A program made the position numbers and the translations under genes. The notes below the pieces were generated by a model. It did not search any database and was not told the DNA's origin. It saw nothing but the letters and a program-made list of their open reading frames with translations. From a virus, in IMG/VR virus record IMGVR_UViG_3300042446_000294, positions 1 to 43,112 of that record: a DNA stretch of 43,112 nt, one strand, 5' to 3'. Below are positions 1-43,112 of this stretch, piece by piece (position 1 is the first letter of the stretch; each line of letters opens with the position of its first letter).

Positions 1-2
1 CA

Positions 3-128
3 CCGTGGTCAGATGATGAGCCAGAAGCGGCTTCAACACCGATCACAGTTCCAAAAGCAACTCCTAGTAGTGATAAGGCACAGGACATTCTAGCAATGAT
101 TCGTGCCCGTCAAACTAAAACTGCTTAA
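3..128 (+). CDS. 3' end of a gene, possibly ssDNA-binding protein (gp32-like)
   Basis: This is the last 41 codons of a gene that begins outside the window; the open frame runs from base 3 to a TAA at 126-128. The visible tail starts PWSDDEPEAA, continues with a Pro/Thr/Ser-rich linker and ends in a short helix-like stretch (DILAMIRARQ). An acidic, disordered tail just upstream of uvsX would fit a gp32-type single-stranded-DNA-binding protein, whose acidic C-terminus recruits recombination and replication partners. That identity is inferred from position and composition only; no OB-fold residues lie in the window. A stable hairpin follows directly. Confidence 0.55.
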   Translation, partial: PWSDDEPEAASTPITVPKATPSSDKAQDILAMIRARQTKTA

Positions 129-135
129 ATGAAAT

Positions 136-155
136 GGGAGAGGGAAACCTCTCCC
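136..155 (+). other. 8-bp stem with GAAA tetraloop after the first gene
   Basis: GGGAGAGG (136-143) pairs perfectly with CCTCTCCC (148-155) around a GAAA loop, a GNRA tetraloop. No T-run follows, so an ordinary intrinsic terminator is unlikely. It may protect the 3' end of the upstream mRNA or serve as a processing site. The SD of the next gene (AAGGAG) begins five bases after the stem. Confidence 0.7.
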
Positions 156-170
156 TATTAAGGAGAAGTT

Positions 171-416
171 ATGACACTACCAGATGAAAGATACCGAGCC
201 ATTAAGCAAGGTAAAAAATTATTGGAAGAACTATGCGACCCTGGCAAAACACCCAGAGTTCCTAGTATAGTTCGTGACCGCGCAAGAGCGGCATTGAGAC
301 ATTATCCCCTTGACTATGAATTAGATGCAATTGCGGATAATTGTCCCGAGTTACTTGATAAACAACCGTTTAGCGTGTATACTAATGGAAAGATGATTGG
401 AGATAAAATTGGGTAA
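171..416 (+). CDS. Small protein resembling proteobacterial BPSL0761 family
   Basis: An 81-residue protein with a good SD (AAGGAG, 160-165) before the ATG. The layout (MTLPDERYRAIKQGKKLLEE near the start, then PRVPSIVRDRARAALRHYP) matches, from memory, short proteobacterial proteins called BPSL0761 family: an N-terminal PDER motif, a helix, and a conserved R-x-A-x-x-x-L-R-H-Y-P block at about residues 38-46. Function is unknown in that family. The 3' end overlaps the uvsX start by about 20 bases, suggesting translational coupling. It may be a gene acquired from the host lineage; that is inference. Confidence 0.75.
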   Translation: MTLPDERYRAIKQGKKLLEELCDPGKTPRVPSIVRDRARAALRHYPLDYELDAIADNCPELLDKQPFSVYTNGKMIGDKIG

Positions 417-1473
417 GCCATTCGACGTAAGTAAATTTAGAAAAGAAATAACAAAAAGTATAGAAGGATTAAGCATTGGATTTAACGACCCAACTGATTG
501 GATTAACACAGGAAATTACGCACTTAACTATCTTATTAGTGGTGATTTTAATAAAGGTGTACCATTGGGCAAAGTTACTGTATTTGCTGGAGAGTCAGGT
601 TCTGGGAAAAGTTTTATCTGTTCTGGGAACTTGGTACGCCATGCTCAACAACAAGGTATCTTTGTTGTACTCATTGATTCGGAAAACGCATTAGATGAGA
701 AATGGTTACACGCCTTAGGTGTTGATACCTCAGAAAGTAAACTATTAAAACTAAACATGGCTATGATTGATGATGTAGCCAAGACAATCAGTAAATTTGT
801 GACTGATTATAAAACACTCCCGCAAGAAGACAGACCTAAAGTATTGTTTGTCATTGATAGCTTGGGAATGTTATTGACTCCAACTGATGTAAATCAGTTT
901 GAGGCAGGTGATATGAAGGGCGACATGGGTCGTAAGCCTAAAGCATTGGCTGCACTTGTTCGTAACTCTGTTAACATGTTCGGTAGTTTGAACATTGGTA
1001 TGGTTGCAACTAATCATACATATGCAAGTCAGGATATGTTTGATCCAGATGACAAAGTATCAGGTGGTCAAGGCTTTGTGTACGCAAGTAGTATTCTTGT
1101 TGCTATGAAGAAACTCAAACTCAAAGAAGATGAAGATGGTAACAAAGTCTCAGAAGTAAAAGGTATTCGTGCCGCATGTAAGATTATGAAAACACGATAT
1201 TCTAAACCTTTTGAAACATTACAGATTAAGATTCCATACGAAACCGGTATGAACCCGTATAGCGGTCTGCTTGATTTGTTTGAGAAGAACGAACTCTTAA
1301 CTAAAGAAGGTAATCGTTTATCATATACAACTGATGACGGAGAAATATTAAAGATGTTCCGTAAAGGTTGGGAGTCAAATGAAGGTGGTTGCTTAGATAA
1401 AGTCATGGAAGAGTTTAGCAAAAATCATGGAAAAAAGCTAAGTACTGAAGCAACAGAGGAGCCTGAAGAATGA
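397..1473 (+). CDS. uvsX: UvsX, RecA-like recombinase
   Basis: A T4 UvsX-type strand-exchange ATPase that forms filaments on ssDNA for recombination-dependent replication and repair. A Walker A motif GESGSGKS lies at about residues 65-72, a Walker B VLFVIDS at about 149-155, and the UvsX signature ATNHTY at about 204-209, followed by a glycine-rich loop (SGGQG). At 358 residues it is close to the T4 protein (about 390). The C-terminus is acidic (EATEEPEE). The start is uncertain: TTG at 397 is the most upstream choice and TTG at 409 is possible; no ATG lies near the expected N-terminus. The stop overlaps the next ATG (ATGA), and UvsY is encoded two genes downstream, as expected for partners. 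Confidence 0.95.
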   Translation: MEIKLGKPFDVSKFRKEITKSIEGLSIGFNDPTDWINTGNYALNYLISGDFNKGVPLGKVTVFAGESGSGKSFICSGNLVRHAQQQGIFVVLIDSENALDEKWLHALGVDTSESKLLKLNMAMIDDVAKTISKFVTDYKTLPQEDRPKVLFVIDSLGMLLTPTDVNQFEAGDMKGDMGRKPKALAALVRNSVNMFGSLNIGMVATNHTYASQDMFDPDDKVSGGQGFVYASSILVAMKKLKLKEDEDGNKVSEVKGIRAACKIMKTRYSKPFETLQIKIPYETGMNPYSGLLDLFEKNELLTKEGNRLSYTTDDGEILKMFRKGWESNEGGCLDKVMEEFSKNHGKKLSTEATEEPEE

Positions 1474-1712
1474 AACTAGATTTGATTGCCGAAGTTTGGG
1501 ATGCATTACGTGACCATATTGATTTGATTGATCGCGGTGATGCCGCAGATACATTAGTCAATTTGTTGATTGATAACAATTATGAGGTCGATGAAATTAA
1601 AGATACCTTTAAGGACAAAGATATCACTACCGCGTTAAAAGGTTATGCTGAACAGCATTTCCAAGATGAAGAATACGAAGAAGAAGAACAAGATACCGAC
1701 GAGTGGGATTAA
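1470..1712 (+). CDS. Small acidic protein between uvsX and uvsY
   Basis: An 80-residue, very acidic protein I do not recognise. It starts in an ATGA overlap with the uvsX stop and ends directly before the uvsY ATG, so all three are probably translated together. The first 60 residues look helical; the tail (EEYEEEEQDTDEWD) is a run of acidic residues ending in a tryptophan. Acidic tails of this kind often contact basic DNA-binding partners, so a role with the recombinase is possible but unproven. Confidence 0.8.
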   Translation: MKLDLIAEVWDALRDHIDLIDRGDAADTLVNLLIDNNYEVDEIKDTFKDKDITTALKGYAEQHFQDEEYEEEEQDTDEWD

Positions 1713-2168
1713 ATGAATTGGTATACCCGTATTAGCAGTGACCTAACTGTAATACCGGATTTCATATCTCAATATGAAATAGAATTAAGTTCAGCAAAAA
1801 GTGATGTTAAGATTTACGGTAACGTAGAAAAGAACATCGCGGCCTTGCCCGGCGTTACGGAACATAGGTTCAATCAACTTCAAGAAATTGAAGCAGTATT
1901 AAATTACCTAAATATTCAATTACGGAAAATTCGCCGAAAACATTTTCAAAAATATTTAGAAGCGTATAATAGAGCATTGACAAGCCGTGATGCAGAAAAG
2001 TATGTAGACGGCGAAGATGAAGTGATTGACTACGAAACCTTAATTAACGAAGTAGCATATTTGCGTAATCGTTGGTTAGGTATTATGAAGGGTCTTGAAG
2101 CCAAGCAATGGCAGATGGGACATATCGTGCGTTTACGCACAGCAGGAATGGAAGATATTTCAATATGA
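1713..2168 (+). CDS. uvsY: UvsY, recombination mediator
   Basis: A 151-residue protein matching T4 UvsY (137 aa), which loads UvsX onto gp32-coated ssDNA. The central basic helix (LRKIRRKHFQKYLEAY, about residues 69-84) and the C-terminal helix with W-x-x-I-M-K-G-L-E and G-H-I-V-R-L-R-x-A-G (about 119-146) fit the UvsY pattern as I know it from T4-like phages. The ATG directly follows the preceding TAA, and the stop overlaps the next gene's ATG at 2165. Position two genes after uvsX supports the call. Confidence 0.88.
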   Translation: MNWYTRISSDLTVIPDFISQYEIELSSAKSDVKIYGNVEKNIAALPGVTEHRFNQLQEIEAVLNYLNIQLRKIRRKHFQKYLEAYNRALTSRDAEKYVDGEDEVIDYETLINEVAYLRNRWLGIMKGLEAKQWQMGHIVRLRTAGMEDISI

Positions 2169-2998
2169 GTTATTCAAATATAACATCAAATAATTTTGTT
2201 AACCTTAGCCCAGTTAGTTTAACAAATACATCACTTACACCTAAACAGTTACACGCAATTCAACCTTTGGCTCAGTTAAATGGATCATTTATGTTTTCTT
2301 CGGAAAACAATTTGCATCCTCATGTCAAAAAGTATGAAGTATATGAAACACCAACTGATGTACTAGCATTAAGTGTTGCTTGGAAAAGACTACGTGATAA
2401 TGGTCACTCAGGTATAGGCAAGCTATTACAGGATGAATTGTTTAGTAAGGTCGCCGATGCCGATATTGAAATGGCTAAGAAAATTCGTGACTACTACAGT
2501 AAAAAAATTATGATGTTAACATTGCGAAATGACAATCCGAATATGACCGCATATCGTAAGGATCTAAACACATTTGTACATGGTGATGGTCGTATGGTTA
2601 GAGAAAACATGTTAGGCTTAGCATACTATCTACCTATATTTTATGAGTACGATGTTAACATTGATGAAGTTCGGTGTGCAGTTGATGCAAATCAAAACTT
2701 TAAAAAATTAGACAAAGAAAACAAGCCTAAACTATTGAAACTTTCTGTAGAATTGCAACCATTGAAGATGATAGTTAGAAAAACTAAACGAATTACTACT
2801 AATCAATATTGGCTCAAGGATCTTAAGCTAAATGCTGGTGTACTAATTAGTATTCAACTTAGTAATCCTTTAGAACATATTTGGAATGATATGTTTCTTA
2901 ATACAAAAGTACTACAAGTTAATGGTTCTTTTTGTAGACGCACAATAGACAATTTTGAATACTTTAGTGTTGATAAATGGCATCTAGCAAAAGGTTGA
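2165..2998 (+). CDS. Conserved-looking phage protein of unknown function
   Basis: A 277-residue protein starting in an ATGA overlap with the uvsY stop; this start is preferred over an upstream in-frame ATG at 2108 that lies inside uvsY. I do not recognise a family. The N-terminal 35 residues are polar and Asn/Ser-rich. The rest looks globular, with a basic segment (MIVRKTKRITTNQYW) near residues 200-215 and several aromatic residues in the C-terminal third. It ends the uvsX-uvsY operon: the next promoter's -35 box overlaps its last codons. Confidence 0.75.
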   Translation: MSYSNITSNNFVNLSPVSLTNTSLTPKQLHAIQPLAQLNGSFMFSSENNLHPHVKKYEVYETPTDVLALSVAWKRLRDNGHSGIGKLLQDELFSKVADADIEMAKKIRDYYSKKIMMLTLRNDNPNMTAYRKDLNTFVHGDGRMVRENMLGLAYYLPIFYEYDVNIDEVRCAVDANQNFKKLDKENKPKLLKLSVELQPLKMIVRKTKRITTNQYWLKDLKLNAGVLISIQLSNPLEHIWNDMFLNTKVLQVNGSFCRRTIDNFEYFSVDKWHLAKG

Positions 2999-3023
2999 CA
3001 TTAAATCACTTTGGCTATATAAT
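2995..3023 (+). promoter_or_regulatory. Consensus sigma70 promoter
   Basis: TTGACA (2995-3000), 17 bp, TATAAT (3018-3023): an exact match to the bacterial sigma70 consensus with ideal spacing. The next ATG is at 3053 with an AAAGGA SD, so the leader is about 23 nt. The -35 overlaps the end of the upstream gene. Confidence 0.9.
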
Positions 3024-3052
3024 ACATGTATTGATTGATTAAAGGAACTCTA

Positions 3053-3220
3053 ATGAAATTGGAAACCGCTCTCAACGTGATAGCTAAAGAAGGTAAATTT
3101 TTAGGATTGACCTCTTTTGCAATGATGCAATTCATAGCAAAGAATCCTTTGGCACAACCTAAAAAGACATTAGAAGCCTTTAAGGTTGTAAAAGAAAGTA
3201 CTACAAATACATTTGCATAA
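3053..3220 (+). CDS. 55-residue early protein
   Basis: A small basic protein (starts MKLETALNVI) with an SD AAAGGA (3041-3046) before the ATG at 3053; an in-frame TTG at 3035 is less likely because it would precede the SD. It is flanked by two near-duplicate consensus promoters, which suggests strong transcription just after infection. No family is recognised. A mixed hydrophobic/basic helix pattern would fit a small protein that binds a host target, but this is speculation. Confidence 0.7.
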   Translation: MKLETALNVIAKEGKFLGLTSFAMMQFIAKNPLAQPKKTLEAFKVVKESTTNTFA

Positions 3221-3225
3221 AACGG

Positions 3226-3254
3226 TTGACAATAAATCAACTAGGGTGTATAAT
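3226..3254 (+). promoter_or_regulatory. Consensus sigma70 promoter
   Basis: TTGACA (3226-3231), 17 bp, TATAAT (3249-3254), another exact consensus. The spacer begins ATAAATCA, close to TTAAATCA in the promoter at 2995, so the two may be duplicates. It drives the AAA+ ATPase gene at 3287, which has a TAGGAG SD. Confidence 0.9.
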
Positions 3255-3286
3255 TGTATTTTTCAGTGACTAATATAGGAGTTTAA

Positions 3287-4297
3287 ATGTCTACTGTTCG
3301 CATTGTTTCTGGCACATATCGCAATCAGCCGATTGCTAATCAAGTGTTCACATTGGTGAAAGGGTATCAAACAGGTACGAAAGGTGGGTTTGTTACAGTG
3401 AAAAATGAAGGTCAATTCCCGGGACGTAGTGGTCTTATCAGGGTTAATGTTGATACGCAAAATGATTTGCAATTTGTGTCAGGCACTGAGCCTGTTGTTG
3501 CAGTTGAACCAGAGGTTACTGAGTCTGAGGTAGAGGCAATGGATCGCATTGCTAGCCGATTCAATGTGCTTGATGAAATGAGTGCCGCATGTATTGCAGG
3601 CAACATTCGTGCTATGATTGTGTCAGGTCCCCCTGGAGTCGGCAAATCACACGGTGTCTCTTTGCAAATGGAAAAAGCAAGTTTGTTTGATAAAATTGCA
3701 GGCAAGCGTCCTCGCTTTGACATTGTGAAAGGCGCAATGTCAGGTATTGGTTTGTTCTCTAAACTGTACAAATATTCTGACAGTAAGAATGTTTTGGTCT
3801 TTGATGACTGCGACATTTGGGAAGACCCTGATGCATTGAATGTGTTGAAAGGTGCTTTGGATTCAGGCAAAACTCGCCGAATCAGTTGGAACAAAGACAG
3901 TCGCATTTTGCGTGAAGAAGGTATCCCTAATACTTTCAACTTCAATGGCTCGGTGATCTTTATCACTAACTTGAATTTTGCTGACCGTCGTAGCAACAAA
4001 ATCAAGGCTCACTTGGATGCATTGCAAAGTCGTTGTCACTATCTGGACCTCACTATCAACAGTGAACGTGACAAAATGTTGCGTATCAAGCAGGTTCATC
4101 GTGATGCTGATGGCGGTCTGTTTGCTGACTATGATTTATCCGATGAACAATCATCGGATGTTATGAGTTACATGTGGGACAATCACAACAAATTGCGTGA
4201 AGTGTCCTTGCGTATGGCATTGAAGGTTGCAGACTTGGTCAAGATTAGTCCGAGCAATTGGCAGAATCTTGCTAAGGCAACTTGCATGAAAGTTTAA
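3287..4297 (+). CDS. AAA+ ATPase
   Basis: A 336-residue P-loop ATPase. A small N-terminal domain (residues 1-65) precedes the AAA+ core. Walker A GPPGVGKS is at about 114-121, Walker B VLVFDD at about 169-174, followed by LKGALDSGKTRRISW and a sensor-1-like ITNLNF. This form, with FDD plus LKGALDS, recalls phage AAA ATPases of unknown substrate; a MoxR- or CobS-like remodelling role is possible. It is a monocistronic unit between an exact sigma70 promoter and an intrinsic terminator. Its codon use (many TTG Leu, CGT/CGC Arg) differs from its neighbours, which favour TTA/CTA and AGA, but resembles the gene at 31884. Confidence 0.85.
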   Translation: MSTVRIVSGTYRNQPIANQVFTLVKGYQTGTKGGFVTVKNEGQFPGRSGLIRVNVDTQNDLQFVSGTEPVVAVEPEVTESEVEAMDRIASRFNVLDEMSAACIAGNIRAMIVSGPPGVGKSHGVSLQMEKASLFDKIAGKRPRFDIVKGAMSGIGLFSKLYKYSDSKNVLVFDDCDIWEDPDALNVLKGALDSGKTRRISWNKDSRILREEGIPNTFNFNGSVIFITNLNFADRRSNKIKAHLDALQSRCHYLDLTINSERDKMLRIKQVHRDADGGLFADYDLSDEQSSDVMSYMWDNHNKLREVSLRMALKVADLVKISPSNWQNLAKATCMKV

Positions 4298-4345
4298 CGC
4301 CGTGTGAAGGCCGGGGCAATGTCAATAAGTCCCCACCCTATTTTT

Positions 4346-4368
4346 GGAGACTACGGTCTCCTTTTTTT
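4346..4368 (+). terminator. Intrinsic terminator after the AAA+ gene
   Basis: GGAGAC (4346-4351) pairs with GTCTCC (4356-4361) around TACG and is followed by seven T. Just upstream, GGGG and CCCC blocks (about 4314-4335) could add structure. It ends the ATPase unit before the next promoter. Confidence 0.9.
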
Positions 4369-4378
4369 GCCTTTGTGT

Positions 4379-4407
4379 TTGCTTTATCCATGCATAAGTA
4401 TTATAAT
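4379..4407 (+). promoter_or_regulatory. Sigma70-like promoter, predicted leaderless
   Basis: TTGCTT (4379-4384), 17 bp, TATAAT (4402-4407), then exactly six bases (AACTAG) and the ATG at 4414. Transcription would start at or next to the A of the ATG. No SD precedes this start, consistent with a leaderless mRNA. Confidence 0.65.
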
Positions 4408-4413
4408 AACTAG

Positions 4414-5448
4414 ATGATATCAAAACCGAAAACTAAAGAACAATTAATTTATTTTCTTGTATCAACAATAAAGTTAGGTACTTATGATAAAAGGTTCCTA
4501 TCCAACTTAGAAACAATGCATTTGGTCAATAAAAAACCATTGACTACTAATCAAGCATCGTTGCTGGATAAGATTACATCTAGATATAAAAAACAAATAG
4601 AAAAATTAGAAATTCATGTTGATGAATTGTTAAACTTGCCGTGGGACAACATTCCTATTCCAAGTTTACCTCAATTCACCGAAGTGCATTTGTTATTGGT
4701 TGATGATGAATTGATTTTGCGTAGTCCATATAAAAAAGATTTTGTTTCTGAATTTAGAAATTTAGAAATAAATCCTATTTGGAATAGAGAAGATAGATTT
4801 TGGAGAATGCCAGCAAATAGTTATACACTAAAGGTCACTAAGGCATCTATTGAAAAACATTACACTAAAATTAATTACTGTGACAATATAAACTCTATGT
4901 TGGATTCTACCTCTGTCTATGATGCAAAAATATGGAACCCTACATTCTGTTATGTAAATAACAACTTCTATGTAGTTGCCACTTCAAATACATTGCAACA
5001 GGCTATAAAACATTTATCTTTTGAAATTGATATTGCGTTACTACCTAGATTGAAACGATCCGGAATCAATATTGATCAGTCTGTGATTGATGAATACTTA
5101 AACAAGTTTTCACAGGCAGAAATTGATTTTGCAATAAATGACATAGTTGAATTCAATTACCGAGATGAAAAATTAGTAGATTATCTGTTACAGATAAAAC
5201 CTGATCTGATTATATTGAATGAATCATTTAAGATAGGCTATCTACATAAGGCTAAGTCATTGATAGAAAATAAAATAACATGTGTTATTAGGAATAAAGA
5301 TACACAGATACTCAGTGATATAAATCAATACGAATTTCCTGTACTGATAACTGGCAAGGTGGCCACAGCAAATTACGCATTAAAATATGCGTATGGCACC
5401 AGTAAAGTGATACACATAGTAAACAACGACCCGGTAACAATACAATGA
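4414..5448 (+). CDS. HARP-domain-like protein upstream of UvsW
   Basis: A 344-residue protein. Residues about 100-125 (ILRSPYKKDF, then WNREDRFWRMP) resemble the HARP motif of SMARCAL1-type helicases (a PY turn followed by W-D/N-x-x-x-x-x-W-x-x-P). The N-terminal part is helical and the C-terminal third looks like an alpha/beta domain. It lacks ATPase motifs but overlaps the UvsW helicase gene by four bases (ATGA). In SMARCAL1 the HARP domain confers fork binding and annealing activity on the helicase, so this could be an accessory subunit of UvsW; that is inference. No SD is present. Confidence 0.7.
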   Translation: MISKPKTKEQLIYFLVSTIKLGTYDKRFLSNLETMHLVNKKPLTTNQASLLDKITSRYKKQIEKLEIHVDELLNLPWDNIPIPSLPQFTEVHLLLVDDELILRSPYKKDFVSEFRNLEINPIWNREDRFWRMPANSYTLKVTKASIEKHYTKINYCDNINSMLDSTSVYDAKIWNPTFCYVNNNFYVVATSNTLQQAIKHLSFEIDIALLPRLKRSGINIDQSVIDEYLNKFSQAEIDFAINDIVEFNYRDEKLVDYLLQIKPDLIILNESFKIGYLHKAKSLIENKITCVIRNKDTQILSDINQYEFPVLITGKVATANYALKYAYGTSKVIHIVNNDPVTIQ

Positions 5449-6902
5449 GAGAATGCAAACTAATAATTAAAGATGAAGTCAATGTAAAGATTGAAGGCCT
5501 AGAACTAGGTGACCGCAAAGCATTGATGAAGAAATTTGAATATGAGAAGCCAGGCGCAAGGTATTTGCCAAGTGTCCGACTTGGTCGTTGGAATGGTAAA
5601 ATCAGTTTCTTTAGTCTAGGTGGTAGTACATTTGTAAACCTATTACCAGAGATTCTCCCCATTCTAGATAGTGCAGGGTATGACATTCAGTTGGAAGATT
5701 TGCGGACATACAGCACAACATTCAATTTTAAACAGATTGAAGAGGATACTTTTAGTCATTGTAGTTGGTCAAAAGGTCATCCTAAAGAAGGTGAGCCCGT
5801 TAAGTTTAGAGATTATCAACTTACCGTAGTAAACGAATTCTTAGCTAACCCTCAGTCAATACAAGAGGTAGCAACAGGCGCAGGCAAAACACTAATGACT
5901 GCGGCATTGAGTTATAGCATTGAAAACTACGGTCGTAGTATTGTCATCGTTCCTAACAAGAGTTTGGTTGTGCAAACAGAAGCAGATTATATTAACTTAG
6001 GATTAGATGTTGGTGTATACTTTGGTGATAGAAAAGAATATGGAAAGACGCATACAATCTGTACTTGGCAAAGTCTAGGTAACATGTTAAAGAATACCAA
6101 GTCAGGTGAAGCAGAAGTATCTATCGGAGAGTTTATTGAAGGTGTTGTTTGTGTCATGGTTGATGAAGTACACATGGCAAAAGCTGAGGTACTAAAAGAA
6201 CTATTAACCGGGGTAATGAGTCACATTCCAATTCGTTGGGGATTGACTGGAACAATACCTAAAGCAATATTTGAAGCACAATCACTGTATGTAAGCATAG
6301 GTAATTTAACTAATAAACTTAGTGCAAGTGAACTACAAGAAAAAGGTGTGCTTGCACAATGTCATGTAAACATTGTACAATTAAAAGATGAAGTAGAATT
6401 CTCAAACTATCAAAGTGAGTTAAAACATTTGCTTGAGGACCCGCATAGGTTAGATGCTATTGCTGAATTGATTTTAAAAGTGAAAGAAAGTGGCAATACA
6501 TTGATACTAGTTGATAGAGTAAATGCAGGTAAAGAATTAATCAGCAGATTACCCGACGCAGTATTTGTTTCAGGTAATACAAACATGACTGAAAGAAAAG
6601 AGGAGTATGATGAAATTGCCACTAGTACAAACAAGATTATTGTTGCCACGTACGGTGTGGCAGCGGTGGGCATTAACATACCAAGAATTTTTAATCTGGT
6701 TCTTATTGAGCCTGGCAAAAGTTTTGTCAGGGTTATCCAATCGATTGGTCGAGGAATCAGAAAAGCGGAAGATAAAGATTTTGTCCAAATATGGGATATC
6801 ACAAGCTCCTGTAAATTTGCCAAAAGACACTTAACGCAACGAAAGACATTCTATAAGGATGCAAACTACCCATTTGACATGGAAAAGTTGACATACAGAT
6901 AA
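5445..6902 (+). CDS. uvsW: UvsW, SF2 DNA/RNA helicase
   Basis: A 485-residue superfamily 2 helicase corresponding to T4 UvsW, which unwinds R-loops, regresses forks and migrates branches during the switch to recombination-dependent replication. An N-terminal domain (1-115) precedes FRDYQ (about 121-125, the Q-motif region), Walker A ATGAGKT (143-149), DEVH (240-243), GLTGT (266-270), and motif VI QSIGRGIR (432-439). Length is close to T4 UvsW. It starts in an ATGA overlap with the HARP-like gene. The promoter of the next gene lies within its last codons. Confidence 0.95.
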   Translation: MRECKLIIKDEVNVKIEGLELGDRKALMKKFEYEKPGARYLPSVRLGRWNGKISFFSLGGSTFVNLLPEILPILDSAGYDIQLEDLRTYSTTFNFKQIEEDTFSHCSWSKGHPKEGEPVKFRDYQLTVVNEFLANPQSIQEVATGAGKTLMTAALSYSIENYGRSIVIVPNKSLVVQTEADYINLGLDVGVYFGDRKEYGKTHTICTWQSLGNMLKNTKSGEAEVSIGEFIEGVVCVMVDEVHMAKAEVLKELLTGVMSHIPIRWGLTGTIPKAIFEAQSLYVSIGNLTNKLSASELQEKGVLAQCHVNIVQLKDEVEFSNYQSELKHLLEDPHRLDAIAELILKVKESGNTLILVDRVNAGKELISRLPDAVFVSGNTNMTERKEEYDEIATSTNKIIVATYGVAAVGINIPRIFNLVLIEPGKSFVRVIQSIGRGIRKAEDKDFVQIWDITSSCKFAKRHLTQRKTFYKDANYPFDMEKLTYR

Positions 6903-6916
6903 AATAGTGATATAAT
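6888..6916 (+). promoter_or_regulatory. Consensus sigma70 promoter, predicted leaderless
   Basis: TTGACA (6888-6893), 17 bp, TATAAT (6911-6916), an exact consensus inside the 3' end of uvsW. Six bases (AACAAC) separate the -10 from the ATG at 6923, so the transcript should begin at the start codon. It probably drives the long operon to about 13525. Confidence 0.85.
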
Positions 6917-6922
6917 AACAAC

Positions 6923-7423
6923 ATGAGAATTTTAACCCTTGACAATACATACTACAATCTTGAAACTCTACCTGAAGAAGTAGATGATTTAAGATTTGCT
7001 ATCCTTGATAATAGCAATCCGCAAAATGTAGACTATCATTACATACCATTGATATTTTTAGAAAGTTTTAATAGCCCTGCACTAGTATTGCGTATAGGTG
7101 ACAAGACTATCAAAATGCCTGTAGATTGGCAAATACTAATTGGCGAACCTGAGATAGGTGATTTAGAAACATTACCCTTGACAAGCATTAATGATAGGGG
7201 ATTTAAAGCATTTGAATTCAACCCACTAAGTGCATTTCGTCCTAGCTTTCCTGATATTGAGATTATAGACATATACCATGATGTAACTTGGTATGCACCT
7301 AGGTTAAAGAACGGACAGTTTCTGTGTGTGCCAATTGACGATGAAAAGAAACCTAGATGTGTTTATTTTGTAAAAGAGATTAGCCGTAATTGTGAAATAG
7401 TAGATTATCAACAGTCTTGGTAA
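6923..7423 (+). CDS. Unknown protein, first gene of the long early operon
   Basis: A 166-residue acidic protein (starts MRILTLDNTYYNLETLPEEV) that I do not recognise. It looks beta-rich with several aromatic pairs (WYAP, VYFV) and a short conserved-looking FEFNPLSAFRPSFPDIE block near residues 95-111. The ATG sits exactly six bases after a perfect -10 box and lacks an SD, so translation is probably leaderless. The next gene begins one base after its stop. Confidence 0.75.
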   Translation: MRILTLDNTYYNLETLPEEVDDLRFAILDNSNPQNVDYHYIPLIFLESFNSPALVLRIGDKTIKMPVDWQILIGEPEIGDLETLPLTSINDRGFKAFEFNPLSAFRPSFPDIEIIDIYHDVTWYAPRLKNGQFLCVPIDDEKKPRCVYFVKEISRNCEIVDYQQSW

Positions 7424-7424
7424 A

Positions 7425-8012
7425 ATGGCAACAAAGAAAACTCCAGTAGAAGAAAAGTTTGAAAAACAAGACTTTGATTTGTTTGATGCATTAATTGCAT
7501 TAGACAAGAAAGACTATAGCTATATAGATAGACTAACAGAAGAACAACAACGAAAATTTGTTCCCTATATGATGACACACTGGATGAGTCAAATAAAAGC
7601 AAATAGTGGACTACAAGCATACTATGTGCGTAGTGTGGACTATCATGCTAACATACACTTATTCAATGAGAATGTACAAAAACATCCTAAGTTACAATGG
7701 TTGATGTTGTGTGCAAGCAGTCCAGGATTAGGTAAACAATTTCATCAATGGATACCCCATCTATCAACCAAAGTAAGTCAATTGAAAGAAACGCCTAAAG
7801 AAAAAGATGTTAAAGATTATTTTGGAAAAGTATATCCAAAAACAGATGATGGTAGTTTGCAAGAGATAAGCAAAGAGTTTGTGAATGAGCATAAAAAGAA
7901 AACCTATCTTGCAAAACAGTATCCTGATTTAAAATACACAGATATAGAATTGTTAAGCAGTTTAGTAACAGAAGAAGATATCCGCAGAGATGAAGAAGAT
8001 CGAGGAAACTAA
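7425..8012 (+). CDS. Possible gp62-like clamp-loader small subunit
   Basis: A 195-residue protein. The middle (YMMTHWMSQI, then LFNENVQKHPKLQWLMLCAS and a basic/aromatic GKQFHQWI) has the layout of T4 gp62, where a helix ending in F-N-Y-L-M is followed by P-R-G-K-R-Y-G-K-W. gp62 joins gp44 to load the sliding clamp. The resemblance is partial, no gp44 gene lies in the window, and the acidic C-terminus (EEDIRRDEEDRGN) is not diagnostic. Best treated as a tentative call. It overlaps the next gene by 23 bases. Confidence 0.5.
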   Translation: MATKKTPVEEKFEKQDFDLFDALIALDKKDYSYIDRLTEEQQRKFVPYMMTHWMSQIKANSGLQAYYVRSVDYHANIHLFNENVQKHPKLQWLMLCASSPGLGKQFHQWIPHLSTKVSQLKETPKEKDVKDYFGKVYPKTDDGSLQEISKEFVNEHKKKTYLAKQYPDLKYTDIELLSSLVTEEDIRRDEEDRGN

Positions 8013-8688
8013 ACCAGCGTTTAGTTGTGAGTTTTGCAATCGTAATTTTATTAGAGAAAAAACTCTAGTAACACATATTTGCGAAACTAAACATCGCTGG
8101 CTAGAAAAAGACAAACAAAGTAACCGAATGGGCTTTCAAAGTTTCCTACAATTTTACAAAAAACACTCAGCATCTAAAAAAGTAAAAACATATGAGGAGT
8201 TCATCAAAAGTGCATACTACATTGCTTTTGTTAAATTTGGCACATATTGTGTAGGCAGTAATGTTCTTAATGTTCCCCGATATGTAGATTGGTTATTAGC
8301 AAATAGTATCAAACTTGATAACTGGGCTACCGATACTAACTATACCAAATACTTGATTGACTATTTACGTAAGGAAGATGCGTTTGATGCGATACATCGT
8401 AGCGTAGAATCTACAATTGATTGGGCAGAAAAAGATAACATCTTACCCAAAGACTATTTGCGATATGGAAACATGAATAGAGTATGTCAATTGATATGCA
8501 ATGGTAAAATAAGTCCATGGCTGTTGTATTGTAGTGAGAGTGGTGTCCGTTTTCTAGAGACATTAAATCCAGATCATGTTAAAATAATCAATGATTACAT
8601 TAATCCAGAACAGTGGGCATTGAAGTTTCATCGTGAACCAGAACTTAAAAAACAAATTACAGACACCCTTAAACAAGCCGGTTACTAA
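7990..8688 (+). CDS. Phage protein with N-terminal C2H2-type zinc finger
   Basis: A 232-residue protein. Residues 13-35 form C-x2-C-x12-H-x5-H (C13, C16, H29, H35, with an extra C31), a C2H2-like zinc finger. A helical domain of about 190 residues follows, with FKSAYYIAFVKFGTYC-like and WLLANSI segments; I recall similar zinc-finger proteins in marine T4-like phages but no function. Nucleic-acid binding or regulation is plausible. It begins inside the previous gene and its end overlaps the only plausible start of the first tandem paralogue. Confidence 0.75.
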   Translation: MKKIEETKPAFSCEFCNRNFIREKTLVTHICETKHRWLEKDKQSNRMGFQSFLQFYKKHSASKKVKTYEEFIKSAYYIAFVKFGTYCVGSNVLNVPRYVDWLLANSIKLDNWATDTNYTKYLIDYLRKEDAFDAIHRSVESTIDWAEKDNILPKDYLRYGNMNRVCQLICNGKISPWLLYCSESGVRFLETLNPDHVKIINDYINPEQWALKFHREPELKKQITDTLKQAGY

Positions 8689-8872
8689 AGTAGTACTTGG
8701 TTGGACTCAGGGTCGTGCTGATATTCCTATATGGGATGAAATCTGCATATGGGCAATTGAACAGTTTGGGTTGCCGGGAACTAGATTTGAGTGGCATCCC
8801 GGAGAAGATAATATGGAATTCTACTTCTATGATGAACGTGACGCTATTCATTTTGAATTAAGATGGGGATGA
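8633..8872 (+). CDS. Tandem paralogue A, small F-x-F/DA/LRW-tail protein
   Basis: First of eight adjacent small genes whose proteins share a C-terminal pattern F-x-F-x4-[DE]A-x2-F-x-L-[RK]-W. Here the tail is MEFYFYDERDAIHFELRWG, preceded by a WAIEQFGLPG block. The start is uncertain: GTG at 8633, within the previous gene, is the only plausible in-frame start upstream of the conserved region, and it lacks a clear SD; the protein from there is 79 residues. The TGA stop overlaps the next gene's ATG. Function unknown. Confidence 0.65.
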   Translation: MNQNLKNKLQTPLNKPVTKVVLGWTQGRADIPIWDEICIWAIEQFGLPGTRFEWHPGEDNMEFYFYDERDAIHFELRWG

Positions 8873-9129
8873 CAATGCCACTAGAAGATGAAATAGCAGA
8901 CATGCTAGCTAAAGATATAGCTAAAGAAATAGATGAAGGCATCATGGTAGATTTATTGAAGGATATAGGCTGGACATCTGTAGAATTCTTTTACAAGGAT
9001 AACTTTCATGCAGTTGATGTAACTCATTGGTTGATGGGAAACTGCCCAGGTAAGTGGCGCAGATTAAGTTCTTTCTATATATTTGAAGATATAAAAGAAG
9101 CCGAATGGTTTATCTTGAGGTGGATATGA
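8869..9129 (+). CDS. Tandem paralogue B
   Basis: An 86-residue acidic member of the array. The ATG at 8869 forms an ATGA overlap with the stop of paralogue A; ATGs at 8863 and 8875 are alternatives. It has an N-terminal acidic helix, then HWLMGNCPGKW (the W...C/F-G block of the family) and the tail SSFYIFEDIKEAEWFILRWI. The conserved A and LRW residues are present. It is coupled to C by another ATGA overlap. Confidence 0.75.
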   Translation: MTMPLEDEIADMLAKDIAKEIDEGIMVDLLKDIGWTSVEFFYKDNFHAVDVTHWLMGNCPGKWRRLSSFYIFEDIKEAEWFILRWI

Positions 9130-9332
9130 GAATACTTAACAAAGACTTATGGCCGCATAGAATAGTGATACACAAAGATGAATCTAGAATTAGTCCAGAA
9201 ATTGAAAGATGGGTGTTTGAAAAGTGTGGTCAATATAAAGGTCATTGGAACATGGTTTATATTTATGATGAAACTCATTTCTATTTCAAAGACGGTAAAG
9301 ATGCCACATTATTTGCATTGAGGTGGACATGA
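9126..9332 (+). CDS. Tandem paralogue C
   Basis: A 68-residue member starting in an ATGA overlap (9126-9129). The family blocks are IERWVFEKCGQYKGHW and HFYFKDGKDATLFALRWT. This is the cleanest match to the array consensus: aromatic-x-F, K/D-D-A, F-A-L-R-W. The N-terminal half (HRIVIHKDESRI) looks like a beta hairpin. The alternating strand-helix-strand-helix pattern would suit a small alpha/beta (ferredoxin-like) fold; this is inferred from pattern only. Confidence 0.75.
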   Translation: MRILNKDLWPHRIVIHKDESRISPEIERWVFEKCGQYKGHWNMVYIYDETHFYFKDGKDATLFALRWT

Positions 9333-9559
9333 ACAGTAAACAAAGACGCAAAATCGAACGTGCCCACCCTCATCATATTACTATCTATGCTCAACCAAAT
9401 GAGATATACTTAGAGCATGATATAAAAGTAGTAAGGGCCTATCAATGGTGCAAGAAAAAATGCAAAGGTCATGTTGCAAGAATTTACTTTCACAATAAAG
9501 CTATATTTAAATTTAGTAATCAAAAGGATGCAATGTATTTTGCATTGAAATGGGTATGA
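9329..9559 (+). CDS. Tandem paralogue D
   Basis: A 76-residue basic member starting in an ATGA overlap (9329-9332). It begins MNSKQRRKIERAHPHH, giving a strongly positive N-terminus that A and B lack. The family blocks are AYQWCKKKCKGH and IFKFSNQKDAMYFALKWV. The charge change between neighbours with the same tail suggests divergence toward different partners, or nucleic-acid contact for this copy. Confidence 0.75.
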   Translation: MNSKQRRKIERAHPHHITIYAQPNEIYLEHDIKVVRAYQWCKKKCKGHVARIYFHNKAIFKFSNQKDAMYFALKWV

Positions 9560-9867
9560 TTAAGAAAACACGATTGACTAATAAAGAGATGTTGTTTGGA
9601 ACTAACGGTGGCTGGGCCGCAATGCGTAGTGTGAACCATGATGGTATGGGTAGTGTGTATGGTATTCCTTACTATCAAGTAACCCCGATTGTATCTAGCG
9701 GAGAATGGAATGATATGCTAGCATGGTGTGTTTCTACGTTTGGGGCCAGCGGCACAGAAAATAAGCCGGGAGTATGGACACCAAATGAAAGATGGTATGC
9801 TAACAATGCTAAGTTTTTCTTTAGAGACAAGGCAGATTGTGAATGGTTTATGTTGAGATGGCAATAA
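9556..9867 (+). CDS. Tandem paralogue E
   Basis: A 103-residue member, the largest of the array, starting in an ATGA overlap (9556-9559). After a longer N-terminal region come MLAWCVSTFGASGT, a tryptophan-rich stretch and the tail AKFFFRDKADCEWFMLRWQ, where the usual A of the DA pair is C. The last codons include the ATG of paralogue F (9858). Confidence 0.75.
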   Translation: MIKKTRLTNKEMLFGTNGGWAAMRSVNHDGMGSVYGIPYYQVTPIVSSGEWNDMLAWCVSTFGASGTENKPGVWTPNERWYANNAKFFFRDKADCEWFMLRWQ

Positions 9868-10082
9868 CTATTAATCTTAAAGGTAGTCTAACTGCGAGAC
9901 AGGAGAAATGGCTAGTAAAGAACGTAGGTCCTAGAATGTTCTACATACATAATAGTATTGGTGGACAGGGATGGGTTGCTAAACGTCAGAGTTATTCTAG
10001 GTATAGTGAACCAAGTACTTGGACTCTAACATTAGAAGATGAAAAATTGGCTACTTTTTTTGTAATAAAGTTTTCATCGTGA
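9858..10082 (+). CDS. Tandem paralogue F (diverged)
   Basis: A 74-residue member. The ATG at 9858 overlaps the last ten bases of E (ATGGCAATAA). The W-x3-N-V-G block (KWLVKNVGPR) is kept but the tail is diverged: WTLTLEDEKLATFFVIKFSS, with the final W replaced by F. It is basic and Ser/Tyr-rich in the middle. The stop overlaps the GTG start of G. Confidence 0.7.
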   Translation: MAITINLKGSLTARQEKWLVKNVGPRMFYIHNSIGGQGWVAKRQSYSRYSEPSTWTLTLEDEKLATFFVIKFSS

Positions 10083-10291
10083 TTAATCTTAGACTAGAAA
10101 TATCTGCGGCAAAGACAATGGAAAAAGCTAGTGAATTACGTGCAGCCGGTTATGTGCAGGGTGTAGATTTTGATTTTGAATATTACCCTAGCATACAGGA
10201 TAGATTTAACGGACCACCAAAATCTAGTTTTGTACTGTTTTACTTTTACAAAGAATCATTAGCAACTTATTATGGATTAAAATGGCAATAA
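10079..10291 (+). CDS. Tandem paralogue G
   Basis: A 70-residue member starting at a GTG in a GTGA overlap (10079-10082). It has a helix (AAKTMEKASELRAAGY) and a tail FVLFYFYKESLATYYGLKWQ that keeps the aromatic-x-F and L-K-W endings. Its last bases repeat the ATGGCAATAA junction seen between E and F. Confidence 0.7.
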   Translation: MINLRLEISAAKTMEKASELRAAGYVQGVDFDFEYYPSIQDRFNGPPKSSFVLFYFYKESLATYYGLKWQ

Positions 10292-10566
10292 TGAAACCTT
10301 CAGGTACATTTGTACCACTACCAATTAGAGATGATGAAATTGAATATGTGATACATGACCGTAATTATATGGGTAATAAAAACAGAACATCATATGTATA
10401 CGAGTGTAAAAAGAAAAAAGAAGATCCAGCTGTCATTGTAAAATGGTGCAGACGTAATTTTGGGGAAAGAGGTATGGGTTGGGACTTTCTTTTTACCTCA
10501 GGAAATGTTACAATCATACTGTGGGATGACAAATTTAAAACTATGTACGAATTATGGAAACAATAA
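10282..10566 (+). CDS. Tandem paralogue H (most diverged)
   Basis: A 94-residue, last member of the array. ATG at 10282 overlaps the end of G; ATG at 10291 (TAATG) is an alternative. It keeps VIVKWCRRNFGERGMGW, a strong match to the W-C-x3-F-G block in A and E, but its tail (TIILWDDKFKTMYELWKQ) has lost the DA pair and ends L-W-K. The basic segment CKKKKED is unusual in the array. Confidence 0.65.
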   Translation: MAIMKPSGTFVPLPIRDDEIEYVIHDRNYMGNKNRTSYVYECKKKKEDPAVIVKWCRRNFGERGMGWDFLFTSGNVTIILWDDKFKTMYELWKQ

Positions 10567-10572
10567 TTTTAT

Positions 10573-11136
10573 ATGATGAAAGAAATCAAAAAACACGAAT
10601 TGTTTGAAATTTTAAAAGGTCCCCATATGATGAAAGACTTATGTGAGGAATATAGTAAACGTAAAGGTAAGAATGTCTTTAAAGAATTCCATGACAATGG
10701 TGATTGTGAACCACATGAAATAGATTTGATTTACTCTAGGATAATAGAGCATTTTTGTGATGGTGATTTTTATGATATACAATGTTGCGTAAGGGACTCA
10801 TATGATAAAAATGAGGACATTTACCCTGCAGTAGCATTCTGGATTGACTTGAATATTGAAACCTCTCACCCTGCATACAATAACTATCCTAAATTAGAAA
10901 ATTTTAGAAAGTCATATTCTATAAAAACTTTCTCACAGTTTGAAGAAGTTATGGATAGCTGGCCAGATTTTGTAAAAGAAGGGTTGATTAAAATAGAAGA
11001 TAACCGAAAACTTTGGGAAAATCATCTATCCCCTGCCCCTGACACCAAAGTAGCGTATTATCATATAAAAAATTATTTAGGTGATGATATTAAAAATAGC
11101 TTTTCTCAAATCAAAGATTTTAAGAGAGTACCATAA
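10573..11136 (+). CDS. Unknown protein after the paralogue array
   Basis: A 187-residue protein I do not recognise; ATG 10573 or 10576. The N-terminal half is acidic and Cys-containing (DLCEEYSKRK, then DIQCCVRDSYD) and the rest has several short helices and a DLNIE strand. It lacks the LRW tail, so it is not an obvious array member. Its TAA overlaps the ATG of the exonuclease gene (TAATG), placing it in the same operon. Confidence 0.7.
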   Translation: MMKEIKKHELFEILKGPHMMKDLCEEYSKRKGKNVFKEFHDNGDCEPHEIDLIYSRIIEHFCDGDFYDIQCCVRDSYDKNEDIYPAVAFWIDLNIETSHPAYNNYPKLENFRKSYSIKTFSQFEEVMDSWPDFVKEGLIKIEDNRKLWENHLSPAPDTKVAYYHIKNYLGDDIKNSFSQIKDFKRVP

Positions 11137-11696
11137 TGGCAAATGATGTAATGATAGATATTGAAAGTTTGAACACAACACCTGATTGTGTTATACTTAC
11201 TATTGGTGCTGTGCGATTTGATCCTAAAGGCAATGGCGTTGCTGAACGATTAGAATTAAGACCTACAGTTGAGGATCAAACAGAGATTTACAATAGGAGT
11301 ATTAATGAAGATACATTACGATGGTGGAGTGAGCAGAGCCCTGAGGCACTTGAAGAAGCATTGGGAGACACAGGACGCACACCATTTAGTGAGTGCATGG
11401 AGACCCTTTATAAGTTTTGTTGGAACCGTCGTGCTGTTTGGAGTAATGGTGCGCCATTTGACTTGGTTGTAATGGAACATGCATGGCGACAAACAAGTGA
11501 CAAGCCTAATCCAATACCCTGGCCTTTCTGGACTATGAGAGATACTAGAACACTTTGGGAAATAGCAGGTGTTAAGTTACAATCAGGTGGACATGTTACA
11601 AGTCACAAAGCGGTAGAAGATGCTGAACGTCAGGCTATTGTTGTACAGCAAGCATATATGAAATTAATAAAAGCAGGATTAGTTGAACACAAATGA
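11136..11696 (+). CDS. DexA/Rv2179c-like 3'-5' exonuclease (DEDD fold)
   Basis: A 186-residue RNase-H-fold exonuclease. The DEDD residues are visible: MIDIES (D8, E10), SNGAPFDL (D109) and HKAVEDAERQ (H157, D162). This order and spacing, with a W-F-T-M-R-D-T-R-T-L segment between, fits the T4 DexA / Rv2179c-like group, which degrades ssDNA or RNA 3'-5'. It might trim host nucleic acid or process phage ends. It starts in TAATG and ends in ATGA overlaps within the operon. Confidence 0.88.
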   Translation: MANDVMIDIESLNTTPDCVILTIGAVRFDPKGNGVAERLELRPTVEDQTEIYNRSINEDTLRWWSEQSPEALEEALGDTGRTPFSECMETLYKFCWNRRAVWSNGAPFDLVVMEHAWRQTSDKPNPIPWPFWTMRDTRTLWEIAGVKLQSGGHVTSHKAVEDAERQAIVVQQAYMKLIKAGLVEHK

Positions 11697-12160
11697 AAAT
11701 TGGATTTAATTGTAGTAGTTTTGATTTGTTTCATGCCGGACATGTAACAATGTTAAAGATGGAAAAAGAATTGTGCGACTATTTAATAGTTGCATTACAA
11801 GTTGACCCCACGATTGATAGACCGGGCGTTAAAAACAAACCATGTCAAAGTGTATATGAACGGTACGTACAATTGCAGGCATGTAAATATGTGGATGAAA
11901 TTTTGGTATACTCAACCGAATACGATTTACTACAAATGTTAATGACCCAAACTATTCATATTCGTTTTCTAAGTGAAGAATATGTTAATAGAGATTTTAC
12001 CGGAAAGCAATATTGTATTGACAATGACATTGAATTGCACTATCATAAGAGACAACATAACTATAGCAGTAGTGAACTACGGGCTAGAGTTGCAAAGTTA
12101 GAAAATATGAAAGACGAAACAGTTAGTATCCCACAACATTCACCGGAGCTTATAAAATGA
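11693..12160 (+). CDS. Cytidylyltransferase-like nucleotidyltransferase
   Basis: A 155-residue Rossmann-like nucleotidyltransferase. The HxGH motif is HAGH (14-17) after MKIGFNCSSFDLF, and YSSSELR (124-130) stands where TagD-type enzymes have the R-T-x-G-I-S-T-T signature. Such enzymes join CTP (or ATP) to a phosphorylated substrate. It lies directly upstream of a sugar-nucleotide reductase-like gene with an ATGA overlap, so the pair may make an activated small molecule for modifying DNA, virion or cell surface. Substrate unknown. Confidence 0.82.
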   Translation: MKIGFNCSSFDLFHAGHVTMLKMEKELCDYLIVALQVDPTIDRPGVKNKPCQSVYERYVQLQACKYVDEILVYSTEYDLLQMLMTQTIHIRFLSEEYVNRDFTGKQYCIDNDIELHYHKRQHNYSSSELRARVAKLENMKDETVSIPQHSPELIK

Positions 12161-12945
12161 TTATACTTATTGGACATGGATATATCGGTAAAGCGATAAA
12201 GAAAGAATTAGAACAACAAAATTTAGAACATATTTGGATTAAGCATAGTGACCCTGTACCAGCCGGTAAACGAACAATTATTAATGCTACTGGGTTTACG
12301 GGTGTACCTAATGTAGATGCTTGTGAGATTTACAAACAAGAAACAATTGATGGCAATGTATTGTATCCTTTGTTCTTAGAGCAGTCAGAGAAATGTCCTA
12401 TTGTACATATCTCTAGTGGTTGCGTATATACAGGATATGAAAAACATTATAGTGAAACTGATGAACCTAATTTCAATTTTAACAATGGTAGTTTCTATAG
12501 TGGAAGTAAAGCATTAGAACAAAAACTATTAGAACCCTATATGAATAAGAGTTATCTGTTGCGTATTCGTATGCCTTTTAGTGATGACCATGACCCTAAG
12601 AATCTATTCAGTAAATTAGCACGTTATGAAAAATTGATTAACTATGAAAATAGTTTGAGTTATGTTCCTGATGTGGCTAAAGTTGCTGTAGAGTTTGCAA
12701 ACAATCATAAGACAATACCTAAAGGATTGTACAATGTGTGCAATCCAGGATCAACTACTACTAAGTATCTATCGGATAGACTAGGTTTCAATAAAGAGTG
12801 GTTTACTAAAGAAGAATTTAAACAAGCAGTGGTTGCTCCGCGTAGCAATTGTGTATTAAGTACAGATAAGTTACAAAGTGTGTTCCCGATTCAAACTCTT
12901 TTATCAGCACTAGCTAATTGCATCCCTAAATATAATGAAATTTAA
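12157..12945 (+). CDS. NAD(P)-dependent sugar reductase/epimerase (RmlD-like SDR)
   Basis: A 262-residue extended short-chain dehydrogenase. It has a glycine-rich GHGYIG (6-11) for the dinucleotide, INATGFTG followed by NVDACE, and the catalytic YSGSK (Y114, K118). The layout is close to dTDP-4-dehydrorhamnose reductase (RmlD). It is slightly shorter than bacterial RmlD (about 290-300). Coupled to the nucleotidyltransferase gene by an ATGA overlap, it probably acts in the same pathway. The 3' end overlaps the next ATG by 11 bases. Confidence 0.85.
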   Translation: MIILIGHGYIGKAIKKELEQQNLEHIWIKHSDPVPAGKRTIINATGFTGVPNVDACEIYKQETIDGNVLYPLFLEQSEKCPIVHISSGCVYTGYEKHYSETDEPNFNFNNGSFYSGSKALEQKLLEPYMNKSYLLRIRMPFSDDHDPKNLFSKLARYEKLINYENSLSYVPDVAKVAVEFANNHKTIPKGLYNVCNPGSTTTKYLSDRLGFNKEWFTKEEFKQAVVAPRSNCVLSTDKLQSVFPIQTLLSALANCIPKYNEI

Positions 12946-13525
12946 CTCAGACATTGACATTGACTTTGGCAACAGAGATAAGATATTAGAACATATCAAC
13001 CATATCCCTGCGGCAATGCGTAACGCCAAGCCAATACGTAAACATGCTACTGGTATCTATGTTACTGATATTCCATATGATGCTATTAATAATATGGCAA
13101 ACATAGATTATAATGATGCTGAAAACAGAGGTTATATTAAATTAGACTTGTTGAATGTTCATGTATATGACAAAGTACATGATGAGGCTCATCTAACTGA
13201 ACTAATGAGTGAGCCTAAATGGGAAAGATTAAATGATAGGGTATTTGTAGAGAAGTTAATTCACTTAAGCAATCACTATAACAGTATGCAGAAGATGCTT
13301 GAGCCAATTAACAGTATACCTAGACTTGCTATGTTTCTTGCTATCATTCGACCTGCTAAGAAACACTTAATTGGATTAGATTGGAAGACAGTTAATCAAA
13401 CTGTTTGGGATAAAGGCACTGATGGATATCACTTTAAAAAGAGTCATAGTTTAGCATATGCACATTTGGTAGTTGTACATATGAATTTACTTGAATCAGA
13501 GCATACGCTTAACCAAGGTAATTGA
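12935..13525 (+). CDS. Miniature DnaE (PolIII alpha) palm-like protein
   Basis: A 196-residue protein whose short blocks follow the order of bacterial PolIII alpha (DnaE): DIDIDFGNRDKILEHI (6-21, like PDFDVDF...RDQVIEHV), KHATGIYVTDIP (36-47, like KHAGGVVIAP), YIKLDLLNV (67-75, like LVKFDFLGL), LAIIRPA (135-141, like VALFRPG) and FKKSHSLAYAH (167-177, like FNKSHSAAYAL). D8, D10 and D71 align with the three catalytic aspartates of E. coli DnaE (D401, D403, D555). It lacks the PHP and fingers regions and is about six times shorter than DnaE. The alignment is from memory; activity is unknown. Confidence 0.75.
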   Translation: MKFNSDIDIDFGNRDKILEHINHIPAAMRNAKPIRKHATGIYVTDIPYDAINNMANIDYNDAENRGYIKLDLLNVHVYDKVHDEAHLTELMSEPKWERLNDRVFVEKLIHLSNHYNSMQKMLEPINSIPRLAMFLAIIRPAKKHLIGLDWKTVNQTVWDKGTDGYHFKKSHSLAYAHLVVVHMNLLESEHTLNQGN

Positions 13526-13876
13526 TTTCCGTTTACTTTTACGCTTGCTGAGTTCCAGCATACTACATATGGGACCATGTAGGATAGTAAGACTTTTATT
13601 GTTAAATGTACGTATATATGGTTTGAAAGCGACCCAGTCGTCCTTAAGAAACATATTAATAGGTACCAGTCTATTACTTTCCCACCACCAGATATCGCCG
13701 AGTTCTAAGAATTTTTCTCTTAAATCTTGATGAATGATAGATCCATAGTCATATATTGTAGTGACTATATCATCTCTATTCTGTACTATACCTACATAGT
13801 CTTGACCAGCGTAGGAACATACCGTAATAAAAGGATGATTTTCTGTTAGTTTTTTGAAAAATTCGTTATGTATCAT
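13496..13876 (-). CDS. Small minus-strand phage protein
   Basis: A 126-residue protein read leftward, starting at the ATG at 13874-13876 (MIHNEFFKKLTENHPF). An upstream in-frame TTG (13963) was rejected because the late promoter at 13893-13900 (minus) would lie inside. The C-terminal part contains IWWWESNRLVPINMFL, then RTFNNK and ILHGP, and ends basic (KRKSKRKSITLVKRML). I recall similar proteins in marine T4-like phages without known function. It converges with the mini-DnaE gene, overlapping 30 bases tail to tail. Confidence 0.72.
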   Translation of the reverse strand: MIHNEFFKKLTENHPFITVCSYAGQDYVGIVQNRDDIVTTIYDYGSIIHQDLREKFLELGDIWWWESNRLVPINMFLKDDWVAFKPYIRTFNNKSLTILHGPICSMLELSKRKSKRKSITLVKRML

Positions 13877-13892
13877 TATTATTGTTACGGAA

Positions 13893-13900
13893 TATTTATC
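13893..13900 (-). promoter_or_regulatory. T4-type late promoter (minus)
   Basis: The minus strand reads GATAAATA, 16 bases before the ATG of the reverse gene at 13876. It matches the family of [TGC]ATAAATA motifs in front of late genes in this window. It stands back to back with the plus-strand late promoter at 13925. Confidence 0.65.
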
Positions 13901-13924
13901 AATTATCTTTACCCAATTTATTTT

Positions 13925-13932
13925 TATAAATA
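13925..13932 (+). promoter_or_regulatory. T4-type late promoter, exact TATAAATA
   Basis: An exact T4 late consensus TATAAATA, followed by AAAGGAG (13937-13943) and the GTG start at 13951. Confidence 0.8.
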
Positions 13933-13950
13933 GTATAAAGGAGCCATATT

Positions 13951-14697
13951 GTGTATTCAACAAATGTTTATAAGTTTAAGCCAAGACAAGTTGTTGTTTT
14001 GTACAGTGGTAATTCTACCAGGAGGTACCAGATAGTGTACGCTAAGAATTTAACATTAAACAAGGGTGTGGATAACATTATTCAATTCCAGTTTCTAAAC
14101 CAAGAACAAAAATTCATAGATATTAGTAGTTTTGATATTACTTTTAGATTGATTAACTACACAGGTAAGGAAATCTTGTTTCGCAAAGCATTAACCGCTA
14201 CCTTACCATTGACTGGAATAGCTGAATTAGTTACTAATTCTAGTGATTTAGAGATGATTGATATCCAACAATGCTTTTATAGTTTGGAAATCAATGACGG
14301 GACATATGATCTACCAGTCTTTGTTAACAGTGAAGCCAGTGCTAGGGGCGTTATACAGATTGTAGATAGTATTTTACCTAGTTTTGTTCCTGCAATGGAT
14401 ATAGAAATTCCAAGTCATGCTATCCCTAATTCTAATACAGTAACATACACTAGTAGTGTAATGAGTACTAATAACAATAGTTTGTTAACTATCCAACCTT
14501 TCTTGGATGGTTATTCAGGAACTGTTCAGGTTCAGGGGTCTACATTGCCAGATTCTGGTTGGTATAATATCGGAAATACCCATGCATACTTGGATGCTAC
14601 CGAGACAGCAGGGTATGCAATTGACGGATTCCACCCATATATTCGTGTGCAGTTCGTCAGCACTCAAGGTAATGTAACCGGATTATTAGCCAGATAA
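13951..14697 (+). CDS. Probable virion structural protein
   Basis: A 248-residue, beta-rich protein with a GTG start, AAAGGAG SD and an exact late promoter, so probably expressed late. It starts MYSTNVYKFKPRQ. The first ~140 residues have alternating strands (FDITFRLINYTGKEILFRKA) as in baseplate or fibre N-terminal domains; the C-terminal ~80 residues (SGTVQVQGSTLPDSGWYNIG) look like an Ig- or lectin-like binding domain. A fibre, decoration or baseplate-associated protein is likely; no specific T4 counterpart is recognised. Confidence 0.7.
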   Translation: MYSTNVYKFKPRQVVVLYSGNSTRRYQIVYAKNLTLNKGVDNIIQFQFLNQEQKFIDISSFDITFRLINYTGKEILFRKALTATLPLTGIAELVTNSSDLEMIDIQQCFYSLEINDGTYDLPVFVNSEASARGVIQIVDSILPSFVPAMDIEIPSHAIPNSNTVTYTSSVMSTNNNSLLTIQPFLDGYSGTVQVQGSTLPDSGWYNIGNTHAYLDATETAGYAIDGFHPYIRVQFVSTQGNVTGLLAR

Positions 14698-14699
14698 TA

Positions 14700-14728
14700 T
14701 TGACTTACGCTACATACTATGTTATTAT
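14700..14728 (+). promoter_or_regulatory. Sigma70-like promoter, predicted leaderless
   Basis: TTGACT (14700-14705), 17 bp, TATTAT (14723-14728), then six bases (AGTAGT) and the primase ATG at 14735. There is no SD. The geometry equals the promoters before 4414, 6923 and 22907. Confidence 0.75.
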
Positions 14729-14734
14729 AGTAGT

Positions 14735-15706
14735 ATGTTTGATATCCTAACATTAGTTCCAGGTAAAAAACGACAAACATCTAGTGGTTGGACTAGTTTC
14801 AACGCTATTTGTTGTGTCCATGCTGGCCATCGTCCGGATACTAAATTTAGGGGAGGAGTCAAATTTGAAGGTCCTCAACATTGGATGTACAATTGCTTCA
14901 ATTGTGGGTTTAGTTGTAGTTTTGAATTAGGCAAACCCATATTCCCAAAAACAAGACAGTTTTTATTATGGTGCGGAGTAGATACGCAACAAATACAAAG
15001 ATGGAATCTTGAAAGTTTACAAAATAAAGACTTCTTGGACTTTAGTGGTAAAAAACAATTTCATAAAATTGAATTCAACACAAAAACTTTACCCCCTGGT
15101 GAACTACTAGATATTGAAAATTCTGAACATAAAACTTATGTTGATTATCTACTAAAGAGAAAAATAAATTTAGAAGATTATTCTTTCGTAGTCACCCCTG
15201 ATGATTCGGGAAGAAACAAAAATAGAATCGTTATACCCTACACTTATAAAAATAAAATAGTAGGGAATACTAGCAGGTATCTTGATAATAAGATTCCTAA
15301 ATTTATTAATGATCAACAACCAGGGTATGTATTCAACATTGACAAGCAACATAAAGATTGGAGTGTTTGCATAGTTACAGAGGGTATTTTTGATGCACTA
15401 TCAATTGATGGTGTTGCATTAATGCATAATGACATAAGCACTGACCAAGTTATAATGTTGTCACAATTAAACAAACAAATAGTTGTGGTCCCGGATAGGG
15501 ATACAACTGGATTAAAGATATGTGATAAAGCATTAGAATTGGGATACCAAGTCAGTTTACCTGATTGGGATACTGATATTAAAGATGTAAATGACGCAGT
15601 AATAAGATATGGCAAACTGCCTACGTTACTAAGTATAATACAAAATAAAACAAATAGTAAAATAAAAATAGAAATGCAGAGGCGTAAAATTGCAAAAGGA
15701 ATATAA
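14735..15706 (+). CDS. gp61: DNA primase, gp61-like
   Basis: A 323-residue DnaG-type primase, the partner of the gp41 helicase encoded next. An N-terminal zinc site is formed by C26/C27, H29 or H32, and CFNC (C54, C57). The Toprim domain shows VTEGIFDA (E216) and VVPDRDTTG (D254, D256). Length is close to T4 gp61 (342). It makes short RNA primers for lagging-strand synthesis. The ATG lies six bases after a -10 box, so translation is probably leaderless. The last 17 bases overlap the helicase gene. Confidence 0.92.
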   Translation: MFDILTLVPGKKRQTSSGWTSFNAICCVHAGHRPDTKFRGGVKFEGPQHWMYNCFNCGFSCSFELGKPIFPKTRQFLLWCGVDTQQIQRWNLESLQNKDFLDFSGKKQFHKIEFNTKTLPPGELLDIENSEHKTYVDYLLKRKINLEDYSFVVTPDDSGRNKNRIVIPYTYKNKIVGNTSRYLDNKIPKFINDQQPGYVFNIDKQHKDWSVCIVTEGIFDALSIDGVALMHNDISTDQVIMLSQLNKQIVVVPDRDTTGLKICDKALELGYQVSLPDWDTDIKDVNDAVIRYGKLPTLLSIIQNKTNSKIKIEMQRRKIAKGI

Positions 15707-17114
15707 CACAGATATTCAACGACTCTTTTTACAAATGATGCTAACAAATGCAGAATTGTATACTAGGGTTATGAATATAATGAATCCGGATAACTTTGAC
15801 AGGTCACTAAGAAAAGTGGCAGAGTTTATGAAGGAATATAGTGAGAAGTATAGTCTGTTACCGGATATTACTCAAATCAAAGCAACTACAGGTATCCAAC
15901 TTGAATTGATTGAAGATTTTGGTGATAAACACACTGAATGGTTTTTAGAAGAATTTGAATCATTTACTAAACGACAAGAATTAGAACGAGCGATTCTTAA
16001 ATCAGCCGATCTGTTAGAGAAGGGTGACTTTGGCCCTGTTGAGAAACTAATCAAAGAGGCAGTGCAAATCAGCTTACAACGTGATATGGGTACAGATTAC
16101 TTTGCTGACCCTAAGGCACGTATTAACAAATATTTCAACGCAGGCGGTCAACAAAGTACGGGCTGGCCACAGATGGATAAACTATTGTATGGTGGTTTTA
16201 GTCGCGGTGAATTAAACATTTTTGCAGGTGGTTCAGGTTCAGGTAAATCGTTGGTTATGATGAATATTGCATTGAATTGGTTGCAAATGGGACTTAGTGG
16301 TGTTTATATCAGTTTAGAATTGAGTGAAGAATTAACATCATTGAGAACTGATGCAATGTTGACTATGATGAGTACTAGAGATATCCGTAAAGATATTGAT
16401 GGCACTGAATTAAGAGTTAAAATGGCAGGTAAGAAATCTGGACAATATCGTGTTAAAGGATTGCCAGCACAGAGCAATGTCAATGATATTCGTTCATACT
16501 TAAAAGAAGTACAGATTCAAACTGGAATCAAAGTTGACTTTGTGATGATTGATTATTTGGATCTAGTTATGCCTGTGAGTGTCAAAGTCAATCCCAACGA
16601 TCAGTTTATTAAAGACAAGTATGTTAGCGAAGAATTGCGTAACTTAGCAAAAGAGTTGGGAATTTTAATGGTAACTGCAAGTCAGTTGAATCGTAGTGCA
16701 GTTGAAGAAATTGAATTTGATCATAGTCACATTGCAGGCGGTATCAGTAAGATTAACACAGCAGATAACGTATTTGGTATCTTTACAAGTCGTAGTATGC
16801 GAGAGCGGGGAAAATATCAAATTCAATGTATGAAAAGTCGTAGTTCGACGGGTGTGGGGCAGAAAATTGATTTGGAATACAACATTGAGACTATGCGTAT
16901 TACGGACGAGGATCCAGATGGATATGCTGAACAGCAATCAAAATACAAGCCTAGCCCAAGTCCTAATGATATTATGAGTAGATTAAAGCCCCAATCAACA
17001 GTTACGGAAGCAATTGATAAAGATACAGGGGAAATAGAACCAGTTACAAATCGGGTGGTAGCTGACGTTCAGGGGGCAAAACTCAAGGCCCTACTGAATA
17101 CTCTGAAAAAATGA
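15690..17114 (+). CDS. gp41: Replicative DNA helicase, gp41/DnaB-like
   Basis: A 474-residue hexameric helicase of the T4 gp41/DnaB type. A helical N-terminal domain (to about 135) precedes the RecA-like core: Walker A GGSGSGKS (180-187), then FVMIDYLDLV (Walker B), a GILMVTASQLNR segment and IQCMKSRSS near the arginine finger. It works with the gp61 primase upstream as the primosome. The start is TTG at 15690, with an AGAGG SD inside the primase gene. The tail is Pro/Ser-rich and basic. The stop overlaps an ATG at 17111 and a late promoter motif. Confidence 0.95.
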   Translation: MQKEYNTDIQRLFLQMMLTNAELYTRVMNIMNPDNFDRSLRKVAEFMKEYSEKYSLLPDITQIKATTGIQLELIEDFGDKHTEWFLEEFESFTKRQELERAILKSADLLEKGDFGPVEKLIKEAVQISLQRDMGTDYFADPKARINKYFNAGGQQSTGWPQMDKLLYGGFSRGELNIFAGGSGSGKSLVMMNIALNWLQMGLSGVYISLELSEELTSLRTDAMLTMMSTRDIRKDIDGTELRVKMAGKKSGQYRVKGLPAQSNVNDIRSYLKEVQIQTGIKVDFVMIDYLDLVMPVSVKVNPNDQFIKDKYVSEELRNLAKELGILMVTASQLNRSAVEEIEFDHSHIAGGISKINTADNVFGIFTSRSMRERGKYQIQCMKSRSSTGVGQKIDLEYNIETMRITDEDPDGYAEQQSKYKPSPSPNDIMSRLKPQSTVTEAIDKDTGEIEPVTNRVVADVQGAKLKALLNTLKK

Positions 17115-17120
17115 TAAATA
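17113..17120 (+). promoter_or_regulatory. T4-type late promoter
   Basis: GATAAATA in TGATAAATAC, overlapping the helicase stop. The likely start of the next gene (17141) is 20 bases downstream, behind a weak AGGA. Confidence 0.6.
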
Positions 17121-17140
17121 CAAATAGGATATCTATACCC

Positions 17141-17386
17141 ATGCAAAAACAAACTCGCAGCCTACTAGAGGAATTAGAAGCTATTGGTAATAATCGTGAT
17201 ACTAAACATATCATTGAAAGCCGTGCCCATAATATAATTACTAGTGCTATAAATTTATTGGAAATGATTAATAAAAATTATGATCCAGAAAAAGCGCAGA
17301 TCCTAGAGCGAAAATTACTTAGTGCTATAAAGGCCCGAGATCAGGGTAGATTCAGTAAAAGCCTAAGGAAAAAGGATGAAACTTAA
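17141..17386 (+). CDS. Small helical protein of unknown function
   Basis: An 81-residue, mostly helical protein (starts MQKQTRSLLEEL). ATG at 17141 is preferred because a late promoter lies at 17113-17120; an in-frame ATG at 17111, overlapping the helicase stop, would add ten residues. The middle (RAHNIITSAINLLEMI) is an amphipathic helix and the C-terminus is basic (GRFSKSLRKKDET). I know of no function. It overlaps the next gene by 11 bases. Confidence 0.65.
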   Translation: MQKQTRSLLEELEAIGNNRDTKHIIESRAHNIITSAINLLEMINKNYDPEKAQILERKLLSAIKARDQGRFSKSLRKKDET

Positions 17387-18434
17387 AGAAGTTATCGTTG
17401 AAGGCATCGGTGATGCTATAAGATCCGGGATATATAGAGCTACCGGATATGGCGGAAACCCTGCCAATCAATCTGCTACAAAAGTTAAATTTATTAACGA
17501 TTTAAAGCAGAAATTAAAACTTAATAAAGATAGTTCTAGAAAATCAGGAGTTCCGTTTGATTCCAACAAGTACGTAGATTCATATCTAGCAAAGTACAAT
17601 GCAAAAGTTGATGATGAACAAAGAGACCAGTTAAAGAAACTAGCTAATAATCCTGACAAATTTGCAAACTACATGTACATGTTAATGTCTCAGCAAACAG
17701 CTAATCAGCAAGGATATGTACAAGGTTCAAATAGTCCTCAACAATACGGTGCAGGTCCTCAACAATACGGTGCAGGTCCTCAACAATACGGTGCAGGTCC
17801 TCAAGCAGGAGGCAGGGCCCAACAACAAACTGCGACAGCACCACAGTTAGAACCAACAACTACTAATGTAATTAAACAAATACAAAAATTAACAGGACCT
17901 GAAAGATTAGATGACCTAGCTGAGATTACAAAATCTGCTATGAAGGTTCTGTATAAACAGAATCCTACAAAATACTCTGACTTGTACAAAGAAATAATGA
18001 CTGGCAAGAGCAATGCTAACAAAATGAATACTTCATCTTTGGCTACAGACTTAGCAACTAAGCGTCAGCAGAATCAAAAAGCAATGCAACAGTATGTAGA
18101 TTCTACAAGCCCGTACGGAACAAAAGACCCAGTTGGTTCTAGTGTAATGGGGAACATTGCTAACACAGTACAACCAAAAGATACTAGTGTCGGGGCTAAT
18201 GCATTTTCTGCAATGAACAAATCGTTAGGTGGACCTGAAACTATGCCACCAGAACAAAACCCATCTGATAAACGTTCACAGGACTTTGAGAAGGCTGCAA
18301 TGACTGCACGTGGCGGGATGACTGATGCTCCTGCCCCAACTGATTTTGCAGCCAAACGAGAATTGGCAGCTAAGAATGCACAAGCAAGCATGAAACCTAA
18401 AGTTACCGAAACTCGTAGATTTTACAAAAGATAA
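17376..18434 (+). CDS. Gln/Ala-rich protein, candidate internal virion protein
   Basis: A 352-residue, basic, low-complexity protein with a good SD (AAGGAAAAAGG). The N-terminus MKLKEVIVEG resembles T4 capsid-targeting sequences (MKTYQEFIAE), which end in an x-x-E site for the gp21 protease. Three exact PQQYGAG repeats (about 121-141) are encoded by tandem 21-bp units, followed by a Gln/Thr-rich linker and a helical region. A DNA-associated internal head protein would fit; this is inference. No enzyme motif was seen. It overlaps the next gene as TAATG. Confidence 0.68.
   Translation: MKLKEVIVEGIGDAIRSGIYRATGYGGNPANQSATKVKFINDLKQKLKLNKDSSRKSGVPFDSNKYVDSYLAKYNAKVDDEQRDQLKKLANNPDKFANYMYMLMSQQTANQQGYVQGSNSPQQYGAGPQQYGAGPQQYGAGPQAGGRAQQQTATAPQLEPTTTNVIKQIQKLTGPERLDDLAEITKSAMKVLYKQNPTKYSDLYKEIMTGKSNANKMNTSSLATDLATKRQQNQKAMQQYVDSTSPYGTKDPVGSSVMGNIANTVQPKDTSVGANAFSAMNKSLGGPETMPPEQNPSDKRSQDFEKAAMTARGGMTDAPAPTDFAAKRELAAKNAQASMKPKVTETRRFYKR
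17736..17798 (+). repeat. Three tandem 21-bp repeats
   Basis: Three exact 21-bp units at 17736-17756, 17757-17777 and 17778-17798, each encoding PQQYGAG, with a partial fourth unit (PQ) after them. Their identity suggests recent slippage or recombination; copy number may vary between relatives. Confidence 0.92.
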
Positions 18435-19630
18435 TGAGTACTGAATCTATTAGAGGTCTAGTAACTAGACTGGAATCATTGAATGAGCAAGAACTAACAA
18501 AGGCTCACGTTGAACATCCTGAGGATTTAGTATTTCACACAGGTGGTCAGGGCGCACAGCAAGGATTAACAGCAATGGTTGATACTGTTCAGAATCCAGG
18601 AGCTATTACAATTAAATGGGACGGCTATCCTGCATTGATATTTGGTACTGGTCTTGATGGTGAATTTATTGTTTGTGATAAACATATGTTCAATAAAAAA
18701 GATGGTTCAGGCCATGTAACTAGCCCACAAGCATTTGCCGCTTATGATAAAGCCAGAGGAATTGAGCGCGGCGACTTAGTTAATGTCATTACTAGAATAT
18801 GGCCTGGGTTACAGAAATCATATTCGGGAAAAGGATTCTACTGGGGTGACTTATTATTCAGTCAACCACTACAAGAGAAAAACGGATTATACACTTTCAG
18901 AGCAAATCCAAATGGCATCACATATACTATAGAAGCCAATAGCGAAATTGGACAATTAATTAAGGGTAAAGTAGGTGGCATAGCTGTACATCAATATATT
19001 CCACCAGAAGCAGACAATGTTCAGTATGCACAATTATTAAATGGCAGTATAGGTAAGTTAAAAAACAATGGCAATGTTGCAATTATTCCTGCTAAGATGC
19101 CAATGGTTCCCCAGTTAAAATTAAATAAAACAGTAATTGCTAAAACGCAACGTGAGATAGATAAAAACAAAGCTGCCGCAGATGCATTTATTTTGCGTGT
19201 ACCACCGGGGGTTAAATCAGTATTTCCACTAATGTGTACAGTATTCATCAATAAAAAGATTGTAGCAGGTAACCTAGATAATCTAGTAGAAGAATTTATA
19301 GAGTTTGCCAAGTCTAGAAAAATGACAGAACCAGTGTACAAAAAACTATTTGGATATGATGTGCAGAACCCACAGACTGGTCAACCGGAACATGTGCCAG
19401 GGCATTTTGATACTAATATTGCTGGTATAACTGCGGTATTCTCAATATGGATAGCGTTATATAATCTTAAGATGCAGGTTGTCCCCCAATTAGACAAAGC
19501 CGCAGAACAAAGTCCGGTCAAGGGTTATCTATCTGATGGTACACAAACCCAAGAAGGTTTTGTTAGTCACGGAATCAAACTTATCAACAGAATGGGCTTT
19601 AGCCGTCAAAATTTGGCTGCTAGAGGTTGA
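18434..19630 (+). CDS. KxDG-motif protein, ligase-like (DUF6267-like)
   Basis: A 398-residue protein that I recall as the phage family DUF6267 (HPEDLVF, GAQQGL). The segment ITIKWDGYPALIFG contains K61-W-D-G64, the shape of motif I (K-x-D-G) of DNA/RNA ligases and mRNA-capping nucleotidyltransferases, where the Lys takes AMP or GMP. Possible later motifs are KGFYWGDLLFS and KGKVGGIAVH. Whether it is active is not shown. It starts in TAATG after the Gln-rich gene. Confidence 0.72.
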   Translation: MSTESIRGLVTRLESLNEQELTKAHVEHPEDLVFHTGGQGAQQGLTAMVDTVQNPGAITIKWDGYPALIFGTGLDGEFIVCDKHMFNKKDGSGHVTSPQAFAAYDKARGIERGDLVNVITRIWPGLQKSYSGKGFYWGDLLFSQPLQEKNGLYTFRANPNGITYTIEANSEIGQLIKGKVGGIAVHQYIPPEADNVQYAQLLNGSIGKLKNNGNVAIIPAKMPMVPQLKLNKTVIAKTQREIDKNKAAADAFILRVPPGVKSVFPLMCTVFINKKIVAGNLDNLVEEFIEFAKSRKMTEPVYKKLFGYDVQNPQTGQPEHVPGHFDTNIAGITAVFSIWIALYNLKMQVVPQLDKAAEQSPVKGYLSDGTQTQEGFVSHGIKLINRMGFSRQNLAARG

Positions 19631-19657
19631 CCAAAACCAACATTTTTTTGTTCCAGG

Positions 19658-19665
19658 CATAAATA
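19658..19665 (+). promoter_or_regulatory. T4-type late promoter
   Basis: CATAAATA about 45 bases before the ATG at 19711. A 5' hairpin follows (TGAATC 19672-19677, loop TATAT, GATTCA 19683-19688), then AAAGGA as SD. Confidence 0.72.
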
Positions 19666-19710
19666 ATAGTATGAATCTATATGATTCAAAATATTTAAAG
19701 GAATAATATC

Positions 19711-20064
19711 ATGGCATATACAACACGTACTCACGGTGACTTTCAACCAGTAATGAACTATGACGCTGCCGGCTATACAGTTGGTTCAGTGAACGCAGTA
19801 ACTTCAGCAGTAACAGTTCAACCACAAGGTCCTAAGTTAGACTTCTTCACAATCGCTTTAGCTGATTTGGCTACAGACGGTACAGTATTGTTAAATTGCA
19901 TCAACGCAATTCAACAATTGGCTACTATCTATATCTACGAAGTAACTAACACTGGTACAGATACAATCGCTATTGCAGTTTACCCAACAGGTGCATGGAC
20001 AACAGCAACTCTAGACACTGCTACTGGTGGTACAACTACTGCGACAGCATCATTCACAAACTAA
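19711..20064 (+). CDS. Probable abundant small virion protein
   Basis: A 117-residue, Thr/Ala-rich protein (starts MAYTTRTHGDFQPV) without charged clusters, beta-rich, as expected for a capsid decoration or other surface protein. It is a single-gene unit: late promoter, structured leader, strong SD, then a strong terminator. Codons are unusually regular, with many C-ending Asn, Ile, Tyr and Phe codons, consistent with high expression. The identity is inferred; no T4 homologue (such as Soc or Hoc) is recognised. Confidence 0.72.
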   Translation: MAYTTRTHGDFQPVMNYDAAGYTVGSVNAVTSAVTVQPQGPKLDFFTIALADLATDGTVLLNCINAIQQLATIYIYEVTNTGTDTIAIAVYPTGAWTTATLDTATGGTTTATASFTN

Positions 20065-20085
20065 TTCAAACTTAGTTTGATAAGG

Positions 20086-20111
20086 AGCCCAAGAATTTCT
20101 TGGGCTTTTTT
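20086..20111 (+). terminator. Intrinsic terminator
   Basis: AGCCCAAGAA (20086-20095) pairs with TTCTTGGGCT (20097-20106) and is followed by a T-run to 20111. It ends the 19711 unit immediately before a late promoter. Confidence 0.93.
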
Positions 20112-20116
20112 ACCTC

Positions 20117-20124
20117 TATAAATA
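20117..20124 (+). promoter_or_regulatory. T4-type late promoter, exact TATAAATA
   Basis: Exact TATAAATA with only GTGT between it and the ATG at 20129, so the transcript should start at or next to the ATG (leaderless). Confidence 0.75.
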
Positions 20125-20161
20125 GTGTATGTCCTATATAATTAAATGTTATACACTATTT
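20120..20161 (+). other. Inverted repeat spanning late promoter and start codon
   Basis: AAATAGTGTAT (20120-20130) and ATACACTATTT (20151-20161) are perfect 11-bp inverted arms with a 20-nt loop. The left arm overlaps the late promoter and the first two bases of the ATG. RNA read through the upstream terminator would fold over the start, while RNA from the late promoter would lack most of the left arm. Confidence 0.65.
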
Positions 20162-20587
20162 GATATTACAAATACAGGTGTATTGCACAGAAAACCCCCG
20201 GTGAATATTGATGAGGTTCAATTAGCTACATGGCAATTGAATAGAAATCGTCAAGTTAATTTTGATACACTATTGCAAGTAATTAATTTACGTAGTCAAC
20301 CTGAAGATACATCCACAGTGATTACAGAAAAGATTAACTTTAAAGAATTTAGTAAATTTGGATTCTTGTTTGAGGGCGAAGAGGATCAGACTATGTTTTC
20401 GTTTACTTTTAGTATAAATCATAAAAATGTGTTTGATGATGGTATAAGTAATCTGGGTGCATTGTATTCTGATTGCGATGGAGTCCCGATGATAAAAATA
20501 GGAACAGAATGGGATAAGTTGCCTAATTTCTTAGACACCAGTCCTGAATTAAGTAATATATATTTTGAGGTCTTAGAGGATGAGTGA
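20129..20587 (+). CDS. Conserved-looking T4-like phage protein
   Basis: A 152-residue protein that starts MSYIIKCYTLFDITNTG and includes INLRSQPED, FGFLFEGEED and LGALYSDCDGVPMI. I recall similar sequences in T4-like phages of aquatic hosts, but no function. It is acidic. The ATG sits four bases after an exact late promoter with no SD. The 3' end overlaps the next gene by eight bases (the SD for the next gene, GAGG, is in its last codons). Confidence 0.72.
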   Translation: MSYIIKCYTLFDITNTGVLHRKPPVNIDEVQLATWQLNRNRQVNFDTLLQVINLRSQPEDTSTVITEKINFKEFSKFGFLFEGEEDQTMFSFTFSINHKNVFDDGISNLGALYSDCDGVPMIKIGTEWDKLPNFLDTSPELSNIYFEVLEDE

Positions 20588-21053
20588 GATTAACATGTTC
20601 TCAATATTGAAAAAATTATTGAGCAAAGAAGAAATACAACAACTAGCAGAAATGCTAGTTATAGAGGGTAAATCTGGATATGAATTGTTTGATGAATATT
20701 CTATTGAAAAAACAGATATGGGCTACATTGTTAAGAAATATAAAACCTTCGTAGAACATAGCTTTTTCAATTTACGTAATGCTGTAGTTTGGGCAACATT
20801 AGACAAGCGTAACAAGATATTAGATGCAAATTCTGTAGTAACTTTGGATTCACAATTACAAAGTACATTAGCCAGCTTGGAATTGCATCAAAAATTGTGC
20901 AAAAAAACAAAAAATATTGATTCTAAGTCTTTATATTTTATAAAACTTAATGAGGACAAAGTAAAAAAATATCATATAATGTCTAAATTAGATAATTATG
21001 TGATAGAGACCAAGCGTTGGCAGAACAAAAAGTTCGCAGAAGCCATAAAATAA
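20580..21053 (+). CDS. Unknown late protein
   Basis: A 157-residue, largely helical protein with Lys-rich C-terminus (TKRWQNKKFAEAIK). It starts MSEINMFSILKKLLSKEEI. I do not recognise the family. It is translationally coupled to the 20129 gene and followed closely by a late promoter for the next gene. Confidence 0.7.
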   Translation: MSEINMFSILKKLLSKEEIQQLAEMLVIEGKSGYELFDEYSIEKTDMGYIVKKYKTFVEHSFFNLRNAVVWATLDKRNKILDANSVVTLDSQLQSTLASLELHQKLCKKTKNIDSKSLYFIKLNEDKVKKYHIMSKLDNYVIETKRWQNKKFAEAIK

Positions 21054-21063
21054 TTTATAGAAT

Positions 21064-21071
21064 GATAAATA
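21064..21071 (+). promoter_or_regulatory. T4-type late promoter
   Basis: GATAAATA, then AGGA (21087-21090) and the ATG at 21097. Confidence 0.7.
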
Positions 21072-21096
21072 TATAATCAGTACTCTAGGAAAAACT

Positions 21097-21834
21097 ATGA
21101 AACTAACCGAATTTAATGCAAACCCAACTACAGTAGCTAAGAAGGCTTTAAAAGAGCATTTCAATACTAGTATCAATTTAGATAATATTAATCTGTATGA
21201 TACCCAACGTATGATGCGTAAAGTCAATAAATTAATGACCGAAATGCGTCAAACTTCTAACGGTCTTAATACAGAAAGTAATCCTGCTTACTTGAAACTT
21301 GTTTTCATGGAACAGGCTTTACAACATCATTACGGTGATCTTCAAGCATTACCGTTATACAATACTCGTATGGTATTTGAGAATGAGCAAGTTGAGAAAT
21401 CACAAGTTATTCTAGCCGCACAAGAAATGGTTGATGCTATGCAAAAGATGGTAGAACAAGTAAGTGATATGCTTGTTAAAGAACTACCAGCAGTTGTTGA
21501 TGGTGTTAATAGCGAAGTTGGAACAAATGAGGGTGAACAGTTTAATCAACAAGTAACCGAAGCATTGACAAGTCTACAGGCTGCATTAACTCAGAGCAAA
21601 GGCACATTATCAGGTGCATTAGGTACTATCACAGGTCAAGGCGGTGGCATGGGAATGCCTAGTGGAGACATGGGTGGTATGGGTGATGAGATGGGCGGCA
21701 TGGGTGATGAAATGGGTATGGGCGGCGATATGGAAGACTTGGGTGGCGAACAGCCTGATGGTGAACTTCCTGATCTACCAGAAGAACCTGATGAAGAAAG
21801 CCCTGTAGCGGGTGTTGGTCGTTCAACACGATAA
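21097..21834 (+). CDS. Acidic Gly/Met-rich tail protein, candidate head-core protein
   Basis: A 245-residue acidic protein. It starts MKLTEFNANPTTV, like a T4 capsid-targeting sequence. Residues 20-180 are helical with coiled-coil-like stretches (MVDAMQKMVEQVSDMLVKEL). The C-terminus carries tandem G-G-M-G-D-E-M units and an acidic Pro-rich end. Acidic helical core proteins of this size include T4 prohead scaffold gp22, but I see no clear homology. It heads a late operon with the 21836 gene. Confidence 0.65.
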   Translation: MKLTEFNANPTTVAKKALKEHFNTSINLDNINLYDTQRMMRKVNKLMTEMRQTSNGLNTESNPAYLKLVFMEQALQHHYGDLQALPLYNTRMVFENEQVEKSQVILAAQEMVDAMQKMVEQVSDMLVKELPAVVDGVNSEVGTNEGEQFNQQVTEALTSLQAALTQSKGTLSGALGTITGQGGGMGMPSGDMGGMGDEMGGMGDEMGMGGDMEDLGGEQPDGELPDLPEEPDEESPVAGVGRSTR

Positions 21835-21835
21835 T

Positions 21836-22165
21836 ATGAAGTTATTTGAATTTGCCGATGATGATCCATTACGTGTGAAATTGGTTGCGGTTACCAACCA
21901 ATTAAAAGAACGCATCGGCAAAGGTGGACAAACAATTACCACCGACGAGTTATTAAATTTTCTAAAACAGAATGATGTTATATTAGATAAAGATGATTTA
22001 TTTGATATAGTAAAAAAAGATCCATTAAGAAATATAATTCATAATGTAAACAAAGATGAAGTTGTATTTAAGGGTCAAGAAGGCGCAGAAAAACTAGGTG
22101 CAACGCCCGGTCCAGATGAACATGAAAAAACACGCCAGCAAATGGCGCAAAAGCAAATGAAGTGA
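21836..22165 (+). CDS. Small conserved-looking protein with MKLFEF start
   Basis: A 109-residue protein. The start at 21836, just after the previous TAA, is preferred over upstream in-frame codons inside the previous gene. It starts MKLFEFADDDPLRVKLVAVT, then TTDELLNFLKQNDVILDKDDLFDIVK, a helix-rich region, and ends with a basic/Gln-rich tail. I recall a DDPL...TDELL pattern in T4-like phages, function unknown. The start resembles a capsid-targeting sequence. Its stop overlaps the IscA GTG. Confidence 0.72.
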   Translation: MKLFEFADDDPLRVKLVAVTNQLKERIGKGGQTITTDELLNFLKQNDVILDKDDLFDIVKKDPLRNIIHNVNKDEVVFKGQEGAEKLGATPGPDEHEKTRQQMAQKQMK

Positions 22166-22485
22166 TAACTGTTACTGATACCGCTAAATCCAAAGTAATA
22201 AAATTAGTAGAAAAAAGAAGTGGCAAAGGGATACGCATAGGGGTAAAGACCACAGGTTGCAGTGGCCTAGCTTATGTGTTAGAATACGTTGATGAGTATG
22301 CATATTCAGATAGTGATATCAATTATGCATTCCCAGAATTTGTTATATTAATTGATAAAAGACATGAGGTCTATTTAAATAATATAACAATTGACTATGT
22401 ACGCAATGGTTTAAATGAAGGGTTTGAATTTAAGAATCCTAATGAACGTGACCGTTGCGGATGTGGAGAAAGTTTTAGGGTATAA
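22162..22485 (+). CDS. iscA: A-type iron-sulfur carrier, IscA/HesB-like
   Basis: A 107-residue IscA-family protein starting at GTG in a GTGA overlap. The three cluster ligands are in place: C33 in TTGCSGLAYVLEY, and C99 and C101 in RCGCGESF. A-type proteins take [Fe-S] clusters from the scaffold IscU, encoded next, and deliver them to target enzymes. The length matches bacterial IscA (107). Unlike iscU, it is diverged in the middle. It may support viral or host Fe-S enzymes; no Fe-S target is recognised in this window. Confidence 0.88.
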   Translation: MITVTDTAKSKVIKLVEKRSGKGIRIGVKTTGCSGLAYVLEYVDEYAYSDSDINYAFPEFVILIDKRHEVYLNNITIDYVRNGLNEGFEFKNPNERDRCGCGESFRV

Positions 22486-22487
22486 AC

Positions 22488-22862
22488 ATGGCATATTCAG
22501 AAAAGGTTATAGATCATTATGAGAATCCCAGGAACGTCGGCTCTTTTGATAAGAGTGATACTGATATTGGTACTGGTATGGTTGGCGCACCCGCATGCGG
22601 TGACGTAATGAAACTTCAAATAAAGGTAGAAAATGGCATCATCAAAGACGCAAGATTTAAAACATACGGCTGTGGATCTGCGATTGCAAGTTCCTCTCTC
22701 ATTACCGAGTGGGTTAAAGGCAAGACGCTGGACGAGGCCGCAACTATTAAAAATTCAGAAATTGCTGAAGAACTCATGTTGCCGCCAGTCAAAATCCATT
22801 GTTCAATCCTTGCTGAAGATGCAATCAAAGCCGCAGTAGCTGATTATAAAAGTAAACATTAA
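22488..22862 (+). CDS. iscU: Fe-S cluster scaffold IscU
   Basis: A 124-residue IscU, the scaffold that builds [2Fe-2S] clusters with the desulfurase IscS. The ligands C37 (GAPACGDVMKLQIKV), C62 (YGCGSAIASSS) and C105 (KIHCSILAEDAI), D39 and H104 are all present, as is LPPVK (99-103), the HscA/HscB recognition motif. Long stretches are the same as E. coli and other proteobacterial IscU as I know them, far more alike than typical phage-host homologues. It is probably a recent host acquisition, kept functional. No iscS or hscA is in the window. Confidence 0.96.
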   Translation: MAYSEKVIDHYENPRNVGSFDKSDTDIGTGMVGAPACGDVMKLQIKVENGIIKDARFKTYGCGSAIASSSLITEWVKGKTLDEAATIKNSEIAEELMLPPVKIHCSILAEDAIKAAVADYKSKH

Positions 22863-22870
22863 CCAAATAC

Positions 22871-22900
22871 ATTGTACTACAGAGTAATTTGTAGTACAAT
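22871..22900 (+). promoter_or_regulatory. Palindromic promoter/operator, predicted leaderless
   Basis: ATTGTACTACA (22871-22881) and TGTAGTACAAT (22890-22900) form an 11-bp perfect inverted repeat. It contains TTGTAC (22872-22877), 17 bp and TACAAT (22895-22900); six bases later is the ATG at 22907, the same geometry as the other leaderless promoters here. By symmetry the minus strand reads the same elements. No T-run follows, so it is probably not a terminator; a repressor could also bind it. Confidence 0.6.
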
Positions 22901-22906
22901 TGCCAT

Positions 22907-23593
22907 ATGTATAATCCCAATAAATTTAACTATCAACCTATACCGCGTACTGAGATTGATGGCAAACGTAGATACGCTACACCTGATGGTGAAAAACTTC
23001 CGTCAGTTACAACAATACTAGATGCTACTAAATCAGAAGAATCTAAGCAAGCACTACAAAATTGGCGCAAACGTGTTGGCGTAGTTAAAGCACAAGAAAT
23101 TACGACCGAAGCCGCAGGTCGTGGTACACGAATGCACAAGTGGCTTGAGAACTATATCAAAACTGGAGAAACAGGAGATCCTGGTTCAAACCCCTATAGT
23201 ATCCAAAGTCATACTATGGCTCATAGTATTATTAGGCAAGGCCTTAGCAAATGTAATGAATATTGGGGAACTGAGGTCCCCTTATATTTCCCTAAAGTAT
23301 ATGCCGGTACTACTGACTTGTGTGGGGTACATGATGGTAGTGAAGCTATCATGGATCATAAGCAGACAAACAAACCCAAGAAGCGTGAATGGATTGATGA
23401 CTACTTTGTTCAGTTAGCAGCCTACGCTAACGCACACAATGAATTATACGATACAAATATACGTAAGGGCGTTATTTTTATGTGTGATCCTAACGCTATG
23501 TATCAGGAATTCATCATTGAGGGCAGTGAATTTGACAAATACACTGATATGTGGTTTAAACGAGTAGAACAATACTATATGCGGTTCCTTTAA
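22907..23593 (+). CDS. RecB/Cas4-like PD-(D/E)XK nuclease
   Basis: A 228-residue nuclease. GRGTRMHKWLENY supplies H77, WGTEVPLYFP supplies E123, YAGTTDLCG supplies D137 and AIMDHKQT supplies D150 and K152, the arrangement of RecB-family exonucleases. The N-terminal LPSVTTILDAT is typical of the phage form. It could degrade host DNA or trim ends in recombination. The ATG lacks an SD and lies six bases after the TACAAT box. It ends five bases before the late promoter of the long fibre gene. Confidence 0.87.
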   Translation: MYNPNKFNYQPIPRTEIDGKRRYATPDGEKLPSVTTILDATKSEESKQALQNWRKRVGVVKAQEITTEAAGRGTRMHKWLENYIKTGETGDPGSNPYSIQSHTMAHSIIRQGLSKCNEYWGTEVPLYFPKVYAGTTDLCGVHDGSEAIMDHKQTNKPKKREWIDDYFVQLAAYANAHNELYDTNIRKGVIFMCDPNAMYQEFIIEGSEFDKYTDMWFKRVEQYYMRFL

Positions 23594-23598
23594 ATCGT

Positions 23599-23630
23599 GA
23601 TAAATAGTTTAATCAACTAAAGATTAAACT
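23599..23630 (+). promoter_or_regulatory. Late promoter with start-adjacent hairpin
   Basis: GATAAATA (23599-23606) overlaps by one base the left arm AGTTTAATC (23606-23614), which pairs with GATTAAACT (23622-23630); the right arm ends directly before the ATG at 23631. Late transcripts should start inside the left arm and so escape the stem, while read-through RNA would fold. Confidence 0.7.
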
Positions 23631-26600
23631 ATGGCCATCGTACAAATCTCCAAAATTATTCACAGAACAGGGGCAAATGACGACCTACCCCAACTTGACA
23701 TAGGGGAACTAGGTTTTGCAACTGACGAACAACGTCTATACATCGGTAATGATCCGGCAATTGTACCACCAATTGGGCCCGGAGAAACAACTCAAACTGA
23801 AATTCTAACTACTGCTAGTCCAATAGACTTTTCAACTATTACTGGTTCTAGTAACTCTACACTAGATTTAAATAGTCCCGAAAATGGACAACTATTGGGT
23901 ATAAATGTACAGAGCAGTATAACTACTATTGTTAATGTAGGTGGAAACGCCGGTGGCGAAATTACATTAGGCAATATAAGTAATGTAAAACTTAATGGTG
24001 GCGTTAACGGATACATCTTACAGACTGACGGTGCGGGTAATCTTAATTGGACTACTAATGGTGTATTAACTGTTCAAATTGCTAATGTAAGTCAAGCTAA
24101 CCCGGGAATTGTTACCACTCAAACTGATCATTTATTTGGCTCTACCGCAGAAGTAACTATCGGCAATGTAGCCGGTATGACACAATTGAGTACAGGTGGT
24201 GTAGGTAGCACTAATTTATATTTTATTAAAAGACTTTCAAATACTACCTTTAGTCTTTATACCGATTCAACCTTAACCACTACTGTAAACACAGGTACAT
24301 TTTTCCCAGCTACTGCTAACACCGGATATGCATTAGCTACTATTAGTCCTACAGGTAATGCAGTGCCCGGTGGTAGTAATACTCAAGTTCAATACAATGA
24401 TACGTCCGGTGTATTTGGTGGAAGTAGCACATTTACATTTAACAAAGCAACCAATCTATTAAATGTAGGCGGCAATATTAATGCTAGTAATGTTAATGCT
24501 AATATATACGGAAAAGTTAATGGGTCCATAGGTAATGACACACCCAATTTGGGAACTTTTACTAGTATTGTTGTCCTTAATAATGCTAACGTAACCGCAA
24601 ATGTAAACTCTGGTAATATAAATGTTTCTGGTACAGTGCAAGTAGTGGGTAACGTGGATGCAGGTAACATCAATGCTACTACGTTGGCTGGCGATGAAGT
24701 TACTGCAACCGGTAACATGACCGCAGATTATTTTATTGGTAACTTCATTGTAGGTAATATTATAGGTAACATTTCTGCTCCCGGCAGCAATACACAGGTC
24801 ATATTCAATGATCAAGGTAATGCTGGGGCCAGTGCTAATTTTACGTTTAACACATCAACAAATATATTAACAGTTACTGGAAATATTACTTCAACATATT
24901 ATACCGGTACATTGGCAACTGCGGCACAACCAAATATCACATCTGTAGGTACATTAGCAAGTGTAACAGTAACCGGCAATGTATCTAGTGGTAATGCTAA
25001 CTTAGGTAACTTAGCAACAAGTAATTATTTTACTGGTAATGGAATATTCATCTCTAATATAGCAGGTGCTAATGTCTCAGGTACAGTAGCAAATGCAACA
25101 TATGCAACAAGTGCCGGATCTACTACAAATGCAGGAACAGTAACAACTAATGCACAACCAAATATCACATCCGTCGGAACATTGAGTAGTCTAACAGTTA
25201 CTGCTAATATCTCAAGTGGTAATGCTAATTTAGGTAACTTAGCAACAAGTAATTATTTTACTGGTAATGGTATATTCATCTCTAATATTGCCGGAGCAAA
25301 TGTTTCAGGTAATGTTACAAGTGCCGTACAATCGCATTATGCAAATATTGCTAACTCAGTAGCAGGTGCCAATGTAAGTGGACAAGTTGGGAATGCATTA
25401 GTAGCAGGTACAATATACACTAATGCACAGCCAAATATTACGAGTGTTGGTACATTAACAGGCTTAACTTCTAACGGTACATTGACATTAAACGCTGACG
25501 CACAAATAACCGTTGCTAATACTGTACAAAGTACAAATATGACTTCAGGTGCAGTAAGAGTAGTAGGTGGTATAGCAAGTCAAGGTAATATTCACGGTAA
25601 TCACATACATGCATTTTCTACAATGAATGCTGGCCTGCATTTGTTTGCCGGTAATAATGCACAGGGATCAAGTTTTCAAAATCAAATTTTCATTGGAAAA
25701 GACACAGGTGTACAATATGTTCAATCAGCAATGGTCAATGCATCAGATTCAGGAAGTGCTGATTGGGTAGCATACGGTGACAGCGGCAGCGATATTGAAG
25801 GCTGGATTGACATGGGTTTCACTGGATCTAACTTTAGTGATGCTAACTATACTATTACCAAATCAAGTGATGGTTATATATTTGTTCATGGTATGGAAAA
25901 TGGTAATGGTGGCAATCTAATAATTGCTACTGCTGATGTTGCTCACGGTGATATAATTTTTGCTACTGGTGGATTCATGGAATCAAATGAAAAATTCCGC
26001 TTCCATCGGGACTCAAACACCTTAATGCCTTATGCTAATTTATCTATTAATTTAGGTAATAGTTCACGATATTATAATAATGTGTTTGCTAATTATGTTA
26101 CTACTGCCGGCGATATGAGTGTTGGCGGTAATGTTATTCCTAACGCTAATGTTACATATGACTTGGGTAATGCAACAAACAGATTTAAAGATTTATGGTT
26201 AAGTGGCACAACTATTCATTTAGGTGGTATTTCAATTACTACTGATAGTGGTGGTAATGTAAGTTTAGGTAATATCACATTTAGTAGTGAAGGTACTATT
26301 AGTTCATCAGACATTGTAACTACTGTAAATGAGTTTATTAACCCGTCTGAAAGAAAATTAGCATTAACAGACAATAATGCTGTGATACTAGATCGTGCGG
26401 CCTCATCAAGAACATTGGTTATCCCTGATGAAGCAAATATTAATTTCCCAATTGGATCCAAAGTTGAAATCATTAATGATTCACTTTATGGTAATACTTT
26501 ATTAGTTGAATGTGAATCTAATGTTGTTGTAAAATTATCAGTAATAGACAATACAGGGGCACTGATAAACTATACAGCATTACCTGCACCAGATCCACAA

Positions 26601-26723
26601 GAATGGGTTAGAGCAGAAATTTACCCAGCCGGTACAATAACTTTACAAAAAATATATAGTGATACTTGGTATATGACTGGAACGAATGCTAATATCACAT
26701 ATCCATTGTCACCAAACACCTGA
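23631..26723 (+). CDS. Long repetitive tail fibre-like structural protein
   Basis: A 1030-residue, Asn/Thr/Gly-rich protein with a conserved-looking N-terminus (MAIVQISKIIHRTGANDDLP) that probably anchors it to the virion. The middle is built of repeated G-N-x-x-x-[AGS]-N strands and a two-fold 158-bp DNA repeat. A more globular domain (about 660-790; SADWVAYGDSGSDIEGW and DGYIFVHGMENG) lies before a C-terminal region with DLGNATNRFKDLWLSG, a motif common in phage fibres. The protein is likely a trimeric fibre. Low charge and missing Cys clusters fit this. Receptor unknown. Confidence 0.85.
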   Translation: MAIVQISKIIHRTGANDDLPQLDIGELGFATDEQRLYIGNDPAIVPPIGPGETTQTEILTTASPIDFSTITGSSNSTLDLNSPENGQLLGINVQSSITTIVNVGGNAGGEITLGNISNVKLNGGVNGYILQTDGAGNLNWTTNGVLTVQIANVSQANPGIVTTQTDHLFGSTAEVTIGNVAGMTQLSTGGVGSTNLYFIKRLSNTTFSLYTDSTLTTTVNTGTFFPATANTGYALATISPTGNAVPGGSNTQVQYNDTSGVFGGSSTFTFNKATNLLNVGGNINASNVNANIYGKVNGSIGNDTPNLGTFTSIVVLNNANVTANVNSGNINVSGTVQVVGNVDAGNINATTLAGDEVTATGNMTADYFIGNFIVGNIIGNISAPGSNTQVIFNDQGNAGASANFTFNTSTNILTVTGNITSTYYTGTLATAAQPNITSVGTLASVTVTGNVSSGNANLGNLATSNYFTGNGIFISNIAGANVSGTVANATYATSAGSTTNAGTVTTNAQPNITSVGTLSSLTVTANISSGNANLGNLATSNYFTGNGIFISNIAGANVSGNVTSAVQSHYANIANSVAGANVSGQVGNALVAGTIYTNAQPNITSVGTLTGLTSNGTLTLNADAQITVANTVQSTNMTSGAVRVVGGIASQGNIHGNHIHAFSTMNAGLHLFAGNNAQGSSFQNQIFIGKDTGVQYVQSAMVNASDSGSADWVAYGDSGSDIEGWIDMGFTGSNFSDANYTITKSSDGYIFVHGMENGNGGNLIIATADVAHGDIIFATGGFMESNEKFRFHRDSNTLMPYANLSINLGNSSRYYNNVFANYVTTAGDMSVGGNVIPNANVTYDLGNATNRFKDLWLSGTTIHLGGISITTDSGGNVSLGNITFSSEGTISSSDIVTTVNEFINPSERKLALTDNNAVILDRAASSRTLVIPDEANINFPIGSKVEIINDSLYGNTLLVECESNVVVKLSVIDNTGALINYTALPAPDPQEWVRAEIYPAGTITLQKIYSDTWYMTGTNANITYPLSPNT
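24924..25081 (+). repeat. Fibre-gene internal repeat, copy 1
   Basis: A 158-bp unit encoding QPNITSVGTL, then GNANLGNLATSNYFTGNG and IFISNIAGANVSG. It is near-identical to 25152-25309, differing mainly at third codon positions. Partial related units (QPNITSVGTL) recur near 25425. Confidence 0.88.
25152..25309 (+). repeat. Fibre-gene internal repeat, copy 2
   Basis: Second copy of the 158-bp unit at 24924-25081, in the same frame and of the same length. Such in-frame duplications let fibre shafts change length by recombination. Confidence 0.88.
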
Positions 26724-26737
26724 TCTTACTAATTTTT

Positions 26738-26745
26738 GATAAATA
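26738..26745 (+). promoter_or_regulatory. T4-type late promoter
   Basis: GATAAATA about 84 bases before the ATG at 26829, an unusually long leader for this window. Confidence 0.68.
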
Positions 26746-26828
26746 CTTAATACATTCTTAATTCTGAGAATTTATGCGGTCCCCACCGCGTAGTGGCTAG
26801 AACCCACACATATATAAGGAGAAAACAA
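26746..26828 (+). other. Structured leader of the 26829 gene
   Basis: The leader contains the near-palindrome AATTCTGAGAATT (about 26760-26772) and a GCGGT-CCCC-ACCGC hairpin (26776-26789), then AAGGAG as SD. The GC-rich stem stands out from the AT-rich surroundings. It could stabilise the mRNA or regulate translation; no known riboswitch is recognised. Confidence 0.5.
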
Positions 26829-27992
26829 ATGGGACGCCCGTTAAAAATAATTAAAGTACAATCAGCAGCCGATCCAGATGGAGAAGTAGATAATGGCTAT
26901 CCAAATGATGGCACAACTGATAATGGATTTAGTAGAAGCTATCCAGGTATTCTTGGTGGAAGAATTCCAAGTTTCAGTGCTGACAATATGATTGAATGTT
27001 CAGTAGCTATTGAGAAAAAGCAATATGGTGTAGTTAACAGTACATCAGGTATTACAGTAATCTGGGGTGATGGTATCACTGATTATGCTAATACAGTTAG
27101 TGTTGGTGATTCAATTTACTCAGGTGATGCATTAACAGATCCTACAGTGGCAGCACTAGGCACAGTCAATACAATCAATACACCAGTCCCAACCATCACT
27201 ATTGATGCGGCAACAGCAGGAACCACTGATAGTTTCACGACTAAAGGTGCGGTAGCGGCAACAGCATTAGTTGCTGATGGTCCAGTAGTATTATCTACAG
27301 ATTACGCAGGTTTAACCGGTGGTGTAGTTTATTATGTAAAAACAGTTGTTGATAGTACACACTTTACAGTCAGTGCTACTCCAGGTGGTGCAAAACTTGA
27401 CTTAACTGTTGAGACTGCTGATATTACAGCAGAACAATATCCATCAATCACTTTAGATGCAGCCGCAACAGCTACAGTAACTAATAGTGCATTTACTAAC
27501 TCTACTCCAGCATCTAATGACGGATATGTTGTTCGTCAAAAAGGTAAAAGAAAATTCTTAGTAGTAGAAAAAGATAGTATACAAGATGAATTTATTTGTG
27601 CAGGTGGAAGTTACATGATTATTTCAGTAAGTGATACCGATTGGGAAGCATTGGGCGCGGGCCCTGATGCAGCCGCTGGCAAAGTATTTACAGCAACAAT
27701 AAATGGTGTTGGCTTAACTACTGGTGGTACTGTATACGCTATTGGTGTTTGCACATTGGTAAACGTAGCAGATGCAAGTTTAACTAGAAATCAAATGAAT
27801 TTGAATCTTAACTTTGCTACTGGATCAGATGTATTTGCAGCCTCTGTTACTAACCACTTTGCTTTTGACTTTACTGACAACGGTACTGATGAAAATCCAG
27901 GTACTAAGTATATTGCAACATTGGATGGTGCTAGTGATACACCTGATGATGCAACAGGTTTAATCTATACAGCAGTAGACAACTATTGCTAA
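26829..27992 (+). CDS. Probable virion structural protein
   Basis: A 387-residue acidic, Thr/Ala-rich protein with a good SD (AAGGAG); the ATG at 26829 is preferred over an upstream GTG that precedes the SD. It starts MGRPLKIIKVQSAADPDG. The body has several repeats of short beta-strand motifs (VSVGDSIYSGD, TISLDAA-like) and no catalytic motif. The late promoter, structured leader and bidirectional terminator make it a separate highly expressed unit. A head or tail surface protein is likely; no T4 counterpart recognised. Confidence 0.72.
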   Translation: MGRPLKIIKVQSAADPDGEVDNGYPNDGTTDNGFSRSYPGILGGRIPSFSADNMIECSVAIEKKQYGVVNSTSGITVIWGDGITDYANTVSVGDSIYSGDALTDPTVAALGTVNTINTPVPTITIDAATAGTTDSFTTKGAVAATALVADGPVVLSTDYAGLTGGVVYYVKTVVDSTHFTVSATPGGAKLDLTVETADITAEQYPSITLDAAATATVTNSAFTNSTPASNDGYVVRQKGKRKFLVVEKDSIQDEFICAGGSYMIISVSDTDWEALGAGPDAAAGKVFTATINGVGLTTGGTVYAIGVCTLVNVADASLTRNQMNLNLNFATGSDVFAASVTNHFAFDFTDNGTDENPGTKYIATLDGASDTPDDATGLIYTAVDNYC

Positions 27993-28009
27993 TCAGTTTA
28001 TACTGAAAC

Positions 28010-28037
28010 AAAAAAGCCGCATTACGCGGCTTTTTTT
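28010..28037. terminator. Bidirectional intrinsic terminator
   Basis: GCCGC (28016-28020) and GCGGC (28026-28030) pair around ATTAC, flanked by A-run (28010-28015) and T-run (28031-28037), so it works both ways. It ends the 26829 gene (+) and the Nudix/gp15/gp14 operon (-). The Nudix stop codon lies in the loop. Confidence 0.93.
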
Positions 28038-28465
28038 ATGAGGTTCTGTAATTTAGTCTGTACTACATCAAAATTGATTGTGTTAAACAATCCGGGATGT
28101 AATGGTTTTGGGTAATGTAATTGATCCATCCATGCATAGCCACAATGTTCATCGTTCAATGTGGGTATGAATTCTTTATCTATCTTACAGAAAAATGTAT
28201 GATAAGTGAATGTGTTATTGACGAATTTTTGAATGGGTATTAATTTGGCATCATTGGGAAAATAACTTATTTCTTCCAAACATTCACGTTCAAGACCCTC
28301 AAATAGAGTTTCATTTTGTTCTATTTTACCACCGGGTATTCCCCAGTTTCCCGGATTCTTATCATCACTGCGTAATAGGTATAAGAATCGGTGAGTGTCT
28401 TGCGAATAAAAGAATACACCTGCGGAATTGTTATATATGATGCTGGTCATACTATGATTTATCAT
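28022..28465 (-). CDS. Nudix hydrolase
   Basis: A 147-residue Nudix enzyme. The Nudix box starts at G46 (GGKIEQNETLFEGLERECLEE), with E52, R60, E61, E64 and E65 in place (G-x5-E-x7-R-E-x2-E-E). Nudix enzymes split nucleoside diphosphate linkages: damaged dNTPs, dinucleoside polyphosphates, NAD-like compounds or RNA caps. The substrate is unknown. ATG at 28465 gives 147 residues; ATG at 28450 (MTSIIYNN) is also possible and would lie five bases after a GATAAATC motif. It is the last gene of the minus operon, and its stop is in the terminator loop. Confidence 0.88.
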   Translation of the reverse strand: MINHSMTSIIYNNSAGVFFYSQDTHRFLYLLRSDDKNPGNWGIPGGKIEQNETLFEGLERECLEEISYFPNDAKLIPIQKFVNNTFTYHTFFCKIDKEFIPTLNDEHCGYAWMDQLHYPKPLHPGLFNTINFDVVQTKLQNLIKKAA

Positions 28466-28468
28466 AGT
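28451..28468 (-). promoter_or_regulatory. Palindrome with late-promoter-like motif before Nudix
   Basis: ACTATGATTTATCATAGT is a perfect inverted repeat (7-bp arms, 4-base loop). On the minus strand it holds GATAAATC, one base off the late promoter pattern, five bases before the ATG at 28450. Read-through RNA from gp15 would form the hairpin. Confidence 0.5.
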
Positions 28469-28469
28469 A

Positions 28470-29840
28470 TCAGATTACGATAGAATAATCTCCTTGATCA
28501 TACCATCCTTCGTATGATTTCATCCACATACTTTCTGCCCAACGATATTGAACTTCAGTAGTTAAATTAGTAACATATTCAATGGTCAATGTATTAACAC
28601 TATCAAAACTTACTACCCAATCAAGGCCATCAAATTCAATAATGTCATTGGCATTGGCTACTACATTGCCCCATGCAATAGATGGGTCAGAATTCAATTC
28701 ATTACCTATAGCCTCTACAATAAGATAACGTTGGCCTGATTCAGCTACTGGCAATCCATGTCCTGGACCTTTTAATAATGGATTGACCACACTATCCACT
28801 GCTTGCAAAGTATTTTCTGGCAATGTGTCAATGTCAACATCATATATTAGTAATCTATCATCAGTTGGGTTAAACGCAAGTGTACCTACAATCTCAGTAT
28901 CCATATATGGATTCTGTAGCCAAATCTGACTGATGCCAGGACGCACTGTGCCATATACATTCAATACACTTTGCCAATACACTGTTGTATCAGGGTTGGT
29001 TGGTAACTCTAAGTCTGTGTTTCTTGGATAAAAAGCCTCGTTGCTAGGCAATATTTGTAATGTGTTACCGATAAACAGTATCTTATAACCATATGGGGTA
29101 ATCTTTTGTCTAGTTCCCAATAACATATCATCGTCTTGCATATCTGTAAGAGCATTGCCTTTAAATATACTAGCAATAATTTTATGTATAACACCGAGTT
29201 TCTTAATCTTAGCGGGACTGCTAATCCAAATTGGCATATGAAACTTCCAAGTCAACACATCTATGGGGTTGCCAGTACCTTGTGGTATTGTTCTACTGCT
29301 GAATGTCAATCCATCTTGATATACAACACTTAAACTGGTCCAATCAATAAAGTTATCTGTACTTTGTAATTCCATACTAGGATTGAATAACACACCTAAT
29401 TGCTCTACCAATTCTAATTTTTGCAAATAGTTAGTTGTCCAAAAATCTACTGTTATTCGTAATGTATAAGGTACTGGCATTACACGTTCTACCGTAAATG
29501 CTTGTCCCTGTGTTGTTTGATAACTTTGAGTCTCTGGATTATACTGCCGTTGACGAACACTTACCTTATCAATGAAATAAGGATCTTGTGTTCTTTTTTG
29601 ATCATACTCTAAGCCACTAATATAATACGTAATCAACGGGGCGCTAGGTAAACTACTAGGACTGTTCTGTGCAATTTGTGTGCTAGCCATACGACTTGAA
29701 TCCCCGTACTGAATAGGAACACGCACAAGTATTTCATTACCCGCAGGGTCTTTGCCTTTAGTTACTTGCCAATTGCTGAAAATTCTTGCAAACTGAATTA
29801 AGAATCTTCTTATTTGATTGTCGTAAAAAAACTGTGCCAT
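28470..29840 (-). CDS. gp15: Tail sheath stabilizer/completion protein, gp15-like
   Basis: A 456-residue protein whose first 240 residues fit T4 gp15, the hexamer that caps the tail and joins it to the neck: FFYDNQIRRFLIQFARIFSN near the start, VRVPIQYGD (39-47), an ISGLEYD strand, YNPETQSYQ, then VPYTLRITVDFWT and LTWKFHMPIWIS. T4 gp15 is 272 residues; the extra 200 C-terminal residues here (LQILPSNEAFYPRNTDL onward) look like an added beta-rich domain. It follows gp14 by eight bases in a minus operon. Confidence 0.82.
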   Translation of the reverse strand: MAQFFYDNQIRRFLIQFARIFSNWQVTKGKDPAGNEILVRVPIQYGDSSRMASTQIAQNSPSSLPSAPLITYYISGLEYDQKRTQDPYFIDKVSVRQRQYNPETQSYQTTQGQAFTVERVMPVPYTLRITVDFWTTNYLQKLELVEQLGVLFNPSMELQSTDNFIDWTSLSVVYQDGLTFSSRTIPQGTGNPIDVLTWKFHMPIWISSPAKIKKLGVIHKIIASIFKGNALTDMQDDDMLLGTRQKITPYGYKILFIGNTLQILPSNEAFYPRNTDLELPTNPDTTVYWQSVLNVYGTVRPGISQIWLQNPYMDTEIVGTLAFNPTDDRLLIYDVDIDTLPENTLQAVDSVVNPLLKGPGHGLPVAESGQRYLIVEAIGNELNSDPSIAWGNVVANANDIIEFDGLDWVVSFDSVNTLTIEYVTNLTTEVQYRWAESMWMKSYEGWYDQGDYSIVI

Positions 29841-29848
29841 TATAAACC

Positions 29849-31780
29849 TTAATCTGGTTGTATCGTCAATAGTGTTGACAATGGTTGCTGTTGTGGTATT
29901 ACTGTACCATCTGTTAATGTAGTTGTTTGCGTATTGTTGATGAATGACGCCATTTGTGATTGTTGTCCTGGTATAGTGGAATCAATTCCTACACCTGCAC
30001 GTGAATTCTGTCCGATTCTAATCCATAGTGAACCGTCCCAACGATATAACAAATTAGGTAGATAATCGGTGCGTAAGAAGTAATCTCCTAGTGCAGGTTG
30101 TACAGGGAAAGTTATACCTGATCCTACTGGGAATCCATTAGGTGCAGTTCCATCGCCTATTAGATATCCGTTTGTATATCCAAATCCTTGTGGGCTTGAT
30201 CGTGTGACATATACGAATCTAGGGTCACAATCAGCACGAAAATCCATTTGTTGACTAATTGTATATGGGAAATTAGGTTCTATTGTTATCTCAGTACCAG
30301 CTGGCATAAATGCTACAGTAGGAATATCTACTACAAAGGTATTGTTAACTCTATTCACACTAACAATTCGTGTACCATAATCAAATATATCTGTACGTGT
30401 ACCATTAACTGACGTAACAAATGCTGATAGATTATTCAATGGGGCAATGTCTTGTGTAACATCTAGTGGTTGCACACTAATAACAGTACTTCCAATTGGA
30501 ACTGCAAGTGATGTAAGAGTGAATGTTGGGAAGTTGTCTGCGGTACTATATGTGTTGTCTGCGGTACCATAAGGTGCAGAGATTGGTCCTGTTGCTTTTG
30601 CTATTAACACTAACGTACCATCAACTTGACCACTTCCTGTATCAGTGCGTTGTGGTGCTAATTTTGCAGTCTTTAAAGTGATTGCAAGTTGTTCACGTAA
30701 TTTATCAGCATCGTTACCCGTCAAACTCCATAACTTTTTACGAGCCTCAGCACCTATTCTAAGTACTGGACTTGGATTCTTGTACATAGGATTAGTCATC
30801 ATCATTAGGGTAGCCCTAGTTGGTACAGGATTTCCAGTTGGTGCAATAATATTGACTGGAGGCTCCGGTTCACCATCTAATGTAGGTACAAGATACAATT
30901 GACTTCTATCGTAACCTGTCTTAGGTAATAATCTACTTGCTTCTGCAATCACTGCATCATTGATTGCGATGTTTTTATTATATCTACCGATAATGTCACG
31001 TAGATTATCAGCAGTACTAATCTGCCAATACAAAGGATCAGTTGGCGCTACACCTGCAGGTACTGTAGTCCCACCTGGACTTGCTCCTGTGATAGTATAT
31101 GTTTTATCACCATATTGAATTGTGTATGTTTGTCCTGCAGGAATGATATATGTTTTAGTAGGATCCCAATCACCCAAGAAATTATCTTTTTCTAACGGCT
31201 GACTTAATATGTTACTAAATTCTTGGCTGTCAACTAATGGCTCACATTTAATGCGCCACAAATGTGGATACCATGTTTGACTAAAACCTTCACTAGCAAA
31301 GTTGCCATCAGTCACTTGATAATATCTACGCAACCCTACAGGTATCGCTTCGTTAAGTGGATGGTAGTCTGTTAAGTGAGGTAACTCTAATACGTCACCT
31401 ACCATTAGTTTACGACCTATTAGTTCTATCATATCATTATAATGTATAGTTATAAAAATGATATCATTATTTAAGAACAATCCAAACTGACTTAAATCAA
31501 AGTCTAAATTCATTACATTGTAGTGACCACGAATTCTATAAATGCTAGTATCATACTTTCTATCACGATTTTCTAAGAATAGTAAATCTTGTATGTTAGT
31601 CGGGTCCAGAGTATCATATTGAGGCTGTGTCAAATCAGCACTAGCCCCGGTATCAGGTATGCCTAAATACTTGTGAACGTATAGATCCGTTCCTCCCACG
31701 ACAAACATCTCCTTAATTATTCTATCAAGGAATCTAAAATCATTTGATTTCTGTGGACGATATAATGAGAGTCTAGGCAT
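29849..31780 (-). CDS. gp14: Neck protein, gp14-like (enlarged)
   Basis: A 643-residue protein. The N-terminal 190 residues (DRIIKEMFVVGGTDLYVHKY, LFLENRDRKYD, FLNNDIIFITIHYNDMIELI, KLMVGDVLELPHL, LWRIKCEPL) follow the layout of T4 gp14, a head-tail connector protein. T4 gp14 is 256 residues, so about 380 residues are inserted or appended, including Pro/Thr-rich linkers and a domain with GDYFLRTDYLPNLLYRWDGS. The call rests on the N-terminus and on the neighbouring gp15. A minus-strand late promoter lies 21 bases upstream. Confidence 0.7.
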   Translation of the reverse strand: MPRLSLYRPQKSNDFRFLDRIIKEMFVVGGTDLYVHKYLGIPDTGASADLTQPQYDTLDPTNIQDLLFLENRDRKYDTSIYRIRGHYNVMNLDFDLSQFGLFLNNDIIFITIHYNDMIELIGRKLMVGDVLELPHLTDYHPLNEAIPVGLRRYYQVTDGNFASEGFSQTWYPHLWRIKCEPLVDSQEFSNILSQPLEKDNFLGDWDPTKTYIIPAGQTYTIQYGDKTYTITGASPGGTTVPAGVAPTDPLYWQISTADNLRDIIGRYNKNIAINDAVIAEASRLLPKTGYDRSQLYLVPTLDGEPEPPVNIIAPTGNPVPTRATLMMMTNPMYKNPSPVLRIGAEARKKLWSLTGNDADKLREQLAITLKTAKLAPQRTDTGSGQVDGTLVLIAKATGPISAPYGTADNTYSTADNFPTFTLTSLAVPIGSTVISVQPLDVTQDIAPLNNLSAFVTSVNGTRTDIFDYGTRIVSVNRVNNTFVVDIPTVAFMPAGTEITIEPNFPYTISQQMDFRADCDPRFVYVTRSSPQGFGYTNGYLIGDGTAPNGFPVGSGITFPVQPALGDYFLRTDYLPNLLYRWDGSLWIRIGQNSRAGVGIDSTIPGQQSQMASFINNTQTTTLTDGTVIPQQQPLSTLLTIQPD

Positions 31781-31800
31781 GTTGTTATCCGTTTACTTAG

Positions 31801-31808
31801 TATTTATG
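31801..31808 (-). promoter_or_regulatory. T4-type late promoter (minus)
   Basis: The minus strand reads CATAAATA 20 bases before the gp14 ATG (31780). It drives the gp14-gp15-Nudix operon. It lies back to back with the early promoter at 31831. Confidence 0.72.
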
Positions 31809-31830
31809 TCTAAAGTATTACCTATAGAAC

Positions 31831-31859
31831 TTGACAAATAATGGAATATCATATATAAT
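31831..31859 (+). promoter_or_regulatory. Consensus sigma70 promoter
   Basis: TTGACA (31831-31836), 17 bp, TATAAT (31854-31859), exact. The -10 context ATATAATACATG also occurs at 3017-3028, so the two promoters may be related. An AGGAG SD precedes the ATG at 31884. Confidence 0.9.
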
Positions 31860-31883
31860 ACATGAATCGTAATAGGAGAACAC

Positions 31884-33041
31884 ATGGCGACCCGTAAACC
31901 CAAACCAACTTCTGACCACTTTGTCAAAGCACTAAATCCACGTGATGCTGACACAAAATATATGGGTGAAGAACCCTTCTTCCCGTTGCAACCAGATAGT
32001 GATCGTAGAACTTTGGCATTGACACAAAGTTTCACTTGGTACAATCGTTTTTATGGCAAAAAAGACGCCAAAGAGTTGCTTTGCCTGTATTTGGAATATC
32101 ATAATCGCACAGTCGAATCTAAACATTTGCGTAAGGTTCACGAATCTGAGTTTTTGATGACATTGTGCTGGTTGGCACGTATGACAATGCGTGGTCTTGA
32201 ACTCAATGAACATGAATCAACCACTCTTGAAAATGAGATAAGCCGTTTGTATAAACTGGTCAACAAACCCGAAGTGGTTGAAAAAGATAAAGAACCTAGC
32301 AATCGCCCCAATGTGCAGGAGATTATGCGTGAAAAAGCACTAGAAGCCGCAGGTGAACTTGAATCTATTTTTGATGAATGGATTACTGACGGAAAAGTAA
32401 CACAAAAAACAGTTGACATTGTTGCTAAGTTTAATGTCATGCCACAGCATATCTCATTGATTGTTGAGATTTGGAAGCGCAAACAACAAGAATTTGACAT
32501 GGTTTCTGAAGGCGAGGATGAGCAGTTAACAGAAGCCTACAGTTATTTGGGCAAAGTTAAATTGCGTAACACACTTAAATTTATTGAGCAAGTGTTGAGC
32601 GACCTCAATAGTTACATTTCAATTAAGAAAGCCAGCAAAGCACCTCGTAAAAAGAAAGCAGTTCCTGTTGAGAAGATTGTAGCTAAACTCAAGTATTTGA
32701 AAGTATTCAAGGATGCCGTGAACAAACTTGATTTGATTAGCGTACATCCAACTAAGTTGCATGGTGCAAGCGAGGCATGGGTATATGATACTGCAAAGCG
32801 TAAAATGCATCACTACATTGCGGATGAGTATAGCAAAGCATTTACTGTAAAAGGTAACACAATTCTAGGCTTTGACAACAACACCAGCGAAATGAAAACT
32901 TTGCGTAAGCCCGGTGAGCAGATTAAAGAAATTATGGGAAGCAAGCCCGCGGCTCGTAAATACTTTAAAGATATTAAAGCAGTTGGTGCAGTGCCCAATG
33001 GTCGCTTTAATGAAAACATGATTATTTTGAAAGCATTTTAA
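31884..33041 (+). CDS. Early 385-residue protein, possible partner of the AAA+ ATPase
   Basis: A basic, mostly helical 385-residue protein with no recognised family (starts MATRKPKPTSDHFVKALNP). It has a long helical middle (EISRLYKLVNKPEV to VEIWKRKQQEFD), a Lys-rich KASKAPRKKKAV stretch (about 252-263) and a C-terminal beta-rich part with YDTAKRKMHHYIADEY and GNTILGFDNNTSEMKT. Like the AAA+ gene at 3287 it has an exact sigma70 promoter and a codon style rich in TTG and CGT, different from the neighbours. The two may form a remodelling pair; this is only inferred from shared expression style. Confidence 0.75.
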   Translation: MATRKPKPTSDHFVKALNPRDADTKYMGEEPFFPLQPDSDRRTLALTQSFTWYNRFYGKKDAKELLCLYLEYHNRTVESKHLRKVHESEFLMTLCWLARMTMRGLELNEHESTTLENEISRLYKLVNKPEVVEKDKEPSNRPNVQEIMREKALEAAGELESIFDEWITDGKVTQKTVDIVAKFNVMPQHISLIVEIWKRKQQEFDMVSEGEDEQLTEAYSYLGKVKLRNTLKFIEQVLSDLNSYISIKKASKAPRKKKAVPVEKIVAKLKYLKVFKDAVNKLDLISVHPTKLHGASEAWVYDTAKRKMHHYIADEYSKAFTVKGNTILGFDNNTSEMKTLRKPGEQIKEIMGSKPAARKYFKDIKAVGAVPNGRFNENMIILKAF

Positions 33042-33042
33042 T

Positions 33043-33219
33043 ATGATAAACAAACTTGTATTTTGGTTAGGTGAGAATCGTAAAAAAGTAGGTTACACAC
33101 TAGGTGGTGTTAACATGCTATGCGGATTGAACGCATTTGCATTTGGACAAACTAGCAATGGATTTATTCTACTATTTGTGGGCTTTGTACTTGCATTTGA
33201 TGCTTGGAGTATGCCATGA
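33043..33219 (+). CDS. 58-residue membrane protein
   Basis: A short gene starting one base after the previous stop. After MINKLVFWLGENRKKVGYTL come two hydrophobic segments: about 19-35 (TLGGVNMLCGLNAFAFG) and 41-53 (FILLFVGFVLAFD). It is likely an inner-membrane protein with two short membrane helices and a basic cytoplasmic loop. Function unknown; holin-like or anti-superinfection roles are possible but unsupported. Its stop overlaps the MazG ATG. Confidence 0.72.
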   Translation: MINKLVFWLGENRKKVGYTLGGVNMLCGLNAFAFGQTSNGFILLFVGFVLAFDAWSMP

Positions 33220-33650
33220 ATGTAGATTTGAACAAATATAGTGATTTTGTAAAAGCTGTGACAAGTCAACCAAGCAATGATTTGACAACTTTTATGGATC
33301 GTTTAGATGAACTAGACGGTAACTTTGATGATGTAACACAAGAACATGGACCTGATATCAACGTACCTTTATTGCTAACTGCATGTTTAGGACTAGCCGC
33401 AGAGTCAGGTGAGTTTATTGAGATACCTAAAAAGATTTTCTTTCAAGGTAAACCTCTAACTGCTGATAATGTATTCCACATGAAACGAGAACTCGGTGAT
33501 ATCATGTGGTACTGGGTCAATGCTTGCAGGGCACTTCGCCTAGATCCTAATGATGTGATTGCTGAGAACGTAGAGAAATTAAAAGCACGATATCCCGGTG
33601 GTGAGTTTAACGTGTTCAACAGCGAAAATCGCAAATCTAACGATATTTGA
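33216..33650 (+). CDS. mazG: MazG-like nucleotide pyrophosphohydrolase
   Basis: A 144-residue all-helical NTP pyrophosphohydrolase. AAESGEFIEIPKK (E63, E66, E69) and KRELGDIMWYW (E92, D95) give the two metal-binding E-x2-E and E-x2-D motifs. Phage MazG enzymes cleave NTPs or (p)ppGpp-like alarmones and are thought to keep the host in a growing state. The start at 33216 overlaps the previous TGA (ATGA) and is preferred over an earlier ATG at 33204. Confidence 0.85.
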   Translation: MNVDLNKYSDFVKAVTSQPSNDLTTFMDRLDELDGNFDDVTQEHGPDINVPLLLTACLGLAAESGEFIEIPKKIFFQGKPLTADNVFHMKRELGDIMWYWVNACRALRLDPNDVIAENVEKLKARYPGGEFNVFNSENRKSNDI

Positions 33651-33660
33651 TTATGTTCAG

Positions 33661-33689
33661 TTCTCCAGATAAATACACTATCTGGAGAA
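33661..33689 (+). promoter_or_regulatory. Hairpin holding late promoter and SD of gp13
   Basis: TTCTCCAGATA (33661-33671) pairs perfectly with TATCTGGAGAA (33679-33689), loop AATACAC. The late promoter GATAAATA (33668-33675) lies across the left arm and loop, and the SD GGAG (33684-33687) is in the right arm, four bases before the ATG. Late transcripts lack the left arm; read-through early transcripts would hide the SD. Confidence 0.82.
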
Positions 33690-33693
33690 TTAT

Positions 33694-34455
33694 ATGGCTG
33701 GTACTACACTAGACGAATTAAAAGAAGACCTATTTAGAAATTTAAATTTACGTCTTGGTGGCGGGATAGTTGATGTAGAATTAGATCCTGAACACTATGA
33801 GGCTGCATATCAATACGCAGTTAAAGTTTATAGACAACGGGCTCAGAATTCAACACAAGAATCTTACACCTTGTTAAAGATGGAAAAGAATTTAGATGTT
33901 TATACATTACCTTCGGAATTCATTAACGTAAGACAATTGTTTCGTAGAACAATTGGATTGGAGACTGGTCCAAGTGCAAGTAGTTTTGACCCTTTTAGTA
34001 GTGCTATTCTTAATACCTATTTGTTAAATTACAACCAAGCAGGTGGTTTGGCAACTTATGACTTTTATGCTCAATATATTGAATTAGCCGCACGTATGTT
34101 CGGTGGTTTTGTTATATTCACCTTCAATCCTGTTACAAAAGAATTGCGTATTGTTCGTGATCCTAAAGCTAGTGGAGAACAAGTATTGATATGGGCTGAC
34201 ATTCAAAAACCTGAACAAGTGTTGTTGCAAGATCCGGGTAGTGGTGTTTGGATTGGTGACTGGACCTTTAGTCAATGTTTGAGCATCTTAGGTGAGGCAC
34301 GTGAGAAATTTGCTAGTATCGCTGGCCCAGGAGGCGGAACTACATTAAACGGTACTACCTTGAAAGCTGAAGGTAAAGCAATGCAAGACCAATTATTGGA
34401 AGACTTAAAGAGATTTGTAGATTATAGTCAACCATTATCATTTATAATTGGTTAA
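33694..34455 (+). CDS. gp13: Neck protein, gp13-like
   Basis: A 253-residue protein resembling the gp13 neck protein of T4-like phages, which together with gp14 completes the head and links it to the tail. It opens MAGTTLDELKEDLFRNLN, then AAYQYAVKVYRQRA and YTLPSEFINVRQLFRRT, and ends FSQCLSILGEAREKFASI followed by a Gly-rich turn and LEDLKRFVDYSQPLSFIIG. T4 gp13 is about 309 residues. Translation is probably late only, due to the promoter hairpin. It is separated from gp14, which lies on the other strand. Confidence 0.78.
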   Translation: MAGTTLDELKEDLFRNLNLRLGGGIVDVELDPEHYEAAYQYAVKVYRQRAQNSTQESYTLLKMEKNLDVYTLPSEFINVRQLFRRTIGLETGPSASSFDPFSSAILNTYLLNYNQAGGLATYDFYAQYIELAARMFGGFVIFTFNPVTKELRIVRDPKASGEQVLIWADIQKPEQVLLQDPGSGVWIGDWTFSQCLSILGEAREKFASIAGPGGGTTLNGTTLKAEGKAMQDQLLEDLKRFVDYSQPLSFIIG

Positions 34456-34462
34456 ATGAGGA

Positions 34463-34491
34463 TTTACTTTTTCACTATTCTGTAATATAAT
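34463..34491 (+). promoter_or_regulatory. Sigma70-like promoter
   Basis: TTTACT (34463-34468), 17 bp, TATAAT (34486-34491), for the dNMP kinase ATG at 34511 with an AGGAG SD (34499-34503). A weaker -35 than the other early promoters. Confidence 0.6.
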
Positions 34492-34510
34492 ACACTATAG
34501 GAGATCATTA

Positions 34511-35146
34511 ATGATTATTGGTGTAACAGGATTTATTGGTAGTGGAAAAGATACAGTAGCAAATTATCTCACTACCTTTCACGGATATAAAAGAATTAGT
34601 TTTGCAGGCACGTTAAAAGATGCTTGCTCCGCAGTATTTGGTTGGGACCGCGAAATGCTCGAAGGTACTACTACCTCAAGTAGGGAATGGAGAGAACAAG
34701 TAGACCCGTGGTGGAGTGAGCGATTAAATATACCTGAACTTACCCCTAGATGGGTATTGCAACAATGGGGAACAGAAGTTTGTCGCAATGGATTTCACAA
34801 TGATATCTGGGTAGCAAGTGTAGAAAATCAATTACGTAAAACTAAAGACAACATCGTAATTACTGATTGTCGTTTTGCCAATGAAGTGAATGCTATCAAA
34901 AATGCCGGCGGCACTTCAATAAGAGTTGAGCGGGGTGAAAAACCTAAATGGTATGATGCCGCAATAGCATTTAATCGTGGTCCAAATGGTAATTCATTGT
35001 GGTCATTGAGTAAAACTAAACTAGACAAACAAAAAGTACATGCAAGCGAGTACAGTAGTGTCGGCTTAACATATGACTATTACTTAAACAACAATGGTTC
35101 AATAGATGATTTGCATACTCAAGTTGAATCAATAATCAACCTCTAA
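34511..35146 (+). CDS. gp1: Deoxynucleoside monophosphate kinase, gp1-like
   Basis: A 211-residue P-loop kinase corresponding to T4 gp1, which phosphorylates dNMPs to dNDPs for replication. The P-loop GFIGSGKD (7-14) is followed by FAGTLKDACS, RWVLQQWGTEVCR, and VITDCRFANEVNAIKNAGG, as in this family. Its own sigma70-like promoter and SD suggest early expression although it lies among late genes. The last 18 bases overlap the reverse-strand HNH-like gene tail to tail. Confidence 0.9.
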   Translation: MIIGVTGFIGSGKDTVANYLTTFHGYKRISFAGTLKDACSAVFGWDREMLEGTTTSSREWREQVDPWWSERLNIPELTPRWVLQQWGTEVCRNGFHNDIWVASVENQLRKTKDNIVITDCRFANEVNAIKNAGGTSIRVERGEKPKWYDAAIAFNRGPNGNSLWSLSKTKLDKQKVHASEYSSVGLTYDYYLNNNGSIDDLHTQVESIINL

Positions 35147-35476
35147 GTCACCCTTACGCCAAGTGACTTCTTTTCGTTTTATAACTTCTATACAATTTAA
35201 GCAGACAGTTCGTAGATTGGTATATTGATTATTCTCAAGTTTACCGTCTGTATGGTAAACTGTAGACTGAGATACATACAAAAACTTAAACCCGCAAACA
35301 TCACACGCGGGTTTTTTCTTATACCCTGCTTTTTGCCAACTTGGTGTTCTTGGCTTTTTCTTGTTTTTCTTTCTGCCACACTCATCACACATACTCCTAT
35401 AGTATGTCTTTTCTTTGCGTATATAATTTACCGCACATAGATTTTTATTGCATTCTTTGCAAACGGGTCTAATCAT
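35129..35476 (-). CDS. Zinc-binding HNH-like protein
   Basis: A 115-residue, very basic protein with two zinc sites. The N-terminal CKEC...CDEC (C6, C9, C30, C33) is a zinc ribbon. The second half, CDVC (C58, C61), then VYHTDGKLENN (H75), NL (N87) and CLNC (C92, C95), has the order of HNH endonucleases that carry zinc. I recall similar proteins in T4-like phages with no known role. Homing or packaging-associated nicking are possible. The ATG lies four bases after a GTTAAATA motif, with no SD. Confidence 0.75.
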   Translation of the reverse strand: MIRPVCKECNKNLCAVNYIRKEKTYYRSMCDECGRKKNKKKPRTPSWQKAGYKKKPACDVCGFKFLYVSQSTVYHTDGKLENNQYTNLRTVCLNCIEVIKRKEVTWRKGDLEVDY

Positions 35477-35480
35477 ATAG

Positions 35481-35488
35481 TATTTAAC
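35481..35488 (-). promoter_or_regulatory. Late-promoter-like motif (minus)
   Basis: The minus strand reads GTTAAATA, then CTAT and the ATG at 35476, the same four-base spacing as TATAAATA before 20129. It deviates from consensus at the first two positions. Confidence 0.45.
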
Positions 35489-35534
35489 CCAGAAACCTTT
35501 AAAGGTATGGTTATTGGTGCTTTTTTTATGATAT

Positions 35535-35551
35535 GTACTAAATATTAGTAC
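35535..35551 (+). promoter_or_regulatory. Palindrome with late-promoter-like core upstream of gp18
   Basis: GTACTAA (35535-35541), ATA, TTAGTAC (35545-35551): a perfect palindrome whose centre ACTAAATA is two bases off the late promoter. Together with a following AGGG...CCCT stem (about 35555-35568) it makes a structured leader before AAAGGA and the gp18 ATG. It is the only promoter candidate I see for gp18. Confidence 0.5.
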
Positions 35552-35596
35552 GTTAGGGCGTTAACCCTCATAATCATAACATAAAGGAAATTTAAC

Positions 35597-38500
35597 ATGG
35601 CACTAGTATCACCAGGCGTAGAAGTAACAATCATTGACCAGAGTCAATATTTACCAGCAGCCTCAAGTTCAGTTCCTCTTGTAGTCTTAGCAACGGCGCA
35701 AAACAAAGCTAATGCAGCAGGCACAGGAGTAGCGGCAGCAACAACAGCCGCAAATGCAAATAAATTATATCAAGTAACAAGTCAACGTGACTTGGTTAAC
35801 TTGTTTGGTACCCCGTTCTTTTACAAGACTACAAACGGTACACCAATTCAGGGTTACGAATTAAATGAATATGGCTTGTTAGCAACATATTCATTATTAG
35901 GTGCTACTAATCGTTGTTATGTTTTAAGAGCAGATATTGATTTGGGTAGTTTAGTTGGATCATTAAGTCGTCCTTTAGGTGATCCAACTGATGGTACATA
36001 TTGGTTAGATACAACAAATTCAGCGTGGGGAATTTATGAATTTAATAGTTCAACCGGCAAGTTTGTTAATCAAACTCCATTAGTAATTACAGATTCAATT
36101 TATATTGCAGATGATTATCCAATATCAGTGATAGGTAATGTGGGTGGTTATGCAGTAATAGCGACTGAAATAACAGGTGGTGAATATACTAATTCTACCT
36201 ATTTCTATAAAAATGCAGAAAATGATTGGGTTAAATTAGGTGATAGTGATTGGAAAGCATCTGTACCGGTAGTAACCGGAACTGTATCAAATCCTATATT
36301 AACTACCGGCGATACTTTTACTATTAACATTAACGGTTTATTAACAGTGACCATTACAATTGGTTCAGGTGATACTGTAACAGATGTTGCGGCTAGTATT
36401 AACGGATTGAATATAACATATCTATCTGCTAGACTGATTAATAATAAATTAAGTTTAGCATATAGTGAACCTACTCCGAATGCATATTTGACACTATCAG
36501 AAGGTACAAACACTCCATTAGCTGACATGGGTATTGTACCTAAACAATATATTGCACCTGATGTGTTTTTTGGACCATCATCTAATATGCCATTATGGAC
36601 TGCAAGTCAAATATTCCCGCATCCTACTGGAAGTGTTTGGGTTAAAACTAGTGTGTTAGGTTCAGGAATGAATCAATTAATGTCTCAATATAATGCATCT
36701 ACTGATACATGGGTAAGTAAAACAGTTAATAAATACCAATCATTACTTACTGCTGTTACAGACTTGAGTTCTGCTGGCGGAGGTGATATTCCAGTCGGAA
36801 CTGTAGTAGCTACATACGGTACATCATCTAATATAGCACCATATTCTGCGACACAATACTGGACTAAAACAAGTATTGGAGCTTCAGTATTTACCGGATC
36901 AGTTTCAAACCCCACAATCGATCCGTTAAACCAATTAATTGCAAAAGTTACAGGGTCAGGTGTATATACAATACCATCAGGGTCAACCACAGCAATTGAG
37001 TTTGTAACTGCTTGGTTATCTGCTGGTATTCCTAATACCAACGCATCATTAACTACTTCTGGTGCAATTCAATTAGAACATACATTGGGTGGAATAATTT
37101 TTCTAAGTGACTACGTTGATGGTCAAAGTAATGGAATGTTATCTGATATTGGATTTAGTTTAAGTGATGCAGGTACATCATATTCTTACGTAGAAGGGTA
37201 TACTAATCCATCTGTATCACAAGATAGCAGTTCTGATGATGGTACCGGTGCAACTTTCAGCATAGCAGCAAATCAAGATAAAGGTTGGTACTATGATATA
37301 ACCAAAGTCACTCCCGGTGTTGACTACATTGTAGATGAAATTGTGACATTTAAGGGATCTGATATCGGAGGCGTAGATGGCACAAACGATTTATCTATTA
37401 TTGTAAAATCAGTAACCGGTCTTGGTGCTATTATTGATTGGGCATATTATAGCGGAACACCTAGATTAAACTATGTGGTTCAATTGGCAGCATGGGAACA
37501 AATTACATATATTGCGAATGAAGGCGCTCCTGCAACTAATCCAACAAACGGTACAAATTGGTACTACAGTACAGCATCTGAAGTTGATATTATGGTAAAC
37601 AAAGATGGTGATTGGTATGGTTATAGAAATGTAAATTATGATAGCTCAGGTAATCCTGCAGCCGGTGGGACTAACACCACAGATCCAGCTGGACCTATTA
37701 TTAGTCCTACTGAGCCAGATCCATTAACAGGTCAAAGCGACGGTACTGCACTTGTATACGGTGATTTGTGGATCGATAGCGGTGATTTAGAAAATTATCC
37801 TAAACTATATCGTTGGGAACAGGTTGATGGTACAAATCAATGGGTAAGTATTGACACATCCGATCAAACCAGTCAAAACGGTGTACTATTTAGTGATGCT
37901 CGTTGGGGTAATGTAGGAACTGTTGATCCAGTGAATGATCCTCTAGTAAGCATTGAAACATTACTTGAAAGTGATTATTTAGATTTAGATGCACCAGATC
38001 CAGCACTATATCCACAAGGTATGTTATTATTCAATACTCGCCGTAGTGGTTATAACGTAAAACAATTTAGAACAAATTACTTTACCTCAAATAACTATCC
38101 ATCACCTGCAGTACTACCAACATACTCATATACATGGGTAAGTGTTAGTGGTTTGCAATCTAACGGTGCAGCATACATGGGCCGTAAAGCACAGCGTAAT
38201 TTAGTTGTTCAATCAATTAAAGCGGCTATTGGAACAAATCAAAGTATAAGAGAAGAAGATACATTCTTTAATCTTATCGCAGCTCCTGGATATCCAGAGT
38301 TACAACCAGACATGGTTACATTGAATAATGACCGTAACAATACTGCATATATTATTGGTGATACTCCATTGCGCTTACCTGATCAAGCGACCGATCTAAC
38401 AAATTGGGCAACCAATGCAGCCGGCGCAACAAGCACAGGCGAAGAAGGATGGGTAACACGTGATAGTTACTTGGGTGTATTCTATCCAAGTGGTATCACT

Positions 38501-39124
38501 ACAGATTTAACAGGCGCCGCAGTTGTCGTTCCTGCAAGTCATATGATGTTACGCACATTCTTACGTAATGACACTATTGCTTATCCTTGGTTAGCTCCAG
38601 CAGGCACACGCCGTGGCACGATTGACAATGCTACAAACATTGGTTACTTAAATGCTACTACTGGTGAGTTCCAGACTGTTAAGAATCGTATGAGTATTCG
38701 TGATGTATTATATACAAATCAAATCAATCCATTAGCATACTTTACAGGTGTTGGCTTATTGAACTACGGTAATAAGAACTCATTTGATAGTCAATCAGCA
38801 CTGGATCGTATTAACGTAGCAAGATTGGTTTGCTATATTCGTGAAAGATTGCAAATTGCGGCTCGTCCGTTCGTATTTGAACCTAACGATGCAGTAACAC
38901 GTAATGAAATAAGCGGTGTAGTTCAATCATTGTTCATCGACCTAGTTGCAAAACGAGGTTTGTATGATTATTTGGTTGTATGCGATGAGAGCAACAACAC
39001 ACCTGCTCGTATTGACAGAAATGAATTGTGGATTGACGTTGCTATTGAACCAGTCAAGGCAGCTGAGTTTATTTACATTCCGGTTCGTGTATTGAATACA
39101 GGTGAATTAGCAAACGCTCAGTAA
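35597..39124 (+). CDS. gp18: Tail sheath protein, gp18-like (enlarged)
   Basis: An 1175-residue contractile sheath subunit. The N-terminus (MALVSPGVEVTIIDQSQY) and the C-terminal 300 residues (TNQINPLAYFTGVGLLNYGN, RLVCYIRERLQIAARPF, DLVAKRGLYDYLVVCDESNN, VAIEPVKAAEFIYIPVRV) are clear sheath signatures. T4 gp18 is 659 residues; about 500 extra residues sit roughly at 120-800, Thr/Ser/Gly-rich and beta-like, with domains such as FVNQTPLVITDSIYIADD and GDGTYWLD-like turns. These probably decorate the outside of the sheath. SD AAAGGAA is good. Confidence 0.93.
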   Translation: MALVSPGVEVTIIDQSQYLPAASSSVPLVVLATAQNKANAAGTGVAAATTAANANKLYQVTSQRDLVNLFGTPFFYKTTNGTPIQGYELNEYGLLATYSLLGATNRCYVLRADIDLGSLVGSLSRPLGDPTDGTYWLDTTNSAWGIYEFNSSTGKFVNQTPLVITDSIYIADDYPISVIGNVGGYAVIATEITGGEYTNSTYFYKNAENDWVKLGDSDWKASVPVVTGTVSNPILTTGDTFTININGLLTVTITIGSGDTVTDVAASINGLNITYLSARLINNKLSLAYSEPTPNAYLTLSEGTNTPLADMGIVPKQYIAPDVFFGPSSNMPLWTASQIFPHPTGSVWVKTSVLGSGMNQLMSQYNASTDTWVSKTVNKYQSLLTAVTDLSSAGGGDIPVGTVVATYGTSSNIAPYSATQYWTKTSIGASVFTGSVSNPTIDPLNQLIAKVTGSGVYTIPSGSTTAIEFVTAWLSAGIPNTNASLTTSGAIQLEHTLGGIIFLSDYVDGQSNGMLSDIGFSLSDAGTSYSYVEGYTNPSVSQDSSSDDGTGATFSIAANQDKGWYYDITKVTPGVDYIVDEIVTFKGSDIGGVDGTNDLSIIVKSVTGLGAIIDWAYYSGTPRLNYVVQLAAWEQITYIANEGAPATNPTNGTNWYYSTASEVDIMVNKDGDWYGYRNVNYDSSGNPAAGGTNTTDPAGPIISPTEPDPLTGQSDGTALVYGDLWIDSGDLENYPKLYRWEQVDGTNQWVSIDTSDQTSQNGVLFSDARWGNVGTVDPVNDPLVSIETLLESDYLDLDAPDPALYPQGMLLFNTRRSGYNVKQFRTNYFTSNNYPSPAVLPTYSYTWVSVSGLQSNGAAYMGRKAQRNLVVQSIKAAIGTNQSIREEDTFFNLIAAPGYPELQPDMVTLNNDRNNTAYIIGDTPLRLPDQATDLTNWATNAAGATSTGEEGWVTRDSYLGVFYPSGITTDLTGAAVVVPASHMMLRTFLRNDTIAYPWLAPAGTRRGTIDNATNIGYLNATTGEFQTVKNRMSIRDVLYTNQINPLAYFTGVGLLNYGNKNSFDSQSALDRINVARLVCYIRERLQIAARPFVFEPNDAVTRNEISGVVQSLFIDLVAKRGLYDYLVVCDESNNTPARIDRNELWIDVAIEPVKAAEFIYIPVRVLNTGELANAQ

Positions 39125-39128
39125 GAAT

Positions 39129-39154
39129 ATTCACCCTTGGAGACAGGGGTGAAT
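39129..39154 (+). other. Stem-loop between sheath and tube genes
   Basis: ATTCACCC (39129-39136) pairs with GGGTGAAT (39147-39154). No T-run follows, so partial termination or 3'-end protection of the gp18 mRNA is more likely than full termination. Confidence 0.65.
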
Positions 39155-39158
39155 TAAA

Positions 39159-39166
39159 GATAAATA
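39159..39166 (+). promoter_or_regulatory. T4-type late promoter
   Basis: GATAAATA, then AGGAG (39174-39178) and the gp19 ATG at 39187; gives the tube gene its own late start. Confidence 0.78.
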
Positions 39167-39186
39167 AAGATATAGGAGAATAAAAT

Positions 39187-39813
39187 ATGGCAACAGCCTC
39201 ACAATCATTGTTCAATATGACCGTTGCAGCGGATAATGCTACCAACGCACAAGGTCTATTGATGCCTAAACTACAATATCGTTTTAGAGCATTGTTCTTA
39301 AACTTTGGTGTAGGTGGTTCCACTACAGAATTAACGAAACAAGTAATGGATATTACTCGTCCCCAAGTTCAATTTGATGAAGTAACCTTAGATGTATATA
39401 ACTCAAGAATTTATCTTGCAGGTAAACATGCATGGCAAGAAACTACAGTTAATCTACGTGACGATGCTCAAGGCAACGTTAGTAAATTGGTTGGACAACA
39501 AATTCAGAAACAAATGGACTTTGTTGAACAAGCTAGTGCCGCAACTGCACAAGATTATAAGTTTCAAATCAATTATGAAATTCTTGATGGTGGTAACGGT
39601 GTACTTACACCTTCTGTATTAGAAACCTGGGAATTGTATGGATGCTTTATTAAAACAGCCAACTATAATAACTTGGATTACAAAACAAGTGACCCAGCTA
39701 CAATTCAGTTAAGCGTGAGATTTGATAATGCAATTCAGTCACCATTGACTTCGGGTATCGGTACAAATGTAGGTCGTGCATTTGGTGGTACAGCAGTTAC
39801 TGGTATCGGTTAA
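39187..39813 (+). CDS. gp19: Tail tube protein, gp19-like
   Basis: A 208-residue tail tube subunit, placed right after the sheath as in T4 (gp19 is 163 residues). The core is LQYRFRALFLNFGVGG, VMDITRPQVQFDEVTLDVYN, SRIYLAGKHAWQETTVNLRD, and ETWELYGCFIKTANYNNLDY. These strands form the beta-barrel ring that DNA passes through. A Gly/Thr-rich tail is added. It has its own late promoter and SD, in line with the high copy number needed. Confidence 0.92.
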   Translation: MATASQSLFNMTVAADNATNAQGLLMPKLQYRFRALFLNFGVGGSTTELTKQVMDITRPQVQFDEVTLDVYNSRIYLAGKHAWQETTVNLRDDAQGNVSKLVGQQIQKQMDFVEQASAATAQDYKFQINYEILDGGNGVLTPSVLETWELYGCFIKTANYNNLDYKTSDPATIQLSVRFDNAIQSPLTSGIGTNVGRAFGGTAVTGIG

Positions 39814-39825
39814 TAAGAGTAATTA

Positions 39826-41016
39826 ATGGCTGGGTTCGTTCAAAACCTATTAACTGACGCCGCAACATCGTTCTTTACTAATGAATACTTGCGTGATTAC
39901 CAACACGCAAGTAAAACATTTAGAACAAATGCTTATGGGTATTCACCCAAGTTTAAGTTTCTATTCCATGTTTATTTTGATATTAACAAAGACTACATCG
40001 GTGCTACACAAGGTTGGCCTCAAGATCAAAATTTTGGATTAGCCGTTAAAAATATACAACTACCTAAGTATACATTTGATTTAGCTACACTAAACCAATA
40101 CAATCGTAAACGAGTAGTGCAAACTAAAATCAAATACGATCCTATTAACGTTGTATTCCATGATGATAATCAAAATTTAATTAAAAAATTATGGTATACG
40201 TATTACACATACTACTATAAAGATGCAACACAGGTGGATAGTAATACCAATACAACTATTAGCGGTGTTGCAGCTAGGTTTGGTGGCGACAATGCAGTTA
40301 GATATAATTTAAATCGTAGAAATATTTACGATCCTACTATCACTGGCAATGATGACTGGGGATACATAGGTGAGACTGGTAATAGTCCAGCAACTAACTC
40401 AGCCGCAAGTTTAGGCATAAGCAAAGCACCGTTCTTTAAGGGTATTAATATATACGGTTTCAACCAACATAGTTTTTCTTTGTATAGACTAATTAATCCT
40501 ATCATTGAAAGTTTTAGCCATGACACGTACAATTATAGTGAAGGTGGTGGCGTGATGGAAAATCAAATGACTTTGAATTATGAAACTGTAAAATATTATG
40601 AAGGTGCAGTTGATGGTCGTAAGCCGTATGATATTGTTAAAGGTTTTGGCAGTAATGATCATTATGATACTGTACTAAGTCCTATCGCTCGTCCCGGTTC
40701 AAATGCAACTATATTAGGTCAAGGTGGTCTTGTTGATGCTGCTGGCGGCATATTAGATGACTTAGAAAACGGCAACATTGTAGGAGCAGTACAGAAAGCT
40801 GGCACCGCGGCTAATACTTTTAAAAATCCTCAAAATATATTAAGAATTGCAAAGTCAGAAGCAATGGGTATAGCTACTAACGCTTTACAGGGGACACCTA
40901 ATCGCAACACTGCATTTAATTTCCCAACTCAAGCAGCCAGTGCAATTAGGAATGCTCCTAACTCTATTAATGGGGCATACAGCGATATTAGATCAACACC
41001 TAAACAAGTCACATAA
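39826..41016 (+). CDS. Tube-like virion protein, possible tail tube initiator (gp54-like)
   Basis: A 396-residue protein. The first 260 residues look like a tube-type fold: FKFLFHVYFDINKDY, VKNIQLPKYTFDLATLNQYN, KIKYDPINVVFHDDNQNLI, and SFSHDTYNYSEGGGVMENQMTLNYETV. The C-terminal 130 residues are Ala/Asn-rich and helical. It is a second tube-like gene after gp19; the baseplate tube initiator gp54 or gp48 is the most likely role, which is inferred from fold impression and place. A weak AAGAG SD lies before the ATG. Confidence 0.7.
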   Translation: MAGFVQNLLTDAATSFFTNEYLRDYQHASKTFRTNAYGYSPKFKFLFHVYFDINKDYIGATQGWPQDQNFGLAVKNIQLPKYTFDLATLNQYNRKRVVQTKIKYDPINVVFHDDNQNLIKKLWYTYYTYYYKDATQVDSNTNTTISGVAARFGGDNAVRYNLNRRNIYDPTITGNDDWGYIGETGNSPATNSAASLGISKAPFFKGINIYGFNQHSFSLYRLINPIIESFSHDTYNYSEGGGVMENQMTLNYETVKYYEGAVDGRKPYDIVKGFGSNDHYDTVLSPIARPGSNATILGQGGLVDAAGGILDDLENGNIVGAVQKAGTAANTFKNPQNILRIAKSEAMGIATNALQGTPNRNTAFNFPTQAASAIRNAPNSINGAYSDIRSTPKQVT

Positions 41017-41019
41017 ATA
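41012..41019 (+). promoter_or_regulatory. T4-type late promoter
   Basis: CATAAATA overlapping the end of the tube-like gene, then GAGG (41027-41030) before the ATG at 41037. Confidence 0.75.
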
Positions 41020-41036
41020 CTTTTACGAGGTATATT

Positions 41037-41402
41037 ATGGCACAAACAATAGATGCACCAAGAAGTCAGTTAGATAACACAGTACGTGTATTTGATCAAT
41101 TTTATAATTTTGATTTAGTTGTAGAGGCTAATCAATATGAAATTATATATAGTTATTTTTATTCGCTATCTAAAAGCGAAAACGTAGCTAAAAATTTTAC
41201 AACAATCATTTTTAGAATTTCTAATATCACTGGTGAAAATCCATTGATATTGTTAGAAGAAATTAAAGGTTCTAATGGGTTATCTACCGCTAATGCATTG
41301 GTTGCATACTATCTAAACAGTTTGAAAAGCAAAACAACTTTATATGGTGTGAGTTCTATTCCTCAACCTAATCAAGTAGTAGCTAGAAATGCTGTAATAT
41401 AA
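41037..41402 (+). CDS. Conserved-looking late protein
   Basis: A 121-residue, mostly helical protein (starts MAQTIDAPRSQLDNTVRVFD). The stretch FYNFDLVVEANQYEIIYSYF, NFTTIIFRIS and VAYYLNSLKSKTTLYGVS recalls a short protein beside gp4 in T4-like phages of aquatic hosts; function unknown. Its stop overlaps the ATG of gp4 (TAATG), so the two are coupled. Confidence 0.75.
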   Translation: MAQTIDAPRSQLDNTVRVFDQFYNFDLVVEANQYEIIYSYFYSLSKSENVAKNFTTIIFRISNITGENPLILLEEIKGSNGLSTANALVAYYLNSLKSKTTLYGVSSIPQPNQVVARNAVI

Positions 41403-41839
41403 TGGCAAACTTTGCACAGGGCATATTTGTGCCTAGAAATCCTGATAAGTATATTGGTAATCATACACCTAGATATCGTAGTGGATGGGAATTCACATTC
41501 ATGCAATTCTGTGACGGCAACAAGAATGTAATTAAATGGGCAAGCGAATCAATACGTATCCCCTATCGTCATCCTTTAACAGGTAAAGTTACTAATTATA
41601 TTCCAGACTTCTTTATACTATATGAAAACAAGTTTGGAAAACAGTTTGCTGAAATTGTAGAGATCAAACCTAAAAAACAAAGCCTGATTGAAAGTAGAAA
41701 GGCTAGCGCAAGAGATATAGCAATTGTTGCTATTAATCACGCCAAGTGGGCTAGTGCTAAAGCATACTGTAAACAATATGGATTTACATTCCGTGTAATC
41801 ACAGAGGATGACTTGTTTTATAACGGTAGGCGTAAGTAA
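41402..41839 (+). CDS. gp4: Head completion protein gp4 (TnsA-like nuclease fold)
   Basis: A 145-residue protein similar to T4 gp4 (also 50/65), needed to finish DNA-filled heads. It shows a PD-(D/E)XK-type pattern as in TnsA: E30 in RSGWEFTFMQFCD, D69 in YIPDFFI, E87 and K89 in EIVEIKPKKQ. It probably trims DNA left after packaging. It is near the expected size (T4 gp4 150). The last bases overlap the next late promoter. Confidence 0.87.
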   Translation: MANFAQGIFVPRNPDKYIGNHTPRYRSGWEFTFMQFCDGNKNVIKWASESIRIPYRHPLTGKVTNYIPDFFILYENKFGKQFAEIVEIKPKKQSLIESRKASARDIAIVAINHAKWASAKAYCKQYGFTFRVITEDDLFYNGRRK

Positions 41840-41867
41840 TAAATACTGCTATTATGGACAAATAGCA
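41838..41867 (+). promoter_or_regulatory. Late promoter with hairpin over the gp16 start
   Basis: AATAAATA (41838-41845) is followed by TGCTATT (41847-41853), loop ATGGACA, and AATAGCA (41861-41867), whose last base is the A of the ATG. RNA from the late promoter would begin within the left arm and not fold; read-through RNA would. Confidence 0.68.
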
Positions 41868-42352
41868 TGACAAAAAAATTATCAGAATTGTTTGATTTAC
41901 CTACAGAGGAATCATCATTAACTGAACCCATACTCGGCAAAGATATGGATTTAGTAACGCAAGAAACATACTCTACTTTAGATAAGATAGAACAAGCATT
42001 ACCACAAGTTCGTGGGTTAGAAGCAAGTGATACTGAGATGGATGAATTGGCAAAACTGGCTCAAGACAGTTATAAAGATTTAATGGATTTGGGGATGCAA
42101 GTCGATAGCAGATTTGCTAGTGAGATATTCAATAGTGCTGGTACAATGTTAGGACATGCTATAACTGCTAAGACGGCTAAGATTAACAAGAAATTAAAAA
42201 TGATTGATTTGCAGTTGAAAAAAGCAAGTCTAGATCAAAAAAATGTTGAGAAAGATAAAGAGATTGCAAATGTTCCACTAGGTGAGGGTAGCTTAGTGGA
42301 TCGTAATGAACTTCTCAAGAGTATTCTGGCAAACAAAAAACCAGTAAATTGA
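41867..42352 (+). CDS. gp16: Terminase small subunit, gp16-like
   Basis: A 161-residue helical protein (T4 gp16 is 164). It starts MTKKLSELFDLPTEE, then has a long helical hairpin: ELAKLAQDSYKDLMDLGMQV, FASEIFNSAGTMLGHAITA, INKKLKMIDLQLKKASLDQK. gp16 forms a ring that regulates the gp17 large terminase. The large subunit is not in the window. It follows gp4 and has the right size and pattern. The stop abuts another late promoter. Confidence 0.77.
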   Translation: MTKKLSELFDLPTEESSLTEPILGKDMDLVTQETYSTLDKIEQALPQVRGLEASDTEMDELAKLAQDSYKDLMDLGMQVDSRFASEIFNSAGTMLGHAITAKTAKINKKLKMIDLQLKKASLDQKNVEKDKEIANVPLGEGSLVDRNELLKSILANKKPVN

Positions 42353-42358
42353 TAAATA
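42351..42358 (+). promoter_or_regulatory. T4-type late promoter
   Basis: GATAAATA at the gp16 stop, then AGGA (42366-42369) and the ATG at 42378. Confidence 0.75.
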
Positions 42359-42377
42359 ATAGAACAGGAATAAAACA

Positions 42378-42974
42378 ATGAAGAGCCTACGTCAATATTT
42401 AACCGAAAGTGTTAGAACATATCGCTATACAATTAAGATTGCCGGCGATTGTGAAAAAAACTTTTTGGAATTGTTCAGACATAATTTGTCCAAATTTGAC
42501 CCAGTCAAAATTGATGATCCAAAAACTACACCTATTCAAAAAGATCCATATGGATTTCCTGACTTGCATAATGAGTCTATTACCATTATCAAAGCTGAAT
42601 TCAAATATCCTGCAACTGAACCAATGATTCAGCAATGCGCTCAACATTGTGGTTGCAACATAAACAATGTCAGAGTAGTTACTACTGATTATGATGATAG
42701 CATCAATAGTGAAGCTGAAGGTTATGCTAATGAACAAAAAGATCAACCTTTATTACTAAAGACAGAGTTAGAAGATAATGGCAAAGAAGCTAGCAAAGAA
42801 TATGCAAATCAATATCTAGATCGTGTAATGCCTAAAAAGCCTAGTATTAATATTCCATATGCAGGCAAAACTACTCCAGTAAGTCCTAATAAGAGCAAAG
42901 ACGGAATAAACACAGTTAGTCCTATGACTAAAATGACAAGACCACAATTACCTAGTACAGGAGCTAGAAAATAA
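42378..42974 (+). CDS. Late protein with capsid-targeting-like N-terminus
   Basis: A 198-residue protein. MKSLRQYLTESV closely follows the pattern of T4 capsid-targeting sequences (MKTYQEFIAE), with L-T-E as a possible gp21 cleavage site. The next 80 residues include TYRYTIKIAGDCEKNFL, PVKIDDPKTTPIQ and the globular FKYPATEPMIQQCAQHCG; the C-terminal 70 are Pro/Ser/Lys-rich and disordered (to SPMTKMTRPQLPSTGARK). An internal or core-associated head protein is likely; this is inferred. It overlaps the next ATG as TAATG. Confidence 0.7.
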   Translation: MKSLRQYLTESVRTYRYTIKIAGDCEKNFLELFRHNLSKFDPVKIDDPKTTPIQKDPYGFPDLHNESITIIKAEFKYPATEPMIQQCAQHCGCNINNVRVVTTDYDDSINSEAEGYANEQKDQPLLLKTELEDNGKEASKEYANQYLDRVMPKKPSINIPYAGKTTPVSPNKSKDGINTVSPMTKMTRPQLPSTGARK

Positions 42975-43112
42975 TGATCGAATTCAACACCAGTCAACTT
43001 ACATGGATTTTGGTTGGTGCCTTGGGAATAGGTGGCACAGGATATATTACAATGAATGACAATGTAAAAAACATTGACAAAAAAGTTGCTGTAACACATG
43101 CAAAAGTTGAAG
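42974..43112 (+). CDS. 5' end of a membrane/coiled-coil protein (cut by window edge)
   Basis: The first 46 codons of a gene that continues past the window. A short N-terminus (MIEFNTSQLT) leads to a hydrophobic helix (WILVGALGIGGTGYIT) and then a polar, helical, coiled-coil-like stretch (NDNVKNIDKKVAVTHAKVE). It is likely an integral membrane protein with a single membrane span. Confidence 0.7.
   Translation, partial: MIEFNTSQLTWILVGALGIGGTGYITMNDNVKNIDKKVAVTHAKVE

What the first reader, a model, noticed from the sequence alone, without database searches (positions are those of the whole stretch)
8633..10566. Array of eight tandem small paralogues sharing an F-x-F / DA / LRW tail
Eight consecutive genes encode 68-103-residue proteins that share a W-x3-[FC]-G block and a C-terminal F-x-F-x4-[DE]A-x2-F-x-L-[RK]-W pattern, though they are highly diverged elsewhere and differ in charge. 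All seven junctions overlap by 4-10 bases (ATGA, GTGA or ATGGCAATAA), so they are probably translated as a coupled series. The pattern fits repeated duplication and divergence, as seen for anti-host or anti-defence proteins, or for subunits of one hetero-oligomer. The sequence shows the homology; the function is inference.
Basis: partly seen in the sequence, partly recalled or inferred. Interest (0 to 1): 0.88.

Follow-up and report, generated by a model that had tools for sequence, protein, structure and literature searches.

The report
Reshuffling cassette array of small phage proteins
A giant virus of bacteria carries a row of eight small, related genes that belong to a large undescribed protein family whose members are swapped in and out as whole units between related viruses, each gene's conserved end also tending to carry the start signal for the next gene.

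Summary
The eight overlapping genes are real, at the stated coordinates, with all seven junctions as described. The strict tail motif fits A, C and D; B, E and G deviate at one or two places; F and H do not have it. Profiles tie A-E together (94.8-97.6%), G and F less strongly; H is tied by a weak profile match and predicted fold. They belong to a large family without a supported match in Pfam, PHROGs, NCBIfam, PADLOC or PDB sequences. It recurs in tandem arrays in environmental phage contigs, with 36 matches in one 154-kb record and 31 in Sinorhizobium phage Phosso. The predicted fold is a small beta-alpha-beta-beta-alpha domain with conserved hydrophobic and variable other positions. New: (1) the C-terminal L-R/K-W codons often hold the next gene's Shine-Dalgarno or start codon; (2) genes are exchanged whole: near-identical pairs diverge at the junction in 62% of cases and almost never inside genes; 41 distinct arrays show 29 gene orders. 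Purifying selection holds. I infer exchangeable accessory binding proteins aimed at host or defence targets; no target is shown.

The parts
8633..8872 (+). gene A (79 aa, GTG start, begins inside the zinc-finger gene)
   Evidence: ORF; first gene in 33 of 41 distinct arrays; dN/dS 0.07 from 3 synonymous and 1 other change
8863..9129 (+). gene B (88 aa; other ATGs 8869, 8875)
   Evidence: family HMM 2e-12
9126..9332 (+). gene C (68 aa), most compact member; AF2 model
   Evidence: pLDDT 86.9, beta-alpha-beta-beta-alpha
9329..9559 (+). gene D (76 aa), absent from close relative L005
9556..9867 (+). gene E (103 aa)
9858..10082 (+). gene F (74 aa), divergent member without LRW
   Evidence: fam2 4.6e-3; hhalign 85% to G, 72% to D
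10079..10291 (+). gene G (70 aa), conserved orthologue group (65 loci)
   Evidence: hhalign 77-87% to A-D; alignment
10282..10566 (+). gene H (94 aa), conserved orthologue with EDPxxIVKWCRRNFGxRGxGWDF; least secure family member
   Evidence: 58 loci, alignment, model with same topology at moderate confidence
9117..9129 (+). B/C junction: GAGGTGG (within the L-R-W codons of B, Shine-Dalgarno-like for C) then ATGA
   Evidence: sequence; codon tests
9320..9332 (+). C/D junction: GAGGTGG then ATGA
   Evidence: sequence
9858..9867 (+). E/F junction ATGGCAATAA: start codon of F lies inside the R-W codons of E
   Evidence: sequence; L007 has AGG + ATGA in the same gene where another member follows
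10282..10291 (+). G/H junction ATGGCAATAA, same arrangement with K-W codons
   Evidence: sequence
7990..8688 (+). upstream flank: zinc-finger protein conserved in jumbo T4-like phages (phrog_11058)
12935..13525 (+). downstream DnaE-like polymerase piece that marks the site in other jumbo phages

Best explanation
This is a modular, translationally chained array of exchangeable accessory proteins at a fixed hot spot (between a zinc-finger gene and a polymerase gene) of a jumbo T4-like phage. Each gene encodes one small beta-alpha-beta-beta-alpha domain in which hydrophobic, mostly aromatic positions are kept and the rest varies. The final codons L-R/K-W-x-stop do two jobs: they supply residues of the presumed protein core, and as DNA (TTGAGGTGGnnATGA, or AGATGG/AAATGG) they carry the ribosome-binding site or start codon of the next gene. 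New members can thus be dropped in or lost at the junction with frames and expression kept. Shown: common descent (firm A-E, moderate F and G, weak H), turnover of whole genes, junction architecture, codon bias, purifying selection. Inferred: coupling in the cell, burial of the kept residues, and that the proteins are small binding domains that block or redirect varying host or defence proteins, with the conserved end (G and H above all) serving a steadier function.
For: Homology; fold. Arrays: 519 member ORFs in 124 loci (some loci are cuts of one contig), runs of up to 8; 36 matches in a 154-kb record, 31 in Phosso, 24 and 21 in records of 364 and 344 kb. 41 distinct zinc-finger-to-H segments have 29 gene orders and 3-11 members (H is last by construction). 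Swap test: of distinct pairs at least 85% identical over 60 nt, 538 of 863 have unrelated DNA in the 60 nt after the stop; summed over seven centres from -165 to -75 inside genes it is 0 of 2,729 (pairs recur between centres), and 2 of 737 at -60. Family ends 533 of 836 swapped, non-member ends followed by non-members 130 of 796, non-members followed by a member 59 of 170. AGG is 125 of 204 Arg codons at the LRW position against 150 of 1,706 elsewhere in the same genes, 75 of 105 after thinning to under 40% identity, against 32 of 352 just upstream. ATG at -3: 225 of 470 members, 277 of 1,504 other genes; ATG at -9, inside R/K-W: 90 of 470 and 10 of 1,504. Kept positions are mostly hydrophobic. 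Net charge of A-H runs from -8 to +11. PA5oct members carry no ESI-MS/MS note although some neighbours do.
Against: No target, phenotype or expression is known. Codon bias depends only in part on coupling: 109 of 148 Arg codons are AGG where ATG follows at -3 or 0, but still 14 of 27 where no start was found (p = 0.037), and non-member ATGA genes with Arg there also favour AGG (11 of 25), so the Shine-Dalgarno role is the usual one placed on a conserved motif. ATG at -9 follows of itself from AGA or AAA before TGG. F54 and F63 are fixed in part by the search pattern. In Phosso the matches are spread over the genome. G and H are strongly conserved, which does not fit a purely variable arsenal. 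D-H differ more between window and L007 than A-C do, so larger blocks may move too. F and H are poorly linked to several members.
Confidence: 0.5

Rival explanations
1. The paralogues are subunits of one hetero-oligomeric complex, made in fixed ratio by coupled translation.
For: Overlapping chained genes, same predicted element order in C and H, three-stranded sheet that could pair with another subunit (inference).
Against: Number and identity of members vary, 3 to 11 with 29 orders in 41 arrays; one member just before the polymerase piece and one before the zinc-finger gene in Phosso instead of an array; PA5oct has three clear matches, two of them in adjacent genes.
Confidence: 0.15
2. They are small RNA- or DNA-binding regulators with an RRM-like or other ferredoxin-like fold that tune replication or translation.
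For: Weak structural similarity to RRM, KH and ACT domains (best VIA Z 6.0, an RRM at 5.4); site inside the replication gene block beside a zinc-finger gene; basic conserved motif in H.
Against: Middling Z values may mean only a common arrangement (note); no fourth strand in C; net charge -8 to +11; the strongly kept polar positions of the 93-row alignment are an Asp and an Arg/Lys in helix 2.
Confidence: 0.2
3. The genes are selfish or near-neutral filler kept by recombination rather than by use.
For: Fast gain and loss; EndoVII-like endonuclease genes beside some arrays.
Against: dN/dS 0.07-0.42 for the eight genes in one pair; orthologue groups G and H found in 65 and 58 loci.
Confidence: 0.08
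4. They are virion or assembly proteins.
For: PA5oct members lie near structural genes; PBECO4 has a gene named virion structural protein at the equivalent site, though no family model matched it.
Against: No ESI-MS/MS note on PA5oct gp209, gp210, gp237 or the doubtful gp204 while some neighbours have one; position among replication genes in the window.
Confidence: 0.05

Closest known systems
tifA/dmd anti-toxin region of phage T4 and tandem amplification of tifA (PMC9391042; passages read)
   Same: Small accessory genes of a T4-like phage, copy number changed by recombination under pressure from host defence
   Different: There one locus is amplified as repeated segments; here the copies are highly diverged and different whole genes are exchanged. 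No sequence relation was tested.
SegB-driven amplification of anti-defence loci in T6 (PMC13096335; abstract and outline read)
   Same: Local amplification helped by an endonuclease; EndoVII-like genes sit beside some arrays here
   Different: No evidence that an endonuclease drives turnover here; 7 of 12 distinct EndoVII-like ORFs lie within 200 bp of a member.
About 35-copy zinc-ribbon expansion of Bacillus phage G (PMC7824862; passages read)
   Same: Lineage-specific expansion of a small domain in a jumbo phage
   Different: Different domain; no chained array with shared junction codons in the passages read.
Uncharacterized proteins of uncultured Caudovirales phages in BFVD (for example A0A6J5TB89, A0A6J5NXQ2) and of Agrobacterium phage Atu_ph07
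   Same: Similar predicted fold (best five Foldseek 2.5e-4 to 8.6e-4, TM by query 0.60-0.81; Atu_ph07 only at 0.10-0.11)
   Different: Deposited predictions without a name or function.
Ferredoxin-like domains (RRM, ACT, KH)
   Same: Beta-alpha-beta-beta-alpha order
   Different: No sequence match, no Foldseek hit at E below 0.001, no strand after helix 2 in C.

Membership tests
Any Pfam, PHROGs, NCBIfam or PADLOC family | Match supported by more than isolated members | tested here: not met
   Of 93 members scanned, no family was matched by more than 1 member at the limits used (0.01 PHROGs, 0.05 the others; best single match 0.00094 in PADLOC); A-H singly gave nothing below 0.01 in PHROGs or Pfam
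RRM domain | beta-alpha-beta-beta-alpha core order | tested here: met
   Models of C and, at lower confidence, H
RRM domain | fourth beta strand after helix 2 | tested here: not met
   Helix 2 ends at residue 67 of 68 in C; 118 of 136 pattern hits end one or two residues after LRW
RRM domain | RNP1/RNP2 motifs and RNA binding (recalled definition) | tested here: inconclusive
   No solved-structure sequence match; RRM chains appear only among middling Z values
Single family uniting A-H | Mutual profile detection | tested here: inconclusive
   Met for A-E and G; F linked through G and D but 6-8% to A and E; H at most 37% and 0.1-9% to five members; HMM 4.6e-3 for F and 1.5e-3 for H
Single family uniting A-H | Common predicted fold | tested here: inconclusive
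   C (pLDDT 86.9) and H (63.6 overall, block means 67-81 from residue 41 on) share order and spacing of the five main elements; the other six were not modelled
Anti-defence island of T4-like phages | Members inhibit host defence proteins | not testable with these tools
   Needs expression and infection assays
Anti-defence island of T4-like phages | Variable accessory genes at a conserved site | tested here: met
Virion structural proteins | Detected in particles | tested here: inconclusive
   No ESI-MS/MS note on PA5oct members; absence of a note is weak

The most novel reading that the evidence does not exclude
The C-terminal F-x-L-R/K-W is a dual-code cassette end, kept both as protein core and as the ribosome-binding or start signal of the next gene. 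Phages use it to build, shuffle and lose chains of interchangeable small binding proteins from a shared pool of hundreds, a viral counterpart in logic (not in mechanism) to cassette arrays, aimed at ever-changing host defences.
Probability: 0.35. Interest if true: 0.87.

Novelty: new variant of a known kind. Interest (0 to 1): 0.74.

Why it matters
Jumbo phage genomes are full of small genes without names. Here hundreds of them fall into one family with what looks like one fold and one rule of assembly, so a large piece of phage dark matter becomes a single testable question. If the members are defence blockers, the arrays are ready-made libraries of small inhibitors; if not, they are a clean natural case of gene order evolving by whole-gene exchange with expression signals built into the junction.

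Tried and rejected
Nucleotide search of window 8001-20000 in named phages: no match. tblastn of A, C and two other members in named phages at E up to 1: nothing; E reached Phosso at 8e-3 and six further records only at E 5-9; H gave only weak hits in its N-terminal part at E 2; a Phosso member found only Phosso and one Microviridae record at E 1. Fold search in PDB gave no E below 0.001, only common ferredoxin-like arrangements; absence there shows nothing. I first took the codon bias as proof of a Shine-Dalgarno function peculiar to this family; the controls (11 of 25 AGG in non-member ATGA genes; 14 of 27 without a found start) show it is the ordinary coupling signal placed on a conserved motif, so I claim only that. 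The first junction-identity profile confined breakpoints to the junction by its own selection rule, so I replaced it by the sliding test and a non-member control. Companion genes gave no functional lead: 255 neighbours, 84 of them singletons; two of the three largest clusters look by eye like divergent members and the third is the zinc-finger gene; only six companions were put to Pfam, of which two matched (EndoVII, glutamine-amidotransferase-like). EndoVII as driver: too few cases to claim. The equivalent-site genes of PBECO4 and Atu_ph07 matched no family model. Bacterial genomes: 31 stretches with the DNA pattern, 24 translate to it (one with a stop inside), 6 look like C-terminal members by eye; 5 of these 6 genomes were searched and 5 of 5 have a match. 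Surroundings were read for L149 and L166 only and look prophage-like by eye. Literature: eight searches, of which some were aimed at such a family and some at its phages or precedents; none of the listings showed a description of it, and passages of PMC11242549, PMC6102473 and PMC7824862 did not mention it. Only open-licence papers are held, so this does not show that none is in print. Rows dropped: loci L001, L002, L004, L006 and L008-L017 (repeat cuts or near-duplicates) from the counts; identical proteins or identical DNA contexts counted once.
Full report
Observation. The window is one IMG/VR virus record of 43,112 bases. Eight + strand ORFs follow each other at 8633-10566 and all seven junctions overlap by 4 or 10 bases. 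The tail pattern as written holds for A, C and D; B, E and G deviate at one or two places; F and H do not have it. The second block is W-x4-[FC]-G, not W-x3, and holds for A, C, E and H. A-E find one another with single sequences at E 5e-7 to 0.3, except the pair A-B. Orthologue profiles give 94.8-97.6% probability within A-E, 77-87% for G against A-D, 85% F-G, 72% F-D and at best 37% for H (to E), against at most 1.5% between any member and six unrelated window proteins used as control. Low values must be told too: F is at 6-8% to A and E, H at 0.1-9% to A, B, C, D and G. A family model trained without the C-terminal strings of F, G, H and near orthologues scores H 1.5e-3, F 4.6e-3 and G 0.11 in 7,023 ORFs. 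H is the least secure.

The phage. UvsX-like recombinase, UvsW-like helicase, primase, DnaB-like helicase and tail sheath place the window among T4-like myoviruses. The gene before the array, a zinc-finger protein, has relatives in 61 named phage records; 29 of the 30 listed are over 200 kb, among them PA5oct, MIJ3, Paride, Munch, PBECO4, SCTP-2, Atu_ph07 and Phosso. In PBECO4, Atu_ph07 and Phosso the order zinc finger, small gene(s), polymerase piece, reverse-strand gene, virion protein is kept; in the window the array stands in the small-gene slot, with further genes before the polymerase piece. In Phosso one member sits just before the polymerase piece (family model 1.7e-4) and another two genes before the zinc finger (3.2e-6).

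Family size and distribution. All 136 translated hits lie within 16 codons of a stop, 127 within three, which chance matches would not do. Iterated models found 503 distinct ORFs at E below 1e-3 in the fetched set; 519 member ORFs lie in 124 loci, with runs of up to eight neighbours (a few loci are cuts of one contig). Whole-record searches gave matches in 19 of 19 records, with 36 in a 154-kb record, 31 in Phosso, 24 and 21 in records of 364 and 344 kb, 4 in Atu_ph07. Those records were chosen because they held a match, so 19 of 19 is no frequency. At E up to 0.1, PA5oct has three matches below 1e-6 and one at 0.04, PBECO4 one at 0.003, SCTP-2 none. In bacterial genomes the pattern is rare. 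No curated family matched more than 1 of 93 members; the PDB sequence search gave only two matches at E 0.95 and 2.2.

Fold. AlphaFold2 on C with 93 family rows gives pLDDT 86.9, pTM 0.75, order E11-16 H24-34 E41-46 E49-54 H57-67. H with 38 rows of its own orthologues gives E35-40 H49-60 E67-72 E75-80 H83-93, the same order, after an extra strand and a short helix turn; pLDDT is 63.6 overall, with block means of 67-81 from residue 41 on. The other six were not modelled. The nearest predicted structures are unnamed phage proteins; solved structures match only as common ferredoxin-like arrangements. In the 93-row alignment the kept positions are W29, W/Y/F41, F52, F54, A60, F63, L65, W67, with D59 and R/K66 the strongly kept polar ones and G35 kept where present; most others vary. 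Burial is inferred from hydrophobicity and element order; I did not see coordinates. F54 and F63 are partly fixed by how the rows were found. G and H differ: they carry long conserved motifs, GYVQGVDFDF and EDPxxIVKWCRRNFGxRGxGWDF.

Junctions. In 270 distinct members ending F-x-L-[RK]-W, 234 have an ATG, GTG or TTG with an open frame of at least 40 codons from -15 to +2 of the stop. With a greedy gene set, 225 of 470 members have ATG at -3 against 277 of 1,504 other genes, and 90 against 10 have ATG at -9, inside the R/K-W codons. The Arg of LRW is AGG in 125 of 204 cases against 150 of 1,706 Arg codons elsewhere in the same genes (Fisher p 6e-64, related sequences not removed); after thinning to under 40% identity it is 75 of 105. 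AGGTGGnnATGA puts GAGG five bases before the next ATG. Other kept positions are biased less strongly: F63 TTT 0.88 against 0.77, A60 GCT 0.55 against 0.33, L65 TTG 0.52 against 0.19, the last completing TTGAGG. A natural switch is seen in gene E: followed by another E-type gene in L007 it ends TTGAGGTGGCAATGATG, followed by F in L005 and the window it ends AGATGGCAxTAA, with the start of F inside the R-W codons. Against an absolute reading: AGG is also common (14 of 27) where no start was found, and in 11 of 25 control ATGA genes with Arg at that place.

Turnover. L005 lacks D; its C is followed at the ATGA by the 5' stretch of E, though there the open frame of E begins only 16 bases after the end of C, one base in a run of A being extra compared with relatives. 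L003 and L007 have further members and non-members. Among 41 distinct zinc-finger-to-H segments there are 29 gene orders and 3-11 recognised members; A is first in 33, G precedes H in 23 (the zinc finger and H are the ends by construction). In a sliding test over member contexts, pairs at least 85% identical for 60 nt have unrelated DNA in the next 60 nt in 538 of 863 cases at the stop codon, in none of the pairs at each centre from -165 to -75, in 2 of 737 at -60, and again in up to 4.5% near the neighbouring gene borders. Ends of non-members followed by non-members show 130 of 796, non-members followed by a member 59 of 170. So genes are exchanged whole. dN/dS between window and L007 is 0.07-0.42 for A-H and 0.03-0.14 for five flanking genes: constrained, but less.

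Mechanism. The most economical account is an array of interchangeable small binding proteins. Shown: family, turnover, coupling signals, constraint. Inferred: binding to varying host or defence targets, because the conservation pattern, spread of charge and fast whole-gene turnover at an accessory site are what I would expect of such proteins, and because small T4 accessory genes with changing copy number are known defence blockers (tifA, PMC9391042, passages; amplification of anti-defence loci by SegB, PMC13096335, abstract). The conserved end of the array may do a fixed job. Alternatives are a hetero-oligomer, nucleic-acid-binding regulators, filler, or virion parts; the evidence for each is in its field.

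Novelty. Expansions of small domains in jumbo phages are known (a zinc ribbon in about 35 copies in Bacillus phage G, PMC7824862, passages). I found no description of this family, its fold or its junction rule in five searches aimed at it or three on its phages and precedents, nor in the libraries tested; so I class it as a new variant of a known kind.

Noticed in passing
L020:8976-9461 and L130:2959-3420: Two family members carry an N-terminal extension with a lone P-loop (AGRQTGKS / AGRQMGKS, resembling the start of a terminase or helicase by eye) in front of the domain.
   Followed up: no
L007:7513-7920 and similar ORFs in L184, L186-L188, L289, L299, L310: EndoVII-like endonuclease (PF02945, E 4e-12 for the L007 protein, which lies 328 bp from a member); 7 of 12 distinct ORFs lie within 200 bp of a member.
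   Followed up: partly
window 22162-22862: The phage carries an IscA-like and a NifU/IscU-like iron-sulphur assembly gene next to each other (Pfam E 3e-17 and 4e-54).
   Followed up: no
window 11693-12945 against L007:8467-8928: Between exonuclease and polymerase the window has a cytidylyltransferase-like and an epimerase-like gene; L007 has a different gene there that looks like a sugar epimerase by eye, so this slot also varies.
   Followed up: no
L149 and L166 (Caballeronia, Burkholderia contigs): Family members in prophage-like surroundings, with further small genes ending FKLRYM, FKLRFL, MLKLKYC that may be relatives.
   Followed up: partly
L007:5739-5951, L003:3105-3332 and a cluster of 12 loci: A gene of about 70-113 aa with a tail like FHMEPETQYATVFDLLT lies inside arrays and may be a very divergent member; it was not scored as one.
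   Followed up: no
NC_071039.1 184808-185068 (PA5oct gp203): A gene annotated polyubiquitin-like lies near the PA5oct members.
   Followed up: no
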